DNA of 64,000 bases, taken from positions 494,501 through 558,500 of the forward strand of contig NZ_CP031188.1 in assembly GCF_003344925.1 (NCBI RefSeq), read 5' to 3'. The notes beneath the pieces are model-generated. The model had not been told where the DNA came from. It ran no database searches and saw nothing but the letters and a program-made list of their open reading frames with translations. Source of the stretch: Flavobacterium arcticum. GTDB lineage: Bacteria > Bacteroidota > Bacteroidia > Flavobacteriales > Flavobacteriaceae. The position numbers and the translations under genes are program-made. Below are positions 1-64,000 of the stretch, piece by piece (positions within the stretch are counted from its first letter, which is position 1; every line of letters starts with the position of its first letter).

Positions 1-1014
1 TATTGCTGTACCTATATCTTGTGTCATATATACCGCAGTACCATCTGAACGCAGTACTATTTTACGGTCAAGCCCGTCCTCAGTAAGGTCTATCCAAACT
101 GAACCATCAGGGTCTTTTTCAAACACACCTTTTGCTAGTCCGTCTGCTACAACGTCTTTACCTAACAAGTAGGTGTTACTTTCGTAGTAATAGCTATCAA
201 AGTTAACACCAATATTTGCATAGGTCTCTTCAAAACCTTTATATACCCAGCCATTCATAGTTTCCCAAAGGGCTACAACCTCAGCATCGCCTGCCTCCCA
301 TTTACGAAGCATCTCTTGTGCTTCAAGAAGTATAGGCGCATTTTTCTTAGCTTCTTCTTCTGTTTTACCTTCAGCTTTCAACTGGTCTATTTCCTGTTTA
401 TATGCTTTATCAAAAGCCACATAATAGTTCCCCACCAGTTTATCACCTTTCAGTCCATTTGTTTCAGGTGTTTCACCATTACCAAACTTTTGCCAAGCTA
501 ACATGGACTTACAGATGTGAATACCCCTATCGTTAATAATTTGGGTTTTATATACTTTTTTACCCGATGCTTTTATAATCTCGGCTACCGAATAACCAAG
601 TAACACATTACGCACGTGCCCTAAGTGAAGTGGTTTATTAGTATTAGGCGAAGCGTACTCTACCATCATGGCTTTACCATCTAGCTCTGGCTCGATAAAC
701 CCAAAACTTTCATTGCTTTTTATATCATTAAAGAAGTTGACATAATAAGCATCTGAAATTACAATATTAAGAAATCCTTTAACCACGTTAAAACCTTCTA
801 CAATATCAGAATGCTCAGTAAGATACTCGCCTATTTTGTTACCAAGCTCTACAGGGTTACCCTTTATCTGTTTCAATAAGGGAAATATAACCATAGTAAT
901 ATCACCTTCAAATTCCCGACGGGTACCTTGTAGCTCTACTTTTTCTAAAGTTATACCAAATAAAGCGGTAACCGCGGTCTCAATGTGGGAAGTTAAAATT
1001 TGTGATAATGCCAT
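1..1014 (-). CDS. argS: Arginyl-tRNA synthetase, N-terminal part (cut by left edge)
   Basis: Cytoplasmic class I aminoacyl-tRNA synthetase that charges tRNA-Arg with arginine. The minus-strand frame is open from the ATG at 1014 to the window edge (338 codons, no stop), so the C-terminal part, with the anticodon-binding domain, lies outside. The first ~110 residues look like the ArgS-specific N-terminal domain. They are followed by the class I signature around residues 124-136, where PNTNKPLHLGHVRN contains the HIGH-type motif (HLGH). The gene is divergent from the TonB-dependent receptor gene at 1250. Identification is strong; only the missing 3' end limits it. Confidence 0.95.
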   Translation of the reverse strand, partial: MALSQILTSHIETAVTALFGITLEKVELQGTRREFEGDITMVIFPLLKQIKGNPVELGNKIGEYLTEHSDIVEGFNVVKGFLNIVISDAYYVNFFNDIKSNESFGFIEPELDGKAMMVEYASPNTNKPLHLGHVRNVLLGYSVAEIIKASGKKVYKTQIINDRGIHICKSMLAWQKFGNGETPETNGLKGDKLVGNYYVAFDKAYKQEIDQLKAEGKTEEEAKKNAPILLEAQEMLRKWEAGDAEVVALWETMNGWVYKGFEETYANIGVNFDSYYYESNTYLLGKDVVADGLAKGVFEKDPDGSVWIDLTEDGLDRKIVLRSDGTAVYMTQDIGTAI

Positions 1015-1129
1015 TTTTATATTCTTTTTTAAGCGTGCAAAGATAAACATATTTTAGTAAAGCCTTGAAAAGAGCAGCTTTAAAAACATCATTAATCCTT
1101 AAAAACAAGTATAAAAAATATTTTTACAT

Positions 1130-1158
1130 TTTGTTGTAACAAATTACTGTTATAGTTG
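1130..1158 (+). promoter_or_regulatory. Candidate Bacteroidota-type promoter of the TonB receptor gene
   Basis: TTTG at 1130-1133 is followed after 17 nt by TATAGTTG at 1151-1158, one mismatch from the TAnnTTTG -7 consensus known for Flavobacterium (spacer 17-23). Transcription would start near 1165, leaving a leader of about 85 nt before the ATG at 1250. Seen by eye only. Confidence 0.4.
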
Positions 1159-1249
1159 TCTTATTAGTATCAATCATCAATTAAAAAACAAATAGTATTA
1201 CAAAAGTAGCTTGCATTGCAGCTACAACAATCATCAATCAAAATCAATC

Positions 1250-3661
1250 ATGAATTTTAAGTTATTATTACTGTTCCTACTTGGGAGCTTAGCCACTGCG
1301 TATGCTCAAAATCCAGGTAGTCTATCAGGTAAAGTTATCGACAAAACAACTACAGAGCCATTACCTTATGTAAGCATAGTTGTAAAAGAAGGCAGCAATG
1401 TGGTTACAGGTGGTATTACTGATGATAATGGCGAGTTTACTATTAAAAATCTTCCTTTTAAAAACTATAGTGTCGATATACAGTTTATGGGGTATAAAAC
1501 CCAAACCTTCACGGCTAACTTTAACGATAGCAAAACAAATATAAATCTTGGTAGCATCGTTTTAGAAGAAACGGCGACAGAACTAAATGAAGTAGAAATT
1601 GTAAAAGAAATTTCTACTATAGAGCAAAAAATAGACCGTAAGGTTATTACTGTAGGTCGCGACCTTACCACAGCAGGTGGTACAGCATCGGAAATCATGA
1701 ATAATATACCATCGGTTAATGTAGATCAAGATGGTAATATTTCGCTGCGTGGAAATCAAAATGTAAGAGTACTGGTAGATGGCAGACCTACTAATATGAG
1801 CCCTGCTCAATTATTAAAACAAATACCCTCTACCTCTATTAAAAAAATAGAATTGATAACTAACCCAAGTGCAAAGTATAACCCCGAAGGGATGTCGGGT
1901 ATTATTAATATCGTACTGCATAAAAATGCAAACGATGGTTTTAACGGTAGCTTTAATGCTGGTGTTACCTTTGGTGAAACACCTAAATTTAATAACTCTG
2001 TCGATATGAATTATCGTACAGGTAAAGTAAATTTCTTTACTAATTTAGGTTCAAATACAGGCAAGTATTTTAATGATGGTAATGTAAACCGAGAAGATAT
2101 TAACTCTAGTCAAGTATTTGACATTAATAATGACAATGATGGTTTTTTGGCTAAACTGGGCATGGATTATTATATAAATGATAAAAATACACTATCAATA
2201 TACACCAACCAGAATTACGGAGAAGGTTTAGGTAATGTAGGTATTACTATAGCATACCCAGAAGGATCTGTATTTACAAATACCGACCAGTTGGCGATTT
2301 ATGATACTGACAACAAAAACAACACCTACAACTTAGCTTATAAACATAAATTTAACGAAGAAGGGCACTCATTAGACTTTGAAGGTAACTATAACGATTC
2401 TTCAAACTCGCAAGATGCCAGCTTTAACACTACCGTAGGCGATGTAACAACCGTGTACAATGACGAAATAGAAGACGACGGAGAAAACATTACGCTTAAC
2501 TTAGATTATGTAAATCCGTTAAACGAAAAATCGAAATTAGAACTGGGTGCAGAGGCAAGAATAATAGGCTCTGAAAACGATTATACTACCACCAACCCAA
2601 ATGTAACCAACCCAGCACTACAAAATTCAAATTATACGTATGATGTAAATATCTACTCGGCTTATGCTACATTCGGGCAAAAATTCAATAAATTTAGTTA
2701 CCAGTTAGGAGCACGTTTTGAAAGCTATAAAGTAGAAGCTAATTTTAATAGAGGGGATGCTAAATTTAATGATGATTATCTTACCGTATATCCTTCGGCA
2801 TACTTAACCTATACGCTTGACGAAAAAAACATGTTTCAAGTAAGCTATAGCCGTCGTGTAGACAGACCGAGCCTGCAACAAACTAAACCTGTTAGAGAGT
2901 TCTCTACACCGCTTGTTACATCGTTAGGTAATCAATACCTGAGACCGCAGTTTACCAACTCGGTAGAGGTAAATTACACTAAAATGCTAGAACAAGGTTC
3001 ATCAATCACTGCTGGAGTGTTTTATAGACTGATAAACGACGAGATAAGCAGAATACTGTACCCTGACGAAACTACCGAAAATACACAAGACCAAATTATG
3101 AGCTTTGGCAATTTTGACAAAAACACTGCATTTGGATTTGAGGTATCTGCTAATTATAAAATTACAAAATGGTGGAATATACAGCCTGCAGTAGATTTTT
3201 CGAGCATATCTCAAAAAGGTGTTGTATCTGTACTTGTAGATGGTACTACAAGCGAGTATGAATCTATTATTAAAGAGGTAGATGTTGCTGCTATAAATGC
3301 TAGACTTAATAGTAATTTTAAAGCAAATGAAAGACTTAGTTTTTTACTATTTGGCTTTTATAGAGGCGGTGTAGATGGTGTACAAAACAATACAAAAGAA
3401 ATGTATAAAATAGATTCAGGAGCGCGATATACGCTACTGGACAACAAGATGTCGTTAAGTCTGCGTTTTAACGATATGTTTAACACGATGCGCTATGGTT
3501 TCGATTCTAAAAACCCGTTTCCGCAAAATGGTGAATTCCGTTGGGAAAGCCGCTCGGTATATTTCGGACTTAACTACAGGTTTGGCGGAGGGAAGAACAG
3601 AGCTATGCAACGCAAGCAACGTGATGATAACACAAAACAATCCGGCGGAGGAATGTTTTAA
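1250..3661 (+). CDS. Outer-membrane TonB-dependent receptor with N-terminal carboxypeptidase-regulatory-like domain
   Basis: An 803-residue outer membrane beta-barrel protein, probably for TonB-driven uptake of an unknown ligand. A signal peptide occupies residues 1-20 (MNFKLLLLFLLGSLATAYAQ). A carboxypeptidase-D regulatory-like domain follows (about 22-105, with DKTTTEPLPYVSIVV and DDNGEFTIKNLPF), then a plug domain (about 120-235, with SLRGNQNVRVLVDG) and a long beta-barrel of the outer-membrane-beta-barrel family. The protein ends in a basic, Gly-rich tail after the last strand (GLNYRFGGG). An in-frame TTG lies 39 nt upstream, but the ATG at 1250 begins exactly at the signal peptide. No SusD partner is adjacent, so a glycan-uptake role is not indicated; the substrate is unknown. 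Confidence 0.88.
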   Translation: MNFKLLLLFLLGSLATAYAQNPGSLSGKVIDKTTTEPLPYVSIVVKEGSNVVTGGITDDNGEFTIKNLPFKNYSVDIQFMGYKTQTFTANFNDSKTNINLGSIVLEETATELNEVEIVKEISTIEQKIDRKVITVGRDLTTAGGTASEIMNNIPSVNVDQDGNISLRGNQNVRVLVDGRPTNMSPAQLLKQIPSTSIKKIELITNPSAKYNPEGMSGIINIVLHKNANDGFNGSFNAGVTFGETPKFNNSVDMNYRTGKVNFFTNLGSNTGKYFNDGNVNREDINSSQVFDINNDNDGFLAKLGMDYYINDKNTLSIYTNQNYGEGLGNVGITIAYPEGSVFTNTDQLAIYDTDNKNNTYNLAYKHKFNEEGHSLDFEGNYNDSSNSQDASFNTTVGDVTTVYNDEIEDDGENITLNLDYVNPLNEKSKLELGAEARIIGSENDYTTTNPNVTNPALQNSNYTYDVNIYSAYATFGQKFNKFSYQLGARFESYKVEANFNRGDAKFNDDYLTVYPSAYLTYTLDEKNMFQVSYSRRVDRPSLQQTKPVREFSTPLVTSLGNQYLRPQFTNSVEVNYTKMLEQGSSITAGVFYRLINDEISRILYPDETTENTQDQIMSFGNFDKNTAFGFEVSANYKITKWWNIQPAVDFSSISQKGVVSVLVDGTTSEYESIIKEVDVAAINARLNSNFKANERLSFLLFGFYRGGVDGVQNNTKEMYKIDSGARYTLLDNKMSLSLRFNDMFNTMRYGFDSKNPFPQNGEFRWESRSVYFGLNYRFGGGKNRAMQRKQRDDNTKQSGGGMF

Positions 3662-3715
3662 TTAATTTGATTCCATCAATCAGGAATATTTTTCATATTT
3701 AAGTTTAGTTAGTTG

Positions 3716-3750
3716 AACCCTCACGGTGGAGATCGTGAGGGTTTGTTTTT
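3716..3750 (+). terminator. Intrinsic terminator after the TonB receptor gene
   Basis: A perfect 10-bp stem (AACCCTCACG 3716-3725 with CGTGAGGGTT 3734-3743) with an 8-nt loop is followed by a T-rich run. It also faces the end of the convergent L,D-transpeptidase gene and may act in both directions. Confidence 0.85.
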
Positions 3751-3764
3751 TATACTAAATGCAA

Positions 3765-4286
3765 TTAGGGATAAATCTCAATAATTGCATTTTGTTTTAC
3801 CGCCTTATATAGCTCGTCAACTTCTTCATTGGTTACCGCTATGCAGCCTGCTGTCCAGTCTTTCCATCGGTGAAATTTACCAATATAACCTTTACTATTG
3901 GGCAACCCGTGTATCTTGATTGCTCCCCCTGCTGACTTTCTCCTTTTTTCGGCAAATGCGATATCTTTATCATTGGGATAAGACACTCCCAAGTTTTTAT
4001 GGTAACCACTATTCGGGTTACGGTCATTTATATCATAAGTGCCTTCGGGTGTTTTATTATCGCCTTCATATTGTTTATGCCCTATAGGGTTTTTACCTAA
4101 CGAAATAGTATATGTCTTTAGTAGTTCATCTCCCAAATAGGCTTCCATTTGTCGTTTACCTTTATAAACAACCACTTTATCTACAACCCTCCCCTGAGGT
4201 AATTTCTTTTCGGGATAAAAATAATAAGCAGTTAAACCAACGGGTAAGAGCATTACTAAAAACCAAATCATATTTCTTCGTTTCAT
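3765..4286 (-). CDS. L,D-transpeptidase (YkuD domain)
   Basis: A 173-residue peptidoglycan-modifying enzyme that makes 3-3 cross-links or attaches proteins to peptidoglycan in the periplasm. The start at 4286 (MKRRNMIWFLVMLL) gives a short N-terminal membrane or signal segment. The YkuD catalytic motif is visible near the C terminus: HGLPNSKGYIGKF, then WTAGCIAVTNEEVDEL, supplying the catalytic His and Cys in the expected HxxP...G(C)x(A/S)(V/L) arrangement. An upstream in-frame Met (4301) is less likely because it begins inside a terminator hairpin. A second member of the same enzyme class (YkuD_2 type) lies at 14450-15058. Confidence 0.9.
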   Translation of the reverse strand: MKRRNMIWFLVMLLPVGLTAYYFYPEKKLPQGRVVDKVVVYKGKRQMEAYLGDELLKTYTISLGKNPIGHKQYEGDNKTPEGTYDINDRNPNSGYHKNLGVSYPNDKDIAFAEKRRKSAGGAIKIHGLPNSKGYIGKFHRWKDWTAGCIAVTNEEVDELYKAVKQNAIIEIYP

Positions 4287-4300
4287 TATTGAAATATACA

Positions 4301-4334
4301 AAAAAAAGCTACTCTTTACAGAGTAGCTTTTTTA
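4301..4334 (-). terminator. Terminator-like hairpin between fabH and the L,D-transpeptidase gene
   Basis: AGCTACTCT (4307-4315) pairs with AGAGTAGCT (4320-4328) around a 4-nt loop. A-runs and T-runs flank it on both sides, so it can work in either direction. It lies after the fabH stop (4365) and only 14 nt before the start of the same-strand L,D-transpeptidase gene (4286). Confidence 0.75.
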
Positions 4335-4364
4335 TAGTAATGTTGAATATACTAGCTTTATTTT

Positions 4365-5378
4365 TTACCACTTTATAATAGCACTACCCCATGTAAAGCC
4401 ACTACCAAAAGCAGCAAGCACTACAGTATCGCCTTCTTTTATTTTGCCTTGTTCCCATGCTTCGGTTAAAGCAATAGGTATTGAAGCTGCTGTGGTATTA
4501 CCATATTTCATGATATTGTTATATACTTGGTTGTCATTCAAACCAAACTTCTGTTGAATGAATTGTGATATTCTCAAATTTGCTTGATGAGGTACTAGCA
4601 TATCAATATCTGATACTTGTAAGTTATTAGCTTTTAAACCTTCTTTAATTACCTCACTAAAACGTACTACAGCATTTTTAAACACAAACTGCCCATTCAT
4701 ATACGGGTAATAACTCTCATCATTAGGGTCGTTATCAGCAATAATATCAGTAACCCAACGCTTACCCATACCAGGTGCTATTAGTGATAATTCTTCTGCA
4801 TGTTGTCCTTCAGAATGTAAGTGTGTAGATAATATACCCTTATTGCTATCTTCTGATCGAGATAATACTGCTGCACCTGCTCCATCGCCAAATATTACTG
4901 ACACAGAGCGTCCTCTAGTGGTCATATCGAGCCCTGTAGAGTGTAACTCCGAACCTATAACTAATATATTTTTATACATTCCCGTTTTTATAAACTGGTC
5001 TGCTACAGATAATGCATATATAAAACCCGAACATTGGTTACGCACATCAAGTGCGCCTATTGTTCTTTTTAACCCAAGGTCTCTTTGTACTAAAACGCCA
5101 GGACCAGGGAAATAATAATCAGGGCTAAGGGTAGCAAATACTATAAAATCTATATCATCTTTATCTAGCCCAGAACGCTCTATAGCTACTTTGGCAGCTT
5201 TTACCCCCATAGTAGTGGTGGTATCGCCATCGCCTTTTACTACATGTCTTCGTTCTTTTATACCAGTCCGCTCCTGAATCCATTCGTCATTAGTTTCCAT
5301 AATTCTGGAAAGATCATTATTAGTAACAACATTTTCAGGGACATAATAACCTAGACCAGATATTTTTGAATTATACAT
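4365..5378 (-). CDS. fabH: Beta-ketoacyl-ACP synthase III (FabH)
   Basis: Condenses a short acyl-CoA with malonyl-ACP to start fatty acid synthesis in the cytoplasm. The 337-residue length matches FabH. The Cys-His-Asn triad is visible: Cys116 in NQCSGFIYAL, His in VPHQANLRIS and Asn in YGNTTAAS. The early WIQERTGIKERR motif is also typical. The gene stands alone, with no fab or plsX neighbour, and ends in a hairpin at 4301-4334. A second KAS III gene lies in the polysaccharide locus (47418-48476); this copy is the more canonical one and is probably the housekeeping or lineage FabH. Confidence 0.9.
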   Translation of the reverse strand: MYNSKISGLGYYVPENVVTNNDLSRIMETNDEWIQERTGIKERRHVVKGDGDTTTTMGVKAAKVAIERSGLDKDDIDFIVFATLSPDYYFPGPGVLVQRDLGLKRTIGALDVRNQCSGFIYALSVADQFIKTGMYKNILVIGSELHSTGLDMTTRGRSVSVIFGDGAGAAVLSRSEDSNKGILSTHLHSEGQHAEELSLIAPGMGKRWVTDIIADNDPNDESYYPYMNGQFVFKNAVVRFSEVIKEGLKANNLQVSDIDMLVPHQANLRISQFIQQKFGLNDNQVYNNIMKYGNTTAASIPIALTEAWEQGKIKEGDTVVLAAFGSGFTWGSAIIKW

Positions 5379-5477
5379 AAACTGTTATTTTAATAAAAAC
5401 AAGGTTGTAAAAATAAACATTCCTTAAAATTAAAAAGCTATTTATCTTATTAATTTGACTTTCTGTAATTTGTCTAC

Positions 5478-6437
5478 TTACCCAAAAGCATTCCTATTTA
5501 CCGCCAAGGCAATCTCTTTATCTATAGGAAGTGCTGTATGGTGTTCAAAAAAGACAACCTGCCTACCCAATGCCGACTTAACAAGGTAATGACCACCTTT
5601 AAAGTAACATTGTTTTACCACAACCTTTAAAGGAGCGTCTTCTTCAACTTTAAGTTGGTGTGGGTATATAAGTACAGTTTCATCTGTTTTTTGAGTAAGT
5701 GTAAGCTGTTCCAGCTTTATTTCGTTTACTTCACCAAATAATGATGCAGTATACTTATCTATAGGATTATAATATATTTCTTTAGAAGGTTCTTTGTGCA
5801 GTAGTCTTCCTTCTTTAATAACAATAGTTTCATCTGCAAAAGAAAGTGCATCACTACTATCATGAGTAGCAACAATACATATAATCCCTTTTTGTTTTAA
5901 ATATGAAAACAAATTGCGTCTCAATGCATTTTTCCTAAAGTTATCTATATGACTAAAGGGTTCGTCTAGTAATAATACTTCGGGCTCTAGTGCTAATGCT
6001 TTAGCCAATGCTATACGTTGTTGTTGCCCACCACTAAGGTGTTGTGCTTTTACATCGGCAAATGCTGTCATTTCTACTATTTCAAGAAGCTCATGTACAC
6101 GTTGTTGTTTTTCTTTAGGGTAAATATTAGAAAGATATTTACCTACATTTTCGGCTGCTGTTATATATGGCATCAAATCGAAATCTTGCGCTAGATATTT
6201 CATATACGGCATCCCTGGAACAAGATTAAATTTTGGTCCTAATATGGGGTTATTTTTGTATAATATTGTTCCTTCGTCGAGGTCGTGCAAACCATATATT
6301 AGTTTTAACAAGGTGCTTTTCCCGCAACCACTCTCACCAATAATAGCAATATTTTGCCCTGTTGTGATTGAAAAATTTATATGGTGTATAATTTGGGTGT
6401 CAGTATACCCGAAAGATATGTTTTTAACTGCAAGCAT
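5478..6437 (-). CDS. ABC transporter ATP-binding protein
   Basis: A cytoplasmic ATPase subunit of an ABC transporter, 319 residues from the ATG at 6437. Visible motifs are Walker A GESGCGKST (34-42), a Q-loop (AQDFDLMPY), the signature LSGGQQQRIAL, Walker B VLLLDEPF and the H-loop ATHDSSDAL. The last ~80 residues look like a TOBE-type regulatory domain, as in the PotA/FbpC/CysA import ATPases. No permease or binding protein gene is adjacent, so the substrate cannot be named. An in-frame TTG at 6461 would add eight residues, but the ATP-binding fold begins right at MLAVKNISFGY. Confidence 0.85.
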   Translation of the reverse strand: MLAVKNISFGYTDTQIIHHINFSITTGQNIAIIGESGCGKSTLLKLIYGLHDLDEGTILYKNNPILGPKFNLVPGMPYMKYLAQDFDLMPYITAAENVGKYLSNIYPKEKQQRVHELLEIVEMTAFADVKAQHLSGGQQQRIALAKALALEPEVLLLDEPFSHIDNFRKNALRRNLFSYLKQKGIICIVATHDSSDALSFADETIVIKEGRLLHKEPSKEIYYNPIDKYTASLFGEVNEIKLEQLTLTQKTDETVLIYPHQLKVEEDAPLKVVVKQCYFKGGHYLVKSALGRQVVFFEHHTALPIDKEIALAVNRNAFG

Positions 6438-6730
6438 GTGGCGGAAGTAATTATTCAACAAAAGTATTCAATTACTACTAAAGATTAAATCTACTTTAAT
6501 AAAAAAAAGAAGGATATTATTAATAAGTAATCTCTTTTTCATCTAATTCATGAATTTATAAGAAAAAGATTATTTTATTTTGTAAAATAAATTTTTCAAC
6601 GCTTATTTCGAAGAAAAAAATTACATTTCAGCTTAAAAATTACATTTCTTTCATTAATCTATCAAATTTTTAATAATTTTGTAAGTTACTTTATGTTTAG
6701 TAAAGTTTTACACTCTAAAAAAATATTAAG

Positions 6731-7354
6731 ATGAAAAAGATTATTTTACTTGTACTATTCTTATCGCTTTGCTTTAGTACTAACGCACAAAAAAAACTTG
6801 ACCAATATTCTCTTGAAGCTGGTTACGGTTTAGGTATATCGGGAGCTCCTGGCATAACAGAAGTTTCTCATTTTGAAGTTGGCTTCAGGTACATGGTAGA
6901 TGAATACTGGGGAATAAAATTTGATTTTGGTGCTGACAAATTTAGAACAGGTAATAATCCTGAACTAGGTACTGATTATAAACGATATTCTGTTCAGGGG
7001 GTCTATAACTTAGGAAGAGCCATCGCTATTACTGATTATGCTAATGGTTATATTAATATGTTAGCTCATGGTGGTATAGGTTATTCATCATTAAAATCTA
7101 TAAACAGCGATTCGGATGCTGATAAAATTGGGAATGTTATACTTGGTGTAACACCTCAATTTTATATTAGTGATAGTTTTGCGCTAACGCTAGATACATC
7201 ATTAATTCTTAATTTTTCACAACATTATGATTTTGATGGTACTTATCCTGAAGGAAGACCAACTAATAATGCATTTACAGGTACTATTGTAAATGTATCG
7301 CTAGGGGTGACATACTATTTTGGTAAAAACAAAAACGGTACTGACTGGAATTAA
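6731..7354 (+). CDS. Outer membrane beta-barrel protein
   Basis: A 207-residue exported protein with a clear signal peptide (MKKIILLVLFLSLCFSTNAQ). Alternating hydrophobic and aromatic strands follow (VGFRYMVDEYWGIKFDFGAD, FALTLDTSLILNF), and it ends VSLGVTYYFGK, typical of small OmpA/OmpW-like beta-barrels of Bacteroidota. No peptidoglycan-binding domain is fused to it. It converges on an OmpA-type lipoprotein gene (7437-8132), from which it is separated by a strong terminator. The specific function is unknown; a structural or adhesion porin is one possibility. Confidence 0.75.
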   Translation: MKKIILLVLFLSLCFSTNAQKKLDQYSLEAGYGLGISGAPGITEVSHFEVGFRYMVDEYWGIKFDFGADKFRTGNNPELGTDYKRYSVQGVYNLGRAIAITDYANGYINMLAHGGIGYSSLKSINSDSDADKIGNVILGVTPQFYISDSFALTLDTSLILNFSQHYDFDGTYPEGRPTNNAFTGTIVNVSLGVTYYFGKNKNGTDWN

Positions 7355-7385
7355 AAAAGGATATTATCCTGAAAATCCCATAGAA

Positions 7386-7414
7386 AGAGGCAGCTATAAT
7401 AGCTGCCTCTTTTA
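7386..7414. terminator. Bidirectional intrinsic terminator
   Basis: A perfect 11-bp stem (AGAGGCAGCTA 7386-7396 with TAGCTGCCTCT 7400-7410) with a 3-nt loop is followed by TTTTAT. It lies between convergent genes ending at 7354 and 7437. Confidence 0.85.
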
Positions 7415-7436
7415 TATTTTATCTAAAAATAGTAAT

Positions 7437-8132
7437 CTATTGTTTTGCCTCTTTTTGGGCATCTTGTATCATTTGTTCATTTGCTGTAATAGCAAACTCT
7501 ACACGTCTGTTTTGGCTTCTTCCTTCTGCTGTTTCATTTGTTGCTACAGGGTCTTCGATACCTCTACCTATTGTAGTAAATCGTGAAGCGCTAAGCCCTT
7601 TGCTTGATAAATAGCTTTTTACTGATTGTGCTCTTTGCTCTGAAAGTTTTAAATTATAATCTACAGCACCAGTACTATCTGTATAACCAAAAATTTGGAT
7701 GTTAGTATCAGGGTATTCATTAAACACTGTTACCAGTTTATCAAGATTTTGTTTTGCAGTAGCCGTAAGGCTCGATTTATTAGTATCAAATCGTACCGAG
7801 TTTTCACCCAGCGTTAGTTTTATACCCTCACCTACTCTTTCTACCTCAGCACCTGGTAGTGACTCTTCAATTTTTTGAGCCTGCTTGTCCATTTTATTAC
7901 CAATAACTCCACCTACAGTACCACCTACAACTCCGCCTATAATAGCACCAAGTGCAGTATTACCACCTTTACCCAGATTATTACCTAATATACCTCCTAT
8001 TACAGCACCCGAAGCTGCGCCTATACCCGCACCTCGTTGCGTATTATTTGTATTTTTAACTGCTTCACATGAGCTAATACTTATACTTAGTATAAATGCA
8101 AGGGCTAGTAAATAAATTTTTGTCGTTTTCAT
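7437..8132 (-). CDS. OmpA-family lipoprotein with glycine-zipper segment (YiaD-like)
   Basis: A 231-residue outer membrane lipoprotein that probably tethers the membrane to peptidoglycan. The signal peptide ends in a lipobox (SISSC, Cys22). A Gly/Ala-rich glycine-zipper region follows (about residues 34-80, with GAASGAVIGGILG). The C-terminal OmpA domain (about 105-220) has the expected FDTNKSSLT, IFGYTDSTGAVDYN and LSEQRAQSVKSYL motifs and NRRVEFAI near the end. It is similar in layout to E. coli YiaD. The lipocalin-like lipoprotein gene lies 39 nt upstream on the same strand and may be co-transcribed. Confidence 0.88.
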   Translation of the reverse strand: MKTTKIYLLALAFILSISISSCEAVKNTNNTQRGAGIGAASGAVIGGILGNNLGKGGNTALGAIIGGVVGGTVGGVIGNKMDKQAQKIEESLPGAEVERVGEGIKLTLGENSVRFDTNKSSLTATAKQNLDKLVTVFNEYPDTNIQIFGYTDSTGAVDYNLKLSEQRAQSVKSYLSSKGLSASRFTTIGRGIEDPVATNETAEGRSQNRRVEFAITANEQMIQDAQKEAKQ

Positions 8133-8171
8133 ATCCTTAATTATTTTTGTTCTATATTTTTTAGTTCGCTA

Positions 8172-8621
8172 TTATATTTTCTGAAAGGAATAAACTACCT
8201 CAACCGTATTTCCTCCTACATTTACATTATCTACAAGCTGAAAACTACTTTCGGTTTGGTTTCTCATCTTAAGATAATACCCCTGTGTTACTCTTTTTCC
8301 TTTTTCGCCTTCGGTTATTTTTAAAGTAAAATTACCCTCTTTAGTAACCGTCCATATAATAGGACTACTAAAAGTAGGGCATCCGCCTTTTGCAATACTC
8401 ATATTTCCTTTATTGTTATTAGAAACAAAGCTCCAAGAACTACCTTCAAAACATTTAGAATCGGCAATATCAAAAGAATTCACCTTAATATATTCCGAAC
8501 CTGGGTAAGAAACTTTAGTTACTGTCCAGTCACCTTTTAGTCCTGTTTGCGATTTTTGGTCTAGCGATCCGCAAGAAACTAGTAAGACCATAAGTATACT
8601 TAAAAAGAATATTTTTTTCAT
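8172..8621 (-). CDS. Lipocalin-like lipoprotein
   Basis: A 149-residue lipoprotein: signal peptide with lipobox (LLVSC, Cys17), followed by a small beta-rich domain beginning LKGDWTVTKVSYPG, the G-x-W start typical of lipocalin-like domains. Two conserved-looking cysteines (SKCFEGSSW and GGCPTF) may form a disulfide. The gene precedes the OmpA-family lipoprotein with a 39-nt gap. The ligand is unknown. Membership of the bacterial lipocalin-like superfamily is inferred from the N-terminal motif, the length and the genomic context. Confidence 0.65.
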   Translation of the reverse strand: MKKIFFLSILMVLLVSCGSLDQKSQTGLKGDWTVTKVSYPGSEYIKVNSFDIADSKCFEGSSWSFVSNNNKGNMSIAKGGCPTFSSPIIWTVTKEGNFTLKITEGEKGKRVTQGYYLKMRNQTESSFQLVDNVNVGGNTVEVVYSFQKI

Positions 8622-8668
8622 AATATAAAAAATTAGTGGTTTGTTTTTCTACTATTTGTTTAAGCGAA

Positions 8669-8701
8669 TAAAGTTACTAAGAATATAGCTTACTTTACAA
8701 A
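8669..8701 (-). promoter_or_regulatory. Candidate promoter of the lipocalin/OmpA lipoprotein pair
   Basis: On the minus strand TTTG (8701-8698) is followed after 21 nt by TAACTTTA (8676-8669), one mismatch from TAnnTTTG. The predicted transcript would start about 40 nt before the ATG at 8621. Confidence 0.4.
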
Positions 8702-8787
8702 GTCCTTCTTATAATTTTAACAAGAATTATAGCAGTCGCAATCTATTATTATACACTCAAAAAAATAATGCGATAAAAATATGAACC

Positions 8788-8811
8788 TGACAAAAAAATG
8801 CCAATTTGTCA
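8788..8811 (+). promoter_or_regulatory. Inverted repeat TGACAAA-N10-TTTGTCA upstream of htpG
   Basis: Perfect 7-bp arms (8788-8794 and 8805-8811) lie about 12 nt upstream of the sigma54-like element and 71 nt before the htpG start. The position suits an activator or repressor site. No protein can be assigned. Confidence 0.45.
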
Positions 8812-8822
8812 TCACAAGTGGG

Positions 8823-8838
8823 TTGGTATCTTATTTGA
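8823..8838 (+). promoter_or_regulatory. Candidate sigma54-type (-24/-12) promoter of htpG
   Basis: TTGGTATCTTATTTGA has GG (8825-8826) and GA (8837-8838) exactly 10 nt apart, close to the sigma54 pattern GG-N10-GC with TTGGYA and TTTG blocks. The predicted start near 8850 gives a ~32-nt leader before the ATG at 8882. Confidence 0.45.
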
Positions 8839-8881
8839 CAAGATAAAAGCATCAAACAATAATACTAAAAACAATAATACT

Positions 8882-10768
8882 ATGTCAACAGGAAAAATTA
8901 ATGTTTCGGTAGAGAACATATTTCCCTTAATCAAGAAATTCTTATACAGTGATCACGAAATCTTTTTACGTGAGTTAGTATCTAATGCCACCGATGCAAC
9001 ACTAAAACTAAAGCATCTTACCAACATTGGCGAAAGTAGTACCGAATATGGTAACCCAGTTATCGAAGTAAAAGTAGATAAAGAAGGTAAAAAACTACAC
9101 ATTATCGACCAAGGTCTTGGTATGACAAGTGAAGAAGTAGAAAAATACATTAACCAAGTTGCTTTCTCGGGTGCTGAAGAATTTTTAGAAAAATATAAAG
9201 ACTCTGCCAAAGATTCAGGTATTATAGGACATTTTGGTCTTGGATTCTACTCGGCATTTATGGTTGCTGAGAAAGTAGAAATTATTACTAAGTCACATAA
9301 AGATGAACCTGCAGTACACTGGACGTGTGATGGTAGCCCAGAGTTTACGCTGGAACCATCTGATAAAACCGAACGTGGTACTGAGATTATCCTTCACATT
9401 GCCGAAGATTCTACTGAGTTTCTTGAAGAATCGCGCATTAGCGAGTTGTTAAATAAGTACAACAAGTTTATGCCAGTAGCTATTAAATTTGGTACTCGTA
9501 CAGAAACGTTACCAAAACCAGAAGATGCTCCTGAGGATTATAAAGAAGAGACTATTGAGGTAGATAACTTCATCAATAACCCTAACCCTGCATGGACAAA
9601 ACAACCAAGCGAACTTAACGAGGAAGACTATAAAGGTTTCTACCGTGAATTGTACCCAATGCAGTTCGAAGAGCCATTATTTAACATCCACCTGAATGTA
9701 GACTATCCGTTTAACCTGACAGGTATATTATACTTCCCTAAATTATCATCTGACTTACAAGTACAGAAAGATAAAATTCAGCTATACCAAAACCAAGTAT
9801 TCGTTACTGATAATGTAGAAGGTATCGTTCCTGAATTCTTGACTATGTTACGTGGTGTTATTGATAGCCCAGACATTCCGTTAAACGTATCACGTTCGTA
9901 CCTGCAAGCAGATGGTGCTGTTAAGAAAATATCAAACTACATTACTCGTAAAGTAGCCGATAAACTAAAATCGTTATTTACAGAAAATCGTGAGGATTTC
10001 GAGAAGAAATGGAACGATATTAAAATTGTATTAGAGTATGGTATGCTTAGCGAACCTAAATTCTACGAAAAGGCAGGTGCATTTGTACTTTACCCAACAG
10101 TAGATGACAAGTACTACACACTAGAAGAACTTAAAGAAAACCTAAAAGCTAACCAAACAGATAAAGATGGTAAGTTAGTAGTGCTATATGCAGGTAATAA
10201 AGATGCACAACATAGTTATATTGCCGAAGCACAAGAGAAAGGCTATGAAATACTACTATTAGACTCTCCTATTATATCGCACCTGATACAAAAACTAGAG
10301 GCAGATAATGAGAACCTAACTTTTGTTCGTGTAGACTCTGACCATGTAGACAAGCTTATCAATAAAGACGAAGAGCAAATCTCTAAACTTAGCGAAGAAG
10401 AAAAAGAAACACTAAAAACTACGCTAGAAGAAATAGTACCTAAAACCACTTACACGGTACAACTTGAAGCGATGGACAGCAACGCTGCACCATTCCGAAT
10501 TACACAGCCGGAGTTTATGCGACGTATGAAAGAAATGAGCCAAAGCGGTGGCGGAGGTATGTTTGGTATGGGCAACATGCCAGAAATGTATAACCTTGTG
10601 GTAAACACCAACCATGAGCTTACCAACAACATACTGCATACCGAAGACAAAGCGCAAAAAGAAGCATTAGTAAAACAAGCACTAGACCTTGCCAAACTAA
10701 GCCAAAACCTACTAAAAGGTGAAGAACTTACTGCCTTTGTAAAACGTAGCTTTGATTTAATAAAATAA
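8882..10768 (+). CDS. htpG: Molecular chaperone HtpG (Hsp90)
   Basis: A cytoplasmic ATP-dependent chaperone that refolds stress-damaged proteins as a dimer. It has 628 residues, matching bacterial HtpG. The N-terminal GHKL ATPase motifs are clear: ELVSNATDATLK, IDQGLGMT and GHFGLGFYSAFMVA. The middle domain contains the LNVSRSYLQ motif with its conserved Arg. The C-terminal dimerisation domain carries a Gly/Met-rich loop (GGGGMFGMGNMPEM). The ATG at 8882 starts at the conserved MSTGKINVSVENIFPLI; the open frame extends 84 nt upstream, but that stretch overlaps the predicted promoter elements. An intrinsic terminator follows. Confidence 0.97.
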   Translation: MSTGKINVSVENIFPLIKKFLYSDHEIFLRELVSNATDATLKLKHLTNIGESSTEYGNPVIEVKVDKEGKKLHIIDQGLGMTSEEVEKYINQVAFSGAEEFLEKYKDSAKDSGIIGHFGLGFYSAFMVAEKVEIITKSHKDEPAVHWTCDGSPEFTLEPSDKTERGTEIILHIAEDSTEFLEESRISELLNKYNKFMPVAIKFGTRTETLPKPEDAPEDYKEETIEVDNFINNPNPAWTKQPSELNEEDYKGFYRELYPMQFEEPLFNIHLNVDYPFNLTGILYFPKLSSDLQVQKDKIQLYQNQVFVTDNVEGIVPEFLTMLRGVIDSPDIPLNVSRSYLQADGAVKKISNYITRKVADKLKSLFTENREDFEKKWNDIKIVLEYGMLSEPKFYEKAGAFVLYPTVDDKYYTLEELKENLKANQTDKDGKLVVLYAGNKDAQHSYIAEAQEKGYEILLLDSPIISHLIQKLEADNENLTFVRVDSDHVDKLINKDEEQISKLSEEEKETLKTTLEEIVPKTTYTVQLEAMDSNAAPFRITQPEFMRRMKEMSQSGGGGMFGMGNMPEMYNLVVNTNHELTNNILHTEDKAQKEALVKQALDLAKLSQNLLKGEELTAFVKRSFDLIK

Positions 10769-10797
10769 GAACGTTGGATAATAGAGTATAGATAAAG

Positions 10798-10828
10798 AAC
10801 CTGTAGTGAGAGCTACAGGTTTTTTTGT
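10798..10828 (+). terminator. Intrinsic terminator of htpG
   Basis: A 9-bp stem (AACCTGTAG 10798-10806 with CTACAGGTT 10813-10821) with a 6-nt loop is followed by a run of T. Confidence 0.85.
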
Positions 10829-10829
10829 T

Positions 10830-10837
10830 TATATTTG
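10830..10837 (+). promoter_or_regulatory. Candidate -7 element of the next gene
   Basis: TATATTTG matches TAnnTTTG perfectly and lies 28 nt before the ATG at 10865, directly after the htpG terminator. No clear -33 box at the right spacing. Confidence 0.3.
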
Positions 10838-10864
10838 ATAGACTAAACTCATAGAATTTATAGT

Positions 10865-11344
10865 ATGATTAAACATTTTGAAAAGACTTTATGGCTACTT
10901 TTTATTCTTTTTACATTTCTAACATACGTATATAATATAAATTTCTTATTACTACCAGTAACAGGTATTCTCCTTTGTGCTTTCTATCTCATCTTCTCCT
11001 TTTTTTTAATAAACCGCTTGAACACAATAAGATTTATCAAAAAAAATACAATCAAAGAATTCTCATCACAAAGAATTGGTTTTTCTATACTCGTAAGCTT
11101 CTTATTTTCATTTTGTTGTTTCGCAATAACTTTTAAAGCCATGGACTTACCTGGTAGTATTTTTTTATTATTTTTCTCATTGATAGGATTAATCATTTTT
11201 CTATTTCTAGTATTAAATAGTCGAAAAAAATTATACAAAAAATCTATCTATAATGAAATTTCATATAGGGGTTTTTATTTTTTATTCATTACACTAACTC
11301 TATTTATAGTTAATATTGTACAGTTAATAAATAACCCTTTTTAG
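10865..11344 (+). CDS. Hypothetical four-helix membrane protein
   Basis: A 159-residue protein that I do not recognise. It is very hydrophobic, with four predicted membrane helices at about residues 8-28, 30-52, 72-110 (possibly two helices) and 133-155, separated by short basic loops (RLNTIRFIKKNTIKEF, NSRKKLYKKS). There is no signal peptide cleavage site, no cysteine motif and no catalytic signature. It has its own putative -7 box and follows the htpG terminator, so it is probably transcribed alone. The codon usage is very AT-rich (many Phe, Ile, Leu and Asn), unlike htpG. It is likely a lineage-restricted inner membrane protein. Confidence 0.6.
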   Translation: MIKHFEKTLWLLFILFTFLTYVYNINFLLLPVTGILLCAFYLIFSFFLINRLNTIRFIKKNTIKEFSSQRIGFSILVSFLFSFCCFAITFKAMDLPGSIFLLFFSLIGLIIFLFLVLNSRKKLYKKSIYNEISYRGFYFLFITLTLFIVNIVQLINNPF

Positions 11345-11392
11345 TCAATAATTCTTTAAAAAAAAATATTTTTATAATACAATTTATACCTG

Positions 11393-11806
11393 ATGCAACT
11401 ATCCCTCGAAACCCCTGCTTTACTGTTTTCGGCAACATCATTAATACTGCTTGCCTATACAAATCGTTTCCTTACCATAGCAGGCATAGTGCGCGGGCTA
11501 AAAAAGAACTACGAAGAAAACCAAACCAAAAGCATACTCCTCGAAATTAAAAACCTTAACCTGCGCCTAACGCTCATTCGGCACATGCAAATGTATGGGG
11601 TGCTAAGTCTGTTTTTTTCTGTATTTGCGCTCACGCTGCTTTTCTTCGATATACAAACATGGGCAATGTATATGTTCGGGCTTAGTTTGTTGCTCATGCT
11701 GGTATCGCTTGCAGTTTCGTTTTGGGAAATAAGCATATCGGTACGTGCATTACAAATACACCTCAGCGACCTTATAGAAGAGGCCAACAAAAAGACCGAA
11801 AAATAA
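11393..11806 (+). CDS. DUF2721 family membrane protein
   Basis: A 137-residue inner membrane protein of unknown role. The start (LETPALLFSATSLILLAYTNRF), the basic central stretch (RLTLIRHMQMYG), two further hydrophobic helices (about 70-88 and 91-112) and the C-terminal EISISVRALQIHLSDL fit the DUF2721 family. It lies 48 nt after the preceding membrane protein gene and 79 nt before the DUF1800 gene, all on the plus strand. Family assignment is by pattern recognition. Confidence 0.75.
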   Translation: MQLSLETPALLFSATSLILLAYTNRFLTIAGIVRGLKKNYEENQTKSILLEIKNLNLRLTLIRHMQMYGVLSLFFSVFALTLLFFDIQTWAMYMFGLSLLLMLVSLAVSFWEISISVRALQIHLSDLIEEANKKTEK

Positions 11807-11885
11807 ATACTTATACTAAACCTTTTTCGTTATTAAATATCTAACTAACATAGGTGTATTAATAACTAAATAAAAAGGTATTGTT

Positions 11886-13271
11886 ATGGACGTAAACACA
11901 CTATGGTCATTACGACTAGGATTTAGCGGTAAGCAGGCACAAACTATAAAAGAGCAGGGTATTAATACATTTCTGCAAAATGCCTTCGCTACAAAACCAG
12001 ACATTACCCTACCCGATTTCTTTGAGGGTTCACCCAAGACACTTAAGGAAGTAAAAGCAGTAAGGCAATCAATAAAAAATGATGTTACAAAAGCTAGAGC
12101 AAGACGTGAAAAGGAAAAAAAGATATTTTTTGACCTTAAATCATGGTGGATAAACAAAATGGCTACAGAAGAATATCCGCTTAGGGAAAAGATGACCTTA
12201 TTTTGGCACAATCATTATGTAACCACTTACAAAAAAGTAAAAATAAACTACTGGCTGTATAGTCACAACACGCTTTTGCGCGAAAATGCCTTTGGCAACT
12301 TCAGGGAAATTACCAAACAAATATTGCGTACCAATGCAATGATAATTTATTTAGATAATAATAAAAACACCAATAAAGGCTTTAATGAAAACCTGAGTCG
12401 TGAACTACTGGAACTTTTTACACTCGGCGAAGGTAACTATACCGAAACCGATATTAAAAATGGTGCGCACGGACTTGCAGGTTTGGTTGCAGGAAATGAG
12501 GGCGGTTATTACCGTACTGCATTTCAGGATGACGAACCATTTACTTATTTTGGAGAAAAAGGCGTGTTTAAAAGCGACGAAATGGTTGATATTATTTTTA
12601 AACAAAAAAGCGCCCCCTATTTTATAACACGTAAACTGCTTAAATGGTTTATTTATGATAATCCGCCCGAAGAGCTAGTAAAATATTATGGTGATTACCT
12701 ACGGGAACAGGATTATGAAATTGAACCATTATTAACTAAAATAGTTACAGAAGAATTTGACAAGTCCACAGCAGGCTCTAAAATAAAAGACCCATTAACT
12801 TATGTAATTCAGTTATATCACGAACTGAACATAAAAGAACAAAACCACAAGCTTACTGCTTTATTTATAAGACAGCAAGGCATGGACTTGTTTAACCAGC
12901 CTAATGTAAAAGGATGGAGCGGCGGTAACTATTGGTTAACGGCACAATTGTATCTACAACGCAACCGAATTGCCAACTTATACTGTAATGGTAAAAACTT
13001 TAGTGAAAAAATGTTACGATCTGTCAGAAAAAGTGACGAGCCTTATACTAGTACTTTTGATATAACTATAGAGTGGAATCATAACAATAAAAGCAAAGAA
13101 GTAATAACAGAACTAAAAGACAGGCTCCTATTTGATACTGATACCATAACGCAAGAAAACTTTGAAAGCATCTTGAAATATGATTTTGACCCCACGAGCA
13201 AAGGAGCTGATAACGGTGTACTCAGACTTTTTAACTATATGGTAAAAACACCCGAATTTCAATTAATTTAA
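11886..13271 (+). CDS. DUF1800 family protein
   Basis: A 461-residue member of the DUF1800 family, which has no defined activity. The hallmarks are visible: a leading MDVNTLWSLRLGFSGKQ, the FWHNHYVT motif, and the family core NENLSRELLELFTLGEGNYTE followed by a DI-x-N-GA-x-GLAG segment. I see no N-terminal signal peptide, although the downstream partner has one. The gene is 9 nt upstream of the DUF1501 gene. This pairing is common across Bacteroidota and Proteobacteria and suggests that the two proteins act together, perhaps in secretion or processing of a surface component (inference). Confidence 0.9.
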   Translation: MDVNTLWSLRLGFSGKQAQTIKEQGINTFLQNAFATKPDITLPDFFEGSPKTLKEVKAVRQSIKNDVTKARARREKEKKIFFDLKSWWINKMATEEYPLREKMTLFWHNHYVTTYKKVKINYWLYSHNTLLRENAFGNFREITKQILRTNAMIIYLDNNKNTNKGFNENLSRELLELFTLGEGNYTETDIKNGAHGLAGLVAGNEGGYYRTAFQDDEPFTYFGEKGVFKSDEMVDIIFKQKSAPYFITRKLLKWFIYDNPPEELVKYYGDYLREQDYEIEPLLTKIVTEEFDKSTAGSKIKDPLTYVIQLYHELNIKEQNHKLTALFIRQQGMDLFNQPNVKGWSGGNYWLTAQLYLQRNRIANLYCNGKNFSEKMLRSVRKSDEPYTSTFDITIEWNHNNKSKEVITELKDRLLFDTDTITQENFESILKYDFDPTSKGADNGVLRLFNYMVKTPEFQLI

Positions 13272-13280
13272 AAAAGAGGA

Positions 13281-14453
13281 ATGATGAACAGAAGAAACTT
13301 CTTTAAACTTACAGGTACATGTACCGGTGGTTTGCTCATGGTGCCTGATTTTTTATATAATTATGCCTTACAAGATAACGTTACCAATGCCGACAACTGC
13401 CTTGTTTTCATTCAGCTCGAAGGGGGCAATGATGGGCTTAATACTTATATACCTTATCAGGATGAATTATATTATAAGTTTCGCCCCGCGATAGGTATTA
13501 CCAAAAGTGATATTATTAGTGGTTCGGGCGGTATGGGATTCCATCCCAAGCTATCGGGGTTTGCTGATATACAACAAAAGGGAGACCTTACTGTAGTACA
13601 AAATGTAGGGTATCCTGAGCCTAACCGTTCCCACTTTCGTAGTCAGGAAATATGGCAAACCGCTACCGATTCTAATAAATATACTAACAATGGTTGGTTA
13701 GGTCGTTTTTTAGATCATCACTATAAAGACTATCATGCTACAGGGGGGATCAATTTTGATAATATTGATAACCTTGCCCTAAAAGGAATAGAACCTAATG
13801 CGCTTACTATACAGAACCCAAATACTTTAAAAACATACAGTAGTGAGGTAAATATTAAATTATCTGATAATCCGCAATTAGACTTTGTCCGAAAAATTGC
13901 AGGTTCAGTTGTTGATGGTGCGGAAGAGTTAGAAAAGGCTTTAGGAAAAGCAACAGCTACCGATGTGATCTATCCTGATTCTAAACTAGCAAAAAATATG
14001 GAGTGGATGGCAAAACTGATACGAGGCGGACTTAATTCGAAAGTATACTATACTTCACTTAGTGGTTTTGATACACACAGCAACCAAAAATCAGAACATG
14101 CTAACCGGCTCGAAGATGTTAATGATGCCGTATATACTTTTTATAAAGACATGAAAGCATCGGGTAAATTAAATAATGTTACTATTGTTATCTTTTCAGA
14201 ATTCGGACGAAGAGTACAAGATAATGGTAAAGGGACTGATCATGGTACGGCTGCACCAATGTTTATTATTGGAGGAAGAAACAAGGGGAGAAACATTGGT
14301 TCTAATCCTGATTTATTAAACCTCGACAACAATGGCGATCTTATTCATCAAATTGATTTCAGGAGTGTATATGCTTCGTTATTAAAAGACAAATTTAGTT
14401 TTGACCCCACTCAAATAGGCATTACAAACTTAGCGCTAAAAGGGATTTTTTAA
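13281..14453 (+). CDS. DUF1501 family protein (sulfatase-like fold) with twin-arginine signal
   Basis: A 390-residue exported protein with an alkaline phosphatase/sulfatase-like fold and unknown substrate. It begins MMNRRNFFKLTGTCTGGLLM: RRNFFK followed by a hydrophobic stretch matches a Tat signal, and a TatC gene is present at 32130. Typical DUF1501 motifs follow: FIQLEGGNDGLNTYIPY, EPNRSHFRSQEIW, LSGFDTHSNQ and IFSEFGRRVQDNGKGTDHGT. The gene is co-transcribed with the DUF1800 gene (9-nt gap). Either of two adjacent ATGs could be the start. Its stop overlaps that of the convergent gene by 4 nt. Confidence 0.9.
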   Translation: MMNRRNFFKLTGTCTGGLLMVPDFLYNYALQDNVTNADNCLVFIQLEGGNDGLNTYIPYQDELYYKFRPAIGITKSDIISGSGGMGFHPKLSGFADIQQKGDLTVVQNVGYPEPNRSHFRSQEIWQTATDSNKYTNNGWLGRFLDHHYKDYHATGGINFDNIDNLALKGIEPNALTIQNPNTLKTYSSEVNIKLSDNPQLDFVRKIAGSVVDGAEELEKALGKATATDVIYPDSKLAKNMEWMAKLIRGGLNSKVYYTSLSGFDTHSNQKSEHANRLEDVNDAVYTFYKDMKASGKLNNVTIVIFSEFGRRVQDNGKGTDHGTAAPMFIIGGRNKGRNIGSNPDLLNLDNNGDLIHQIDFRSVYASLLKDKFSFDPTQIGITNLALKGIF

Positions 14454-15058
14454 TCTATTATCCAAAGCAGTACAGGTTTATCAGTTTGCTTTAGCTTTGC
14501 ATCAAGTTGTTTCATAAAATTATTTGACACCGCAGGACAACCCCAGCTTAATGGGCTGTATGTAGGATAAATTTCAACATCAGCAACAGCATCCCAAGAA
14601 TGTAGTACTACTACCCTATCCTTAGCATTACTATTACTTTCTTCTAGTCCGTGCAGCCAATACTTTACATTAATACCCCATGAACTATAATCGCGTTTGC
14701 CTATTTTATATTTTCCCTTACTAGAACAATGACTCTCGGCACGATTACTATATTTCGCTTTTTGATATTTAGTACTATTAGGTTCATAGGCATCACAACT
14801 ACCGTGTGTAACTAGTTTTTTGTCTACAATCTTATTTTCTTTAAAACTGTATGTATAAAAGCGATTCTTACCCGAGTGAATACTCATATCTATCAAAAAA
14901 TAATAGTCGGCACAAAAATTATTAGCCTTACAAAATGTGAGTGCTTCGGCATGAGTTGTCGAATAGTCTTTCTCGACAATTGGTTGATTCGTTTCTTTTT
15001 TATTGGCATCGGCACAGCTAAAAAAACTGAAAAGTAGTAGAATAGTTATTCGTATCAT
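14450..15058 (-). CDS. Murein L,D-transpeptidase catalytic-domain lipoprotein (YkuD_2 type)
   Basis: A 202-residue lipoprotein: short signal peptide with lipobox (FSFFSC, Cys15), then a catalytic domain. YFLIDMSIHSGKNRFY opens the domain; VVVLHSWDAV (His) and SPLSWGCPAVSNNFMKQLD (Cys) supply the catalytic residues in the arrangement of the YkuD_2 family of L,D-transpeptidase-like enzymes. The likely role is peptidoglycan cross-link modification at the outer or inner membrane face. It is convergent with the DUF1501 gene, and the two stop codons share one TTAA sequence (14450-14453). Confidence 0.82.
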   Translation of the reverse strand: MIRITILLLFSFFSCADANKKETNQPIVEKDYSTTHAEALTFCKANNFCADYYFLIDMSIHSGKNRFYTYSFKENKIVDKKLVTHGSCDAYEPNSTKYQKAKYSNRAESHCSSKGKYKIGKRDYSSWGINVKYWLHGLEESNSNAKDRVVVLHSWDAVADVEIYPTYSPLSWGCPAVSNNFMKQLDAKLKQTDKPVLLWIID

Positions 15059-15166
15059 ATAGTTAATACATAAAGTATTACATTATAACTATAAAAGCAG
15101 TTAACTTAGTATGCTATTAATTTCTTAAATAATAGTAACTCGTTTTTTAGGTAGCCTACATTACCC

Positions 15167-15174
15167 TATATTTG
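15167..15174 (+). promoter_or_regulatory. Candidate -7 element of the EamA transporter gene
   Basis: TATATTTG followed by C is a perfect TAnnTTTGC match, 22 nt before the ATG at 15197. The expected -33 region holds only a T-run. Confidence 0.4.
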
Positions 15175-15196
15175 CCCGCTTTTTAAATTTGAAAAA

Positions 15197-16102
15197 ATGT
15201 CACAAAACAATATACTTAAAGGTGTTTTCTTAGTAGGGCTTGGTGCTACCAGCTATGGTATGCTTGCTACATTTGTAAAACTTGCTTACCAAGAAGGCTA
15301 TACTACTGCCGAGGTTACCTCATCGCAATTTATACTGGGTATACTAGGTATGCTACTTATTAATGCTTTCCAGAAAAAGCGTAATGGTACTACTGTAGTT
15401 AAAGCAAAAAGTAAAGATGTAAAACAGCTTATGCTTGCTGGTACTTCATTGGGCTTTACCAGTCTATTTTATTATCTAGCCGTTCGATATATACCTGTAT
15501 CTATAGGTATTGTAATGCTTATGCAAACCGTATGGATGGGGGTAGTACTAGAGTCATTATTAACCAAAAAGTTACCCTCGGGACGAAAAGTAATTGCTGT
15601 ACTTATAGTACTTACAGGTACAGCGCTTGCTACTAACCTTATAGAAAGTAGCACACTCCCCGACTGGCGAGGCATCGGCTGGGGGTTACTTGCAGCAGCA
15701 TCTTTTACTACCACTATGTTTACTTCAAACAGAGTTGCATTACACTTATCATCTACACAACGTAGTTTATTTATGCTATTAGGCGGAGCCGTTATAGTAT
15801 TTGCTTTTGCTGCTTATACTTGGACAGGAACTTTTAACGTCGCTATCTTTTTAAGGTGGGGTATTGTACTTTCACTATTCGGGACTATCATTCCGCCTAT
15901 ATTAATGAATGCAGGGTTTCCGCACACAGGGCTTGGCTTGGGTAGTATTGTATCATCGTTAGAATTACCAGTATCGGTAATGATGGCTTTTATAATTTTA
16001 AGTGAAAAGGTTACTGCTTTACAATGGGTGGGTATTGCCTTAATTATTACAGCAATTATAGTAATGAATATTAATACACGTCGTAAAAAAAATATAACGT
16101 AA
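15197..16102 (+). CDS. EamA/DMT-family transporter
   Basis: A 301-residue inner membrane protein of the drug/metabolite transporter superfamily. About ten hydrophobic helices are arranged as two EamA repeats (about 8-145 and 160-295). The second repeat ends LQWVGIALIITAIIVMNINT, with a basic C-terminal tail (RRKKN). The substrate cannot be told from sequence; family members move metabolites or amino acids, often outward. It is a monocistronic gene with its own -7 box. The length is typical for the family. Confidence 0.87.
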   Translation: MSQNNILKGVFLVGLGATSYGMLATFVKLAYQEGYTTAEVTSSQFILGILGMLLINAFQKKRNGTTVVKAKSKDVKQLMLAGTSLGFTSLFYYLAVRYIPVSIGIVMLMQTVWMGVVLESLLTKKLPSGRKVIAVLIVLTGTALATNLIESSTLPDWRGIGWGLLAAASFTTTMFTSNRVALHLSSTQRSLFMLLGGAVIVFAFAAYTWTGTFNVAIFLRWGIVLSLFGTIIPPILMNAGFPHTGLGLGSIVSSLELPVSVMMAFIILSEKVTALQWVGIALIITAIIVMNINTRRKKNIT

Positions 16103-16206
16103 ACATTTCTTTATATTCATAATATAGCTCGTAAAACAGCTACATATCTTGCTATCTATTAAAAGTTTAAAAAAAATGTTATTTTTTGAGGAGCAATTAA
16201 TTTTTT

Positions 16207-16244
16207 TTAGTAATATTGATTGTACAAATCGTAAATATTACTAA
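16207..16244. repeat. Inverted repeat upstream of the DUF2805 gene
   Basis: TTAGTAATATT (16207-16217) and AATATTACTAA (16234-16244) are perfect 11-bp arms with a 16-nt spacer that itself contains the palindrome TTGTACAA (16220-16227). It lies 29-66 nt before the ATG at 16273 and is not followed by a T-run, so it is an operator or RNA-structure candidate rather than a terminator. Confidence 0.5.
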
Positions 16245-16272
16245 TTAATATCTGAAAAAAATTTTTCATCTG

Positions 16273-16551
16273 ATGAAAAAGAGTAACCGTGTAGAATTGG
16301 GAAAAGAAGCAATTGACAAAATTGTAACAATGGCTCAGGAAGAAAAAAAAGCCTTCCAAAAAATAAAAAAAGAGTTTAGTTTATCTGAAAAAGAAGTAAC
16401 CGAAATTATGCGTGAGAGATTACCCGCAGAAAATTTTGAGTTATGGAAGAAAAAAGTCGCTACAAAAAAAGTAAAACAAAAACCGCAAAAATTTAATCCC
16501 ATACAAGATGATGATGTAGATACTAAATATTACATAAATAAGAAATTTTAA
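16273..16551 (+). CDS. DUF2805 (TIGR03643-like) small protein
   Basis: A 92-residue basic protein of unknown function. The core IDKIVTMAQEEKKAFQKI, SLSEKEVTEIMRERL and AENFELWKKKV follows the DUF2805/TIGR03643 pattern (small, possible helix-turn-helix). A lysine-rich C-terminal tail follows. Relatives are often encoded beside cryptochrome/photolyase genes together with DUF2256 (knowledge of the family); no photolyase gene is in this window, and the only DUF2256 trace is a pseudogene at 23557-23709. A large dyad precedes the gene and a terminator follows it, so it is probably a single-gene unit. Confidence 0.75.
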   Translation: MKKSNRVELGKEAIDKIVTMAQEEKKAFQKIKKEFSLSEKEVTEIMRERLPAENFELWKKKVATKKVKQKPQKFNPIQDDDVDTKYYINKKF

Positions 16552-16555
16552 TAGT

Positions 16556-16580
16556 AAGCTCCTTATAAAGGAGCTTTTTT
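16556..16580 (+). terminator. Intrinsic terminator of the DUF2805 gene
   Basis: A 9-bp stem (AAGCTCCTT 16556-16564 with AAGGAGCTT 16568-16576) with a 3-nt loop is followed by TTTT. Confidence 0.85.
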
Positions 16581-16599
16581 AATAGTAGAATAAACTAAG

Positions 16600-16607
16600 T
16601 ATATTTG
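16600..16607 (+). promoter_or_regulatory. Candidate -7 element of the alpha/beta hydrolase gene
   Basis: TATATTTG is a perfect TAnnTTTG match, 17 nt before the ATG at 16625 and just after the preceding terminator. No convincing -33 box. Confidence 0.35.
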
Positions 16608-16624
16608 ATACAAAATTATTTTTC

Positions 16625-18019
16625 ATGAAAAAAATCATTACACTATTCGCTTTACTTATCACTACAGGGTTATTTGCCCAAGATATTAAAGGCACATGGT
16701 ATGGACTACTTACTTTTCCTGGAGGAAAACTGCGTATAACTGTACACGTAGAACAATCTGAAAAAGGCTTTACAGCTACTATGGATAGCCCAGACCAAGG
16801 TACAATGGGCATACCTACAGAGAATGTGTTATTTGATGGTAAAGAAATGAGCTTTACCATACCCGCAATAAATGGAGAGTATAAAGGCGTGTATGAAAAC
16901 AATGGTTTTGTAGGTACATTTACACAAAACAATTACCCAATACCACTTAATTTAGGCCGAGAAGAAATAAAAACTGAAAAGCCTAAAAGACCACAAGAAC
17001 CTGTAAAACCATATCCATATTATAGCGAAGAGGTTACATTTAAAAACGAAAAAGCAGGTATAACCCTTGCAGGAACACTAACTATGCCTAAAAAAGAAGG
17101 TAACTTTCCTGCGGTAGTGCTTATAAGTGGCAGCGGACCACAAAATCGTGATGAGGAACTATTAGGGCACAAACCTTTTTTAGTATTATCTGACTTCTTA
17201 ACAAGAAATGGCATTGCTGTATTACGCTATGACGACAGAGGTGTAGCTACTTCGGGCGGTACATTTGAAGGTTCTACCACTAATGATTTTGCTACAGATG
17301 CTACAGCAGCTTTTACCTACTTGCAATCGTTACCCTCAATAAATAAAAGAAAAGTAGGACTTATAGGGCATAGCGAAGGAGGAACTATTGCCCCTATGGT
17401 AGCAAATGCAAATAAAGATGTAGCTTTTATAGTATTAATGGCAGGAACTGCAATACCTGGTGATGAATTAATGATGTTGCAAAACTATTTGTTAGGCAAA
17501 GCAAACGGAATGCCTGAAGAAGAACTTACAAATCTGGGCAATATTAATCGTAAAATATATGATGTAATAAAAGAAGATATACCGCTAACAGAAATAAAAA
17601 CGAAGCTATATAATGTATTTAATAGTGAACTAAAGCCTCTTTTTATTTCTAAAGGGATTTCTAACGAGCAGGTTACTCAATATATTAATATGCAAGTAGC
17701 AGAGCTTTCTTCGCCTTGGTACACTAACTTTATACGTTATAATCCTACTACTGCATTAGAAAAAGTACAATGCCCTATATTGGCGCTAAACGGAGATAAA
17801 GATTTACAGGTTGCAGCTATTGCTAATCTTGACGCTATAAAAAGAGCTGCCGAAAAAAGTGGTAATAAAAAAGTAACCACTAAACAATTATCAGGGCTTA
17901 ATCACTTATTTCAAGAAAGCAGTACAGGTTCACCTTCAGAGTATGGTAGTATAGAGCAAACTATAGCACCTTCTGCACTAAATGAAATTTCGGTATGGAT
18001 ACTTAAACAAGTAAAATAA
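16625..18019 (+). CDS. Exported alpha/beta hydrolase
   Basis: A 464-residue periplasmic or secreted serine hydrolase. The signal peptide is MKKIITLFALLITTGLFAQ. A beta-rich N-terminal domain (about 20-115, GTWYGLLTFPGGKLRITV) comes before the alpha/beta hydrolase domain (about 145-464). That domain has an oxyanion-region motif VVLISGSGPQNRD, the nucleophile elbow GLIGHSEGG, an Asp-containing strand LALNGDKDLQV and the C-terminal His in LSGLNHLFQ. The layout matches serine-aminopeptidase/S33-type hydrolases widespread in Bacteroidota. The substrate is unknown. It is transcribed alone between two terminators. Confidence 0.87.
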   Translation: MKKIITLFALLITTGLFAQDIKGTWYGLLTFPGGKLRITVHVEQSEKGFTATMDSPDQGTMGIPTENVLFDGKEMSFTIPAINGEYKGVYENNGFVGTFTQNNYPIPLNLGREEIKTEKPKRPQEPVKPYPYYSEEVTFKNEKAGITLAGTLTMPKKEGNFPAVVLISGSGPQNRDEELLGHKPFLVLSDFLTRNGIAVLRYDDRGVATSGGTFEGSTTNDFATDATAAFTYLQSLPSINKRKVGLIGHSEGGTIAPMVANANKDVAFIVLMAGTAIPGDELMMLQNYLLGKANGMPEEELTNLGNINRKIYDVIKEDIPLTEIKTKLYNVFNSELKPLFISKGISNEQVTQYINMQVAELSSPWYTNFIRYNPTTALEKVQCPILALNGDKDLQVAAIANLDAIKRAAEKSGNKKVTTKQLSGLNHLFQESSTGSPSEYGSIEQTIAPSALNEISVWILKQVK

Positions 18020-18048
18020 CAAAACTATATTTTAAAACAGAAAAAGCG

Positions 18049-18075
18049 AAAGGCTGCCATTAGGCAGCCTTTTTT
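18049..18075 (+). terminator. Intrinsic terminator of the alpha/beta hydrolase gene
   Basis: A 10-bp stem (AAAGGCTGCC 18049-18058 with GGCAGCCTTT 18063-18072) with an ATTA loop and a T-run. The hairpin core recurs at 20068-20083. Confidence 0.9.
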
Positions 18076-18124
18076 ATGAGAACGATTATCATAAAAAGTA
18101 ATAAGAAAATTCGTTAAATTTAAC

Positions 18125-18154
18125 TTGTAAATATTTAATATACAGACTATATTG
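18125..18154 (+). promoter_or_regulatory. Weak promoter candidate of the T9SS cargo gene
   Basis: TTG at 18125-18127 is followed after 20 nt by TATATTG (18148-18154), a -7-like box lacking one T. It lies 15 nt before the ATG at 18170. Confidence 0.25.
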
Positions 18155-18169
18155 CAAAAAAAACATGCT

Positions 18170-20044
18170 ATGAAAAAATTATTATTACTTTTTGCGATGA
18201 CGTTTATGAGTATTACATATGCTCAAAACAACAACACTTTGTGTTCTGACGCCCAAGCACTCTGTGGTGCGCTAGGCAATCCTTTTATTAATACTATCAA
18301 TTCTGATCCTGCTATGCCAGGTCCTGAATATGGGTGTTTGGGTAATGAACCAAACCCATATTGGTTTTATATCCCTGTTAGTGATGATGGAGTGCTTAGT
18401 TTTTTTCTTAGTCAAGAAAGCTTTGAAGGAAACCCTATTGATATTGATTTTATCTGTTATGGTCCTTTTAGCTCATTGGCAGAGTCTTGTAATAATTTAG
18501 ACTTAGATCATATTATAGATTGCAGCTATTCGGCAGCAGCAACAGAAACAGCAACCATACCCAATGCACAAGCAGGAGAATATTACATAATGATGGTTAC
18601 TAACTTTTCTAATCAAGCAGGACTTATTACTATTGATATAGAAGAAGAAACTACAGGAGCTATAGATTGTACTGGTATTCAACTAACAACATTTATAGAT
18701 ACTAATGAAAATGGAGTTAAAGATAGTAACGAGTTAAACTTTAATCTTGGTAATTTTAACTATGAAATTAATAATGATGGCGTAGTACATAATGTTACTA
18801 CACCAACCGGAAATTATTTTATTTATGACCCCGAAGCGGCTAATACTTATGATATAGGTTTTGATGTACTACCATTATATGCTCCTTACTTTTCTGTAAC
18901 CACGTCTTATTATGAAGATATTGCAGTAATAGCAGGAGAAACTGTAACTACATATTACTTTCCTGTAACAGTGGTACAACCTTACAGTGATCTTGCTGTT
19001 TATATTATTCCTGTACAGCAACCACGACCTGGATTTGAACATAATGTAAATGTTGTTTATGCTAACCTTAGCCCTGCAAGTGTTGCAGAAGGTAGTGTTA
19101 CTTTTACAGCCGATGCCCCGCTTACTATAACTAATGTAGGCGAAACAGTAACTGATCTTACTGATGTGAGCTTTACTTACAACTTCACGAACCTTGCGCC
19201 CTATGAAACCGTTACTTTTCCTGTAACACTATATGTGCCAGTAGAAACAGAGTTAGGAGAAGTAGTTACCAATACAGCTATTATAACTTCTGAAGTGGAT
19301 GATATGACACTTGATAATAATACATCTGTTAATAATGATATCGTAGTTGGATCTTATGATCCTAATGATAAAATGGAATCAAGAGGTCGAGATGTTTTAA
19401 TCTCTGAATTTGACAATAACGACTATCTATATTACACCATTCGTTTCCAAAACATGGGTACAGCCAGTGCTATAAATGTAAGAGTAGAAGATGTATTAAA
19501 TGATCAGCTTGATGAAAGTACAGTAGAGATGATACGCTCTAGCCACAACTATGTTATGGAAAAAGATGGTAATGAGCTTACATGGACTTTTGATAATATT
19601 CAACTACCTGCAGAACAAGACGATGAAGCAGGCAGCAATGGCTATGTTTATTTTAGAGTTAAGCCATTACCTGGGTTTGCTCTTGGTGATATGATACCAA
19701 ATGGTGCAGGAATTTATTTTGACTTTAATGAAGTTGTAGAAACTAATACTTTTGAAACACATTTTGTTCAAGCAACAGCAAGTACAGATACTTTTGAGCT
19801 AGGTAACTTTACTATATACCCTAACCCTGCCAACAATGCTGTAACTATTGCTTTGAGCAATACTACTAATATTATTAATTCAGTAAAAGTTTATGACCTA
19901 ACAGGAAAACTAATATTTAATAGTAGTAGCGTAGTAAGTAACAATCTACATATTAATACTTCGGCATTTGCTAAAGGAACTTACTTTGTAGATGTTATTA
20001 CCAATACAGGTATAAAACATACTAAAAAACTTTTAGTTAACTAA
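18170..20044 (+). CDS. T9SS type A sorting-domain protein with conserved-repeat (DUF7619-like) region
   Basis: A 624-residue protein secreted by the type IX secretion system. It has a signal peptide (MKKLLLLFAMTFMSITYAQ), an N-terminal beta-rich domain with paired cysteines (about 25-165), and a middle Ig-like region. A conserved segment from about residue 400 begins GSYDPNDKMESRGRDVLIS and contains YTIRFQNMGTASA and GAGIYFDFNEVVETN. The C-terminal type A sorting domain has FTIYPNPANNAVTI, KVYDLTGKLIF and FAKGTYFVDV and ends KKLLVN. The ATG at 18170 starts the signal peptide; an in-frame TTG lies 18 nt upstream. A PorV-like protein is encoded at 36289. Its role at the surface is unknown. Confidence 0.9.
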   Translation: MKKLLLLFAMTFMSITYAQNNNTLCSDAQALCGALGNPFINTINSDPAMPGPEYGCLGNEPNPYWFYIPVSDDGVLSFFLSQESFEGNPIDIDFICYGPFSSLAESCNNLDLDHIIDCSYSAAATETATIPNAQAGEYYIMMVTNFSNQAGLITIDIEEETTGAIDCTGIQLTTFIDTNENGVKDSNELNFNLGNFNYEINNDGVVHNVTTPTGNYFIYDPEAANTYDIGFDVLPLYAPYFSVTTSYYEDIAVIAGETVTTYYFPVTVVQPYSDLAVYIIPVQQPRPGFEHNVNVVYANLSPASVAEGSVTFTADAPLTITNVGETVTDLTDVSFTYNFTNLAPYETVTFPVTLYVPVETELGEVVTNTAIITSEVDDMTLDNNTSVNNDIVVGSYDPNDKMESRGRDVLISEFDNNDYLYYTIRFQNMGTASAINVRVEDVLNDQLDESTVEMIRSSHNYVMEKDGNELTWTFDNIQLPAEQDDEAGSNGYVYFRVKPLPGFALGDMIPNGAGIYFDFNEVVETNTFETHFVQATASTDTFELGNFTIYPNPANNAVTIALSNTTNIINSVKVYDLTGKLIFNSSSVVSNNLHINTSAFAKGTYFVDVITNTGIKHTKKLLVN

Positions 20045-20061
20045 AAATAATATCTATAGAT

Positions 20062-20091
20062 AAAAAAGCTGCCATTAGGCAGCTTTTTTAT
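20062..20091 (+). terminator. Intrinsic terminator of the T9SS cargo gene
   Basis: A 12-bp stem (AAAAAAGCTGCC 20062-20073 with GGCAGCTTTTTT 20078-20089) with an ATTA loop. It shares the core GCTGCCATTAGGCAGC with the terminator at 18049. Confidence 0.9.
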
Positions 20092-20161
20092 TTTAACACC
20101 TATAACATAAACTATAATTTTCATTACTTTGCCAGAATTTTAAAATAACACTCACACGTAT

Positions 20162-20890
20162 ATGAAAAGAATTTTATCGCTATTTATTACTCTATTATTG
20201 CTTATTGCCTGTAATAAAAAAGATCATGGTGACACTAACCTACACATTACAGGAACTGTAAAAGGTTTAAAACAAGGTAAACTGTACATACAGCACGTAA
20301 GAGATACAGCTCTTGTAACAATGGATTCTATTATAATCAACGGGAATTCATCTTTTGAGAGCCATTTAAAACTAGACTCTCCCGAAATGTTATACCTGTT
20401 TTTAGATAGAGGGCAAACAAACTCGGTAGATAACAGTCTGCCATTTTTTGCTGAACCAGGTGAAATGACTATAGAGACTACTAACGATGAGTTTTTCGCA
20501 AAAGCTACGATTACAGGCTCTGAAAATCAAAAAATGTATGAAGAGTTTCTTAAAATGAAAAAACGCTTTACAAACGACAACCTAGACCTTATAGAGCAGA
20601 ATGTAAAAGCAACTCAGGAAAATAATACTGTTCAACTTGATAGCATTTCGCAAAAAATGGATCAGACTACAAAAAGACGCTATCTATTTACAGTAAACTA
20701 TGCACTTAACCATGCCAAGTATGACTTAGGTCCTTACCTAGCATTATCGGAAATATATGATGCCAACGTTATATATCTTGATACAATACAAAAAAGTATG
20801 ACTCCCGAAGTAGCAAAATCATACTACGGTAAAATGCTTACTAAATATGTAAAGGGTATAAAAGCAGAAGAAGCTAATTCGGTTAAATAA
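20162..20890 (+). CDS. DUF4369-type lipoprotein
   Basis: A 242-residue lipoprotein: signal peptide with lipobox (LLIAC, Cys17), then a beta-rich domain starting NLHITGTVKGLKQGKLYIQH. This is the pattern of DUF4369, the domain that precedes thioredoxin-like folds in many Bacteroidota proteins. Here no CxxC thioredoxin domain follows; the C-terminal half (about 120-242) is helical and charged (YEEFLKMKKRF, MDQTTKRRYLFTVNYAL). This is either a stand-alone DUF4369 protein or one that lost its redox domain. It is flanked by terminators on both sides, so it is monocistronic. Confidence 0.72.
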   Translation: MKRILSLFITLLLLIACNKKDHGDTNLHITGTVKGLKQGKLYIQHVRDTALVTMDSIIINGNSSFESHLKLDSPEMLYLFLDRGQTNSVDNSLPFFAEPGEMTIETTNDEFFAKATITGSENQKMYEEFLKMKKRFTNDNLDLIEQNVKATQENNTVQLDSISQKMDQTTKRRYLFTVNYALNHAKYDLGPYLALSEIYDANVIYLDTIQKSMTPEVAKSYYGKMLTKYVKGIKAEEANSVK

Positions 20891-20910
20891 GTAAAATATA
20901 AAGCAAACAA

Positions 20911-20942
20911 AAAACGCTTCAGTTTCCTGAAGCGTTTTTTTA
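20911..20942 (+). terminator. Intrinsic terminator of the DUF4369 lipoprotein gene
   Basis: A 12-bp stem (AAAACGCTTCAG 20911-20922 with CTGAAGCGTTTT 20927-20938) with a TTTC loop and T-run. Confidence 0.9.
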
Positions 20943-20949
20943 TTTATTG

Positions 20950-21023
20950 AGCCGATAGAGGGACTCGAACCCACGACCTGCTGATTACAAATCAGCTGCT
21001 CTAGCCAGCTGAGCTACATCGGC
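20950..21023 (-). tRNA. tRNA-Thr (anticodon TGT)
   Basis: Read on the minus strand, the 74-nt sequence starts GCCGATGTAGCTCAGC and folds into a standard cloverleaf. It has a 7-bp acceptor with G7-U wobble, D arm GCTC/GAGC, and anticodon stem GCTGA/TCAGC enclosing TTTGTAA (anticodon TGT at 20989-20987). The T arm has a TTCGAGT loop, and the discriminator base is T at 20950. CCA is not encoded. The T stem GTGGG/CCCTC contains one U-U opposition (positions 50/64). It decodes ACA and, with wobble, ACG. Confidence 0.96.
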
Positions 21024-21102
21024 GTCTCAATTCGGGTGCAAATATAAGACTCAAACCCAAACTTCCAAAAAAAATTATAAGTTTTTTACAACTTATTTTT
21101 GA

Positions 21103-21369
21103 TTAAAGTGTGTTCACTTTTTCAACAAGCTGTATAGCAGACTGTTCCAATTCTTGGTTTATTTGCTTAAAATGTGCTTTTTTATTCTCCACATCTTTTT
21201 GGTTCACTTTTTTGATAAGACTATCAAAAGTTGCAATAGCTTCATCTATTAAAGCTTCTGATTCTTTTGTTGGTTTTCCCGTAGTGGTCATCTCCCAAAT
21301 GTAAATTGCTTCAATAATGTCTCCTAATACGAAGTTAATATCCTTTTTTAAATCTTTTACGCTTGCCAT
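21103..21369 (-). CDS. Small conserved helical protein, function unknown
   Basis: An 88-residue, charged, all-helical protein (MASVKDLKKDINFVLGDIIE at the start, then coiled-coil-like stretches rich in Lys, Glu and Gln). There is no signal peptide and no known motif. Composition and codon use look genuine and the start is a clean ATG. It is the last gene after idi-queD-manA on the same strand (58-nt gap), so it may be on the same transcript. I recall similar short proteins in flavobacterial genomes but cannot name a family. Confidence 0.7.
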   Translation of the reverse strand: MASVKDLKKDINFVLGDIIEAIYIWEMTTTGKPTKESEALIDEAIATFDSLIKKVNQKDVENKKAHFKQINQELEQSAIQLVEKVNTL

Positions 21370-21427
21370 TTTCTGTTTTTATTAAAATTTCGGTACAAAA
21401 TTACAACTATTCCGTTAAGTAAAGCTA

Positions 21428-22390
21428 TTATGAAATATATATTTCTAATAATGTTGCTTTACCTGAAAGCGAATATTGCTTTAATCCAGCAGGAATAAGT
21501 ATCGTATCACCCTTTTTAAAGCTGTACTGTGTTCCGTTAGCCGTAAGGGTATAATCACCCTCAGTACAAATATAAACGGTAAAACTACTACCTTCTTTAT
21601 CTACATTAGCCTCACCTGTAAGCGGTAAATAAGCTGTGGTAAAATAAGGGCAGTCTACTGCTATATTAGAAGTGTTAAGTACTTTAGTATATTCTTTTTT
21701 AGTATCTGTAGTATTATAATTCATAGCATCAAGAGCCTGCTCTACGTGCAGTTCGCGCGATTTACCATTTGCATCTACCCTGTCCCAGTCATAAATACGA
21801 TAGGTAATATCGCTAGTCTGCTGTATCTCGGCTATAACAATACCTGTACCTATGGCGTGTATTGTTCCTGTTTCTAAAAAGAAAACATCACCCGCTTTTA
21901 CAGGAACTTCATTTAATATCTCAATAAGGTTTTTATTTTCGAGATGTTCTAAATATTCTTCAGGACTCGATTTTTCTTTGAAACCTACGATTATTCTTGC
22001 ACCTTCATCTGCCTGCATTATATACCACATTTCGGTTTTACCGAAAGAGTCATGACGTTCTTTTGCCAGCTCATCATTAGGGTGTACTTGTATAGAAAGA
22101 TCGCTACGTGCATCAAGAAATTTAAATAATAACGGAAACTGAGCACCATATTGCTGATATACTTTGCTACCTAGAAGAGCTTCGGGGTAGGTATTCATTA
22201 ATTCGGTTAATGGTTTCCCCTCATAAGTACCATTTTTTACTACGCTTACATCGCCAGCAACATCTGACAGCTCCCAACTCTCACCTGTAGTCTCAGTAGG
22301 TATGTTTTTACCTAAATCATTTTTTAGTTTAGTACCTCCCCATATCCTGTCTTTTAGGATTGGTTCAAAAATCAACGGATACAATTCCAT
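21428..22390 (-). CDS. manA: Mannose-6-phosphate isomerase, class I
   Basis: A cytoplasmic zinc enzyme converting fructose-6-P and mannose-6-P, which supplies GDP-mannose-type sugars for glycans. The 320 residues match the short bacterial class I form. Metal ligands are in LSIQVHPNDELAKE (Gln, His) and GTIHAIGTGIVIAEIQQTSD (His and the following acidic residues). RIYDWDR, preceding the second half, is the family signature, and a cupin-like C-terminal domain follows. It is the third gene of the idi-queD-manA operon, beginning 1 nt after queD. Confidence 0.92.
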   Translation of the reverse strand: MELYPLIFEPILKDRIWGGTKLKNDLGKNIPTETTGESWELSDVAGDVSVVKNGTYEGKPLTELMNTYPEALLGSKVYQQYGAQFPLLFKFLDARSDLSIQVHPNDELAKERHDSFGKTEMWYIMQADEGARIIVGFKEKSSPEEYLEHLENKNLIEILNEVPVKAGDVFFLETGTIHAIGTGIVIAEIQQTSDITYRIYDWDRVDANGKSRELHVEQALDAMNYNTTDTKKEYTKVLNTSNIAVDCPYFTTAYLPLTGEANVDKEGSSFTVYICTEGDYTLTANGTQYSFKKGDTILIPAGLKQYSLSGKATLLEIYIS

Positions 22391-22391
22391 A

Positions 22392-22802
22392 TTATTCTCC
22401 TTTATAGGTTACAAAATTTCGTGGGGTTTCATAAAGCACTACTTCTAATGCCATAGTATTAGCTATTCGCTTTCTGATTTTATTCCAAATTACCACAACA
22501 ATATTCTCGGCAGTAGGATTTAAATCTGCAAACTCAGGAACATCTAGGTTAAGGTTTTTATGATCGAAAGCATCTTCTACTTCTTCTTTAATGATATCTT
22601 TTAGGACTTTTATATCAATCACATAACCAGTATCGGGGTCTATATCGCCCGTTACACTTACAATAAGGTCATAATTATGACCATGAAAGTTAGGGTTATT
22701 GCACTTCCCGAAAACAGCATCATTACGCTCCTCTGCCCAGTCAGGACGGTATAAGCGGTGTGCTGCATTAAAATGGGCTTTCCTACTAACAGTTACTTTC
22801 AT
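22392..22802 (-). CDS. queD: 6-pyruvoyl-tetrahydropterin synthase / 6-carboxytetrahydropterin synthase family (QueD-like)
   Basis: A 136-residue T-fold enzyme acting on 7,8-dihydroneopterin triphosphate, for queuosine (QueD) or pterin synthesis. Zinc ligands are the His in HFNAAHRLYR and the two His in PNFHGHNY; the catalytic Cys is in FGKCNNPNFHG and a catalytic His in AFDHKNLNLD. Sequence alone does not separate QueD from eukaryote-like PTPS; the Cys spacing and bacterial context favour a QueD-type protein. It lies 7 nt after idi and 1 nt before manA. Confidence 0.8.
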   Translation of the reverse strand: MKVTVSRKAHFNAAHRLYRPDWAEERNDAVFGKCNNPNFHGHNYDLIVSVTGDIDPDTGYVIDIKVLKDIIKEEVEDAFDHKNLNLDVPEFADLNPTAENIVVVIWNKIRKRIANTMALEVVLYETPRNFVTYKGE

Positions 22803-22809
22803 ATCAATC

Positions 22810-23370
22810 TTATTGAATCGGGGTTCCCCCTTCGTTACATAATGGGCTTTTATGTTCTTCTAGATAATGATAAAACTCATCAAATATTATTTTAAACCAA
22901 GCGGTATAAATATCAGGATTGATCTTCATATCATCTTTTACAGCTCCTATACCCATCCATTTCCAGCTTTCGGCTTCTTCTTTATTAATGTTAGGCTCAT
23001 CGTTATAATAACCTATCATTACGTGGTCAAATTCATGCTCTGTAAGCCCATTATCAAAAGGAGCTTTATAAATAAATGAAAATAGTTCTTTCAGTTCAGC
23101 TTTTATACCCATCTCTTCCATCAACCTACGGTTACCCGCCTGCAAATTGGTTTCTCCTTCTCGTTGATGACTACATGTAGTATTAGTCCACAATAATGGC
23201 GAATGGTATTTTTGCGCTGCACGCTGTTGTAACATTATCTCATTTTTAGAGTTGAGTATAAATACCGAAAATGCACGGTGTAGCAATGCTTTTTCATGAG
23301 CTTCCATTTTGGGCATAAGCCCTATTTGCTCATCCTTTTCGTTTACTAATATTACTTTTTCTTCTGTCAT
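22810..23370 (-). CDS. idi: Isopentenyl-diphosphate delta-isomerase, type I
   Basis: A cytoplasmic Nudix-fold enzyme that interconverts IPP and DMAPP for isoprenoids (quinones, carotenoids, undecaprenyl carriers). It has 186 residues from the ATG at 23370. Type I motifs are present: HRAFSVFILNSKNEIMLQQR, the active-site Cys in NTTCSHQREGE, the Nudix-like GNRRLMEEMGI and the metal-binding EHEFDHVMIG. An alternative upstream Met (23391) overlaps a putative -7 box, so the shorter start is preferred. It is the first gene of an operon with queD and manA. Confidence 0.92.
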   Translation of the reverse strand: MTEEKVILVNEKDEQIGLMPKMEAHEKALLHRAFSVFILNSKNEIMLQQRAAQKYHSPLLWTNTTCSHQREGETNLQAGNRRLMEEMGIKAELKELFSFIYKAPFDNGLTEHEFDHVMIGYYNDEPNINKEEAESWKWMGIGAVKDDMKINPDIYTAWFKIIFDEFYHYLEEHKSPLCNEGGTPIQ

Positions 23371-23388
23371 AAATATGCTTATAGCTCT

Positions 23389-23396
23389 CAAAAATA
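23389..23396 (-). promoter_or_regulatory. Candidate -7 element of the idi-queD-manA operon
   Basis: On the minus strand TATTTTTG matches TAnnTTTG, about 19 nt before the idi ATG at 23370. No clear -33 box. Confidence 0.3.
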
Positions 23397-23491
23397 AGAA
23401 ATTATTTGTGGAAATACAGGAGATATATTCTTAACCTTTCTTATAGAATAAAAAATAAAACATATTGCGAAAATAGTACCAACATCTTCTT

Positions 23492-23525
23492 TGAAAAAAA
23501 ACAAGACCCGCTTTTTACGGGTCTT
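23492..23525 (-). terminator. Intrinsic terminator after the ABC1-kinase/DUF2256 operon
   Basis: An 8-bp stem (AAGACCCG 23503-23510 with CGGGTCTT 23518-23525) is followed, on the minus strand, by GTTTTTTTT. It lies 32 nt past the stop of the broken DUF2256 gene. Confidence 0.8.
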
Positions 23526-23556
23526 TAATCAATATAAAATTCTAAAAAAATAAAGA

Positions 23557-23709
23557 TTACTTATTACGGCAATTATCACTCCAATATTTTACATCATCCC
23601 AGTTTTTTGCTCACTTTTCTCGCCAAGTAAACTCACACTCGCAAACAGAGCAGGTTCTTGATGGCAAATAGGACTTGTTTCCTTTACTTGAGGTATTTTT
23701 CAAACCCAC
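23557..23709 (-). pseudogene. DUF2256 zinc-ribbon protein, interrupted by an in-frame TGA
   Basis: Too short for usual gene calling. On the minus strand one frame reads KGNKSYLPSRTCSVC, then ECEFTWREK, a stop (TGA at 23613-23611), then AKNWDDVKYWSDNCRNK and a TAA at 23559. This is the DUF2256 pattern (LPSKxCxVC...FTWRxKW...WDxVKYCSxxCR). The stop stands exactly where the family has Trp (one-base TGG to TGA), and the third zinc Cys is Trp (KYWSDNC). No ATG is available; GTG at 23709 or TTG at 23703 would overlap the end of the ABC1 kinase gene. It is almost certainly a recently decayed last gene of the TetR-ABC1 operon. Confidence 0.78.
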
Positions 23710-24991
23710 GAATCGCTACATTTGCTTTTATATCAAATAATAAACTATACAGCCCAAAGAATGTTCTGTTTACATAAATAAAGTGTTTGCTACCGCGATT
23801 TGTATTCATTTTTCTAATATTCTTATCGTTAGCAAACCTATCGCTTAAACCTGCAATGGCTTCACTGAATATCTCTTGTGAAAAATCGAAATGATCATGA
23901 CGGTATGGCTCTACAAATACAGTAAGCAATTCATGAAATAAAGCCTTAAAGTACTCATACTCTTTGGGGGTGTCATCAGTTTTTAAAACATCCAGCTCTA
24001 TTAATTTTTCTGTAAACAAAGTATCGTTATCCAATGTTTCGGGTTGTATCAACTCAAAGTAAGGCGTATAAAACGCTTTTGGCAGTTCTTTCATACAACC
24101 AAAGTCTATAGCTATTAGTTGTGCATTTTCATCTACCAAGAAATTACCAGGATGCGGATCGGCATGAAATTTATGTAACACGTGTATTTGATACATATAA
24201 AAATCATATAATGCCTGCCCTACTTTATTACGCTCTTCTTGCGAATGTTCTTCTTTACACCATTCTGAAAGGTGTTTACCTTGCATCCAGTCCATCGTAA
24301 TTATTTTCTCGCATGATAATTCAGGATAGTATTTAGGGAAAATGATATTATCTAGATTGGAACAAGCTTCACGCACAATTTCGCTTTGCTGTAACTCAAG
24401 TGTATAATCCGTTTCTTCCATCAATTTGTCTTCCACCTCTTGAAAATACTCATCGCTAGTCCCTTTCAGGTTAAACATACGTAAGGCAATAGGTTTTACC
24501 ATTGCGATATCTGTACCTATACTATCACGTACTCCAGGGTACTGGATTTTTACAGCGAGGTCTTTACCATTTTTTTTAGCTTTATGCACCTGCCCTATAC
24601 TTGCCGCATTGATGCTCTCTGAGTCAAACTCATCAAAAAGTACGTATGGCTCTACACCAAAATACTTTTTGAACGTTTTCATTACCAAAGGTGGCGAAAG
24701 CGGTGGTACAGAAAACTGACTTAGCGAAAATTTCTCAACATAACTCTGCGGTAGCAGGTTTTTCTCCATGCTAAGCATCTGTGCTACTTTTAGCGCACTA
24801 CCTTTCAGCTCTTTTAAACCATCATAAATATCAGTAGCATTATCTTCATGCAAACCATCTTTAGTAAGCTCTGGATTTACCATTTTTTGCCCATAATATT
24901 TAAGGTAATTCCCGCCTATTTTTACACCTGTAGATACAAGTTTTGTTACCCGCTCAATTTTATTGGTGGGTATAGAGTCTAATCTTTTCAT
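23684..24991 (-). CDS. ABC1/AarF/UbiB-family atypical kinase
   Basis: A 435-residue protein-kinase-like ATPase. Relatives (UbiB, COQ8) support quinone or lipid metabolism. The ABC1 motifs are present: the Ala-rich loop NAASIGQVHKA, the catalytic Lys in AVKIQYPG, HADPHPGNFLV and the metal-binding AIDFGCMKEL. The N-terminal family motif KxGQ reads KVAQ (LKGSALKVAQMLS), with Ala for Gly. No membrane helices are seen at the C terminus, unlike E. coli UbiB. The gene follows the TetR regulator gene by 9 nt, and its 3' end overlaps the DUF2256 remnant. Confidence 0.88.
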   Translation of the reverse strand: MKRLDSIPTNKIERVTKLVSTGVKIGGNYLKYYGQKMVNPELTKDGLHEDNATDIYDGLKELKGSALKVAQMLSMEKNLLPQSYVEKFSLSQFSVPPLSPPLVMKTFKKYFGVEPYVLFDEFDSESINAASIGQVHKAKKNGKDLAVKIQYPGVRDSIGTDIAMVKPIALRMFNLKGTSDEYFQEVEDKLMEETDYTLELQQSEIVREACSNLDNIIFPKYYPELSCEKIITMDWMQGKHLSEWCKEEHSQEERNKVGQALYDFYMYQIHVLHKFHADPHPGNFLVDENAQLIAIDFGCMKELPKAFYTPYFELIQPETLDNDTLFTEKLIELDVLKTDDTPKEYEYFKALFHELLTVFVEPYRHDHFDFSQEIFSEAIAGLSDRFANDKNIRKMNTNRGSKHFIYVNRTFFGLYSLLFDIKANVAIRGFEKYLK

Positions 24992-25000
24992 AATAAGAGT

Positions 25001-25660
25001 TTAAGCGGTGAATTTTTCTTTCCAAATGAACTTACCCAAATCAAACAAGCTTTGAAGTGGTGTGTTATACACTAAGTCTGATGATGCTTTAACTGATTTT
25101 TCTATAAAAATATCTGTTTTTTCAAACGAAGGAGAAACATCATCCATCCAAAACTTAAATATAGATAAAAACTGTAACCACGCACCTTCTTTAAGTGCTT
25201 TACTCTGTGCTTTATCAGCACGTTCATTATCAACATTTAATGGCTTTTCTAAAACCTCCGCAGCATAATCTGTAAACACATTACGAAGCTCTTTCAATTT
25301 TAGCAAATTGCGCATTCGCGAATTTCCATCTCCCATTAAATACATTATAAAACTTCTATTGGCTGTTGACAGTTCAAAAAACGTAAAATAAAAAGCAGAT
25401 AGCTTTTGTGTGCCATCATACGCTACATAATTAGGCGATTGTTCCAGCATTTCGAGTGTGTATGTAAACATCTCGGTAAAATACTGATGCTCTAACATTT
25501 CGAAAGAACTGAAAAAAGCATAAAAATCTGCCTCTTCAAAACCATTATCTTTAGCAAACTTATATACCGTAGCAGGGCTACTGCCATTCATGAGGCAATA
25601 GTCGGTATATTTAGTTATAATATCTGATTTAGTCGGAGTTTTTATTTTTTTTGTTGCCAT
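25001..25660 (-). CDS. TetR-family transcriptional regulator
   Basis: A 219-residue protein from the ATG at 25660. The N-terminal DNA-binding domain has the TetR helix-turn-helix pattern: DIITKYTDYCLMNGSSPATV, KFAKDNGFEEADFYAFFSSF, with the expected Phe/Tyr-rich recognition helix. The all-helical C-terminal ligand or dimer domain ends SLFDLGKFIWKEKFTA. It is the first gene of an operon with the ABC1 kinase (9-nt gap), and a perfect 13-nt palindrome lies 12 nt upstream of the start, suggesting autoregulation. An open frame extends 39 nt further but overlaps that palindrome. Confidence 0.82.
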   Translation of the reverse strand: MATKKIKTPTKSDIITKYTDYCLMNGSSPATVYKFAKDNGFEEADFYAFFSSFEMLEHQYFTEMFTYTLEMLEQSPNYVAYDGTQKLSAFYFTFFELSTANRSFIMYLMGDGNSRMRNLLKLKELRNVFTDYAAEVLEKPLNVDNERADKAQSKALKEGAWLQFLSIFKFWMDDVSPSFEKTDIFIEKSVKASSDLVYNTPLQSLFDLGKFIWKEKFTA

Positions 25661-25671
25661 AGTAGTAGTAT

Positions 25672-25684
25672 TTTGTTCAACAAA
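25672..25684. promoter_or_regulatory. Candidate TetR operator
   Basis: TTTGTTCAACAAA, a palindrome with 6-bp arms and one central base, lies 12 nt before the regulator start. Half-site-like AACAACAAA follows at 25691-25699. The size and position suit autorepression. Confidence 0.35.
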
Positions 25685-25793
25685 TTTACTAAACAACAAA
25701 GCAACAGCATGTTTAACATCTGTTAATTATCGTTCAAAAATTTTGAAAGTTCAGAAACTTAACAAGAGATATACCAACAACATATCTAAAATA

Positions 25794-27347
25794 TTAAATA
25801 CATTTCAATGCACACTTCTCACCATCTATGGCTGCCGAAATAATACCTCCTGCATAGCCCGCCCCTTCGCCACAAGGATATAACCCTTTTATTTGTACAT
25901 GCTCTAAGGTTTCGTGGTCACGAGGAATACGCACAGGCGATGAAGTTCTCGATTCGGGTGCGTGTAATATCGCTTCGTTAGTAAGGTAACCACGCATCGA
26001 TTTACCAAACTCAATAAAACCTTCTCGTAATGTTTGGGTTATAAAATTAGGGAATACCTGTCCTAATTCTACCGAAGTAGTCCCTGGTACATAAGATGTT
26101 TTAGGAATATCTGTAGATATTTTACTTTGTGTAAAATCGACCATGCGTTGTGCGGGTACTCGCTGTGTTTCGCCTGCCAAATGCCAAGCCTTTTGTTCAA
26201 TCGCTTTTTGGAATTCCATACCCGCTAATGCTCCAAACTTGGCAAATGGTTTAAAATCTTCGAGCTTTAACTCTACTACAATACCTGAGTTAGCAGTTTC
26301 TTGATCCCGCTTAGATGGTGACCAGCCATTGGTTACTACCTCACCTTCACTAGTGGCACAAGGTGCTATAACTCCACCAGGGCACATACAAAAAGAATAC
26401 ATCCCTCTGCCTCCTACTTGTTTTACAATAGAGTAAGGAGATGGTGGTAAGTAGTCGCCCCTACCCGTAGTAATATCACAACTATATTGGATACTATCTA
26501 TAAGACTTTGCGGATGCTCTGCTCGAACACCCAATGCAAAAGGCTTAGCTTCTATATATATCTTCTTTCTATCTAATAATTCAAATATATCACGAGCCGA
26601 ATGTCCTGTGGCAAGAATTATTTTATCTGCTTTTATAGTATCGCCATTTTGAGTGGTAATACCTGTTACTGTATTACTTTTTACTAAAATATCTGTAACA
26701 CGAGTATCAAATAATACTTGTCCTCCATATTCTATTATCTTTTCGCGGATGGCTTTAATAATATCTGGAAGTTTATTTGTGCCAATATGCGGATGTGCTT
26801 CTACCAATATATCGGGCGAAGCACCAAAGGCTACAAACAGCCTGAGTATTCTATCGACATCGCCACGCTTTTTAGAACGAGTATACAATTTACCGTCAGA
26901 GTATGTGCCTGCACCGCCTTCGCCATAGCAGTAGTTAGAGTCACCGTTTACAATATGGTCGCGGTTAATAGCTTTAAGATCACGACGACGTGCCTGAACA
27001 TCTTTACCACGTTCTAAAACAATGGGTTTTACACCCAGTTCTATCAACTGTAATGCCGCGAATAACCCTGCAGGACCTGCTCCTATAATAATTACCTCAC
27101 GAGCATTTCTCACATCGTTATATTCTGGTAACGGTATAGTTGTCTCTGTATATTCTTCATTATAATATACCGCTACTTTCAGGTTTATTTTAACCGTCTT
27201 TTGACGTGCATCTATAGACCGCTTTAATATTACCAAATGATTTATTTCATTCGGACTACTATGCATCAACTTAGCAACATGAGCTATAAGCAATGGCATT
27301 TGTGCAGCAACCTCTGGCGCAACTTGTATTTGGAGTTCTCTTGGCAT
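25794..27347 (-). CDS. FAD-dependent oxidoreductase (COG2509-type)
   Basis: A 517-residue flavoprotein of undefined substrate. The FAD Rossmann motif IIGAGPAGLFAALQLIELG is at about residues 92-110, after an N-terminal domain of ~90 residues (LQIQVAPEVAAQMPLLIAH) typical of the COG2509 FAD-dependent dehydrogenase group. Further features are NYCYGEGGAGTYSDGKLYTR, the ILATGHSARDIFELL segment and the C-terminal FAD-contact GLYPCGEGAGYAGGI. It is monocistronic. The length is usual for the family. The true reaction is unknown. Confidence 0.87.
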   Translation of the reverse strand: MPRELQIQVAPEVAAQMPLLIAHVAKLMHSSPNEINHLVILKRSIDARQKTVKINLKVAVYYNEEYTETTIPLPEYNDVRNAREVIIIGAGPAGLFAALQLIELGVKPIVLERGKDVQARRRDLKAINRDHIVNGDSNYCYGEGGAGTYSDGKLYTRSKKRGDVDRILRLFVAFGASPDILVEAHPHIGTNKLPDIIKAIREKIIEYGGQVLFDTRVTDILVKSNTVTGITTQNGDTIKADKIILATGHSARDIFELLDRKKIYIEAKPFALGVRAEHPQSLIDSIQYSCDITTGRGDYLPPSPYSIVKQVGGRGMYSFCMCPGGVIAPCATSEGEVVTNGWSPSKRDQETANSGIVVELKLEDFKPFAKFGALAGMEFQKAIEQKAWHLAGETQRVPAQRMVDFTQSKISTDIPKTSYVPGTTSVELGQVFPNFITQTLREGFIEFGKSMRGYLTNEAILHAPESRTSSPVRIPRDHETLEHVQIKGLYPCGEGAGYAGGIISAAIDGEKCALKCI

Positions 27348-27389
27348 GGCGCAAAAGTAAATATTTTTTTAATGATTATTGACTGTTAA

Positions 27390-28454
27390 CTATTGGCTAA
27401 TGTCTTGCTTCTCTTCAAAAGTATGTAGTGCAAAACTTGCCAACCAATGTTCGCCCGCATAATCTCCATCTACTATAGCAGGTAACGAGTGCATAAGGTG
27501 TTTATCGGCAAGAGGTTTTAAATGCCCTAATTGTTTTGGATATTGCTTAGCAAGACGATAAAAATTCCATGCACGACTAAAATTAAGCCCGTCAAGGTGT
27601 ACCAAATGTCCATCACTCCTGTCCGATACTTTACCAGGTTCCCATGTATACTTTTTATTAAAAAGAGAAGGAGCAAAATCTTTCAACCATTTCAGGAACT
27701 CCTTTTCAGGTAATATTCGTTGCATAATGCCTATTTCTTCCATACATGGCGAAAGAAAATCAGTACCGCTAGGTTCCCATTCAAAAGGGCAATCTATATC
27801 ATTTTTAAACAGTCTTAAAGTATTCTCTCTGATACTGTTTTGCAAGGCTGTGTTTTTAGCATGAACAGCATAATCCCACGCGAATGACATCCCGAAAGCA
27901 GTATTGGTATGTGTCCCAACACGTAACGGATAGTTTAGCTTCGGTAAAAATTCAATATAGCGTTCAGCAATTATAGTAGTTAATGGTTGTAAATTGGCAG
28001 CCATTTCTTTAGCAAAAGGTTCATTATAGGCGTCTAATTCTTGCTGTAATTTTAATAACCAAGCCCAGCCATAGGTACGCTCGTATGATTTATTGTGTTT
28101 TTTATTCAGGTAGGCTATTTCCTGTGCAATATTCTCTTTAGATAAATTTATTTTTAGTTTAAGAATAGCTTCCTCTCTCCTATCAAGATCAGGAAAATGC
28201 TTTAACAGATACACCAAGCTCCAATGCCCGTGGACTGAAGAGTGCCAGTCGAAACAACCATAAAAAGCAGGGTGTAATGCTTTAGGGTTAGCTATTTCGG
28301 TAGAATCTGCAAGTAACTGACTTAGCTTATTAGGGTATTCTTGTTGTAAACACTTTAATGGTAAACCTGCAAGACCATTGGCACGCTCTAAAGTTAATTC
28401 TTGAGAAAAAGTAACAGTTGTAACCAATAAAACTAAATAGTAAGTATATTTCAT
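27390..28454 (-). CDS. DUF2891 family exported protein
   Basis: A 354-residue protein beginning with a signal peptide (MKYTYYLVLLVTTVTFSQ). The mature part is helical and rich in Trp and His (GCFDWHSSVHGHWSLVYLLK, RTYGWAWLLKLQQELD, GTHTNTAFGMSFAWDYA, LSPCMEEIGIMQR, YAGEHWLASFAL), which fits DUF2891, a family with an alpha/alpha-barrel look and unknown activity. The start at ATG 28454 begins the signal peptide; an upstream in-frame Met overlaps the -7 box. A periplasmic location is inferred. Confidence 0.85.
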   Translation of the reverse strand: MKYTYYLVLLVTTVTFSQELTLERANGLAGLPLKCLQQEYPNKLSQLLADSTEIANPKALHPAFYGCFDWHSSVHGHWSLVYLLKHFPDLDRREEAILKLKINLSKENIAQEIAYLNKKHNKSYERTYGWAWLLKLQQELDAYNEPFAKEMAANLQPLTTIIAERYIEFLPKLNYPLRVGTHTNTAFGMSFAWDYAVHAKNTALQNSIRENTLRLFKNDIDCPFEWEPSGTDFLSPCMEEIGIMQRILPEKEFLKWLKDFAPSLFNKKYTWEPGKVSDRSDGHLVHLDGLNFSRAWNFYRLAKQYPKQLGHLKPLADKHLMHSLPAIVDGDYAGEHWLASFALHTFEEKQDISQ

Positions 28455-28471
28455 AAATAATGTCTTTACTC

Positions 28472-28479
28472 CAAAGATA
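28472..28479 (-). promoter_or_regulatory. Candidate -7 element of the DUF2891 gene
   Basis: On the minus strand TATCTTTG matches TAnnTTTG perfectly, 17 nt before the ATG at 28454. A TTTG occurs upstream at 28496-28493, but the spacer is only 13 nt. Confidence 0.35.
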
Positions 28480-28532
28480 TTTATTTTGCTCACAAAGTTT
28501 ATAACTTTACGTCTTTAAACTTTTACCTAAAC

Positions 28533-28769
28533 ATGAGAAAAATAAAACTAATATGGGATTTTCGAGGTCCTGCCTCGGCAAAAACGGCAGAACATCATGA
28601 AATACACCTTAAAGAATATATCGCAATAGAAAAGCTACCATTAAATATTACAGGTTTTGATAATATAAATGATATGCATGCTATTGCATGGATAGTAGTA
28701 ACTGATGATTTTATGATACCCGTACGTGATGCTCTAAAACCGCATAGAGGAGAATTGTATGGTGAGTAA
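28533..28769 (+). CDS. Small conserved hypothetical protein
   Basis: A 78-residue cytoplasmic protein with an alpha/beta feel: MRKIKLIWDFRGPASAKTAE, HHEIHLKEYIAIEKL and a hydrophobic AIAWIVVTDDFMIPVRD segment. The two early His (HHEIH) and Asp pairs could bind metal, but no family is recognised. A clean ATG and a strong terminator follow, so it is a real single gene. Divergent from the DUF2891 gene. Confidence 0.68.
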   Translation: MRKIKLIWDFRGPASAKTAEHHEIHLKEYIAIEKLPLNITGFDNINDMHAIAWIVVTDDFMIPVRDALKPHRGELYGE

Positions 28770-28794
28770 TCATGATAGTAAATGGCGCAAAAAA

Positions 28795-28840
28795 CAGGAA
28801 AAGCTCAATAAGTATTTACTTATTGAGCTTTTCCTGTTTT
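28795..28840. terminator. Long bidirectional terminator
   Basis: A perfect 20-bp inverted repeat (28795-28814 with 28817-28836, beginning CAGGAAAAGCTC) with T-runs on both sides. It separates the convergent small ORF and recQ. Confidence 0.9.
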
Positions 28841-28873
28841 TTTAATACTCTTATTATGACTGAATACTGAGAA

Positions 28874-31069
28874 TTAATTCGCCACTTCACTAATAAATTT
28901 AATACGCATTAGTCGAAGCTCTTCAGTATCATAGTCACCATCAAACTCAGAAAGAGCGGCTTTTATATTATCTGATTCCGATTCCATGAAGTAATCCTGA
29001 ATTTCTTCTTGTTGGTCTTCGTCTAATATTTCATCTATCCAGTATTTTATATTTAGTCGCGTACCAGAATATACTATTTGTTCCATTTCTTTTAGCAAAC
29101 CTTCCATATCTAGTCCTTTTGCTTTAGAAATATCATTTAAAGACAACTTTCTGTCTATATTCTGAATAATATATAGTTTAAGTCCAGAGTTTGCCCCTGT
29201 AGATTTTACTACAAGATCATCAGGACGCATAATGTCATTATCTGCTACATATTGTGCTATAAGCTCGGCAAATTCTTTACCATATTTCTTGGCTTTACCT
29301 TCACCCACACCGTGCACACTTCCTATTTCTTCTACGGTTACAGGGTATTTAAGCGCCATATCTTCAAGAGAAGGGTCTTGAAATACTACAAATGGAGGTA
29401 CACCTAGTTTTTTAGCTACCTTTTTACGAAGATCTTTCAACATACCAATGAGTACCTCATCTAACACAGCCGAAGGTTTTGATGTGGTAACTACAGTTCC
29501 TTCATCACTTCCACCATAGTCATGATCTTCACTCATCATGAATGACTCTGGATTTTCTATAAATGCTTCTCCTTCGGGGGTTATTTTTATAACACCATAC
29601 GATTCTATATCTTTAGAAAGGTATCCTGCTACTAAAACTTGACGTATGAGTGCCATCCAGTATTTCTCGTCAAAACCCACACCCTTACCAAAGAAAGGTT
29701 GAGCATCTGTTTTATGTGATTTTATAACCGCATTTACTTTACCTAAAAGTGTAAATATAATTTCTTTAGATTTATATAGCTGACGTGTACCCTTAACAGT
29801 TTCTAGCAAGGTTACCACTTGATCTTTAGCTTCTACTTTGTTTTTAGGATTACGAACATTATCATCCATATCGGCACCCTCGCCTGTTTCGTCATCAAAT
29901 TCTTCTCCGAAGTAATGCAACAGGAATTTTCGACGCGACATCGATGTTTCAGCATATGCTACAACTTCTTGAAGTAAAGCATATCCTATCTCTTGTTCGG
30001 CTACAGGTTTACCTGACATGAATTTTTCGAGCTTCTCAATATCTTTATATGCATAATAAGCCAAACAATGCCCTTCGCCACCATCACGTCCTGCACGTCC
30101 TGTTTCTTGATAGTAACTTTCGAGCGACTTAGGTATATCATGGTGAATTACAAAACGAACATCTGGTTTATCTATACCCATACCAAAGGCTATAGTTGCT
30201 ACTACTACATCTACATCTTCCATAAGGAACATATCTTGATGCTTGGCTCGTGTTTTACCATCTAAACCTGCATGATATGGCACAGCACTAATACCATTTA
30301 CCTGTAATACCTGTGCTACCTCTTCAACTTTTTTACGACTAAGACAGTATATAACTCCTGATTTGCCTTTGTGTTGCCTTATAAAACGGATAATATCACT
30401 CTCTACATTCTTTGTCTTTGTACGTATTTCATAGTAGAGATTAGGTCTATTAAACGATGCCTTAAAGGTATTGGCATCAGACATATCAAGATTTTTAAGA
30501 ATATCTTCTTGTACTTTAGGGGTTGCAGTGGCTGTAAGTCCTATTACTGGTACGTCGCCTAGTTGCTTTATTATGCTCCTCAAATTACGATACTCTGGTC
30601 GGAAATCGTGCCCCCATTCAGATATACAATGCGCCTCATCTATAGCTACAAAAGAAATATCAACCCCCTTTAGAAAATTAACATACTCTTCTTTGGTAAG
30701 CGACTCTGGAGCAACGTATAAAAGTTTTGTGAGTCCTGATGTTATATCGGTCTTAACTTGATTTATTTCGGTTTTGGTAAGTGACGAATTTAGAACATGG
30801 GCTACCCCAGATTCTGAAGAAAGGCTACGAATAGCATCTACCTGATTCTTCATAAGAGCAATAAGAGGCGAAACTACAATAGCTGTACCATTTAACACAA
30901 GCGCAGGTAACTGATAACACAATGACTTCCCACCGCCTGTAGGCATGATAACAAATGTGTTGTTACCAGAAATTATACTTGTAACAACATCCTCTTGAAG
31001 GCCTTTAAATTTGTTAAAACCAAAATACTTTTTTAACTCTTTGTATAAGTCAATTTCGGTTGATTTCAT
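28874..31069 (-). CDS. recQ: ATP-dependent DNA helicase RecQ
   Basis: A 731-residue superfamily 2 DNA helicase for repair and recombination. Motif I is VIMPTGGGKSLCYQLPAL, motif II AIDEAHCISEWGHDFRPEY, motif III GLTATATPKV, motif V ATIAFGMGIDKPDVRFV and motif VI QETGRAGRDG. The RQC region and an HRDC domain (about 520-605, LGVPPFVVFQDPSLEDMA) follow, with a long C-terminal extension. The zinc-binding subdomain has lost all four Cys: MSRRKFLLHYFGE has Ser for Cys, and ADMDDNVRNPK replaces the CxxCxxC block (29841-29942). The rest of the helicase is intact. Confidence 0.95.
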   Translation of the reverse strand: MKSTEIDLYKELKKYFGFNKFKGLQEDVVTSIISGNNTFVIMPTGGGKSLCYQLPALVLNGTAIVVSPLIALMKNQVDAIRSLSSESGVAHVLNSSLTKTEINQVKTDITSGLTKLLYVAPESLTKEEYVNFLKGVDISFVAIDEAHCISEWGHDFRPEYRNLRSIIKQLGDVPVIGLTATATPKVQEDILKNLDMSDANTFKASFNRPNLYYEIRTKTKNVESDIIRFIRQHKGKSGVIYCLSRKKVEEVAQVLQVNGISAVPYHAGLDGKTRAKHQDMFLMEDVDVVVATIAFGMGIDKPDVRFVIHHDIPKSLESYYQETGRAGRDGGEGHCLAYYAYKDIEKLEKFMSGKPVAEQEIGYALLQEVVAYAETSMSRRKFLLHYFGEEFDDETGEGADMDDNVRNPKNKVEAKDQVVTLLETVKGTRQLYKSKEIIFTLLGKVNAVIKSHKTDAQPFFGKGVGFDEKYWMALIRQVLVAGYLSKDIESYGVIKITPEGEAFIENPESFMMSEDHDYGGSDEGTVVTTSKPSAVLDEVLIGMLKDLRKKVAKKLGVPPFVVFQDPSLEDMALKYPVTVEEIGSVHGVGEGKAKKYGKEFAELIAQYVADNDIMRPDDLVVKSTGANSGLKLYIIQNIDRKLSLNDISKAKGLDMEGLLKEMEQIVYSGTRLNIKYWIDEILDEDQQEEIQDYFMESESDNIKAALSEFDGDYDTEELRLMRIKFISEVAN

Positions 31070-31091
31070 TATTTATTAATAGTAATTTACA

Positions 31092-31099
31092 TAAATTTG
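31092..31099 (+). promoter_or_regulatory. Candidate -7 element of the kdsD-tatC-lptB operon
   Basis: TAAATTTG followed by C is a perfect TAnnTTTGC match. It predicts transcription from about 31106 and a ~50-nt leader. Confidence 0.4.
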
Positions 31100-31157
31100 C
31101 AGAACCTAAAGATACAAAAATCTTTAATACGCACAACTTTTTAAACATTTACAAAGT

Positions 31158-32123
31158 TTGATAAATACAGATACAATATTGGCTTCTGCCAAAAGAACAA
31201 TACTTTCTGAGAGTGAGAGCATTGCCGCCTTAGTACAGTACCTAGATAATGATTTTGTTAAAACCACAGAGGCTATTTACAACAGTAAAGGTCGTGTTGT
31301 GGTTACAGGAATAGGCAAGAGTGCTATAATAGCCTCTAAAATAGTAGCAACATTAAACTCTACGGGTACTCCATCGCTTTTCTTACACGCATCTGAAGCC
31401 ATACACGGCGATTTGGGTATGGTACAGCCTGGCGATGTGGTTATATGTATTTCTAAAAGTGGTAATAGCCCAGAAATAAAAGTACTTGCTCCGCTATTAA
31501 AGCGTTATAGCAACATCTTAATAGGGATGACAGCTAATAAAGATTCTTTTTTAGCCAAACAATCAGATTATGTTTTACATGCACATGTAGAAACAGAATC
31601 TTGCCCCAACAATCTTGCTCCTACTAACAGTACTACAGCACAACTAGTACTGGGTGATGCGCTTGCCGTATGCCTTATGGAGCTCAGGGAGTTTAAAAGT
31701 GAAGATTTCGCATTATACCACCCTGGTGGTGCATTAGGTAAAAAACTACTACTACGCGTAGGCGATATGCTAGACGACATCAATAAACCACAAGTAAGCC
31801 CAGATTGCAGCATTAAAAAAGCAATTGTAGAAATATCTGAAAAAAGACTGGGTGTTACAGCAGTAATTGACAATGAAAAAATAATAGGTATTATTACCGA
31901 TGGCGATATAAGGCGAATGCTTAACGATAGAGATAATATTGCAGGTGTTACCGCTGCCGATATTATGACAAAAAACCCAAAGACAATAAAAACAACTGCA
32001 ATGGCAACAGAAGCCCTTAACACTATGGAAAACTTCGCTATTACACAGCTTGTTGTAGCAGATGATGGTGTCTATAAAGGCATACTACACCTACACGATA
32101 TACTAAAAGAAGGAATTATCTAA
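31158..32123 (+). CDS. kdsD: Arabinose-5-phosphate isomerase (KpsF/GutQ/KdsD family)
   Basis: A cytoplasmic enzyme making arabinose-5-P from ribulose-5-P, the first step to Kdo for LPS. It has 321 residues: an SIS domain (about 35-180, VVTGIGKSAIIASKIVATLN, SLFLHASEAIHGDLGM, CISKSGNSPEIK) and two CBS domains (about 205-321). The start is TTG at 31158: the N terminus ILASAKRTILSESESIA matches the family from there, and no ATG is available until residue ~86. It heads an operon with tatC (6-nt gap), a carboxymuconolactone decarboxylase and lptB; lptB is also an LPS gene. Confidence 0.92.
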   Translation: MINTDTILASAKRTILSESESIAALVQYLDNDFVKTTEAIYNSKGRVVVTGIGKSAIIASKIVATLNSTGTPSLFLHASEAIHGDLGMVQPGDVVICISKSGNSPEIKVLAPLLKRYSNILIGMTANKDSFLAKQSDYVLHAHVETESCPNNLAPTNSTTAQLVLGDALAVCLMELREFKSEDFALYHPGGALGKKLLLRVGDMLDDINKPQVSPDCSIKKAIVEISEKRLGVTAVIDNEKIIGIITDGDIRRMLNDRDNIAGVTAADIMTKNPKTIKTTAMATEALNTMENFAITQLVVADDGVYKGILHLHDILKEGII

Positions 32124-32129
32124 ACAAAA

Positions 32130-32948
32130 ATGGCAAAAAAAGAAAAGAAAAGTCCAAGCGAAATGTCTTTCATAGATCATTTGGAAGAGTTGCGCTGGTT
32201 ATTAGTAAGAAGCACACTAGCTATAATAGTTTGTGGATCAATTGCTTTTGCTTTTAGTAGTTTTATTTTCGACGAAATTATATTTGCGCCTATAAATGGT
32301 GACTTTGTTACCTATCGTTTCTTTTGCGACTTAGCAAACACCTATGGTCTTGATAAAAGTTTTTGCATGGAAAAACTACCGTTCGAGATACAAAGTCGTA
32401 CTATGGATGGGCAGTTTTCTACTGATATATGGACATCTATAGCAGCAGGTTTCATACTGGGTTTCCCTATCATATTATGGGAGTTTTGGAAATTTATACG
32501 TCCCGCATTATATGACACTGAGCGAAAATATGCTGTAGCATTTCTTTTCTCTACTTCAGTACTTTTCTTTTCAGGGATACTGTTTGGTTACTACATTATT
32601 ACACCACTATCGCTTAACTTTTTAGGAAATTATCAAATAAGTAGCGTGGTTAAAAATGATATTGACCTACAATCTTATCTTAGTATTATAAAAACTACAG
32701 CTATATCATGTGGCTTGATTTTTGAGCTGCCTATAATAATGTATTTCCTGTCTAAAGTAGGACTGGTTAGTGCCGCTACAATGAAAAGCACAAGACGATA
32801 TGCTTATGTTATTATGCTTTTGGTCGCTGCCGTAGTAACACCACCTGATGTAGTAAGCCAAATAATTGTTACTATACCCTTAATGCTACTATATGAACTA
32901 AGCATCATTATAGCAACAAGAATGGAAAAAAGAGCTAATAAACAATAA
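32130..32948 (+). CDS. tatC: Sec-independent protein translocase TatC
   Basis: An inner membrane receptor of the twin-arginine translocon. It has 272 residues with about six helices. The N terminus MSFIDHLEELRWLLVRS and the following FEIQSRTMDGQFSTDIWTS and GFPIILWEFWKFIRPALY segments are diagnostic for TatC. It lies between kdsD and a small alkylhydroperoxidase-like gene in an operon with 3-6 nt gaps. No tatA/tatB gene is adjacent. The DUF1501 protein at 13281 carries a likely Tat signal and is a candidate client. Confidence 0.95.
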   Translation: MAKKEKKSPSEMSFIDHLEELRWLLVRSTLAIIVCGSIAFAFSSFIFDEIIFAPINGDFVTYRFFCDLANTYGLDKSFCMEKLPFEIQSRTMDGQFSTDIWTSIAAGFILGFPIILWEFWKFIRPALYDTERKYAVAFLFSTSVLFFSGILFGYYIITPLSLNFLGNYQISSVVKNDIDLQSYLSIIKTTAISCGLIFELPIIMYFLSKVGLVSAATMKSTRRYAYVIMLLVAAVVTPPDVVSQIIVTIPLMLLYELSIIIATRMEKRANKQ

Positions 32949-32951
32949 TAT

Positions 32952-33302
32952 ATGGCTGATATAGTAGAAGAATTTAATGAGTACCGTCAGAAAATGAATG
33001 ACAAGCTACTCACTGATAATAATAAAATTATTAAACGTATCTTTAATCTTGATACTAATGCCTACATGGAGGGTGCACTTGATGTGAAAACCAAAGAACT
33101 ACTGGGACTTACAGCATTGGCAGTATTGCGTTGTGATGATTGCATTAAATATCATTTAGAGACCTGCCATAAAGAAGGATTGAGTAAAGAACAAGTTATG
33201 GAAGCCCTTAGCATAGCAACACTTGTAGGTGGTACTATTGTGGTACCACACCTAAGAAGAGCTTATGAATTTTGGGAAGCATTAGAAAATAATGCTAAAT
33301 AA
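32952..33302 (+). CDS. Carboxymuconolactone decarboxylase / AhpD-like protein
   Basis: A 116-residue all-helical protein with the redox-type motif RCDDCIKYHLETCHKEGLS (CxxC followed by His four residues after the second Cys) found in AhpD-like members of the CMD family. The preceding helix DVKTKELLGLTALAVL and the following VMEALSIATLVGGTIVV match the family. It probably acts as a thiol peroxidase-type or related redox protein rather than a true decarboxylase. It starts 3 nt after tatC and is 27 nt before lptB. Confidence 0.88.
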   Translation: MADIVEEFNEYRQKMNDKLLTDNNKIIKRIFNLDTNAYMEGALDVKTKELLGLTALAVLRCDDCIKYHLETCHKEGLSKEQVMEALSIATLVGGTIVVPHLRRAYEFWEALENNAK

Positions 33303-33329
33303 GATAGCGGTAATAAACCTTATACAACT

Positions 33330-34109
33330 ATGATTTTAAGAGCAGATAATTTAGTAAAGACATATAAAGGTCGTAGTGTTGTAAAAGGCATTTCGGTACA
33401 GGTAGAACAAGGAGAGATTGTAGGTTTACTAGGTCCTAATGGGGCTGGTAAAACTACTTCTTTTTACATGATAGTAGGGCTGGTAAAACCTAATAGTGGT
33501 AATATTTACCTTGATGATATGGAGATTACTAATTTCCCGATGTACAAACGTGCCCAAAACGGTATTGGCTACCTAGCACAAGAAGCTTCTGTTTTTAGAA
33601 AGTTAAGTATTGAAGATAATATAATGAGCGTATTACAGCTTACCAAACTATCTAAGAAAGAACAAGAAGCCAAAATGGAATCACTTATTGATGAGTTTTC
33701 GCTAGAACACATACGCACTAATCGTGGTGACCTACTATCGGGAGGTGAGCGTAGAAGAACCGAGATAGCACGCGCACTTGCCACAGACCCAAAATTTATT
33801 CTGCTTGATGAACCTTTTGCAGGGGTTGACCCCGTAGCTGTAGAGGATATTCAGCGTATTGTGGCACAACTTAAAAACAAAAACATTGGTATTCTTATTA
33901 CCGACCACAATGTACAAGAAACACTAGCCATTACAGATAAAACCTACCTAATGTTTGAGGGCGGTATCCTTAAAGCAGGTAAGCCTGAAGAACTGGTAGA
34001 AGATGAAATGGTGCGAAAAGTATATTTAGGACAAAACTTTGAACTGCGTAAAAAGAAACTAGATTTCCAAAAAAATGTTGAGGAAGCTGAAGTGAAAAAT
34101 GAAATATAG
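33330..34109 (+). CDS. lptB: LPS export ABC transporter ATP-binding protein LptB
   Basis: The cytoplasmic ATPase of the LptBFG complex that extracts LPS from the inner membrane. It has 259 residues with Walker A GLLGPNGAGKTTSFYM, Q-loop LAQEASVFRKLS, signature LLSGGERRRTEIARALA, Walker B FILLDEPFAGVDPVAV and the H-loop ITDHNVQETL. These match LptB more closely than other ABC ATPases, including the short C-terminal extension. It is the last gene of the kdsD operon. Confidence 0.94.
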   Translation: MILRADNLVKTYKGRSVVKGISVQVEQGEIVGLLGPNGAGKTTSFYMIVGLVKPNSGNIYLDDMEITNFPMYKRAQNGIGYLAQEASVFRKLSIEDNIMSVLQLTKLSKKEQEAKMESLIDEFSLEHIRTNRGDLLSGGERRRTEIARALATDPKFILLDEPFAGVDPVAVEDIQRIVAQLKNKNIGILITDHNVQETLAITDKTYLMFEGGILKAGKPEELVEDEMVRKVYLGQNFELRKKKLDFQKNVEEAEVKNEI

Positions 34110-34112
34110 TCT

Positions 34113-34490
34113 TTACTTTTTCATCAAAAATCCTTTTGGAGCATAAAGTTTATCTTTATCGTACATATTTAAATAAAGTGTTTTCTTTACCGTATCACCC
34201 TTAATTTGAACTTCATAAACATCAAGCAGCCCTAATCCAAAAGCATTTTTGCTCTCAAAATGACAACAACTACCTTTCCTAACAAAAGTAACCTGCTCAC
34301 CATTTAATCCTGTAAGGCTATATAAATACTTTCTTTCATTAGCAGGTCCGTTTGAAGGTCCGCCAACTTTTATTGGATTATTTTCGGAATATCCATAATC
34401 ATCATCTACAACTTTTGAGCTTGAAGAAGTTGTAGAAGCACAACTAAAAAAAACGAAAGTAAAAAATAAAAATAAAATCCTGTAACCCAT
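34113..34490 (-). CDS. Small lipoprotein, function unknown
   Basis: A 125-residue lipoprotein: signal peptide MGYRILFLFFTFVFFSC with the lipid Cys at 17, a Ser/Thr linker, then a conserved-looking domain (YGYSENNPIKVGG, ERKYLYSLTGLNGEQVTFVR, GSCCHFESKNAFGLGLLDVYEV, LYLNMYD). The adjacent Cys pair followed by His is notable. I recall relatives in flavobacteria that are sometimes labelled as an aldolase; nothing in this sequence supports such an enzyme. It is convergent with lptB (3-nt gap) and downstream of the GH25 gene on the same strand. Confidence 0.7.
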   Translation of the reverse strand: MGYRILFLFFTFVFFSCASTTSSSSKVVDDDYGYSENNPIKVGGPSNGPANERKYLYSLTGLNGEQVTFVRKGSCCHFESKNAFGLGLLDVYEVQIKGDTVKKTLYLNMYDKDKLYAPKGFLMKK

Positions 34491-34544
34491 ATAAAATAAA
34501 TTTAAGAGTCTAAAAATAATAAAAATAGGTTAATACAACCCTAT

Positions 34545-35438
34545 TTATTTTTCAGAAATAACCAACTCTATTAGCTCCTCTAAATTACCATTATAAATAT
34601 TTACATCAACATTACCTTCAATACCTTTTATTTGGGCTTTATCGGTAAATTGCCAAAACAACCATTCTTTCCTTATCTCTTCTTTAAAAAAACTATAGTT
34701 GGCTATCCATAAACTATAGTCAGTAAATTCTTTTTTCAGGAAATCAGTATAAAAACTCTCTCCACTATATATAATAGGTTTAACACCATAGTGCTGCTCT
34801 ACCCTATCTAGCCATCGTTGTAAACCTAATTTAAGGCTTTCCATACTTTGAGCTTTAGGCATTCTCTCAATATCCAGTACTGGTGGCAAATCGCCTTTGG
34901 CAAGCTTTACAGTCTTAATAAAATTATCTGCTTGTAGAATGGAGTTTTCGTCAGGACGGTAGTAGTGATATGCTCCGCGCAAGTAGCCGTTTTCTTTACT
35001 ATGCCTCCAGTTCTTTTTGAACTTATTGTCTGTTTTGTCTTTACCCGCCGTAGCACGTATAAATATGAAATGTAAAGGAAATTCCTCTTCGGCTTTTTGT
35101 AGCTCATTCCAGTCTATCATACCTTGGTACTCCGAAACATCGATACCGAATATTTTATCTTTATGACGTCCTACAATTTCATAAATACGAAGATCAGCAA
35201 GTTTACGCTCTTCTTTAGTTAGTGTTTTTATGTGTCTATCCGTTTTAAAACCGAGATAGTACAATAAACCATTACGATATTGATATCCTGCAATCAATAT
35301 TGTTGTAACTAATAAAATAATCGACCACCATTTAACCTTTACCCAAACAGAAGAAGGTTTCTTTTTCTTTACAGGCTTTCTTTTTACTTGAGCTTTTTTT
35401 GGCGGAACTATTTTTTTTGGCGGCGCAGAACGCTTCAT
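34545..35438 (-). CDS. Glycoside hydrolase family 25 lysozyme
   Basis: A 297-residue N-acetylmuramidase that cleaves peptidoglycan. The N terminus is basic and Pro/Lys-rich (about residues 1-30), then a single membrane anchor (about 33-50, WWSIILLVTTILIAGYQY). The GH25 barrel follows (about 95-290): FGIDVSEYQGMIDW, FIFIRATAGKDKTDNKF, GAYHYYRPDE, PPVLDIERMP (the DxE catalytic pair), LWIANYSFF and LFWQFTD. The enzyme domain faces the periplasm. It starts directly after the pssA stop, so the two form an operon. Confidence 0.92.
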   Translation of the reverse strand: MKRSAPPKKIVPPKKAQVKRKPVKKKKPSSVWVKVKWWSIILLVTTILIAGYQYRNGLLYYLGFKTDRHIKTLTKEERKLADLRIYEIVGRHKDKIFGIDVSEYQGMIDWNELQKAEEEFPLHFIFIRATAGKDKTDNKFKKNWRHSKENGYLRGAYHYYRPDENSILQADNFIKTVKLAKGDLPPVLDIERMPKAQSMESLKLGLQRWLDRVEQHYGVKPIIYSGESFYTDFLKKEFTDYSLWIANYSFFKEEIRKEWLFWQFTDKAQIKGIEGNVDVNIYNGNLEELIELVISEK

Positions 35439-36188
35439 TTACTGAGCAGGTTTCTTTATGAATTTATTATTAATAAAAGAAAAAATCACATACGAAAGTA
35501 TAATAAGCGGTATCCCTAAATATTGAAAGAAGAACAGTAACAATACTGAAAACACAAGGAATATGATTTGTATTTTATTGGTAGCCCAGTTAAAGTGTTT
35601 TATTTTTAATGAAAAGAGCGGTATCTCTGCATTCAGCATAAAAGCACTAAGCAAACTAATTCCTATAAGCACATAAGGGTTACTAAGCGTTTCGAACACA
35701 AACCCTGAGCCGTCAGAATGGTTTAATATTACTGGCAAACTCAATATAAATAATGCATTTGCAGGAGTAGGCAACCCTATAAAAGATTCTGTTTGTCGTG
35801 TATCAACATTAAACTTTGCTAATCTATAACATGATGCAAGTGTAATTATAAAACCTACATAAGGCAACATGCCTAGATAATAATTGTCGGCACTTAAATT
35901 GTAATCTTCATGCAGTTCTTGTATGTTTTCTAGCAGTTTATACATAACCACACCAGGCACTACTCCACTTGTTACCATGTCGGCAAGTGAATCAAGCTGC
36001 AACCCAATGGCACTTTGTGCTTTTAGGATGCGGGCAAAAAAACCATCCCAAAAATCTAAAAATATACCTATACATACCCATATAAATGCCATTTGTAAGT
36101 TGGTGTCAAAAGCATACACAAGGGCTATAAGTCCGGCAGTAAGGTTTAGTAACGTAATAAAATTAGGTACTTGTTTGAGAACAGACAT
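35439..36188 (-). CDS. pssA: CDP-diacylglycerol--serine O-phosphatidyltransferase
   Basis: An inner membrane enzyme that makes phosphatidylserine, the precursor of phosphatidylethanolamine. It has 249 residues. The CDP-alcohol phosphotransferase motif D-G-x2-A-R-x8-G-x3-D-x3-D is complete in DGFFARILKAQSAIGLQLDS followed by LAD. The remainder is a set of hydrophobic helices. The start MSVLKQVPNFITLLNLTAG is typical. It overlaps in organisation with the GH25 gene (no gap). Confidence 0.93.
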   Translation of the reverse strand: MSVLKQVPNFITLLNLTAGLIALVYAFDTNLQMAFIWVCIGIFLDFWDGFFARILKAQSAIGLQLDSLADMVTSGVVPGVVMYKLLENIQELHEDYNLSADNYYLGMLPYVGFIITLASCYRLAKFNVDTRQTESFIGLPTPANALFILSLPVILNHSDGSGFVFETLSNPYVLIGISLLSAFMLNAEIPLFSLKIKHFNWATNKIQIIFLVFSVLLLFFFQYLGIPLIILSYVIFSFINNKFIKKPAQ

Positions 36189-36288
36189 GGTTTATATTTT
36201 TTATATGGACAAAGTTAACACAATAAGTTAATTGAATTAGAGTTTAGTAATTGAGATTTTTATGTAATCTTTGCACAAAATAACAGCG

Positions 36289-37362
36289 TTGAGAAAGTTT
36301 CTATTAATTATATCACTTTTTTTATCATTTTATACTTACGCACAGTCTGTTGCAAAGTATTCTAATGAATTTATGAACATAGGTGTAGATGCAGCCGCAT
36401 TAGGCATGAGTAACGCCGTTACAGCGCATACAGCCGATGTAAACTCAGGATACTGGAACCCAGCAGGACTAATGCAAGTAAAAGATAAGCAGTTTGCATT
36501 AATGCACGCCAGCTACTTTGCTAATATAGCACAGTATGATTATGCTGGCTTTGCTATGCCTATAGATGAACGCTCTGCATTTGGTATGTCAGTAATACGC
36601 TTTGGAGTAGATGACATCTTAAACACTACACAACTTATAGACAGTGAAGGTAATATTGATTACAATAGAATTAGCCTTTTCTCTACAGCCGATTATGGCG
36701 TTACACTATCTTATGCACGCTCATTACCACTAGATGGTTTAAACTATGGCGTTAATGCAAAAGTAATACGCCGAGTAATTGGTGATTTTGCTAACTCATG
36801 GGGCTTTGGTTTTGATATTGGCATACAATATCAAACCAAAAACGAATGGAAAATAGGATTAATGCTTCGCGATATAACCACAACATATAATGTATGGAGT
36901 ATTGATGAAGAAGAGTATGCTACCATTCGTGATGCTGTACCTGGTGAGAATCAGGAATTGCCCGAAACTACCGAAATAACATTACCCAAAGCGCAGCTAG
37001 GTTTTGCAAAAAAATTCCTAATACGTTATGACTACAGTATTTTGGCTGCTGCTAATTTGAATATGCGCTTTGCACAAACTCAAGATATCATTTCTACCGA
37101 AGTGGTAAGTATAGACCCCGCTCTTGGTTTTGAGTTCGGATATATTGATGTTGTCTTTTTAAGAGGCGGTGTAGGTAACTTTCAGACCATTACTCAAATA
37201 GATAATTCCGAAAAATTGAGCTTTCAGCCTAATATAGGATTAGGATTTAAATATAAAGGTATATCTATAGATTATGCCCTTACAGATATTGGCGATCAAA
37301 GTGCAGCTCTTTATTCAAATATTTTTTCTCTTAAAGTAGATTTGGGTAACTTTATACGCTAA
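36289..37362 (+). CDS. PorV/PorQ-family outer membrane protein (PorV2-like)
   Basis: A 357-residue beta-barrel protein of the family that includes PorV, the T9SS component shuttling cargo to the attachment machinery; a dedicated role here is not proven. The signal peptide (RKFLLIISLFLSFYTYAQ) starts at TTG 36289. Characteristic motifs are NIGVDAAALGMSNAVTAHTA, VNSGYWNPAGLMQ and FANIAQYDYAGFAMP, and the protein ends in a barrel strand. An in-frame TTG at 36271 would add six residues but overlaps a TTTGC box. The gene is 13 nt upstream of the DUF4105 gene. Confidence 0.82.
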   Translation: MRKFLLIISLFLSFYTYAQSVAKYSNEFMNIGVDAAALGMSNAVTAHTADVNSGYWNPAGLMQVKDKQFALMHASYFANIAQYDYAGFAMPIDERSAFGMSVIRFGVDDILNTTQLIDSEGNIDYNRISLFSTADYGVTLSYARSLPLDGLNYGVNAKVIRRVIGDFANSWGFGFDIGIQYQTKNEWKIGLMLRDITTTYNVWSIDEEEYATIRDAVPGENQELPETTEITLPKAQLGFAKKFLIRYDYSILAAANLNMRFAQTQDIISTEVVSIDPALGFEFGYIDVVFLRGGVGNFQTITQIDNSEKLSFQPNIGLGFKYKGISIDYALTDIGDQSAALYSNIFSLKVDLGNFIR

Positions 37363-37375
37363 AAACCAAATCCTG

Positions 37376-38512
37376 ATGCGAAGTCTTAAAATTGTATTCG
37401 TTTTACTTCTATCTTTTTTATTCTTACCAAAAGCTTTTGCTCAAATTCCACTTTCGGAGCAAGCAAAAATAACACTATTAACCTGTGGAACTGGTGAAGA
37501 GTTATATTCTGTTTTTGGACATACGGCTATTAGAGTAGCCGACCCAAATAGAGGAATGGATGTTGTTTATAATTTTGGGTCATTCGATTTTAGTACTCCT
37601 AATTTCTATCTAAAATTCATAAAAGGCGATTTACAATATTTTGTATCTATAGGTTCGTATAATGATTTTATAGCAGAATATATTTATTATGAAAGATCTG
37701 TATATGAGCAAGAACTATTTTTAAACGCTACGCAAAAACAAAATATTGCCAATGAGCTAAGCGACATACTACTATCAGACAGGCGTTTTTATACCTATAA
37801 ATTTATAGATCGTAATTGTACAACTATGGTTGCTGATATTATTACCGACAATATTGATGGCAAAATATCTATGGAAACAGTAGATAAGGGTAAAACCAAT
37901 CGCGAAATATTATACGGTTATCTTGATGATCATTTTTATGAAAAACTGGGTATCAATTTAATTTTTGGTCATAAAACAGATAAAACATCTGATAAGCTCT
38001 TTTTACCTTTAGAATTAAAAGAAGGGATAGAAAACACTACAATAAATGGTAAACCATTAGCAAAGAATACTGTTACAGTAGTAGAAGAAAAAAACGAGCA
38101 ACAAGAAAGCTCTTTATGGAATAACTTTTACAGCTTTGCTTTTGTAATGATTTTACTAATGTATTTTACCAAAAACAGAACTGTAAGATTATCTTATATG
38201 ATTATAACTGGTCTACTAGGCATCTTTTTTTTAACCGTAGGTTTCTACTCTTTTCATAATGAAATAACACAAAACTATAACACGTTACTAATTAATCCGT
38301 TGTTTATATTATTAGCCTTCTTTAGTATAGCCAATAAAACAAAGGGTATGCAAGTTACAACATACATTTGCGTGGCACTATTACTATTGTACGTAATTTA
38401 CATGCTTAATAAGCCTCATCTCTTAATCATGCTGCCCATTATTATCTTACATGCTTTAGTGCTTATACGTGTTATTAAAGAGAATAAAAATCAACAGCTT
38501 AAATCAGCATAA
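37376..38512 (+). CDS. DUF4105 membrane protein
   Basis: A 378-residue protein with a signal peptide (MRSLKIVFVLLLSFLFLPKAFAQ). A periplasmic DUF4105 (Lnb N-terminal-like) domain occupies about residues 25-230: LLTCGTGEELYSVFGHTAIRV, VYNFGSFDFSTPNFYLKF, FIDRNCTTMVADII. These contain the His and Cys of a possible papain-like NlpC fold. Five to six C-terminal membrane helices follow (about 255-370). Activity is unknown; a lipid or peptide hydrolase is possible. It is co-transcribed with the PorV-like gene (13-nt gap). Confidence 0.87.
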   Translation: MRSLKIVFVLLLSFLFLPKAFAQIPLSEQAKITLLTCGTGEELYSVFGHTAIRVADPNRGMDVVYNFGSFDFSTPNFYLKFIKGDLQYFVSIGSYNDFIAEYIYYERSVYEQELFLNATQKQNIANELSDILLSDRRFYTYKFIDRNCTTMVADIITDNIDGKISMETVDKGKTNREILYGYLDDHFYEKLGINLIFGHKTDKTSDKLFLPLELKEGIENTTINGKPLAKNTVTVVEEKNEQQESSLWNNFYSFAFVMILLMYFTKNRTVRLSYMIITGLLGIFFLTVGFYSFHNEITQNYNTLLINPLFILLAFFSIANKTKGMQVTTYICVALLLLYVIYMLNKPHLLIMLPIIILHALVLIRVIKENKNQQLKSA

Positions 38513-38540
38513 AATTCAATTATAAATAACTGTTTTGCTT

Positions 38541-38548
38541 TACTTTTG
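38541..38548 (+). promoter_or_regulatory. Candidate -7 element of cpsB
   Basis: TACTTTTG matches TAnnTTTG, 26 nt before the TTG start at 38574. No good -33 box. Confidence 0.35.
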
Positions 38549-38573
38549 TATGATATAATTTAAAACTGGTATT

Positions 38574-39311
38574 TTGATTTTCTTTAATAAACCCAAAACC
38601 CGACTTACCGATCTTATTCCTGATGGATACATAGATATTCACTCGCACCTATTACCTGGCATAGATGATGGTGCTAAAGATGAGGAAGATTCTAATAGAT
38701 TAATAAACACGTTAATGGGTTACGGCTTTAGTCAGTTTATAACCACCCCACACGTATTAACAGGTGTATGGAATAATACTACCAAAGGCATTAAAACTAT
38801 AGAAAAAAAAGCATTACAAAGCCAAATAAAGAATAACATTACTGTACCCTTTAAAGCTGCGGCCGAATATTTAATGGACGATACTTTTATGTCGCTATTC
38901 AAATCGGAACAATTATTAACTTTGAAAGATAACTATGTGTTGGTAGAAATGTCTTACCTAAACCCACCAATGCAATTGTTTGATATATTATTTGAATTAC
39001 AACTTGCGGGGTACAAACCAATACTGGCACACCCTGAACGGTATATTTTTTATTATAAAAACTTAGATGCCTACAAAAAGCTTAAAAAAGCAGGGTGCTT
39101 ATTTCAAATCAACCTATTATCTGTTACGGGTTATTATGGTAAGCAAGTTCTTGACATAAGTAAAATGCTTCTTGATGAAGATATGATTGATTACGCAGGC
39201 TCTGATGCGCATCATACCCGCCATACAGAATCTTTAAAAAATCCTATTCTACTAAAAAAATATTCAAACCTAGAAAAGGCATTAAACAAAAACTCCGATT
39301 TTAAATTTTAA
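38574..39311 (+). CDS. Tyrosine-protein phosphatase CpsB/CapC/Wzb-type (PHP domain)
   Basis: A 245-residue manganese-dependent PHP-family phosphatase that dephosphorylates the BY-kinase of capsule/EPS export. Metal ligands are DIHSHLLPGIDDGAKDEEDS, TTPHVLTG, AHPERYIFYY and GSDAHHTRH. Translation appears to begin at TTG (38574), because MIFFNKPKTRLTDLIPDGY matches the family N terminus and no ATG is nearby. It converges on the Wzc kinase gene, its presumed substrate, with a shared terminator. Confidence 0.9.
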   Translation: MIFFNKPKTRLTDLIPDGYIDIHSHLLPGIDDGAKDEEDSNRLINTLMGYGFSQFITTPHVLTGVWNNTTKGIKTIEKKALQSQIKNNITVPFKAAAEYLMDDTFMSLFKSEQLLTLKDNYVLVEMSYLNPPMQLFDILFELQLAGYKPILAHPERYIFYYKNLDAYKKLKKAGCLFQINLLSVTGYYGKQVLDISKMLLDEDMIDYAGSDAHHTRHTESLKNPILLKKYSNLEKALNKNSDFKF

Positions 39312-39326
39312 AATCGGAGTTTTTAT
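39288..39326. terminator. Bidirectional terminator between cpsB and wzc
   Basis: Inverted repeat of up to 18 bp (39288-39305 with 39307-39324, core ACTCCGATTTT) that overlaps the cpsB stop codon and has T-runs on both strands. It ends the whole minus-strand polysaccharide operon. Confidence 0.85.
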
Positions 39327-39348
39327 TTATCAATAAAGGAATCAAATT

Positions 39349-41724
39349 CTATTTATTTCGTCCTAAAATTTTGTCTAGTAACGATCGGTTTTTAACCTCA
39401 GGTCCATAACCGTAACCATAGCCATAACCGTAGCCATAACCATAACCGTAGCCATAACCACTTTTTTGGTTAGTATCATTCAGTAATATTGCCATATTTG
39501 GTAATTTCTTATCTTCGTATAGTCTTTCAGGTATTGTAAGCATTTGCTTATCTAAATAGCCATCTCTCGCGACATATACTACTGAATGTGCATATTTAGC
39601 AATAATAAGTGTATCAGTAACTAAGCTTACTGGAGCAGTATCTACAATTATGTAATCATATTCTGATTTCAATCTATTAAATAACTCTCCAATTTTTGAA
39701 CTCATAAGTAATTCAGCAGGATTAGGTGGTATAATACCTGGAGGTAATACATCAAAGTTATCAAACCCTGTTTGCTTAACAATATAACTTTCAAGAGTAG
39801 TACCAGTAGTAGAGATATAGTTACTCAACCCTTTTGAAGGCAAATCAATATATTCATCTAATTTAGGGTTTCTAATATCCATACCTATTAGCATAACTTT
39901 CTTTCCTGACAACGCAATAGTTGTAGCCAGATTTACAGATATAAATGTTTTCCCCTCCTTTGGTACTGTAGATGTTACAAATATAGTTTTTGCAACACCT
40001 TCGGGTACTTGACTTAACATAAACTCAAGGTTAGTCCTTACTATTCTTAAGGATTCTGCCGTACTAGATCTACTATTAAGGCTTATCAACTCATTACTAG
40101 ACTCAGTTCTTGGAACATCACCCAAAAAGGGTACAGGTAAATGTTTAAGATCGCGATAACCATGTAATTTAGTATCTAAAAGGTCTCGTAAATATATTAT
40201 ACTAAATGGGATAATAAGACCTACTAAAATTGCTGTTATATATATTAATCTTCTCTTAGGAGATACTGGCACATCTGAAGATAAGGCAGGATCTATTATT
40301 TTAGCGTTATAAGTAGTAGATGCAAGTGATATTGCTGTCTCTTCTCTCTTTTGTAATAAATATACAAAAATAGCTTCCTTTAAATTTTGTTGACGTGAAA
40401 TTGATTTATACTCTCTTTCTTGAGTAGGTATCTCTGCAATTTTACCTAACACTTTTCTTTGTTGTAAGTTAAGGTCTTGCTTCCTTATTTGGAGTGTATT
40501 ATTAAGTCTATCTAAGTTAGCTACTATGTTCTCTTTAAGCGCTGTAAGTTGAACATTTATATTAATAAGTTGCTTATTTTCTTCAGTAGCCCCTAATTTT
40601 ATCTTATTTTTTCGAAGCATCAATGTATTATACTCGTCTATTAGCGATGATGCCGATGTAGCATCTACCGCAGTTGGAGCTAATATATTAGCCGGAATAA
40701 GATCTGTATTAGATGATTCTAGGACATTCTCTTTTAATGATTTAACGATGCGCAATTGAGTTTCGGTTTCTATAAAACTTTTTTCGAACTCTGATGCATT
40801 TTGAAGAAAAAGACTTCCCTCAGAAACTATATCTGTAAGCCCTTTATCTTTTTTATATTGTTCGCCCTCCTCTTCTACATCACCTAACTCATCCATTATA
40901 AGCTCAATACGGCGATTGATAAACTCAGCTGTGTTTTTAAAAACCTCGCCTTTATCTCGCTTAGCATCTTCATTATAATTAGCTATTACAGTATTTAAGA
41001 AATCCTCGGCTCTGATTTTTACAGGATCTACAATTGATAATTGTACAACACTGGTTCTATCTACAAGTTTTACATTAAGCTTACTTTTATAACTCTGCGT
41101 TACGCTAAGTATAGGAGATATAGAAAAGTTTATATCAAAACCTGAATTATCTGAGTCTTGATTAAGTATTGTAAAATCTCCATTTTTATGTTTTACAACC
41201 TGTCCGAATTTATATGTCCCCAATTTATTGTCTTCAGCATCAAAAAGGGTATAATTATTATCTCCTTTATATAATACTCTAAATTTAGAGCTATTAGTAA
41301 TAAGATCTTCATCAGAAAGAACAACTTTTATAGGTGATTTTTTATATAAATCGACAGCTTTAACTGTTCCTTTTCTTATATAACGTACATTTAGGTCAAG
41401 ATCTCTTACAGCTGACTCTATAATTGTTCGAGATTTTATAATTTCAATTTCATTATCAACAGTACTTTTAACACCCCCCATCATGTCCATCTCGCTCAAA
41501 GAAGCAAGATCAGAAACCATCCCTCCTTTTTTATCATCTTTTACCATAATTGTAGCAGATGCACTATATTTAGGAACACTATATCGTAAATAAAGAAAAG
41601 CTAGTAAGAAAAATGATAGTACACCAATTAAAAACCAAGGCCATTTTCGTAGATATCTAAAAAAAGTCTCCTTAAGATTAAAACCTGAATCTAAATCTTC
41701 TTTATAATTATTATCTTGTTGCAT
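39349..41724 (-). CDS. wzc: Polysaccharide co-polymerase / tyrosine autokinase (Wzc type)
   Basis: A 791-residue inner membrane protein controlling polymer length and export. The Wzz-type domain starts with helix 1 (about 31-50, WPWFLIGVLSFFLLAFLYL) and a long periplasmic coiled coil, and ends at helix 2 (about 490-510, PKRRLIYITAILVGLIIPF). The cytoplasmic BY-kinase domain has Walker A (VTSTVPKEGKTFISVNLA), Walker A' (LIGMDIRNPKLDEY) and Walker B (YIIVDTAPVSLVTDT). The C-terminal Tyr cluster, the autophosphorylation site, is a run of nine Gly-Tyr pairs made by an 18-bp DNA repeat. It is 8 nt after the Wza-like gene. Confidence 0.93.
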   Translation of the reverse strand: MQQDNNYKEDLDSGFNLKETFFRYLRKWPWFLIGVLSFFLLAFLYLRYSVPKYSASATIMVKDDKKGGMVSDLASLSEMDMMGGVKSTVDNEIEIIKSRTIIESAVRDLDLNVRYIRKGTVKAVDLYKKSPIKVVLSDEDLITNSSKFRVLYKGDNNYTLFDAEDNKLGTYKFGQVVKHKNGDFTILNQDSDNSGFDINFSISPILSVTQSYKSKLNVKLVDRTSVVQLSIVDPVKIRAEDFLNTVIANYNEDAKRDKGEVFKNTAEFINRRIELIMDELGDVEEEGEQYKKDKGLTDIVSEGSLFLQNASEFEKSFIETETQLRIVKSLKENVLESSNTDLIPANILAPTAVDATSASSLIDEYNTLMLRKNKIKLGATEENKQLININVQLTALKENIVANLDRLNNTLQIRKQDLNLQQRKVLGKIAEIPTQEREYKSISRQQNLKEAIFVYLLQKREETAISLASTTYNAKIIDPALSSDVPVSPKRRLIYITAILVGLIIPFSIIYLRDLLDTKLHGYRDLKHLPVPFLGDVPRTESSNELISLNSRSSTAESLRIVRTNLEFMLSQVPEGVAKTIFVTSTVPKEGKTFISVNLATTIALSGKKVMLIGMDIRNPKLDEYIDLPSKGLSNYISTTGTTLESYIVKQTGFDNFDVLPPGIIPPNPAELLMSSKIGELFNRLKSEYDYIIVDTAPVSLVTDTLIIAKYAHSVVYVARDGYLDKQMLTIPERLYEDKKLPNMAILLNDTNQKSGYGYGYGYGYGYGYGYGYGPEVKNRSLLDKILGRNK
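39406..39459 (-). repeat. Three 18-bp tandem units in the Tyr tail of wzc
   Basis: Read on the minus strand, units 39459-39442 and 39441-39424 are identical (GGTTATGGCTACGGTTAT). The third (39423-39406) differs at two third-codon positions. Each encodes GYGYGY, giving nine tyrosines. All gains or losses of a unit keep the frame. Confidence 0.9.
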
Positions 41725-41732
41725 TTATATTA

Positions 41733-42509
41733 TTATCTTGTGCTTAAAGCAATTATAGTAACAAGTAATGAAACTGCAGATATAGCAACCGTTAGGTTAG
41801 GTCCTATCACAGATGAGTTTACTCTTGTTTTATTAGGTTTTACATATACCACATCATTATGGTTTAAGTAATAAAAAGGGCTATCAATAATAGTAGAATC
41901 TGTAATATCAACTGTATTTATTGATTTTACTCCATTATCTTCCCTTATAACAACTACTTCTTTTCGTTTTCCATATATAGTCATATCTCCTGCCATGCTT
42001 AAGGCTTCAAGAATTGTAATTCTATCTCCATCAACTTTAACAGAACCAGGCGCAGCAACCTCTCCTATAACAGAAACTTTAAAGTTTATAACTCGTAAAT
42101 TTACAACTGGATTAGTAAGCTGTTTTTCTAATAACTTTTTAATGCTCGCTTCTGCTTCTATACGTGTTAATCCAGATAATTTTATTTTTCCGATACCTGC
42201 AAAATCAACATATCCGTCCTGATCTATCAAATAACTAGTTAATGCATCATTGTTATTAACATTAGTCATTTGGTTACTTTGTATATTAAGGTAAACAAGA
42301 TTAAATGGTGCGGCAAGCGATGGCTCATCAGCAGTAACCATAACCATAACTTTGTCATCTGGCTGTAAAACATTAGCATACTTTAATGTATCGTCTTCAT
42401 TTCTATTTTCTGTACCTGACGTATTATTAAAATAAATAATTTTCTTGTTAGATACACACGAACTAAACACAAGTAATATAGTAAGAAAAACTATTGCTTT
42501 TTTTATCAT
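41733..42509 (-). CDS. wza: Polysaccharide export outer membrane lipoprotein (Wza-like)
   Basis: A 258-residue lipoprotein that forms the export channel or periplasmic ring for the polysaccharide. The signal peptide and lipobox (LLVFSSC) follow the ATG at 42509. The Poly_export domain (LQPDDKVMVMVTADEPSLAAPF, YLIDQDGYVDFAGIGKIKLSG) leads into an SLBB domain (VSVIGEVAAPGSVKVDGDRI). A C-terminal hydrophobic helix (about 233-255) anchors it. This is the short Bacteroidota form, about 120 residues shorter than E. coli Wza. It is paired with wzc. Confidence 0.9.
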   Translation of the reverse strand: MIKKAIVFLTILLVFSSCVSNKKIIYFNNTSGTENRNEDDTLKYANVLQPDDKVMVMVTADEPSLAAPFNLVYLNIQSNQMTNVNNNDALTSYLIDQDGYVDFAGIGKIKLSGLTRIEAEASIKKLLEKQLTNPVVNLRVINFKVSVIGEVAAPGSVKVDGDRITILEALSMAGDMTIYGKRKEVVVIREDNGVKSINTVDITDSTIIDSPFYYLNHNDVVYVKPNKTRVNSSVIGPNLTVAISAVSLLVTIIALSTR

Positions 42510-42566
42510 GAAAAATCTTATTGAACATTTAGGCACTTAACCTATAAATAAGTAAGAATATTTGGG

Positions 42567-42574
42567 CAAAGATA
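42567..42574 (-). promoter_or_regulatory. Candidate -7 element of the wza-wzc pair
   Basis: On the minus strand TATCTTTG followed by C is a perfect TAnnTTTGC match in the 108-nt gap upstream of wza. It could give wza-wzc an independent transcript with a ~50-nt leader. Confidence 0.45.
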
Positions 42575-42617
42575 ATTTTTTATTATTAAGATATATTACT
42601 TTAATATAAAAAAATCG

Positions 42618-44570
42618 TTAGTCTACTGTACTCTTATCCAACGATTGAAAGCTTGAGTTCATACTCTTAAACTCTGGGACAATTTCTTTCATCTTAGATA
42701 CAACTTCTATACCTGAGTATCCTGATGCACATTGCACTAAATCATTAGTAAGATCTTCTAAACGAGAAAAATCATCATATACTTCCTGTGCAATCATTAT
42801 TTTTTCGTGATGAGTGGGTAGTGTCTTAGATGTGTCATTAAGTAACTCTTCATAAAGCTTCTCACCTGGTCTAAGCCCTACAATCTTTATCATTATATCT
42901 TTATCTGGTATAAAACCAGCGAGTCTAATCATTTTCTTAGCAAGATCTATAATTTTTACTGGCTTGCCCATATCAAAAATATAAATTTCGCCTCCTTTAC
43001 CCATAGCCCCCGCCTCTAGTACAAGTTGGCAAGCTTCAGGTATGGTCATAAAGTATCTTATAATATCGGGATGTGTAAGCGTTATAGGACCTCCATTTTC
43101 TATCTGTTTAGTAAATAAAGGCACAACAGACCCGTTAGAACCTAATACATTACCAAAACGTGTAGTGATAAATTTTGTATCACTCTTACCTTCTGCAAGT
43201 AATTTATTATGTAGCGCTTGTACATATTTTTCAGCTATTCTTTTACTTGCTCCCATTACATTACTAGGGTTAACAGCCTTATCAGTAGATACCATTACAA
43301 AACTATCAACATTATATTTACAAGCAAGATCTGCTACATTTTTAGTCCCTAAAACATTTACAAATATAGCCTGAGACGGATTGCCTTCCATAAGCGGAAC
43401 ATGTTTGTATGCTGCCGCATGGTAAACTACATCTGGTTTATAGGTCTTGAAAACCTCATCAAGCTCAGCGCTATTCTTAACATCTCCAATTATAGGAACT
43501 AATTTTGTTTTAGCTTCAATTTTACATATTTCAAGACCAAGGTGATGTAATGGTGTTTCGGCTTGATCTAGCATAATAACGCATTGCGGATTAAACTGAA
43601 TTACCTGTCGTACAATTTCACTACCTATAGAACCTGCAGCACCTGTTATCAATACCTTTTTACCTTTCAATTGGTTAGATATAGAATTGTTATCAAGCAC
43701 AATAGGCTTTCGCTCTAATAAATCCTGAATTTGGAAATTCTTTATTTTTTTTGATATTTCTTTTTGATCTTCCCAATCAGAAACCAAAGGAACAGTATAT
43801 ACCTTATAGTTAAACTCAAGGCACTCATCTACAATAGCTAGCTTTTCATCTTTAGTTAGACTTTTATCTGCAATGATAAGCGCTTGTGCCCCAAAGACAC
43901 GCATAAGAGTAGATGTCTTTTTTTTATGTTGAAGAATAGGCAGCCCTAAAATCATTTTTGATTTATTTTGACTGTATTTATCAATAAAACCTACTAATTT
44001 AAACCTTCCGGGAACCTCTGACTTTAAAGCGTTTGCTACAGCAATGGCATTAGCATCAGTACCATAAATAATTGCTTTGGCAAGGTGTTGTTTCTTAGTT
44101 TGATTTAAATAATTTTCGAAGAATTGCTTTATTAAAACCCTGTATAGGAAAAGGCTAGCAAAAGAAAAAACAGCATTAATAAGTATTCCTATGTTTAGGA
44201 ACAGTAAATCGTCAGTAAGTGATTTATAAACACTATTAAAAGCAAGCAATAGAAATGCTGCAGTAAATTGTGAAAAAAATATTTTTACAGCATCTATATA
44301 AGATGAATGCCTAATAATACCTGAGTAAGTTCTAAAAACACGAAATGTAACAAAGCTGATAAATAAGTAGACAGGAATACTTACAATATATAACTTAGGA
44401 TTAATATATAACACCCCAGTTCTATGTATTAAAACATATGATAGAATACCTGTAACTGTAATAACAAATAAATCTATTACAAGAATAATCCATCTTGGCA
44501 AATAGCCTAAATTATCAAAAACCTTCCAGACCCCTGTATTATTAAATGCACTATCAACAGCATTAAACAT
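42618..44570 (-). CDS. CapD/PglF-type UDP-sugar 4,6-dehydratase with membrane domain
   Basis: A 650-residue inner membrane enzyme that converts UDP-GlcNAc to a UDP-4-keto-6-deoxy sugar, the first step to bacillosamine, QuiNAc or FucNAc. Four membrane helices (about 28-145) precede a CoA-binding-like domain (about 162-270) and the NAD-dependent SDR domain (from about 303: VLITGAAGSIGSEIVRQ). The catalytic STDKAVNPSNVMGASKRIAEKY region has Met in place of the usual Tyr (MxxxK), the hallmark of the WbpM/PglF group. The start is ATG 44570 or GTG 44594. The next step would be the aminotransferase encoded just upstream. Confidence 0.9.
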   Translation of the reverse strand: MFNAVDSAFNNTGVWKVFDNLGYLPRWIILVIDLFVITVTGILSYVLIHRTGVLYINPKLYIVSIPVYLFISFVTFRVFRTYSGIIRHSSYIDAVKIFFSQFTAAFLLLAFNSVYKSLTDDLLFLNIGILINAVFSFASLFLYRVLIKQFFENYLNQTKKQHLAKAIIYGTDANAIAVANALKSEVPGRFKLVGFIDKYSQNKSKMILGLPILQHKKKTSTLMRVFGAQALIIADKSLTKDEKLAIVDECLEFNYKVYTVPLVSDWEDQKEISKKIKNFQIQDLLERKPIVLDNNSISNQLKGKKVLITGAAGSIGSEIVRQVIQFNPQCVIMLDQAETPLHHLGLEICKIEAKTKLVPIIGDVKNSAELDEVFKTYKPDVVYHAAAYKHVPLMEGNPSQAIFVNVLGTKNVADLACKYNVDSFVMVSTDKAVNPSNVMGASKRIAEKYVQALHNKLLAEGKSDTKFITTRFGNVLGSNGSVVPLFTKQIENGGPITLTHPDIIRYFMTIPEACQLVLEAGAMGKGGEIYIFDMGKPVKIIDLAKKMIRLAGFIPDKDIMIKIVGLRPGEKLYEELLNDTSKTLPTHHEKIMIAQEVYDDFSRLEDLTNDLVQCASGYSGIEVVSKMKEIVPEFKSMNSSFQSLDKSTVD

Positions 44571-44674
44571 ATTTTTTTTAAACTTCTTCTCCACTACATC
44601 TTTGGTTTAACTAAGCCTATTAATTTAAAAAACATTGATAAATATATAACTTTTTAACAAAAACTCAACATTCA

Positions 44675-45811
44675 TTAAAAGAAAGATTGTATCGAATCTT
44701 TTATTCTTGTTTTATCTTCTGATGTTAAATTAGAACCCGATGGTAAACATAAACCGTCTTCGAATAGCGTTTCAGACACATTACTTCCATAGAAAGGGAA
44801 CTTCTCAAAAACAGGCTGCATATGCATCGGTTTCCATAATGGTCTAGACTCTATATTCTTACCCTCTAAACTAAGTCGTAAATCCTCTCGTGTACGACCA
44901 TTAGCTTTTTCTGGATTCACCAAAATAGCACTTAGCCAATGATTAGAAAAATAGTCTTCATTAGGTTCTTTAAAAACAGTTATAGCATCATTATCCCTAA
45001 GCAAATCAGTATAAAAATCGTTCATACTTCTTCTTTTTGCGATATGTGAGTCTAATACTTCCATTTGTCCTCGCCCAATACCCGCACATATATTACTCAT
45101 TCTATAATTGTAACCTACTTCACTGTGCTGATAATGAGGTGCATTATCTCTTGCTTGTGTAGATAAAAAAACAGCTTTATCCTTCCACTCCTTTTTAGCT
45201 GTTACAAGTGCACCACCTCCCGAAGTAGTTATAATTTTATTTCCGTTGAATGATAATACGCCAATATCGCCAAAAGTTCCACATTTTTGTCCTTTATAAG
45301 TACTTCCTAGAGCTTCGGCACTATCTTCTACAATAGGTATTTCATATTTTTGTGAAATCTTTAAAATTTCATCTGCCTTAAAAGGCATACCATATAAATG
45401 TACCGCGATAATAGCTTTGGGCTTTTTACCTTTAGCTATTCTATCTTTAATAGCATCTTCAAGAGCATCTGGGCAAATATTCCAAGTTTCAGTCTCACTG
45501 TCAACAAAAATAGGTGTAGCTCCTAAATACATTATAGGATTTGCAGAGGCTGAAAAAGTCATACTCTGGCATATAACCTCATCGCCAGGCTGTACACCTA
45601 ATAAAACTAAACTAATATGTAGTGCTGCAGTACCTGAGCTCAAAGCCCCTACATATACTTCTTTTTCAAGATAGTTTTCAATATCATTTTCAAAGCCATT
45701 AACATTAGGCCCTAATGGAGCTACCCAATTTGTATCAAAAGCCTCTTTAACATATACCTCTTCTTTACCTCCCATATGCGGAGATGAAAGCCATATTTTA
45801 CTTAATTCCAT
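44675..45811 (-). CDS. DegT/DnrJ/EryC1/StrS aminotransferase (PglE-like)
   Basis: A 378-residue PLP enzyme that transfers an amino group to C4 of the UDP-4-keto-6-deoxy sugar made by the CapD/PglF-like enzyme. The PLP lysine is Lys192 in LSFNGNKIITTSGGGAL; other family features are ALSSGTAALHISLVLLG, AVHLYGMPF and VEDSAEALGSTYKG. The length and motif order match PglE and PerA-type enzymes. It lies between the acyltransferase gene (150-nt gap with its own -7 box) and the dehydratase gene, supporting a joint pathway. Confidence 0.92.
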   Translation of the reverse strand: MELSKIWLSSPHMGGKEEVYVKEAFDTNWVAPLGPNVNGFENDIENYLEKEVYVGALSSGTAALHISLVLLGVQPGDEVICQSMTFSASANPIMYLGATPIFVDSETETWNICPDALEDAIKDRIAKGKKPKAIIAVHLYGMPFKADEILKISQKYEIPIVEDSAEALGSTYKGQKCGTFGDIGVLSFNGNKIITTSGGGALVTAKKEWKDKAVFLSTQARDNAPHYQHSEVGYNYRMSNICAGIGRGQMEVLDSHIAKRRSMNDFYTDLLRDNDAITVFKEPNEDYFSNHWLSAILVNPEKANGRTREDLRLSLEGKNIESRPLWKPMHMQPVFEKFPFYGSNVSETLFEDGLCLPSGSNLTSEDKTRIKDSIQSFF

Positions 45812-45834
45812 TTATAATGTAATTATTTTCTTTA

Positions 45835-45842
45835 CAAATGTA
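45835..45842 (-). promoter_or_regulatory. Candidate internal promoter (-7) before the aminotransferase gene
   Basis: On the minus strand TACATTTG matches TAnnTTTG perfectly, 23 nt upstream of the ATG at 45811, in the largest gap (150 nt) of the polysaccharide locus. No -33 box. A short palindrome GCAATATTATTGC also lies in this gap at 45940-45952. Confidence 0.35.
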
Positions 45843-45961
45843 GTCGAAATCCTTATGTTATTTATAAATATTTGTTTTAATATTTTATGAATATATACAG
45901 GCTTAGACTCTCTAATATTAACATTGTATTATTAATTCAGCAATATTATTGCAAGAACAAT

Positions 45962-46615
45962 CTATACTTTTGGTATAGCAAGTACTTTCTCTTTAAATCT
46001 GTGGAAATAAGTAGTATCGTCGTCTATATTACGTTCTACAACCATACCCGCAGCAATTTTATTTCTGTTACCAATAGTTATTTGAGGTATTGATGCCGAA
46101 TTGATACCGAATAAATTTTCGTCGCCAACGGTAGTAAAACCAGAAAAACAAACATTGGGACTAATAAAGTTAAAAGTACCTATTTTACTATCGTGCCCCA
46201 TACTGGCTCTTGAGTTTATTAAAGTAAAATTGCCTACAACAACATTAGGACCTATATTTACATAAGGTGCTATTACTACACCCTCTCCTATTTTAGAAGA
46301 CGGAGAAACATAAGCTAATGGATGTATAAATGTTAAAAAGTTCGCTTCTTTTTCAAGAAAATTCTCAGTTATAATTTTCCTAAACTTTAAATTAGCAATA
46401 CCCATTATATATGAGCAATTTTCATTAATTACGTGGTCTTTTATAGAACCTAAGTATGGTGCAGAGAATTTATATACCTGATAACTCGCAGCATTATCAT
46501 CAATAAAGCCTATTACTTTATATTTTACTTCACCGGTTAATGAGTTGGTATGCGTTAAATACTCATCTATTTCTGCAGCATGTCCACCAGCACCTATAAT
46601 TATTATTTGCTCCAT
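45962..46615 (-). CDS. Sugar N/O-acyltransferase (NeuD/PglD family)
   Basis: A 217-residue left-handed beta-helix enzyme that acylates a nucleotide sugar. The N-terminal nucleotide-binding part is IIIGAGGHAAEIDEYL and VIGFIDDNAAS. Hexapeptide repeats run from about residue 100 (SSKIGEGVVIAPYVNIGPNV, FTLINSRASMGHDSKIGTF), with the catalytic His in MGHDSKIG. It probably adds the acyl group to the 4-amino sugar. With an ACP, KAS III and SDR encoded directly upstream, the donor may be an acyl-ACP instead of acetyl-CoA (inference). Confidence 0.88.
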   Translation of the reverse strand: MEQIIIIGAGGHAAEIDEYLTHTNSLTGEVKYKVIGFIDDNAASYQVYKFSAPYLGSIKDHVINENCSYIMGIANLKFRKIITENFLEKEANFLTFIHPLAYVSPSSKIGEGVVIAPYVNIGPNVVVGNFTLINSRASMGHDSKIGTFNFISPNVCFSGFTTVGDENLFGINSASIPQITIGNRNKIAAGMVVERNIDDDTTYFHRFKEKVLAIPKV

Positions 46616-46644
46616 TTTATTATATTAATTAACTAAAACATCGT

Positions 46645-47421
46645 TTATTTAGCAGTATATCCTCCATCTATTTTTAAATCCACTCCTGTTATCCATCGAG
46701 AAGCCCCTGAGAGCAAAAATACAGTAGCCTGTGCAATATCTTGTGGCATACCTAATCCTAACGGGTGCAATTTTGTTACAAAATCTAATTTGTCAGAATC
46801 CTTACTATATTCTGATGACATTGACATTGGCGTTACTACTACACCTGGTGATATGGTATTAAATCGAATATTTTTAGCTGCATACTCTATAGCCATCGAT
46901 TTCGCTCCCGCTATAAGCGCACCTTTACTCATACCATATAACGATTTCCCCACTTCGCCTACTGTTCCCATTACAGAGGCTATAAACACAACACTCCCTC
47001 CTTCACTAATCATATTTGCAGGCTTACAAACTAGTTTTGTAAGGTTCATAGCAGCAATAACATTAGTAGCAAAGACTTCTTCCATTTTAGTTGTCGATGT
47101 GGTACGAAAAGGCATTGTAGGAGAAACTCCTGCACAATTTACCAAACCATTAAGTTTACCTTTCTTTGCAACTGCATCTTTAATTATATCTGCAACCGCA
47201 TCATAATTATTGATATCAATTTCATATGCCAAATGATTATCTGGCTCATGTAAAGATGACATAGTTTCGTTTAACCTTTCGGTATTACGCCCTAATAAGA
47301 TAAGCGATGCACCAAGGCCACTACATAGTATGGCTATTTGCTTGCCTATGCCCGATGTAGCACCTGTTACAACAATAGTTTTGCCTTGTAATGCAAAGGC
47401 ATTTATTTCTGATTGAATCAT
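46645..47421 (-). CDS. SDR-family 3-ketoacyl-ACP reductase-like enzyme
   Basis: A 258-residue NAD(P)-dependent short-chain dehydrogenase. The cofactor motif is VVTGATSGIGKQIAIL (GATSGIG at 20-26) and the catalytic triad Ser149, Tyr162, Lys166 (IASVMG, LYGMSKGAL). The C terminus MPQDIAQATVFLLSGASRWITG is classical FabG-like. It overlaps the KAS III gene by 4 nt (ATGA), indicating translational coupling. It probably reduces the 3-ketoacyl-ACP made by that synthase to a 3-hydroxyacyl-ACP. Confidence 0.88.
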   Translation of the reverse strand: MIQSEINAFALQGKTIVVTGATSGIGKQIAILCSGLGASLILLGRNTERLNETMSSLHEPDNHLAYEIDINNYDAVADIIKDAVAKKGKLNGLVNCAGVSPTMPFRTTSTTKMEEVFATNVIAAMNLTKLVCKPANMISEGGSVVFIASVMGTVGEVGKSLYGMSKGALIAGAKSMAIEYAAKNIRFNTISPGVVVTPMSMSSEYSKDSDKLDFVTKLHPLGLGMPQDIAQATVFLLSGASRWITGVDLKIDGGYTAK

Positions 47422-48476
47422 ATCTCTACTAAATCACTTATATAGCAATCGTTGGTTTTTATAATAGCTGAAGCCCAAGACATACCTACACCAAATCCGC
47501 AAAGAAACAGTTCTTTATCCCCTTCGAGCTTACCTTGTAACTCTGAGACTATCGTTAAGGGTATAGATACTGATGATGTATTACCAAATTTTGAAACCGA
47601 AGCAGGTACTTTTTCATCTTCCAGCTTTAGTTTCTTTTGTAAATAATCATTCATATATTTATTTGCCTGATGAAACACAAAAAAATCAGGATCTGCCGTA
47701 GTTTTCTCAGCAAATTTAAATGTCTTTTTAATGTCTTTAGGTATTTCGGCAAGCACAAAATTAAACACATCAGCACCATTCATGTATCCATGCTCATCAG
47801 AACGAATATTACCGTGCTCATCTACTACTTTTTCCGCTAATGTTTCAGGAGTACTTGGGTTACGGTAACCACCTGCATCCATTTTTATTAAAGATGATCT
47901 ACCTCCATCAGAGTTAAGTGAAAACCAGCTTTGTCCGTATTGTTCACCTTTTTCTATAAGAGCAGCAATACCACCATCGCCAAACAAGAAAGCTGTTTTT
48001 CTATCCTTAGCGCTATATACTTTAGAGCGTGTTTCGCCATCCAATAAAAGAGCTTTTCTTATACCTGATTGTTGCACAAAATTATATACTATAGACATAC
48101 CGTAAATAAAACCCGAACAGCCCAAATTTACATCAAAAGCTATTGTGTTTTTACCAAGCCCTAGTCTGTCTTGCAAAATTATTGATGTTGCAGGCATACG
48201 GTAATCTCCCGTTTGTGAAACAAAAACTACAAGGTCTATTTCCGATTTATCTATAGCTAAATCTGATATAAGTTTTTCGGCAGCATGATAACATAAATCA
48301 GATGCACAAGTGGCATCATCTGCAAACCTGCGTTCATATATTCCTGTTTTATCTACAATATCTTTTACATCTTCTGCCGGAAAATATTTGGTATATTCAT
48401 AATTATTAATAACCGTTTTAGGCACTGCTCCAGCAATACCTTTGATACCTATATTATTAAATTCCAGTAAAGCCAT
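47418..48476 (-). CDS. Ketoacyl-ACP synthase III (polysaccharide-locus paralogue)
   Basis: A 352-residue KAS III-type condensing enzyme. The triad is present: Cys120 in DVNLGCSGFIYGM, His in FVFHQANKYM and Asn in FGNTSSVSIP. It is clearly divergent from the FabH at 4365-5378. Compared with FabH it has an extended loop around EKVVDEHGNIRSDEHGY. It sits between the ACP gene (2-nt gap) and the reductase gene (4-nt overlap), so the three form one module. The acyl primer is unknown; acetyl-CoA would give acetoacetyl-ACP. Confidence 0.9.
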   Translation of the reverse strand: MALLEFNNIGIKGIAGAVPKTVINNYEYTKYFPAEDVKDIVDKTGIYERRFADDATCASDLCYHAAEKLISDLAIDKSEIDLVVFVSQTGDYRMPATSIILQDRLGLGKNTIAFDVNLGCSGFIYGMSIVYNFVQQSGIRKALLLDGETRSKVYSAKDRKTAFLFGDGGIAALIEKGEQYGQSWFSLNSDGGRSSLIKMDAGGYRNPSTPETLAEKVVDEHGNIRSDEHGYMNGADVFNFVLAEIPKDIKKTFKFAEKTTADPDFFVFHQANKYMNDYLQKKLKLEDEKVPASVSKFGNTSSVSIPLTIVSELQGKLEGDKELFLCGFGVGMSWASAIIKTNDCYISDLVEI

Positions 48477-48478
48477 AA

Positions 48479-48703
48479 TTATTTATTTTCAACTACAGCT
48501 TCGTATAAATCTTTTACTGTAATTAGTTTTTCAAATTTTGCATCTTCAATCTGCACTTCAAACTCTTCATCTAAAACTGCAATAAGTGAAAGTCTACTCA
48601 ACGAATCCCAAGTATCATAATCTCTAAAATTATCATCAAAGTTAATTTCTTGGTCTTCCATTTCTAATGCTTCCTTTAGAGCTTCAATAAATTTATTTTC
48701 CAT
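48479..48703 (-). CDS. Acyl carrier protein
   Basis: A 74-residue acidic protein with the phosphopantetheine attachment Ser34 in TWDSLSRLSLIAVLDEEF, the DSL motif of carrier proteins. The four-helix pattern and length match ACP, but the sequence departs from housekeeping AcpP around the motif (WDSL instead of ADSL). It probably carries the acyl intermediate built by the KAS III and SDR encoded directly downstream, for transfer to a sugar. Confidence 0.9.
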   Translation of the reverse strand: MENKFIEALKEALEMEDQEINFDDNFRDYDTWDSLSRLSLIAVLDEEFEVQIEDAKFEKLITVKDLYEAVVENK

Positions 48704-48722
48704 TGTTTGATTTATTTAAGTT

Positions 48723-49340
48723 TTATTCTGAATCTTTAGTTCCTGTAAAAGGTATTGTAGTAGCTACCCCTTCGGTATTTATATCGCTCCTTTTAATAAC
48801 TTTTAACACGGTTAAATATATAATTTTAATATCTAACCCCAAAGAAAGGTTATCTACATAGTGTACATCTAATTCAAATTTTTGTTCCCACGATATGGCA
48901 TTCCTGCCATTTACCTGAGCCCAACCTGTAATACCTGGCTTTACCTCATGTCTTCTGGCTTGTTTTGCATTATAAAGCGGTAGATATTTTACTAATAATG
49001 GTCTTGGCCCTACTAGGCTCATGTCTCCTTTTACTACATTAATAAGTTGTGGGAGTTCATCTAAAGATGTGGTTCTCACAAAGCTTCCTACTTTAGTAAT
49101 ACGATCGGCATCTGGTAGTAATTTACCGTCAGCACCTTTCTTGTCGTTCATGGTTTTGAACTTTATAACCTTAAATATCCTCCCTTTTTTACCTGGGCGT
49201 TCCTGAAAAAAGAAAACACTGCCTTTATTAAAAAAAGCAAGCAATATAATCAGTAACAATAGAACTGGCGACAGTAGAAGAAGCACTATAAATGCTATAA
49301 GAAAATCTGATAAAGGTTTTAAAAATCCTGAATACAACAT
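48723..49340 (-). CDS. Undecaprenyl-phosphate sugar phosphotransferase (PglC-like initiating transferase)
   Basis: A 205-residue monotopic inner membrane enzyme that transfers a sugar-1-phosphate from its UDP-sugar to undecaprenyl phosphate and starts the repeat unit. The N-terminal re-entrant helix (about 12-35) is followed by FFFQERPGKKGRIFKVIKFK, TTSLDELPQLINVVKGDMSL (with the DE catalytic pair), VGPRPLLVKYLPLY and PGITGWAQVNGRNAISW. The short form, without the WbaP/WcaJ membrane domain, fits PglC, whose natural substrate is a diacylated bacillosamine. Its stop/start overlaps the upstream glycosyltransferase gene by 1 nt. Confidence 0.92.
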   Translation of the reverse strand: MLYSGFLKPLSDFLIAFIVLLLLSPVLLLLIILLAFFNKGSVFFFQERPGKKGRIFKVIKFKTMNDKKGADGKLLPDADRITKVGSFVRTTSLDELPQLINVVKGDMSLVGPRPLLVKYLPLYNAKQARRHEVKPGITGWAQVNGRNAISWEQKFELDVHYVDNLSLGLDIKIIYLTVLKVIKRSDINTEGVATTIPFTGTKDSE

Positions 49341-50461
49341 TATAGAAACTTTTTATATATTAATTTCATTTCTTCGAGGCAATTAGCCAACTCAAATTTT
49401 TCTGCTTTTATCTTTGCGTTTTCCGACATTGTCTTACAAAGTTCTTTATTTTTATACAAGTCTGTAATTTGATTTACAAATTCTTGATGATCACCTCTAT
49501 TAAATAAAAATCCACTTTCTCCATGATTTATCAAATCTACATGACCTCTTATCTTTGTAGCAACTACTGGTTTCTTAGCAAACATTTCTTCGGCTACATT
49601 CATAGGTAAGCCCTCTTGTCTACTTACAGAAACTCCAATATCTGACATTATTATAAGTTCGCCAATATCTTTTCTAAATCCTAAAAAATCAACATTATCA
49701 GTTAATCCTTGATTGGTTGCCATCTCTTCCATTTCATCTTTCAATATACCACGACCTGCAAAAACAAACTTAAAATTGTTTATTTTCTCTTTTAACAAAG
49801 GTATTGCTTCAAGAATAAATTTATGGTCTTTTCTGGTTATGAATTCTGCAATATATATTATTAAAAATGTGTCTTTATCATAACCGTTCTTCTCGCGGAT
49901 AGCATCTCCCCCATCTAAAGACAAACCTTTAAACTTTTGAGAGTTTATACCTACCCCAGCTGTTTTAAAAGCATTTACTGCTTTAAATTTATTATTAACA
50001 ACAACATTATAGTCCTCTTCATTTATAGTTATAAGGCCATCTGTATACTTAGCAAGATACTTCTCCATAGGATAATATATGTTCCAGTATAACTTCGGAG
50101 AACCTTTATAAAAATGGAAGCCATGTGCTGTATATAACACTTTTAACATGCCCTTTTTTCTAATTTTTTTTGCTGCAAGCCTTGCCACTACAGAGCCCAT
50201 AGCGGTGTGACAGTGTATAAGGCTATACTTCTCTATGGCTATTATCTCTTTTAACTGCTTTGTAGCCTTTATGTTATTATTAGAAAAAGGATTACGATTT
50301 ATAGGTAAATTATATTGTTTGTCTGCCTCAGGAATCTTAGTGTCAGGATCATTTGCAGCAACATGCACCTCATAACCTTCACTTTTTAAATACTCTATGT
50401 AAGGAATATGAAAAGCCCTAAAGTGCTTATGTATGTTAGCTACAAATAAAACTTTTTTCAT
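49340..50461 (-). CDS. Glycosyltransferase family 4
   Basis: A 373-residue GT-B enzyme extending the repeat unit. The N-terminal Rossmann half starts MKKVLFVANIHKHFRAFHIP, with the active-site region TAHGFHFYKGSPKLYW. The C-terminal donor-binding half has ITRKDHKFILEAI, FLGFRKDIGELIIMSDIGVS and the EX7E-like SRQEGLPMNVAEEMF. Similar to PglA/WcaA-type enzymes that follow PglC. Its start overlaps the stop of the pyruvyl transferase gene by 1 nt. Confidence 0.9.
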   Translation of the reverse strand: MKKVLFVANIHKHFRAFHIPYIEYLKSEGYEVHVAANDPDTKIPEADKQYNLPINRNPFSNNNIKATKQLKEIIAIEKYSLIHCHTAMGSVVARLAAKKIRKKGMLKVLYTAHGFHFYKGSPKLYWNIYYPMEKYLAKYTDGLITINEEDYNVVVNNKFKAVNAFKTAGVGINSQKFKGLSLDGGDAIREKNGYDKDTFLIIYIAEFITRKDHKFILEAIPLLKEKINNFKFVFAGRGILKDEMEEMATNQGLTDNVDFLGFRKDIGELIIMSDIGVSVSRQEGLPMNVAEEMFAKKPVVATKIRGHVDLINHGESGFLFNRGDHQEFVNQITDLYKNKELCKTMSENAKIKAEKFELANCLEEMKLIYKKFL

Positions 50462-51801
50462 TAGAATATTTCTTTTAAGTTCTTTACAAGATCTTCTCTT
50501 TCTTTAACCAACTTTACCTGGTACTGAGTTATCTTTTCAAGATAATCTTCTCTCTCAATCTCAAGTTTTTCAACCATTTCATTCAGTTTATCTGATGATA
50601 CTGCCTCTATACCTAATACAAAATCTGGAACGCCTATATCGCGCATAATACCGTAGCTCTTATTACCACCATAAGCAATAGCTAATGAAGGTGTTTTTTC
50701 GTTTAATGCAAATATCACTGAATGAAACCTTGTACCTACCAGTATGTCATAATAGGAATACATCTTTTGCATTTGACGTGAGTTAAGTCCAAAATCTTCT
50801 AGATAAATTACATTTTTCTTTACATCTTCACTAATAGCATTATATACATCTTTTAATGCTAATCTATCATCTTCATGAGCGCTTGGCCCTAAGGTATGCG
50901 CTACCAAACTTATATTGTACCCTCTATTTACCTGAGTACCTATAAACTTAGCTATTTCATTAAGATAGTTTGCATAAAGTTCATCAGCATTAGCATATCC
51001 GTCAAAACGATAAGGTCTTAATGTAATTGCTATATTTTTTTTGGTTTTATCAAAACCTCTTTCTGCTAAATAGCCTTCAAAATCATCATCTGATCCTTTT
51101 AGGAAAAAACCTAAATCAGGCACAGTAGGTACATCCATATTTAGCTCTGTCTTCAAGAATTTTTTAGAGACATCTTCACGAACTGATATATATGATGACT
51201 TTGCTATAACGCGTTTAACTAAACGCTTTGCTAGGCTATTTTTTAATGGACCTATAGAATTAGGTAATATTATTGTTTTTACTTTATAGCGGTGTGCCAA
51301 CATTAAATCGAACAAAAAGTAATACATTACATAAGCGTCGTAGATCTTACCGTAGCTATGTAAGAAACCTCCACCCTTTACTACAAGTGCCGATAGTTGA
51401 GGAAATAATTCTAAAGACTTTTTCTGTTCTTTTGATAATGTTGATTTCCCTATCTTATTGAAAAGCGAAAAACGAGACGATAGCATTAATGTACTAATAA
51501 GGTCAGTAATAGCATTAAAGCCCCATTTTACATATACAAATTTGCTATATTTTATCTCTTTAGTTGTACTTTTTCCTTTAACACGAGGGTGTTGTAATAT
51601 CCTTGGTATAAACTCATAGCCTAAACCTAATGACTGCCCTTTTTGGAGCATTTTCTCTTCTTCATTGGCTCCTGATTCGTATAAATAAACCTGCAGGTTA
51701 GGCAATACATCCTCAAAAACCCTTATTGATTCCCAAACTAGTGCCTGATCTCCTCTATTTAAATCTGTATTACCTGGAACAACTAAAATTTTATTTTTCA
51801 T
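50461..51801 (-). CDS. Polysaccharide pyruvyl transferase family protein
   Basis: A 446-residue GT-B-like enzyme that adds a pyruvate ketal from phosphoenolpyruvate to a polysaccharide sugar (family knowledge: CsaB, WcaK and AmsJ). The N terminus has VVPGNTDLNRGDQALVWESI. Central segments ALVVKGGGFLHSYG and TIILPNSIGPLKNSLAKRLV and the C-terminal DILVGTRFHSVIFALNEKTP with AIAYGGNKSYG are diagnostic. ATG at 51801 is preferred over the TTG at 51804. It overlaps the neighbouring glycosyltransferase gene by 11 nt. The target sugar cannot be named. Confidence 0.88.
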   Translation of the reverse strand: MKNKILVVPGNTDLNRGDQALVWESIRVFEDVLPNLQVYLYESGANEEEKMLQKGQSLGLGYEFIPRILQHPRVKGKSTTKEIKYSKFVYVKWGFNAITDLISTLMLSSRFSLFNKIGKSTLSKEQKKSLELFPQLSALVVKGGGFLHSYGKIYDAYVMYYFLFDLMLAHRYKVKTIILPNSIGPLKNSLAKRLVKRVIAKSSYISVREDVSKKFLKTELNMDVPTVPDLGFFLKGSDDDFEGYLAERGFDKTKKNIAITLRPYRFDGYANADELYANYLNEIAKFIGTQVNRGYNISLVAHTLGPSAHEDDRLALKDVYNAISEDVKKNVIYLEDFGLNSRQMQKMYSYYDILVGTRFHSVIFALNEKTPSLAIAYGGNKSYGIMRDIGVPDFVLGIEAVSSDKLNEMVEKLEIEREDYLEKITQYQVKLVKEREDLVKNLKEIF

Positions 51802-52951
51802 CAATACTATTTAAGAATTTATCAAAAAATGCTTTTCTTCTAATCTCTAGATTTTCAAAACTATATTCTTTTGCTAATTTATAGTTTTTCTTACTCTGAG
51901 AAATAAGAGTGTCTTTATCTAAAATATCTTTAATCTTATTCGTTAAATCTATAACATCTTTTTTCTTAAAAATAGCACTATCATCTAAAAGCTCAGGTAT
52001 TCCAGCAACATTAGATCCTATAGCAGCACACCCTCTACTCATTGCTTCTATTAAAGCTCGAGGTAAACCCTCTGCATCACTAGGTTGAATGTATAAATCC
52101 GTTTTTTCTAAAATTCCAAAGATTTTTTCATGAGGTATTTTACCTGGAAAAGTGACTCTATCTTCAAGACCAAGTGTTTTTGCCATATTAAGAAGCCGGG
52201 TATTATCGCCGCCGCCTACAATGTTATAATGAACATTATATCCTTCTTTAACCAAGGTTACCATAGCCTCTAAAACATATTGATGCCCTTTATGAACAAG
52301 GTTAACCCCTCCAAGAGTCGTAAATGTTATCTTTTTATCTTTACTAAAATTTTCATAATAACCATCTTTATGGTATTCTTCAGGAAGATCCCTCAAAATA
52401 ACATCCGAAATGCCTGCTGATTCATACTTTGAAGGATAACGACCTTGCAAAAAGAACTTAGTAACATATAATGCGAATGGAGCTTCTGCAACCAGTTTTT
52501 TTAATTTATTTCTTGAAAATGGAGCATATAATTTTCCTAAAAGTCCATGATTTCTTAATGTATCCCATGGACATACTACAACCTCTACAAGATATGGCTT
52601 ATTTATTTTCTTTGCATGTGCTACAGCTACAGACCCAATTGTACTTGGTAGCCTAACAACAAGCATATCTGCCGACTCTACATTGCGTATAATTTCTTTT
52701 TTACTTTTAAAATAATTTTTTAACAAACTAGGTCTATTAAATGGCACTATTTCATTAACATACAAACCTATATTATTAAGATTAAGTAAACTTGAAGTAT
52801 CGTCTGTTTTAAAAACACGCATTACAAATTCAACTTTATCACCAAGATAAAGATATCTATTATACATATCAGCATCTGTACCAGTTCCGTATTGTGTTCC
52901 TTCAGAGTCCTTCCAACGAGGACCGTCATGAATAAATAAAACTTTTTTCAT
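51791..52951 (-). CDS. Glycosyltransferase family 4
   Basis: A 386-residue GT-B enzyme. The N-terminal part (KKVLFIHDGPRWKDSEGTQY) is unusual; the donor half is standard: FTTLGGVNLVHKGHQYVLEA, FPGKIPHEKIFGILEKTDLY and the EX7E region QPSDAEGLPRALIEAMSRGC. It likely adds one sugar of the repeat; donor unknown. It overlaps the pyruvyl transferase start by 11 nt and follows another GT4 gene by 11 nt. Confidence 0.9.
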   Translation of the reverse strand: MKKVLFIHDGPRWKDSEGTQYGTGTDADMYNRYLYLGDKVEFVMRVFKTDDTSSLLNLNNIGLYVNEIVPFNRPSLLKNYFKSKKEIIRNVESADMLVVRLPSTIGSVAVAHAKKINKPYLVEVVVCPWDTLRNHGLLGKLYAPFSRNKLKKLVAEAPFALYVTKFFLQGRYPSKYESAGISDVILRDLPEEYHKDGYYENFSKDKKITFTTLGGVNLVHKGHQYVLEAMVTLVKEGYNVHYNIVGGGDNTRLLNMAKTLGLEDRVTFPGKIPHEKIFGILEKTDLYIQPSDAEGLPRALIEAMSRGCAAIGSNVAGIPELLDDSAIFKKKDVIDLTNKIKDILDKDTLISQSKKNYKLAKEYSFENLEIRRKAFFDKFLNSIDEK

Positions 52952-52962
52952 AAAGTATAGCT

Positions 52963-54060
52963 TTACAAATTTTCCATAAATTCACCGAACTGAACTTCAG
53001 CATCAAAGTTCTCAATAGCAAATTTCTGGTAAACATAATTTTCAGGGTTTTTCTTAATTTCTATTATTTTTTCAACAGTACTATCTACATTATATGGATC
53101 TATCAAACAACCGTGCCTATCACTCGGTAAACACTCTACAAGAGAAGGAATATTTGATACTGCAATAGGTAAACCCGATATCATTGCTTCTATAAGTGCA
53201 TTGGGTAGCCCCTCTGTAACTGATGGAAAAAAGAATAAATCAAAAGTTTTTAAGTATTCTGGAATATTATTTTTATATCCAAAAACGTTAACATTATCAT
53301 TAATCCCTAACTTATTAATATAGGGTAATAATTGATCTGTATCATTACCTATAAGAACAAAATAAATATCTTTATCCTTGGCTATCAACTTAGCAGCAAC
53401 ATCTAATAGAAAAAATTGATTCTTTGCTTCTGTAAATCTCCCTGTATGTCCTATAACAAATCTATCTTCAGGCAACCCTAATCTTTTTCTTAGATCTTTT
53501 TTACTTTCATTTGTATCTAAAAAATCGTCAACATTAACACCATTTTTAATAACCTTAAATCGGGTATCCTTCGGGTATTCATTAGGAAAGAAAAATTCAA
53601 GTCCCGAAGAAGAATTTGCATATATAAACGTGCTATATTTATATACTAATCTATTCATAAGATTATTATAAGCTATTCGTAATGCTGATTTTTTAAAATG
53701 ATCGCTACCTTGCTTATAAAAAGCAATTCGTTTTTTTATACCTGCAAGTTTACTTAAAAACATAGGTAGCCCAGCAAAGTTTGCATTAAAATCACATACG
53801 GTATCAAATTTCACTTTTTTGAAAAAGCGATAATACCAAAGCATATTTGAAAGATTAAAATACCCCAGAGGTTTAAAAACCAAATTTGCTCCTGTTGCTT
53901 TATATGCATCATACAACTCTGCCTTAGATTTATTCCTTACCAAAATAGTTGCATCTATTGCATTTGCATTGTCCTGATAGTTAAGAAAGCGGAGTAAATC
54001 AGTTTCTATTCCTCCTGATCTTACAGAAGGTATTAAAAAACATACTTTTAGTTTAGACAT
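52963..54060 (-). CDS. Glycosyltransferase family 4
   Basis: A 365-residue GT-B enzyme. N terminus LKVCFLIPSVRSGGIETDLL with the glycine-rich acceptor loop; donor half with IGHTGRFTEAKNQFFLLDVA, VFGYKNNIPEYLKTFDLFFF and the EX7E-type motif PSVTEGLPNALIEAMISGLP. Eleven to eighteen nt separate it from glycosyltransferase genes on both sides. The linkage formed is unknown. Confidence 0.9.
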   Translation of the reverse strand: MSKLKVCFLIPSVRSGGIETDLLRFLNYQDNANAIDATILVRNKSKAELYDAYKATGANLVFKPLGYFNLSNMLWYYRFFKKVKFDTVCDFNANFAGLPMFLSKLAGIKKRIAFYKQGSDHFKKSALRIAYNNLMNRLVYKYSTFIYANSSSGLEFFFPNEYPKDTRFKVIKNGVNVDDFLDTNESKKDLRKRLGLPEDRFVIGHTGRFTEAKNQFFLLDVAAKLIAKDKDIYFVLIGNDTDQLLPYINKLGINDNVNVFGYKNNIPEYLKTFDLFFFPSVTEGLPNALIEAMISGLPIAVSNIPSLVECLPSDRHGCLIDPYNVDSTVEKIIEIKKNPENYVYQKFAIENFDAEVQFGEFMENL

Positions 54061-54078
54061 AGTTATATTATAGTTATA

Positions 54079-55233
54079 TTATATTGAAATATAGTAATCG
54101 ACAAGTTTATTAATCTTATCTGACATTAAAAAATCATTTGTTTTATGCTGTTTAGACTTTTGCCCCATTGTTACCCTCAGCCTATCGTCTTTTATCAGCA
54201 ATTCAAGTTTAGTAGCAAGTTCATGAACATCTCCTACAGGAAAAAGCATTCCTGTTTCGTTATCAATAATAACTTCAGGTATCCCCCCTACATTTGACCC
54301 TATTGCTGGAACACCTGCAAACCCTGATTCAATAATAGAGTTAGATAAACTCTCTGATCTAGATGGTTGTACAAAAATATCCATAGCAGGTAATACCTCA
54401 GGAACATTATTAATAATACCAAAGTTCTTAACTAACTGATCTAAACCATATAATTCAATTTTAGATTCAATTTGAACCGTAACTTCGCTCCCCTCCATAA
54501 GCCCTATTAAACAGAGTATAAACTGTTTTTCTATTCCCTTCTTATTAAGCTCGTGTACAGCATCTATTAAAATATCTATACCTTTAGTTTTTGAAGCAAA
54601 GGCAATACAACATATATAAACTACATCAGACTTAAAACCAAGTTTAGATCGTGAAGCCTCTTTATCAAATGAGTTTATTTTCCCTCCATTATATAGTACT
54701 TCAAATTTATGCGCATGATTAGGATAAATTTCAGTATATTGTTTATTTACAGCATTAGACACTGAAAAAAAACGTGTTGTAAACATATTTATAAGAGCTC
54801 TATATACTCTAGTTGATTTTTTTAGCTGATTTTTATATTGTGCTTCTTTAATATCTTTATCTACAAGCATAAGTCGAACATTATTCCACCGGTGTTTACA
54901 GCCAAACAAATAACCATATAAACTTGGGAATAAAGGCTGAAAATGAGAGTGTATAATAATAGGCTTATGAGTTCTTACAATTCTATAAAAAGCCTTAAAA
55001 AAAGCTACAGTACTTAATGCATTAGCTATATAATATTTAATATTATTATCTTCAAGCTGCTTTAAAAACTCAACTGATTTTGGTTTTTGATTATAAACAA
55101 CGACAATTTTAATCCCTTTTGGTGCTCCAGCTTTTGAAAGGTCTAATATATAACGCTCTAAACCTCCAAATTTTTTAGAGTCGTACCCCATTACATGTAC
55201 AACTGTCCTTATTGGATTTTGTTTCTTATCCAT
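54079..55233 (-). CDS. Glycosyltransferase family 4
   Basis: A 384-residue GT-B enzyme. The N terminus holds the GGLERYILDLSKAGAPKGIK acceptor-side pattern. The donor half has CCIAFASKTKGIDILIDAVH, FGIINNVPEVLPAMDIFVQP and SRSESLSNSIIESGFAGVPA with the acidic pair of the EX7E motif. It overlaps the upstream deacetylase-like gene by 8 nt. Several basic stretches in the N-terminal half suggest membrane association. Confidence 0.9.
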   Translation of the reverse strand: MDKKQNPIRTVVHVMGYDSKKFGGLERYILDLSKAGAPKGIKIVVVYNQKPKSVEFLKQLEDNNIKYYIANALSTVAFFKAFYRIVRTHKPIIIHSHFQPLFPSLYGYLFGCKHRWNNVRLMLVDKDIKEAQYKNQLKKSTRVYRALINMFTTRFFSVSNAVNKQYTEIYPNHAHKFEVLYNGGKINSFDKEASRSKLGFKSDVVYICCIAFASKTKGIDILIDAVHELNKKGIEKQFILCLIGLMEGSEVTVQIESKIELYGLDQLVKNFGIINNVPEVLPAMDIFVQPSRSESLSNSIIESGFAGVPAIGSNVGGIPEVIIDNETGMLFPVGDVHELATKLELLIKDDRLRVTMGQKSKQHKTNDFLMSDKINKLVDYYISI

Positions 55234-56365
55234 CCTTTTTTGTGTTTATAATTTTGGCAAGCTGATCTGATGACATAAACTCTACATCAGGCCATAATTG
55301 CACTATTTTTTTCAATAAAGCATTAAGCATAATAAGGTTATCTGTACGATTTTGCTCATCAATATATCCTATGAAATTCAATCTGTGAGAAGATATAATT
55401 GCTGGTGTTTTATTTGCAAAGGCTACTTCTATTCTTTCTATACAATCATTAACAGTATCTATATTCTGTTTCAAAGTAGGTTCAAAAAAGGTGTTTCTCA
55501 CTAGAAAAACTTGCTTATGCTGGTTTATTTTCCCTGTATAGTTATATCTTTTAGTATGTTTTTCACCATTAAGGCGTGGTTCTTTTTGTATTGGTAATCC
55601 TTGAAGCGACATTACTCCGTTTTCCTGAAGTATTTTTTCAATTTCACGATTCCAAAAATAACCTGTCCCTATAAAAGAAGTAGCCTTATAACCTATTATA
55701 TCTTCAAATAATTTTAATCCAGACGGGATAGCTGAAAACATACTTTTCCTTTCATGCTCATTACTAGGGTAAAAAGCAGTATTGTATATCTTACTATTAT
55801 CTAAAAATGCATCTTTAGAAAGATTGAAACATTCTAAATCGAATGCAAGTTGTAATTTTTTATTTTTTCCTTCCTTTAACTCATTTAACCAAAGTTGAGC
55901 ATTAAGGTGCTCACGTCCGTGAAACTGTGGTATAAAAATTTTTTGATTAATTCCTTCTTTCCACAAATTAAAAGAATTAGTATGTTTTGGATATCTTTTT
56001 AAAGTCTCTGTAAAAGGTTCATAATGATATTCTTTAAAACCCGACTCTTTTATTTTTTTAAAGTCAGGGTTTGCTACATTTGTATTGGCGGTAATTACAG
56101 GCGGATTACCATTACTGTCTTTATATTTTAATAGCACCTCGAAAAGCGCTTCTAAATCCTGCTCGCTGGCAAGGCTATCATATCTTGAGTAAGGGTTTGT
56201 ATTTACTTTAATATCATTCTTAAGTAAAGTTTCATAAGCTTCTTTAGAGGGCATAGAAATACCACCCCAGTCATCGCTTTCTATTACAATAATTTTTCGA
56301 TCGGTTTTCCAACCTAGAATATTAACTATTTTTCGTCCTATAATAGACTTTACCCTTCCTATCAT
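55226..56365 (-). CDS. Deacetylase-fold protein, tandem copy 2 (unknown activity)
   Basis: A 379-residue cytoplasmic-looking protein (no signal peptide) that is a clear paralogue of the adjacent 367-residue protein. Shared blocks are RKIIVIESDDWGGISMPS, NPDFKKIKESGFKEYHYEPF, FIPQFHGREHLNAQLW, PAIISSHRLNFIGYID and WPDVEFMSSDQLAKII. ESDDWG resembles motif 1 of NodB-type polysaccharide deacetylases (Asp pair), and FHGREH and SHR supply possible metal His. I infer a divergent carbohydrate deacetylase that may act on lipid-linked or nucleotide sugars inside the cell. The first metal Asp differs slightly from copy 1. Confidence 0.65.
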   Translation of the reverse strand: MIGRVKSIIGRKIVNILGWKTDRKIIVIESDDWGGISMPSKEAYETLLKNDIKVNTNPYSRYDSLASEQDLEALFEVLLKYKDSNGNPPVITANTNVANPDFKKIKESGFKEYHYEPFTETLKRYPKHTNSFNLWKEGINQKIFIPQFHGREHLNAQLWLNELKEGKNKKLQLAFDLECFNLSKDAFLDNSKIYNTAFYPSNEHERKSMFSAIPSGLKLFEDIIGYKATSFIGTGYFWNREIEKILQENGVMSLQGLPIQKEPRLNGEKHTKRYNYTGKINQHKQVFLVRNTFFEPTLKQNIDTVNDCIERIEVAFANKTPAIISSHRLNFIGYIDEQNRTDNLIMLNALLKKIVQLWPDVEFMSSDQLAKIINTKKDG

Positions 56366-57468
56366 TATTTTTTATTAATTAATTGCCCTAGTTCCGTTGA
56401 AGTCATAAACTCCACATCAGGCCATTTTTTAACAATCGCTTTTAAAAGTTTTCGTAATTGATTTAAACCATTATCTCGGTTTGAAACCTCTAGTCCTCCA
56501 ATATAATTTACCCTATGAGAACTTATAACCGCTGGTTTCTTCCATTTAAAAGCAATCTCAATTTGTGAAAGGCAAGAATTAATCTCATCTTTTAACAATT
56601 TTGAAGGTTCAAAAAAAACATTACGGGTTATATAGGTCTGATTGTGTTCATTTTTCTTTCCTATGTATCTAAAGTGCTTTTTTATTTTGCCCTCACCAAG
56701 TACTTCTTTTTGTATCTTGGGTGATGACATATATGTTATCCCCCCATCAGCGGCAACTTTTTCAAGTTGATTATTTATAGGCCCATTAGGTGGTACAAAA
56801 AATGTGGCTTTACGCCCGTGCAACTCTTCAAAAAGTCTTAATCCATCTTTAACAGCTTCTTTTTGACCTTCAAGATCACTAGCATACTCTAGATCAAAAG
56901 TTGCTTGAAAATCAATTCCTTTTTTTCTGTTATATCCCCACACCCCGTGGTCAAAAGCTAATAAAGCTTCTTTATCTCCTGCCTGTAACGCTCTTAACCA
57001 AGCGTATATATTTAAATGTTCACGACCATGAAACTCAGGTACAAAAATATTAGAATTATAACCCTCATTCCAAAGAGGCAATGTATTTTCTATATTATAT
57101 TTTTCTAAAGTCTTGGTAAATGGCTCATAATAGTAATTATTAAAACCATTCTCTTTTATCTTATCAAAATCAGGGTTAGCCGAAAGACATATAGCTGTCA
57201 TTTTTGTAGCATGTCCATTTTTATCCTTAACACTATTTAAGGTTTCATATAAAAACGATAAATCTTCTTTAGAGGCAAAAGTATCATACTTATTATACCT
57301 TACTCCTACGCCCTCACCCATTGTAACACCCGCGCTAACCAAGTCTTGATAGGCTTTTGAAGATGACATCCTGATACTACCCCAATCATCACTTTCTATA
57401 ACAACAATTTTTCTATTACTACGCCAACCCGGTAAACTTGATAGATTCTTTACTAATTTTGCTAACAT
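56365..57468 (-). CDS. Deacetylase-fold protein, tandem copy 1 (unknown activity)
   Basis: A 367-residue protein, paralogous to the gene immediately downstream (1-nt TAATG overlap). It contains RKIVVIESDDWGSIRMSSSK, ANPDFDKIKENGFNNYYYEP, FVPEFHGREHLNIYAWLRAL, ATFFVPPNGPINNQLEKVAA, AVISSHRVNYIGGLEVSNRD and WPDVEFMTSTELGQLI. The ESDDWG start, HGREH block and SHR block fit a NodB-like metal-dependent deacetylase with an altered motif set. It lacks a secretion signal, unlike typical polysaccharide deacetylases. It probably trims acetyl groups from the growing repeat unit or a precursor (inference). Confidence 0.65.
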   Translation of the reverse strand: MLAKLVKNLSSLPGWRSNRKIVVIESDDWGSIRMSSSKAYQDLVSAGVTMGEGVGVRYNKYDTFASKEDLSFLYETLNSVKDKNGHATKMTAICLSANPDFDKIKENGFNNYYYEPFTKTLEKYNIENTLPLWNEGYNSNIFVPEFHGREHLNIYAWLRALQAGDKEALLAFDHGVWGYNRKKGIDFQATFDLEYASDLEGQKEAVKDGLRLFEELHGRKATFFVPPNGPINNQLEKVAADGGITYMSSPKIQKEVLGEGKIKKHFRYIGKKNEHNQTYITRNVFFEPSKLLKDEINSCLSQIEIAFKWKKPAVISSHRVNYIGGLEVSNRDNGLNQLRKLLKAIVKKWPDVEFMTSTELGQLINKK

Positions 57469-57482
57469 ATCGTTTTATTTAA

Positions 57483-58775
57483 TTAAAGGAATTCGCCTAT
57501 AGTTCCACGTATAGATTCATTAAGGTTTTCGTCTATCCAGCCTACAAAAGGCAGTCCTACAATAAATATACTTGTTCGTACAAGAAAATCTGCTATGAAA
57601 TAAACTATTTTAGGAACAAAAACTAAAATACATACCCACTTAAAAAAATTTATTGTTTCATATTTCCTAACTATCCCTTTATCAAAAGCTCCTCTAATAG
57701 CCATTAAAGTAACCGTAGCTAAAATATAAATCACAGCATTTGCCATTGTTCTACTGTAAAAAGCATAAGAAAAAGAACCAAAATTCGCCAATGATGCAGT
57801 AAGAAGTCCTGTAGCAAAAAGAGCTAGTTCAATGGGTTTCATTTTTCTATAAAAACCTGCTAAGATTATAAAAAACGTAAAAGCCTGTCCGCCATAATAT
57901 ACTGAATCTGTCTTCCCATATCTAGCATACCAAACTGATTGTGTTTTTTCTCGTAGCACCATTATTGGGTCAATAGATTCTCCGTATTGATTTTCTCTAT
58001 AATATGAAGACATTTTCTCTTTTGCTAATGAGTTATCTTTTGCAATATCTATAGCCCCTCCTCCATTTATACTGCCCAAAAAAGAAAGAAAATATATTCC
58101 TATTATCACTAAAAACGAGACTCTCTTGTAGTAAATTGCTATAAAAGCAGGCAATGAAATTATAAAATAAGCAAAGTGAATTAGCGGAGTGCATAACATT
58201 AATAACAAATACTTTTTGTTCTTTGTTTGATGATATCCTAAAACTCCATTAAACAACACCCACATACCTGTCCATGTTCTAACTGTTTGAAAACTAGTAA
58301 CACTTCTATGAATTATAAATAATAGAATTATAAATAGTAACCCAATTGTTAAATGTTTATGCTTCTCCCAAACAAGTATTTTTGACATTGCCATTACGTA
58401 GAAATAACCATATATACCAGCTACTATAGGAAAAAAAAGAAACTTCGCTTGCATAATACTACTTGTGAAAAAGGCAAGAGTATGAACATAGACATCATTA
58501 GGAGAATCAGGTAAAGGGTCTAACAGTATAATTTGTTTCAGTCTTATAAAAAAATCAGATAATGACATCTGAGCATAACCATCCAAAAGTCGCACATATG
58601 CCGCAGCATCAGATCCTTCACCATATTGAAGCAAAGAACCATACATTATAAAAAATAAAATAATGATTAACTTTCTGTTCTTCCATGATAAGTATTTTAT
58701 ACCACAAAACAGTCCCAGTAATGGAGAAATAAAAAGCAATAAAATTGATAGTCCTTTAGTTTGATTTTCCTTCAT
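57483..58775 (-). CDS. EpsG-like membrane protein (probable polysaccharide polymerase, Wzy)
   Basis: A 430-residue protein with about ten to twelve membrane helices and a large extracytoplasmic loop around residues 245-285 (AKEKMSSYYRENQYGESIDP). The N-terminal YGEGSDAAAYVRLLDGYAQM motif near residue 53, in place of the GxDxxxY of EpsG/Wzy proteins, supports the assignment. It is the only candidate polymerase in the window and would join repeat units in the periplasm, consistent with a Wzx/Wzy pathway ending in Wza-Wzc. Identification is by topology and context. Confidence 0.75.
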   Translation of the reverse strand: MKENQTKGLSILLLFISPLLGLFCGIKYLSWKNRKLIIILFFIMYGSLLQYGEGSDAAAYVRLLDGYAQMSLSDFFIRLKQIILLDPLPDSPNDVYVHTLAFFTSSIMQAKFLFFPIVAGIYGYFYVMAMSKILVWEKHKHLTIGLLFIILLFIIHRSVTSFQTVRTWTGMWVLFNGVLGYHQTKNKKYLLLMLCTPLIHFAYFIISLPAFIAIYYKRVSFLVIIGIYFLSFLGSINGGGAIDIAKDNSLAKEKMSSYYRENQYGESIDPIMVLREKTQSVWYARYGKTDSVYYGGQAFTFFIILAGFYRKMKPIELALFATGLLTASLANFGSFSYAFYSRTMANAVIYILATVTLMAIRGAFDKGIVRKYETINFFKWVCILVFVPKIVYFIADFLVRTSIFIVGLPFVGWIDENLNESIRGTIGEFL

Positions 58776-58794
58776 TATAGGATGGGGTCTTTCT

Positions 58795-59955
58795 TTATTT
58801 ACCTAATAAATACTTAACTATGTAATTTAAATTATTAATAATAAGCGATGTCCTATTTATCTTTTTATTAGCTGCATAGGAATACGCACAATCATACTTA
58901 GGTAATATTCCCTCGGTACCAAAGTAATCATTAAACAGTGCAATAGTCTCTTCCTGAGATTTTATATATTTATGCTTGTCTTTAATAAGTCTCTCTATAT
59001 TAGAAAAATTTTCGTTTAACGATTTATCATTAGCTACATTACGTTCTGAGAAATTATTTTTAAAGAAATCCTGAAAATTGTCTGTATTTATTAAAATAGG
59101 ATAATCCGTATTAGATGCTGGAGCTAATGATGGTATCCCTAAAGAAGTAGCCTCCATAAAACTTCTACCAGTACCTACCACAAAATCTGCTAAATATAAA
59201 AAATCAGATCCTTTTATTGCTCTTTCATCTGTTATAAATTTCACAGGTAGTTTTCTATCTTCAGCTTCTTTTTTAAGTTTGGTATATCTTTCTTTATTCT
59301 GTATTCTACCTATTACAACAAGTTCTACAGGGTAATTTTTCATAAGTTCTTCAATCAAATTGAAGGCAGATAGCAATGTATGCTCATAAGCACCTCCAAG
59401 ACGGCTTATTCTTACAAAAGTAATTTTATTTGTATCTTTAGTTTCTTGCCTTAATTTTTCATCAAGTAGCTCAAGCTTTCTTACTCTATTAGGTATTAAA
59501 AAAATATCATCATTATTATAGTTCGTATTATTAAGGAACCAATCTTGATTTTCTGTACTAAAAACCACAATAGCATCTGCATGCTGATAATTAGATTTTA
59601 AAGGATTTTTTCCTCCACACTTGTTTAATACTATAGGATATTTTTTTAGACTCGGAAGTAAAAGTGCTCTATTTAATGAATTAGTATCAAAACAGTGTAC
59701 TACACCTGGAACAAAGGTTTTTTTTATTTCTTTAATTTCTGCATTAAGACCTGAAAGTCCCTTTAATCCTTTATTAATTCTTATATGTTTTACAAAAAGA
59801 GGGTTACTTGCAACAACAGGACTGGTAGAAGAACCCAAAGTAAGAATCTTAACATTATGCTGTTTTGCCATTTCACGGCTAACTTGGTTTAATGAATTAT
59901 AATGACCTCCAGCGCCGTTTCCTCCATCATTTGATATTAAGAAAAGTATATTCAT
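58795..59955 (-). CDS. Glycosyltransferase (GT-B fold)
   Basis: A 386-residue probable glycosyltransferase. The N terminus (ILFLISNDGGNGAGGHYNSL) and the C-terminal half (KITFVRISRLGGAYEHTLLS, VVIGRIQNKERYTKLKKEAE, YLADFVVGTGRSFMEATSLG) fit a GT-B enzyme; GRSFMEATSLGIPSLAP is a variant of the EX7E region. It is less typical than the GT4 proteins nearby. It is the first transferase gene after the MurA/MurB/sulfotransferase group and starts 2 nt from MurB. Donor unknown. Confidence 0.8.
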   Translation of the reverse strand: MNILFLISNDGGNGAGGHYNSLNQVSREMAKQHNVKILTLGSSTSPVVASNPLFVKHIRINKGLKGLSGLNAEIKEIKKTFVPGVVHCFDTNSLNRALLLPSLKKYPIVLNKCGGKNPLKSNYQHADAIVVFSTENQDWFLNNTNYNNDDIFLIPNRVRKLELLDEKLRQETKDTNKITFVRISRLGGAYEHTLLSAFNLIEELMKNYPVELVVIGRIQNKERYTKLKKEAEDRKLPVKFITDERAIKGSDFLYLADFVVGTGRSFMEATSLGIPSLAPASNTDYPILINTDNFQDFFKNNFSERNVANDKSLNENFSNIERLIKDKHKYIKSQEETIALFNDYFGTEGILPKYDCAYSYAANKKINRTSLIINNLNYIVKYLLGK

Positions 59956-59957
59956 AA

Positions 59958-60818
59958 TTAAATAATTCGTTGTTCTATTTCAAGGTCTACACCAAATCTT
60001 TCTTTAACCATTGCCTGAACGTGTTTTATAACATTAATAATATCCATACCAGTAGCATTATCAACATTTACAATAAATCCACCATGTTTTTTAGACACCT
60101 CTGCACCACCTATTCTAAAACCTTTTAGTTTCAATTCATCAATCATAGGCCCAACATAGTGCCCTGGAGGTCTTTTAAAAACACTACCTGCATTCGGATG
60201 CTCTTTGGGCTGTTTTGCCCATCGGGCTTCCTTAACTGTTTCCATTTTATCCTTAATTTCATCTGCATTTTTGGGATGGAGCTGTAGCCATACTTTTAAT
60301 ACGACTTTATTGGTTTCTCTCTGAAAAAGGCTGTTCCTGTATTCATAACCAATATCTTCTTTATTAATCTCCTTTACCTTCATATCGGTAAGATCGAGAT
60401 ATCTTACTTTTACCAAAATATCTTTGATTTCCTCTCCACTTGCACCAGCATTCATAACAACTGCACCTCCTAGTGAACTGGGTATATCATAAAATATCTC
60501 TACGCCTGATAATGAATTTGTAAGAGCAAACTCAGTAAGTACTATAGTACTTACTCCTGCTTCGCAAACCACTACATTATCTGGTTCAAGAGTTATAGAT
60601 GAATAGTTTTCACCAAGCATTATAAAATCTTCCTCGTAGTGATCTTTAGAAAATATTATGTTATAGCCACCACCTATGATTACCTTGTTATCAAGACCTG
60701 AATTTTTAAATATCTCTATAAAATCTGCTTCATTGGCAGGAAAAAAAGCCCTGTTGCATGCTGCCTTTATTTTATAGCTGTTATAATTGGTTAGGTCGAA
60801 ATTGTTCTCTATTTTCAC
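59958..60818 (-). CDS. UDP-N-acetylenolpyruvoylglucosamine reductase-like protein (MurB paralogue)
   Basis: A 286-residue FAD enzyme of the MurB family, which reduces UDP-GlcNAc-enolpyruvate to UDP-MurNAc. The FAD segment is VIIGGGYNIIFS (the usual GGGSN reads GGGYN). Catalytic residues are present: Arg161 in YEYRNSLF, Ser212 in NAGSVFKRPPG and Glu282 in DLEIEQRI. It starts at GTG (60818). It is unlikely to be the cell's main murB, because it sits inside a polysaccharide locus together with a MurA paralogue; it more probably makes a lactyl sugar for the exported polymer (inference). Confidence 0.85.
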   Translation of the reverse strand: MKIENNFDLTNYNSYKIKAACNRAFFPANEADFIEIFKNSGLDNKVIIGGGYNIIFSKDHYEEDFIMLGENYSSITLEPDNVVVCEAGVSTIVLTEFALTNSLSGVEIFYDIPSSLGGAVVMNAGASGEEIKDILVKVRYLDLTDMKVKEINKEDIGYEYRNSLFQRETNKVVLKVWLQLHPKNADEIKDKMETVKEARWAKQPKEHPNAGSVFKRPPGHYVGPMIDELKLKGFRIGGAEVSKKHGGFIVNVDNATGMDIINVIKHVQAMVKERFGVDLEIEQRII

Positions 60819-60830
60819 TTTATGTAGTAT

Positions 60831-61697
60831 TTAAATTTTAGTAGTCTTGATTTTGGATACAAAATCAGATTTTACCTTTTCAAAAAATAAGATATCATCT
60901 TTCAATTCAAGTTCTAAAAGTTTGCGGGTATCTTCATTCAATTTTGGTGGTCTTGACTCTTTCCTGAATAAATTCAGGATTCTCCTTCCTATTCTTATCA
61001 TACCCATATTTTGCATAAATACTGAAAGTACCACCACTACGTGACTCGTAGGTATTTTCGCAGGATTTCTTGGCAACTCAGTAAAGTTAAGTTTTTTTAA
61101 GTCATCAACTTTATTTGCTCCTAAAAATTCAAGAACAATATTTGTAGTTGCAAGAGGCTCTTTAACAAGAGATTCAAAATCCATGAAAAGCAAATTTTCT
61201 GCAGGAACTAGTTTTATTATCTCTTTAAACTGACTATTATACCTACTACGCTCTATGTAAGAGTAGTGCTTAAAGTTATGATAGGATTTGGTAATTAAAG
61301 TAGGCTCAATTTTTATGGCATACTCAAATTTTCTGTATTCCCTTCCCATACCATACTGATGCCAATACAGTGAATATGCACGATCAATTGGGTGTCGCAA
61401 TACAAAAATCAGCTTTGTATCAGGGTTATGATCTAGAATTCTTTGTATACTCCCAGGGTTGAAGTTGCAATCTGCCGAAGTTTGCCCTATAATTGTATCT
61501 TCTTCTTTATCCTTAAGTACCTTTTCAAACAAGCTCAGGTACCATTCCTTACCTCGTTTGTAAATCCTGTCGTCATCAAAATAGGCATAATCCATATCCC
61601 TATCGATGATCAATATTTGAGGATGATTTTCAAGCAGATTATGCAAAAAAGTTGTGCCGCTTTTCATAGCGCCGGCTAAAATAAAATTTGGAACCAT
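60831..61697 (-). CDS. Carbohydrate sulfotransferase
   Basis: A 288-residue cytoplasmic PAPS-dependent sulfotransferase. The 5'-phosphosulfate loop is ILAGAMKSGTTFLHNLLENH (KSGTTF at 12-17) and the 3'-phosphate-binding segment is FVLRHPIDRAYSLYWHQYG. LLFMDFESLVKEPLATTNIV and the C-terminal basic part fit heparan/Stf-type carbohydrate sulfotransferases. It indicates that the polysaccharide or its lipid-linked precursor is sulfated. The gene lies between the LbH acyltransferase (9 nt) and MurB (12 nt) genes. The sugar acceptor is unknown. Confidence 0.9.
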   Translation of the reverse strand: MVPNFILAGAMKSGTTFLHNLLENHPQILIIDRDMDYAYFDDDRIYKRGKEWYLSLFEKVLKDKEEDTIIGQTSADCNFNPGSIQRILDHNPDTKLIFVLRHPIDRAYSLYWHQYGMGREYRKFEYAIKIEPTLITKSYHNFKHYSYIERSRYNSQFKEIIKLVPAENLLFMDFESLVKEPLATTNIVLEFLGANKVDDLKKLNFTELPRNPAKIPTSHVVVVLSVFMQNMGMIRIGRRILNLFRKESRPPKLNEDTRKLLELELKDDILFFEKVKSDFVSKIKTTKI

Positions 61698-61706
61698 ATT
61701 ATCTAT

Positions 61707-62219
61707 CTATTTTATTTGTGCAGGAATACCTACTGCTGTTGAGTTATCGGGAACATTTTTTAAAACTAATGAAAATGCTCCTATTCTAGAATTTTCGCCC
61801 ACTATGACACTTCCTAATATTTGAGCCGCACTAAAAATCTTTACATTAGATTTAATGTGAGGGTAAGCCTTAGTTTCGGCTCCTTTGCTACCCAAAGTAA
61901 CATTTTGCCATATCATTACATTATCTTCAATTACTGAACCAACGCCAATAACAATACCTATGGGGTGCGGAAAGCTAACGTTTTTTCCTATTACTGCCTG
62001 ATAAGAAATATCACAACCATACCTTACAAGTTGTCTTCTTTTTAAATGCAACAGTATGATATTAACAATAACATTTCTTCGCTTGGCTAAATAATAGCCA
62101 AGCCTGTAATTCATGGTAAGCCTGAAAGACACATTAAACAGAAACGTTAATGCCTTACGGTGGATGCCTCTTGCACCACAGTGGTGTAAATCGTTGTTAA
62201 TCTGCTTTAATAGCCCCAA
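61707..62219 (-). CDS. LbH-fold acyltransferase, serine acetyltransferase-like
   Basis: A 170-residue hexapeptide-repeat acyltransferase of the CysE-like short group common in polysaccharide loci. There is an N-terminal helical part (about 1-60), then repeats YQAVIGKNVSFPHPIGIVIG, VIEDNVMIWQNVTLGSKG, VKIFSAAQILGSVIVGEN and SRIGAFSLVL. It ends DNSTAVGIPAQIK. The start is TTG (62219); no ATG precedes the repeats until residue 36. It is not a cysteine-biosynthesis gene by context; it likely O-acetylates a sugar. Spacing to MurA is 7 nt. Confidence 0.82.
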   Translation of the reverse strand: MGLLKQINNDLHHCGARGIHRKALTFLFNVSFRLTMNYRLGYYLAKRRNVIVNIILLHLKRRQLVRYGCDISYQAVIGKNVSFPHPIGIVIGVGSVIEDNVMIWQNVTLGSKGAETKAYPHIKSNVKIFSAAQILGSVIVGENSRIGAFSLVLKNVPDNSTAVGIPAQIK

Positions 62220-62226
62220 AATGCTG

Positions 62227-63456
62227 TTATTTTAAGTTTTTCAATTTTTCCTCAAGGTTTTCGTAACCTCTGTATATTTGCCAGTCGTCTTCAATAATAA
62301 CTTCTTCATCTGTAGTCATCCCTGCAAGTAATAGTGCAATACCCGCACGCAAATCGAGAGCCTTAACAGTACCTCCGTGTAGCGGATTACCGCCGTTGAT
62401 TACTAACATATCGCCAACCACTTTAGAGTCAACACCAAGTTTTGCCAATTCTTCGGCATAAGCATACCTACCGGGGAAACGTAAATCGACAATTTTTGTT
62501 TCTCCTTTAGACATTGCTCCATATACTGCAAATAGAGGCTGCATATCTGAATTGATACCTGGGTAAGGACCTGTGCTTATCTCTACAGGGTAAGCTGTCC
62601 CACCTTTAACAATAAGACTGGTTTCGCCACGATAAAATTTCATACCGCTTTCTCTTAAATATACCAATGGTACTTCAAGATGTTCGTATGGGAAATTTTC
62701 TATTTCTACCTCACCATTAGTAATAACCGAGCCTATGGCCCAAGTTAAAGCCTCCATATTATCCGGAATAACAGCATGTGTTGTACCTGATAAACAATCT
62801 ACACCTTCTATTTCTATAGAACGTTGTCCAAACACCTTAATCTTGGCGCCCATTTTATTTAGCATTGCTATCAAGTCCATAATTTCAGGACGGATATGCG
62901 GGTTGTATAAAACAGTTTTACCTTTTGCCAGAGAAGATGCTATAATAGTATTCTCTGTTGCTCCAGTAGAGCGCATAGGTAAATGTATTTCGTTAGCAAT
63001 AAGTCTTCCTCCTTTTGCTTTTGCACAAAGGTAATCACCTTCTTCCCATACTTCTGCTCCAAGTTTTTCAAGTAGCATAACGTGTAAATCATATTTTCTT
63101 TCTCCTAGTTTACACCCTCCTGGCAATGGTACTTTTCCTTCACCATAACGAGCTGTAAGAGCACCTAATATTAAAAGTGTATTTCGTATAGAACGCTCAT
63201 CCCAAATAAGCTGTGTTTTTATATTTTCTTTACCCTTACTTATAGATACAGTGTCGCCAGCAGAAACTACTACCTTACCTAATGCTTCAAGCATTTTTAA
63301 ATGAACCTGTACATCAAGAAGCCCATTTGGAAAATTTGTTAAATACAGTGTATCCTCTGATAAAAGAGAGGCTGCAAGTAAACGAAGTGAACTGTTTTTT
63401 GCGCCGCTAACCTTAACAAGGCCGTTTAATTTGGTTCTAGATATAGATAATGCCAT
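62227..63456 (-). CDS. UDP-N-acetylglucosamine 1-carboxyvinyltransferase-like protein (MurA paralogue)
   Basis: A 409-residue enolpyruvyl transferase of the MurA family, which adds enolpyruvate from PEP to O3 of UDP-GlcNAc. Catalytic features are intact: Lys-Asn in KVSGAKNSSLRLLAAS, Cys115 in VPLPGGCKLGERKYDLH (same number as in E. coli MurA), and the Asp in PGINSDMQPLF. The length is close to standard (about 420). With a MurB paralogue four genes away it could make a muramic-acid-type sugar for the polymer. It could instead be the genome's only murA, but the setting argues against that. Confidence 0.88.
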   Translation of the reverse strand: MALSISRTKLNGLVKVSGAKNSSLRLLAASLLSEDTLYLTNFPNGLLDVQVHLKMLEALGKVVVSAGDTVSISKGKENIKTQLIWDERSIRNTLLILGALTARYGEGKVPLPGGCKLGERKYDLHVMLLEKLGAEVWEEGDYLCAKAKGGRLIANEIHLPMRSTGATENTIIASSLAKGKTVLYNPHIRPEIMDLIAMLNKMGAKIKVFGQRSIEIEGVDCLSGTTHAVIPDNMEALTWAIGSVITNGEVEIENFPYEHLEVPLVYLRESGMKFYRGETSLIVKGGTAYPVEISTGPYPGINSDMQPLFAVYGAMSKGETKIVDLRFPGRYAYAEELAKLGVDSKVVGDMLVINGGNPLHGGTVKALDLRAGIALLLAGMTTDEEVIIEDDWQIYRGYENLEEKLKNLK

Positions 63457-63462
63457 AATTTC

Positions 63463-64000
63463 TTATCGTTTAAATTTTGATATTTTTTGGGTTACTGTTT
63501 TAAAAGTATCTTGAATAACATAATAGCTTTCATGCTTTAATAATCTAAGGAAAATTATATTACATATAAAGAATAAAGGAGCATAGACCCAAGAACTTAT
63601 ATACTCTCCGAATAAATGAAAAATCACAATAAATACAAGAAATAAAATATTAGGTATAAAGAAATCTTTCATCTGTTTACCAAAACTCAAATGAAGTTTC
63701 TTGTGAACTACATATGAATATACAAAAAACACTGTTGTTGAAGCCCCCACAACTGCCATTGAAAACTCTACTACTCCAAACCAAAGTCCGAATACTATTG
63801 GTGTAAGTTTCAAAAAACGTTGTATTAAACCTATATTAAACTTCAATTTAGAATACCCTTTCGCCAAAACAGCCTGTGCCATCATACCAATATGGGGGCT
63901 GGTAAGTGTCGCAAAAAGCAGTATTTGAAAAAATATTATACTGGGACGCCATTTTGCTCCTAAAAGTCCAATTATTATTTCTTCTGATAAAAAATAAATA
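63463..64000 (-). CDS. Wzx-type polysaccharide flippase, C-terminal part (cut by right edge)
   Basis: The minus-strand frame stays open past the Met at 63885 to the window edge (about 179 residues visible), so the annotation should extend to 64000. The added N-terminal piece reads SEEIIIGLLGAKWRPS and IIFFQILLFATL, joining smoothly to MMAQAVLAKGYSKLKF. The hydrophobic helices and the pattern LLGAKWRPS...LLFATLTSPHI fit the polysaccharide-synthesis/MATE-like Wzx flippase (WzxC type), which moves lipid-linked repeat units across the inner membrane. It precedes the MurA paralogue by 6 nt. The N-terminal half lies outside. Confidence 0.82.
   Translation of the reverse strand, partial: IYFLSEEIIIGLLGAKWRPSIIFFQILLFATLTSPHIGMMAQAVLAKGYSKLKFNIGLIQRFLKLTPIVFGLWFGVVEFSMAVVGASTTVFFVYSYVVHKKLHLSFGKQMKDFFIPNILFLVFIVIFHLFGEYISSWVYAPLFFICNIIFLRLLKHESYYVIQDTFKTVTQKISKFKR

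Follow-up and report, generated by a model that had tools for sequence, protein, structure and literature searches.

A single-KAS III acyl carrier protein module in a bacillosamine-type locus of Flavobacterium arcticum, predicted to supply a 3-hydroxyacyl group to a PglD-like N-acyltransferase

Described systems for N-acylated 4-amino sugars

In Flavobacterium psychrophilum, the wfpB-G genes have been proposed to put a 3,5-dihydroxyhexanoyl group on Qui2NAc4N via a dedicated acyl carrier protein (ACP), and LPS antigenicity differs between strains differing in such genes (PMC6519341). Together with pglE and pglF, wfpB-wfpG share with the locus described here, which belongs to the same genus, a PglC homologue, an ACP, a KAS, a ketoreductase, a PglD homologue, PglE and PglF. 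F. psychrophilum has two KAS genes (wfpC and wfpE) and the 3,5-dihydroxyhexanoyl product, whereas the present cassette has one KAS (same source).

The viosamine island of Pseudomonas syringae (vioA/B/R/S/acp/M/T) resembles the present locus in having a single gene each for a KAS III, an ACP, a reductase and an acyltransferase. It leads to an N-(3-hydroxybutyryl) 4-amino sugar, which is lost when vioR is deleted. It differs in its sugar, dTDP-viosamine, which sits on flagellin as the distal end of the glycan (PMC3927599). By length, P. syringae VioS (338 aa, same source) is nearer to KAS clade B (median 336 aa) than to clade A (median 352 aa), to which the KAS III studied here belongs. Chemically, the sugar predicted here is that of the Plesiomonas O-antigen, i.e., QuiNAc4N with (S)-3-hydroxybutanoyl (PMC3210612).

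Campylobacter jejuni PglD and Psychrobacter Pcryo_0637 have in common with the acyltransferase of the locus the fold, the catalytic His and the predicted UDP-sugar acceptor, but they use acetyl-CoA. In relatives the proline of the G-x-P loop turns cis on CoA binding; Pcryo_0637 has an Asn-cis-Pro turn where the present enzyme has RFKE (PMC8040287).

The first-pass annotation had named the P. syringae and F. psychrophilum precedents, and both indeed exist in print (PMC3927599, PMC6519341). The concept is thus not new, since such a gene set and such a proposal had already been published for F. psychrophilum. Two features set the present locus apart: (i) one KAS III instead of two; (ii) in the PglD-like acyltransferase, [HYF]-R-[FY]-K-E in place of the G-x-P loop of relatives. 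A plasmid search gave 38 tallied records at E 1e-40, none of them from Pseudomonas or Flavobacterium.

Organization of the locus

The window, i.e., the whole stretch of 64,000 nucleotides that was analysed, contains on its minus strand seven adjoining ORFs, all open, over positions 42618..49340 (Table 1). In gene order, their Pfam families are Bac_transf, PP-binding, ACP_syn_III, adh_short_C2, PglD_N + hexapeptide, DegT_DnrJ_EryC1 and Polysacc_synt_2. The intergenic gaps are 19 nt (PglC-ACP), 2 nt (ACP-KAS III), 29 nt (SDR-acyltransferase), 150 nt (acyltransferase-DegT), 80 nt (DegT-PglF) and 81 nt (PglF-Wza), and the KAS III and SDR genes overlap by 4 nt. The coordinates, gene content, couplings and catalytic residues that had been read from the letters were all confirmed, and His141 of the acyltransferase was added to the residues.

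Table 1. Features of the locus (positions in the window).
Feature	Position	Strand	Evidence
PglC-like small phosphoglycosyl transferase, 205 aa	48723..49340	-	PF02397 1e-62; structure match 8g1n
Dedicated acyl carrier protein, 74 aa, Ser34	48479..48703	-	PF00550 1.1e-10
KAS III, long clade A, 352 aa, Cys120-His269-Asn299	47418..48476	-	family match, residues, tree
SDR, FabG-like ketoreductase, Ser149/Tyr162/Lys166	46645..47421	-	PF13561 8.5e-53
PglD/NeuD-like left-handed beta-helix N-acyltransferase (predicted), His141	45962..46615	-	TIGR03570, fold, residues
Acyltransferase C-terminal tail codons, Phe204-Val217 + stop, [HYF]RFKE motif	45962..46006	-	sequence
PglE-like PLP aminotransferase, Lys192	44675..45811	-	PF01041 1e-96; structure match 4ztc
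PglF-like membrane UDP-GlcNAc 4,6-dehydratase	42618..44594	-	PF02719 2.4e-120; structure match 5bju
Wza-like polysaccharide export protein	41733..42536	-	label by ORF reading only
Wzc-like chain-length/tyrosine-kinase protein	39349..41724	-	label by ORF reading only

The co-occurrence of the gene set, a check proposed at first pass, was found: the identical seven-gene order followed by Wza is present in five other genomes (L003, L004, L005, L149 and L151; L003 and L150 are apparently one contig). Since order and Wza recur in these genomes, the arrangement is not due to chance. The Wza-like gene lies directly downstream in L003-L005 and L149-L151, and the Wzc-like gene is kept downstream in L003, L005 and L149-L151. 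Three further loci (L152-L154) have the same order, but with two extra ORFs inserted before DegT.

The PglC-, PglE- and PglF-like assignments are upheld by structure matches. The nearest solved relative of the first protein is PglC (8g1n, 1.2e-70, vs. 6e-33 for WbaP). The DegT protein matches the PglE structure 4ztc at 2.9e-95, beside the aminotransferase 1o61 at 5e-96, and the dehydratase is nearest to the PglF/WlaL structure 5bju (8e-94). These three genes surround the ACP module as in the wfp-type cassette of F. psychrophilum.

The ACP, KAS III and SDR module and the proposed product

The cassette has its own ACP and ketoreductase adjoining the PglD homologue. The host genome has two PP-binding matches, and the ACP, whose Ser34 is within a DSL motif, accounts for one of them; the KAS III is one of four KAS III-type matches, the other three being located outside the cassette.

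It is probable that a 3-hydroxyacyl-ACP made in a single round, most likely 3-hydroxybutyryl, serves to modify UDP-QuiNAc4N at its 4-amino group, ahead of loading by PglC. The PglF-like dehydratase and the PglE-like aminotransferase would lead to UDP-2-acetamido-4-amino-4,6-dideoxyglucose. In parallel, a short 3-hydroxyacyl group would be assembled on the locus's own ACP: (i) the clade-A KAS III would condense malonyl-ACP with a starter that is most likely acetyl; (ii) the SDR would reduce the 3-keto group; (iii) the hydroxyl would stay, because the cassette contains neither a dehydratase nor an enoyl reductase. The PglD-like enzyme would then move the acyl group from the ACP to the sugar, and the PglC-like enzyme would transfer the finished sugar to the lipid carrier, where it would presumably begin the repeat unit. 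The core of the first-pass interpretation, namely that the PglD-like acyltransferase of a bacillosamine pathway is supplied by its own ACP/KAS/reductase module, remains the best reading; the concept was nevertheless already in print for F. psychrophilum, and the altered loop of the acyltransferase had been overlooked. The accompanying rule that one KAS III means one round fits P. syringae (one KAS, 3-hydroxybutyryl) and F. psychrophilum (two KAS, six carbons), i.e., two cases.

The nature of the starter was considered with reference to FabH. The clade-A KAS proteins, including that of the window, have no equivalent of FabH Trp32, nor of Arg36 in the aligned rows, therefore an acetyl-CoA starter is not assured. 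A reading of the starter from the CoA residues of FabH was rejected: in the aligned rows shown, Trp32 is present in both FabH proteins of the host and absent from clades A and B alike, hence this residue does not separate priming from extension. The same absence would be compatible with another starter (branched, longer or ACP-bound), leading to a different 3-hydroxyacyl group. Moreover, in two sister loci that were tested, a clade-A KAS is accompanied by an adenylation protein with an AMP-binding domain, which suggests, from gene content, ACP-bound starters there. A different starter in the present locus is nonetheless unlikely: a Pfam scan of sixteen window genes detected no AMP-binding domain, and the known product of a single-KAS system is 3-hydroxybutyryl (PMC3927599).

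The order of reduction and transfer, placed here tentatively as reduction first, could be reversed, i.e., acetoacetyl-ACP would be used for transfer to the sugar and the SDR would reduce the UDP-sugar form. This order has been proposed for P. syringae, where the precursor is named dTDP-N-acetoacetylviosamine (PMC3927599). Compared with NCBIfam, the SDR gives 25 listed models, all of SDR type including FabG and all scoring below cut-off; the best one is named glucose 1-dehydrogenase, not FabG. Furthermore, 6 of the 28 loci bearing the acyltransferase motif described below (L007, L223, L225, L226, L227 and L229) have no SDR within 5 kb. On the other side stand the overlap of the SDR and KAS III genes and the scores of the FabG-type models, neither of which settles the substrate. 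The reversed order is judged improbable.

The C-terminal motif of the acyltransferase and the number of KAS genes

The acyltransferase scores 156.6 bits against TIGR03570, for a curated cut-off of 160.8. Its fold and catalytic His are those of the acetyl-CoA enzymes of the PglD/NeuD family, which would agree with an ordinary diacetylbacillosamine pathway, the enzyme using acetyl-CoA and the ACP module serving another product. This is very improbable: (i) in the five same-order relatives, bacillosamine genes enclose the module; (ii) wherever flanks are visible, motif-type acyltransferases were not seen without ACP and KAS, one variant being at a contig end; (iii) the CoA-responsive proline loop is gone. 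The G-x-P loop is indeed absent from the C-terminus, and H205-R-F-K-E209 is found in its place. In the predicted model, pLDDT is low in the motif tail (block means 71 and 58), and the residues beyond the motif were trimmed from the alignment.

The general motif at this position, [HYF]-R-[FY]-K-E, is found in 28 of the 158 distinct PglD-like proteins compared. The database relatives are the 120 listed of 1727 matches, and the search profile itself included the motif; 40 controls were hand-picked from genomes whose strongest KAS III match, if there was one, did not exceed the level of housekeeping FabH (about 1e-45). In one search, a locus was available for inspection for 30 of 41 matches. All 28 motif proteins adjoin an ACP and a KAS gene. 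With KAS counted as same-strand ORFs of 300-420 aa no more than 5 kb away, exactly one is found in 26/26 motif loci with wide flanks, vs. two in 48/55 cassettes with a G-x-P acyltransferase. Near-copies from the F. johnsoniae group swell the G-x-P rows, and the pattern used also assigned to G-x-P one Gln-for-Arg variant (G601 contig 12) that lies at a contig end, its linkage not visible. After thinning, the numbers become 25 (RFKE, one KAS), 27 (G-x-P, two or more) and 5 (G-x-P, one). The unthinned proportions look like two product classes. However, the independent events are few: two changes on the tree suffice to explain the motif, leaving a single independent pair, so that statistically its association with single-KAS loci weighs little.

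These counts also bear on a lone KAS III acting twice to give 3,5-dihydroxyhexanoyl as in F. psychrophilum. L156 has two KAS proteins, one of which belongs to clade A like the KAS of the window, and KAS of the window type are also paired with a second KAS (L006 and L026). L156 and L157 are two-KAS loci whose gene order would agree with the lettering from wfpB to wfpG; G-N-P-A-K stands at the end of their acyltransferase. Two rounds by one enzyme are nevertheless quite unlikely, given the KAS counts above and the two KAS genes reported for the six-carbon chain of F. psychrophilum.

The equation of RFKE with an ACP donor was discarded as too simple, because the acyltransferases of two-KAS cassettes, also thought to be ACP users, keep G-x-P (77 cassette-linked proteins with G-x-P). 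For the single-round reading preferred here, direct use of acyl-ACP by the window enzyme is what we infer. As a broader and more tentative proposal, somewhat less than evenly likely, the R-x-K-E enzymes may be a distinct class of Bacteroidota sugar N-acyltransferases that gave up CoA, the basic R-x-K-E tail replacing the CoA-responsive proline loop and taking the acyl group directly from the cognate ACP. This class would be paired with two kinds of single-synthase module, fatty-acid-like (as in the window) and adenylation-domain-primed, in effect a miniature NRPS/PKS decorating a nucleotide sugar. Among the open-access papers listed, neither a description of the R-x-K-E motif nor a report of a tested acyl-ACP sugar N-acyltransferase of the PglD-like family was found, and none of six acyl-module terms was found in PMC5601056. 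If the proposed reading of the locus is right, an acyl-ACP-dependent branch would be identified within a family annotated as acetyltransferases, the donor question would become directly testable on a five-residue motif, and the KAS gene number together with the C-terminal motif would predict the N-acyl group of a surface polysaccharide from sequence.

Among later-found members, variants of the motif were observed, with Lys for Arg (L261), Gln for Glu (L262) and Gln for Arg (L224).

Cassette, sugar and host background

The seven minus-strand ORFs of the cassette (PglC-like transferase, ACP, KAS III, SDR, PglD-like acyltransferase, DegT aminotransferase and PglF-like dehydratase) are as the first-pass annotation described them. 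The closest solved relatives by sequence are PglC for the transferase and PglF for the dehydratase; for the aminotransferase, solved PglE and another aminotransferase are nearest, with almost equal scores. Judging from these relationships, the sugar is thus very likely UDP-2-acetamido-4-amino-4,6-dideoxyglucose. The host genome (a single contig of 2.97 Mb, the window at 494,501-558,500) has four matches of KAS III type and two of ACP type, and the cassette accounts for one of each; outside it lie one match to the FabD family, which is reported as containing one stop, and one to the ACPS family.

A KAS with at least 67% identity to that of the window is found in 8 of 299 genus genomes (own genome counted), the next matches among those listed being at most 48% identical. 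The order PglC-ACP-KAS-SDR-acyltransferase-DegT-PglF-Wza is identical in five other genomes (comparison loci L003, L004, L005, L149 and L151; L150 is apparently the same contig as L003). Two extra ORFs are localized upstream of DegT in L152-L154, and the order is rearranged in L155.

KAS number and acyltransferase C-terminus

Cassette KAS proteins form clade A, with a median length of 352 aa, and clade B, with one of 336 aa; the window has a clade A KAS alone. Of 80 loci, 54 have at least two KAS genes and 26 have one (contig ends cut some loci), and both clades, assigned by best hit, occur together in 43. Cys-His-Asn is kept in 163 of the 166 non-housekeeping KAS rows. In E. coli FabH, CoA is held by Trp32 and Arg36; among the aligned rows listed, Trp is found at the Trp32 column only in the two host FabH proteins.

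The window acyltransferase retains acceptor-side features (PglD fold, His141) and its donor-side loop is altered, consistent with a donor that is not free acyl-CoA. Its C-terminal motif is R-x-K-E (H205-R-F-K-E209). Across all loci there are 158 distinct PglD-like proteins, of which 28 have this motif, 127 G-x-P and 3 another type. For 27 of these 28, same-strand KAS and ACP genes lie no more than 5 kb away; the remaining one, from a short locus, is the window's own protein, and both genes are present in the window. The motif is found in 0 of 40 PglD-like proteins of genomes without a detected cassette, and 77 G-x-P proteins are cassette-linked. Where flanks reach at least 2.5 kb, all 26 R-x-K-E loci have one KAS, and the 55 G-x-P cassette loci have two (48), one (5), three (1) or none (1). 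On an acyltransferase tree from which the last 24 residues were excluded, the motif has to change twice and KAS number five times, with only one independent pair; the association suggested by these sequences is therefore strong as description and weak as statistics. The KAS genes adjoining R-x-K-E enzymes form two well separated groups within clade A. The main argument against reading R-x-K-E as a plain mark of ACP use is that the acyltransferases of two-KAS loci, also thought to use ACP, keep G-x-P.

Proposed route and its precedents

The simplest account would be: (i) a single condensation round; (ii) a single ketoreduction; (iii) transfer of the acyl group to the 4-amino group; (iv) loading of the sugar, last, by the PglC-like enzyme. 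No SDR is found nearby in 6 of the 28 motif-bearing loci, thus reduction would occur elsewhere, or not in every product.

The first-pass annotation, i.e., an ACP/KAS III/SDR module building a 3-hydroxyacyl (probably 3-hydroxybutyryl) group for a 4-amino sugar, is right in outline, though anticipated in print (PMC6519341, PMC3927599), and both precedents it named are found there. For F. psychrophilum, Cisar et al. 2019 (PMC6519341) report by NMR a Qui2NAc4N bearing 3,5-dihydroxyhexanoyl and propose that this group is made much as in type II fatty-acid synthesis by the ketoacyl synthases wfpC and wfpE, the ACP wfpD and the reductase wfpF, with wfpG responsible for transfer and wfpB for loading. 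In L156 and L157, the PglC, KAS B, ACP, KAS A, SDR and acyltransferase genes are consecutive, an order that would agree with the letters wfpB to wfpG. For P. syringae, Yamamoto et al. 2011 (PMC3927599) describe N-(3-hydroxybutyryl) viosamine with one KAS III, ACP, reductase and acyltransferase; vioR deletion abolished the modified viosamine, and the precursor named by the authors is an acetoacetyl sugar, so that reduction follows transfer in their scheme. In a review (PMC3210612), Plesiomonas is entered with QuiNAc4N bearing (S)-3-hydroxybutanoyl, and Vibrio cholerae O3 with a dihydroxyhexanoyl bacillosamine. According to these reports, concept and chemistry both already exist; what is new here is that the cassette has a single KAS and that its acyltransferase belongs to an R-x-K-E class.

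Other loci and neighbouring genes

Features of the window and of relatives' loci
Feature	Locus	Coordinates	Strand	Setting
MurA-like/MurB-like pair	window	62227-63456 and 59958-60818	-	inside polysaccharide locus
Sulfotransferase-family and polysaccharide pyruvyl transferase-family genes	window	60831-61697 and 50461-51804	-	same polysaccharide locus
Two tandem proteins (379 and 367 aa)	window	55226-57468	-	
AMP-binding adenylation protein	L222	14427-15941		near ACP, KAS, R-x-K-E acyltransferase
AMP-binding adenylation protein	L218	13700-15223		near ACP, KAS, R-x-K-E acyltransferase
KAS III with degenerate KAS III partner	L165	7817-8797		adjoins ACP, SDR, PglD-like genes
KAS III with degenerate KAS III partner	L166	8945-9925		adjoins ACP, SDR, PglD-like genes
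KAS III with degenerate KAS III partner	L164	8568-9767		adjoins ACP, SDR, PglD-like genes
Rieske/ring-hydroxylating oxygenase	L158	10642-11718		between KAS and SDR of two-KAS cassette
Metallo-beta-lactamase-fold protein	L153	7915-8553		adjoins acyltransferase
Metallo-beta-lactamase-fold protein	L266	8937-9560		adjoins acyltransferase
Conserved ACP, KAS A, SDR, KAS B, PglD-like locus (F. johnsoniae group)	L013-L025, L028, L030, L034, L059, L061, L062, L064, L066, L073, L077, L080			PglC-like gene none in view

A second kind of R-x-K-E locus (L218-L229) combines an acyltransferase of this type with a clade A KAS and at least one ACP, mostly distant from PglC- and PglE-like genes; the motif is in sight in ten loci, and L224 is a contig-end variant. 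Both scanned loci contain an adenylation protein of about 505 aa, and several more have genes of that size (size only). These adenylation-ACP-KAS sets are possibly mini NRPS/PKS for sugar decoration. A formyltransferase-like protein is also found in L222 and a GNAT protein in L218.

In the degenerate KAS III partners, Ala or Ser stands in place of the active Cys, and such pairs resemble a chain-length-factor or PqsB/PqsC pair. The L158 oxygenase, found by family scan, perhaps hydroxylates the acyl chain; L159-L161 have genes of like size and position (size and place only). The metallo-beta-lactamase-fold proteins are possibly thioesterases, and genes similar in appearance only are found in L154, L222 and L218.

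In the window, the MurA-like/MurB-like pair suggests that the polysaccharide contains a muramic-acid-like sugar with a lactyl ether; the MurA-like protein scores 370 bits, below the MurA cut-off of 392.7, and there is a MurB match elsewhere in the genome as well as a full-scoring MurA. Given the sulfotransferase-family and polysaccharide pyruvyl transferase-family genes of the locus, the polysaccharide may bear more acidic groups. The two tandem proteins gave no match in the Pfam scan; the 379-aa one has relatives in 14 of 16 window-type loci, paired in six.
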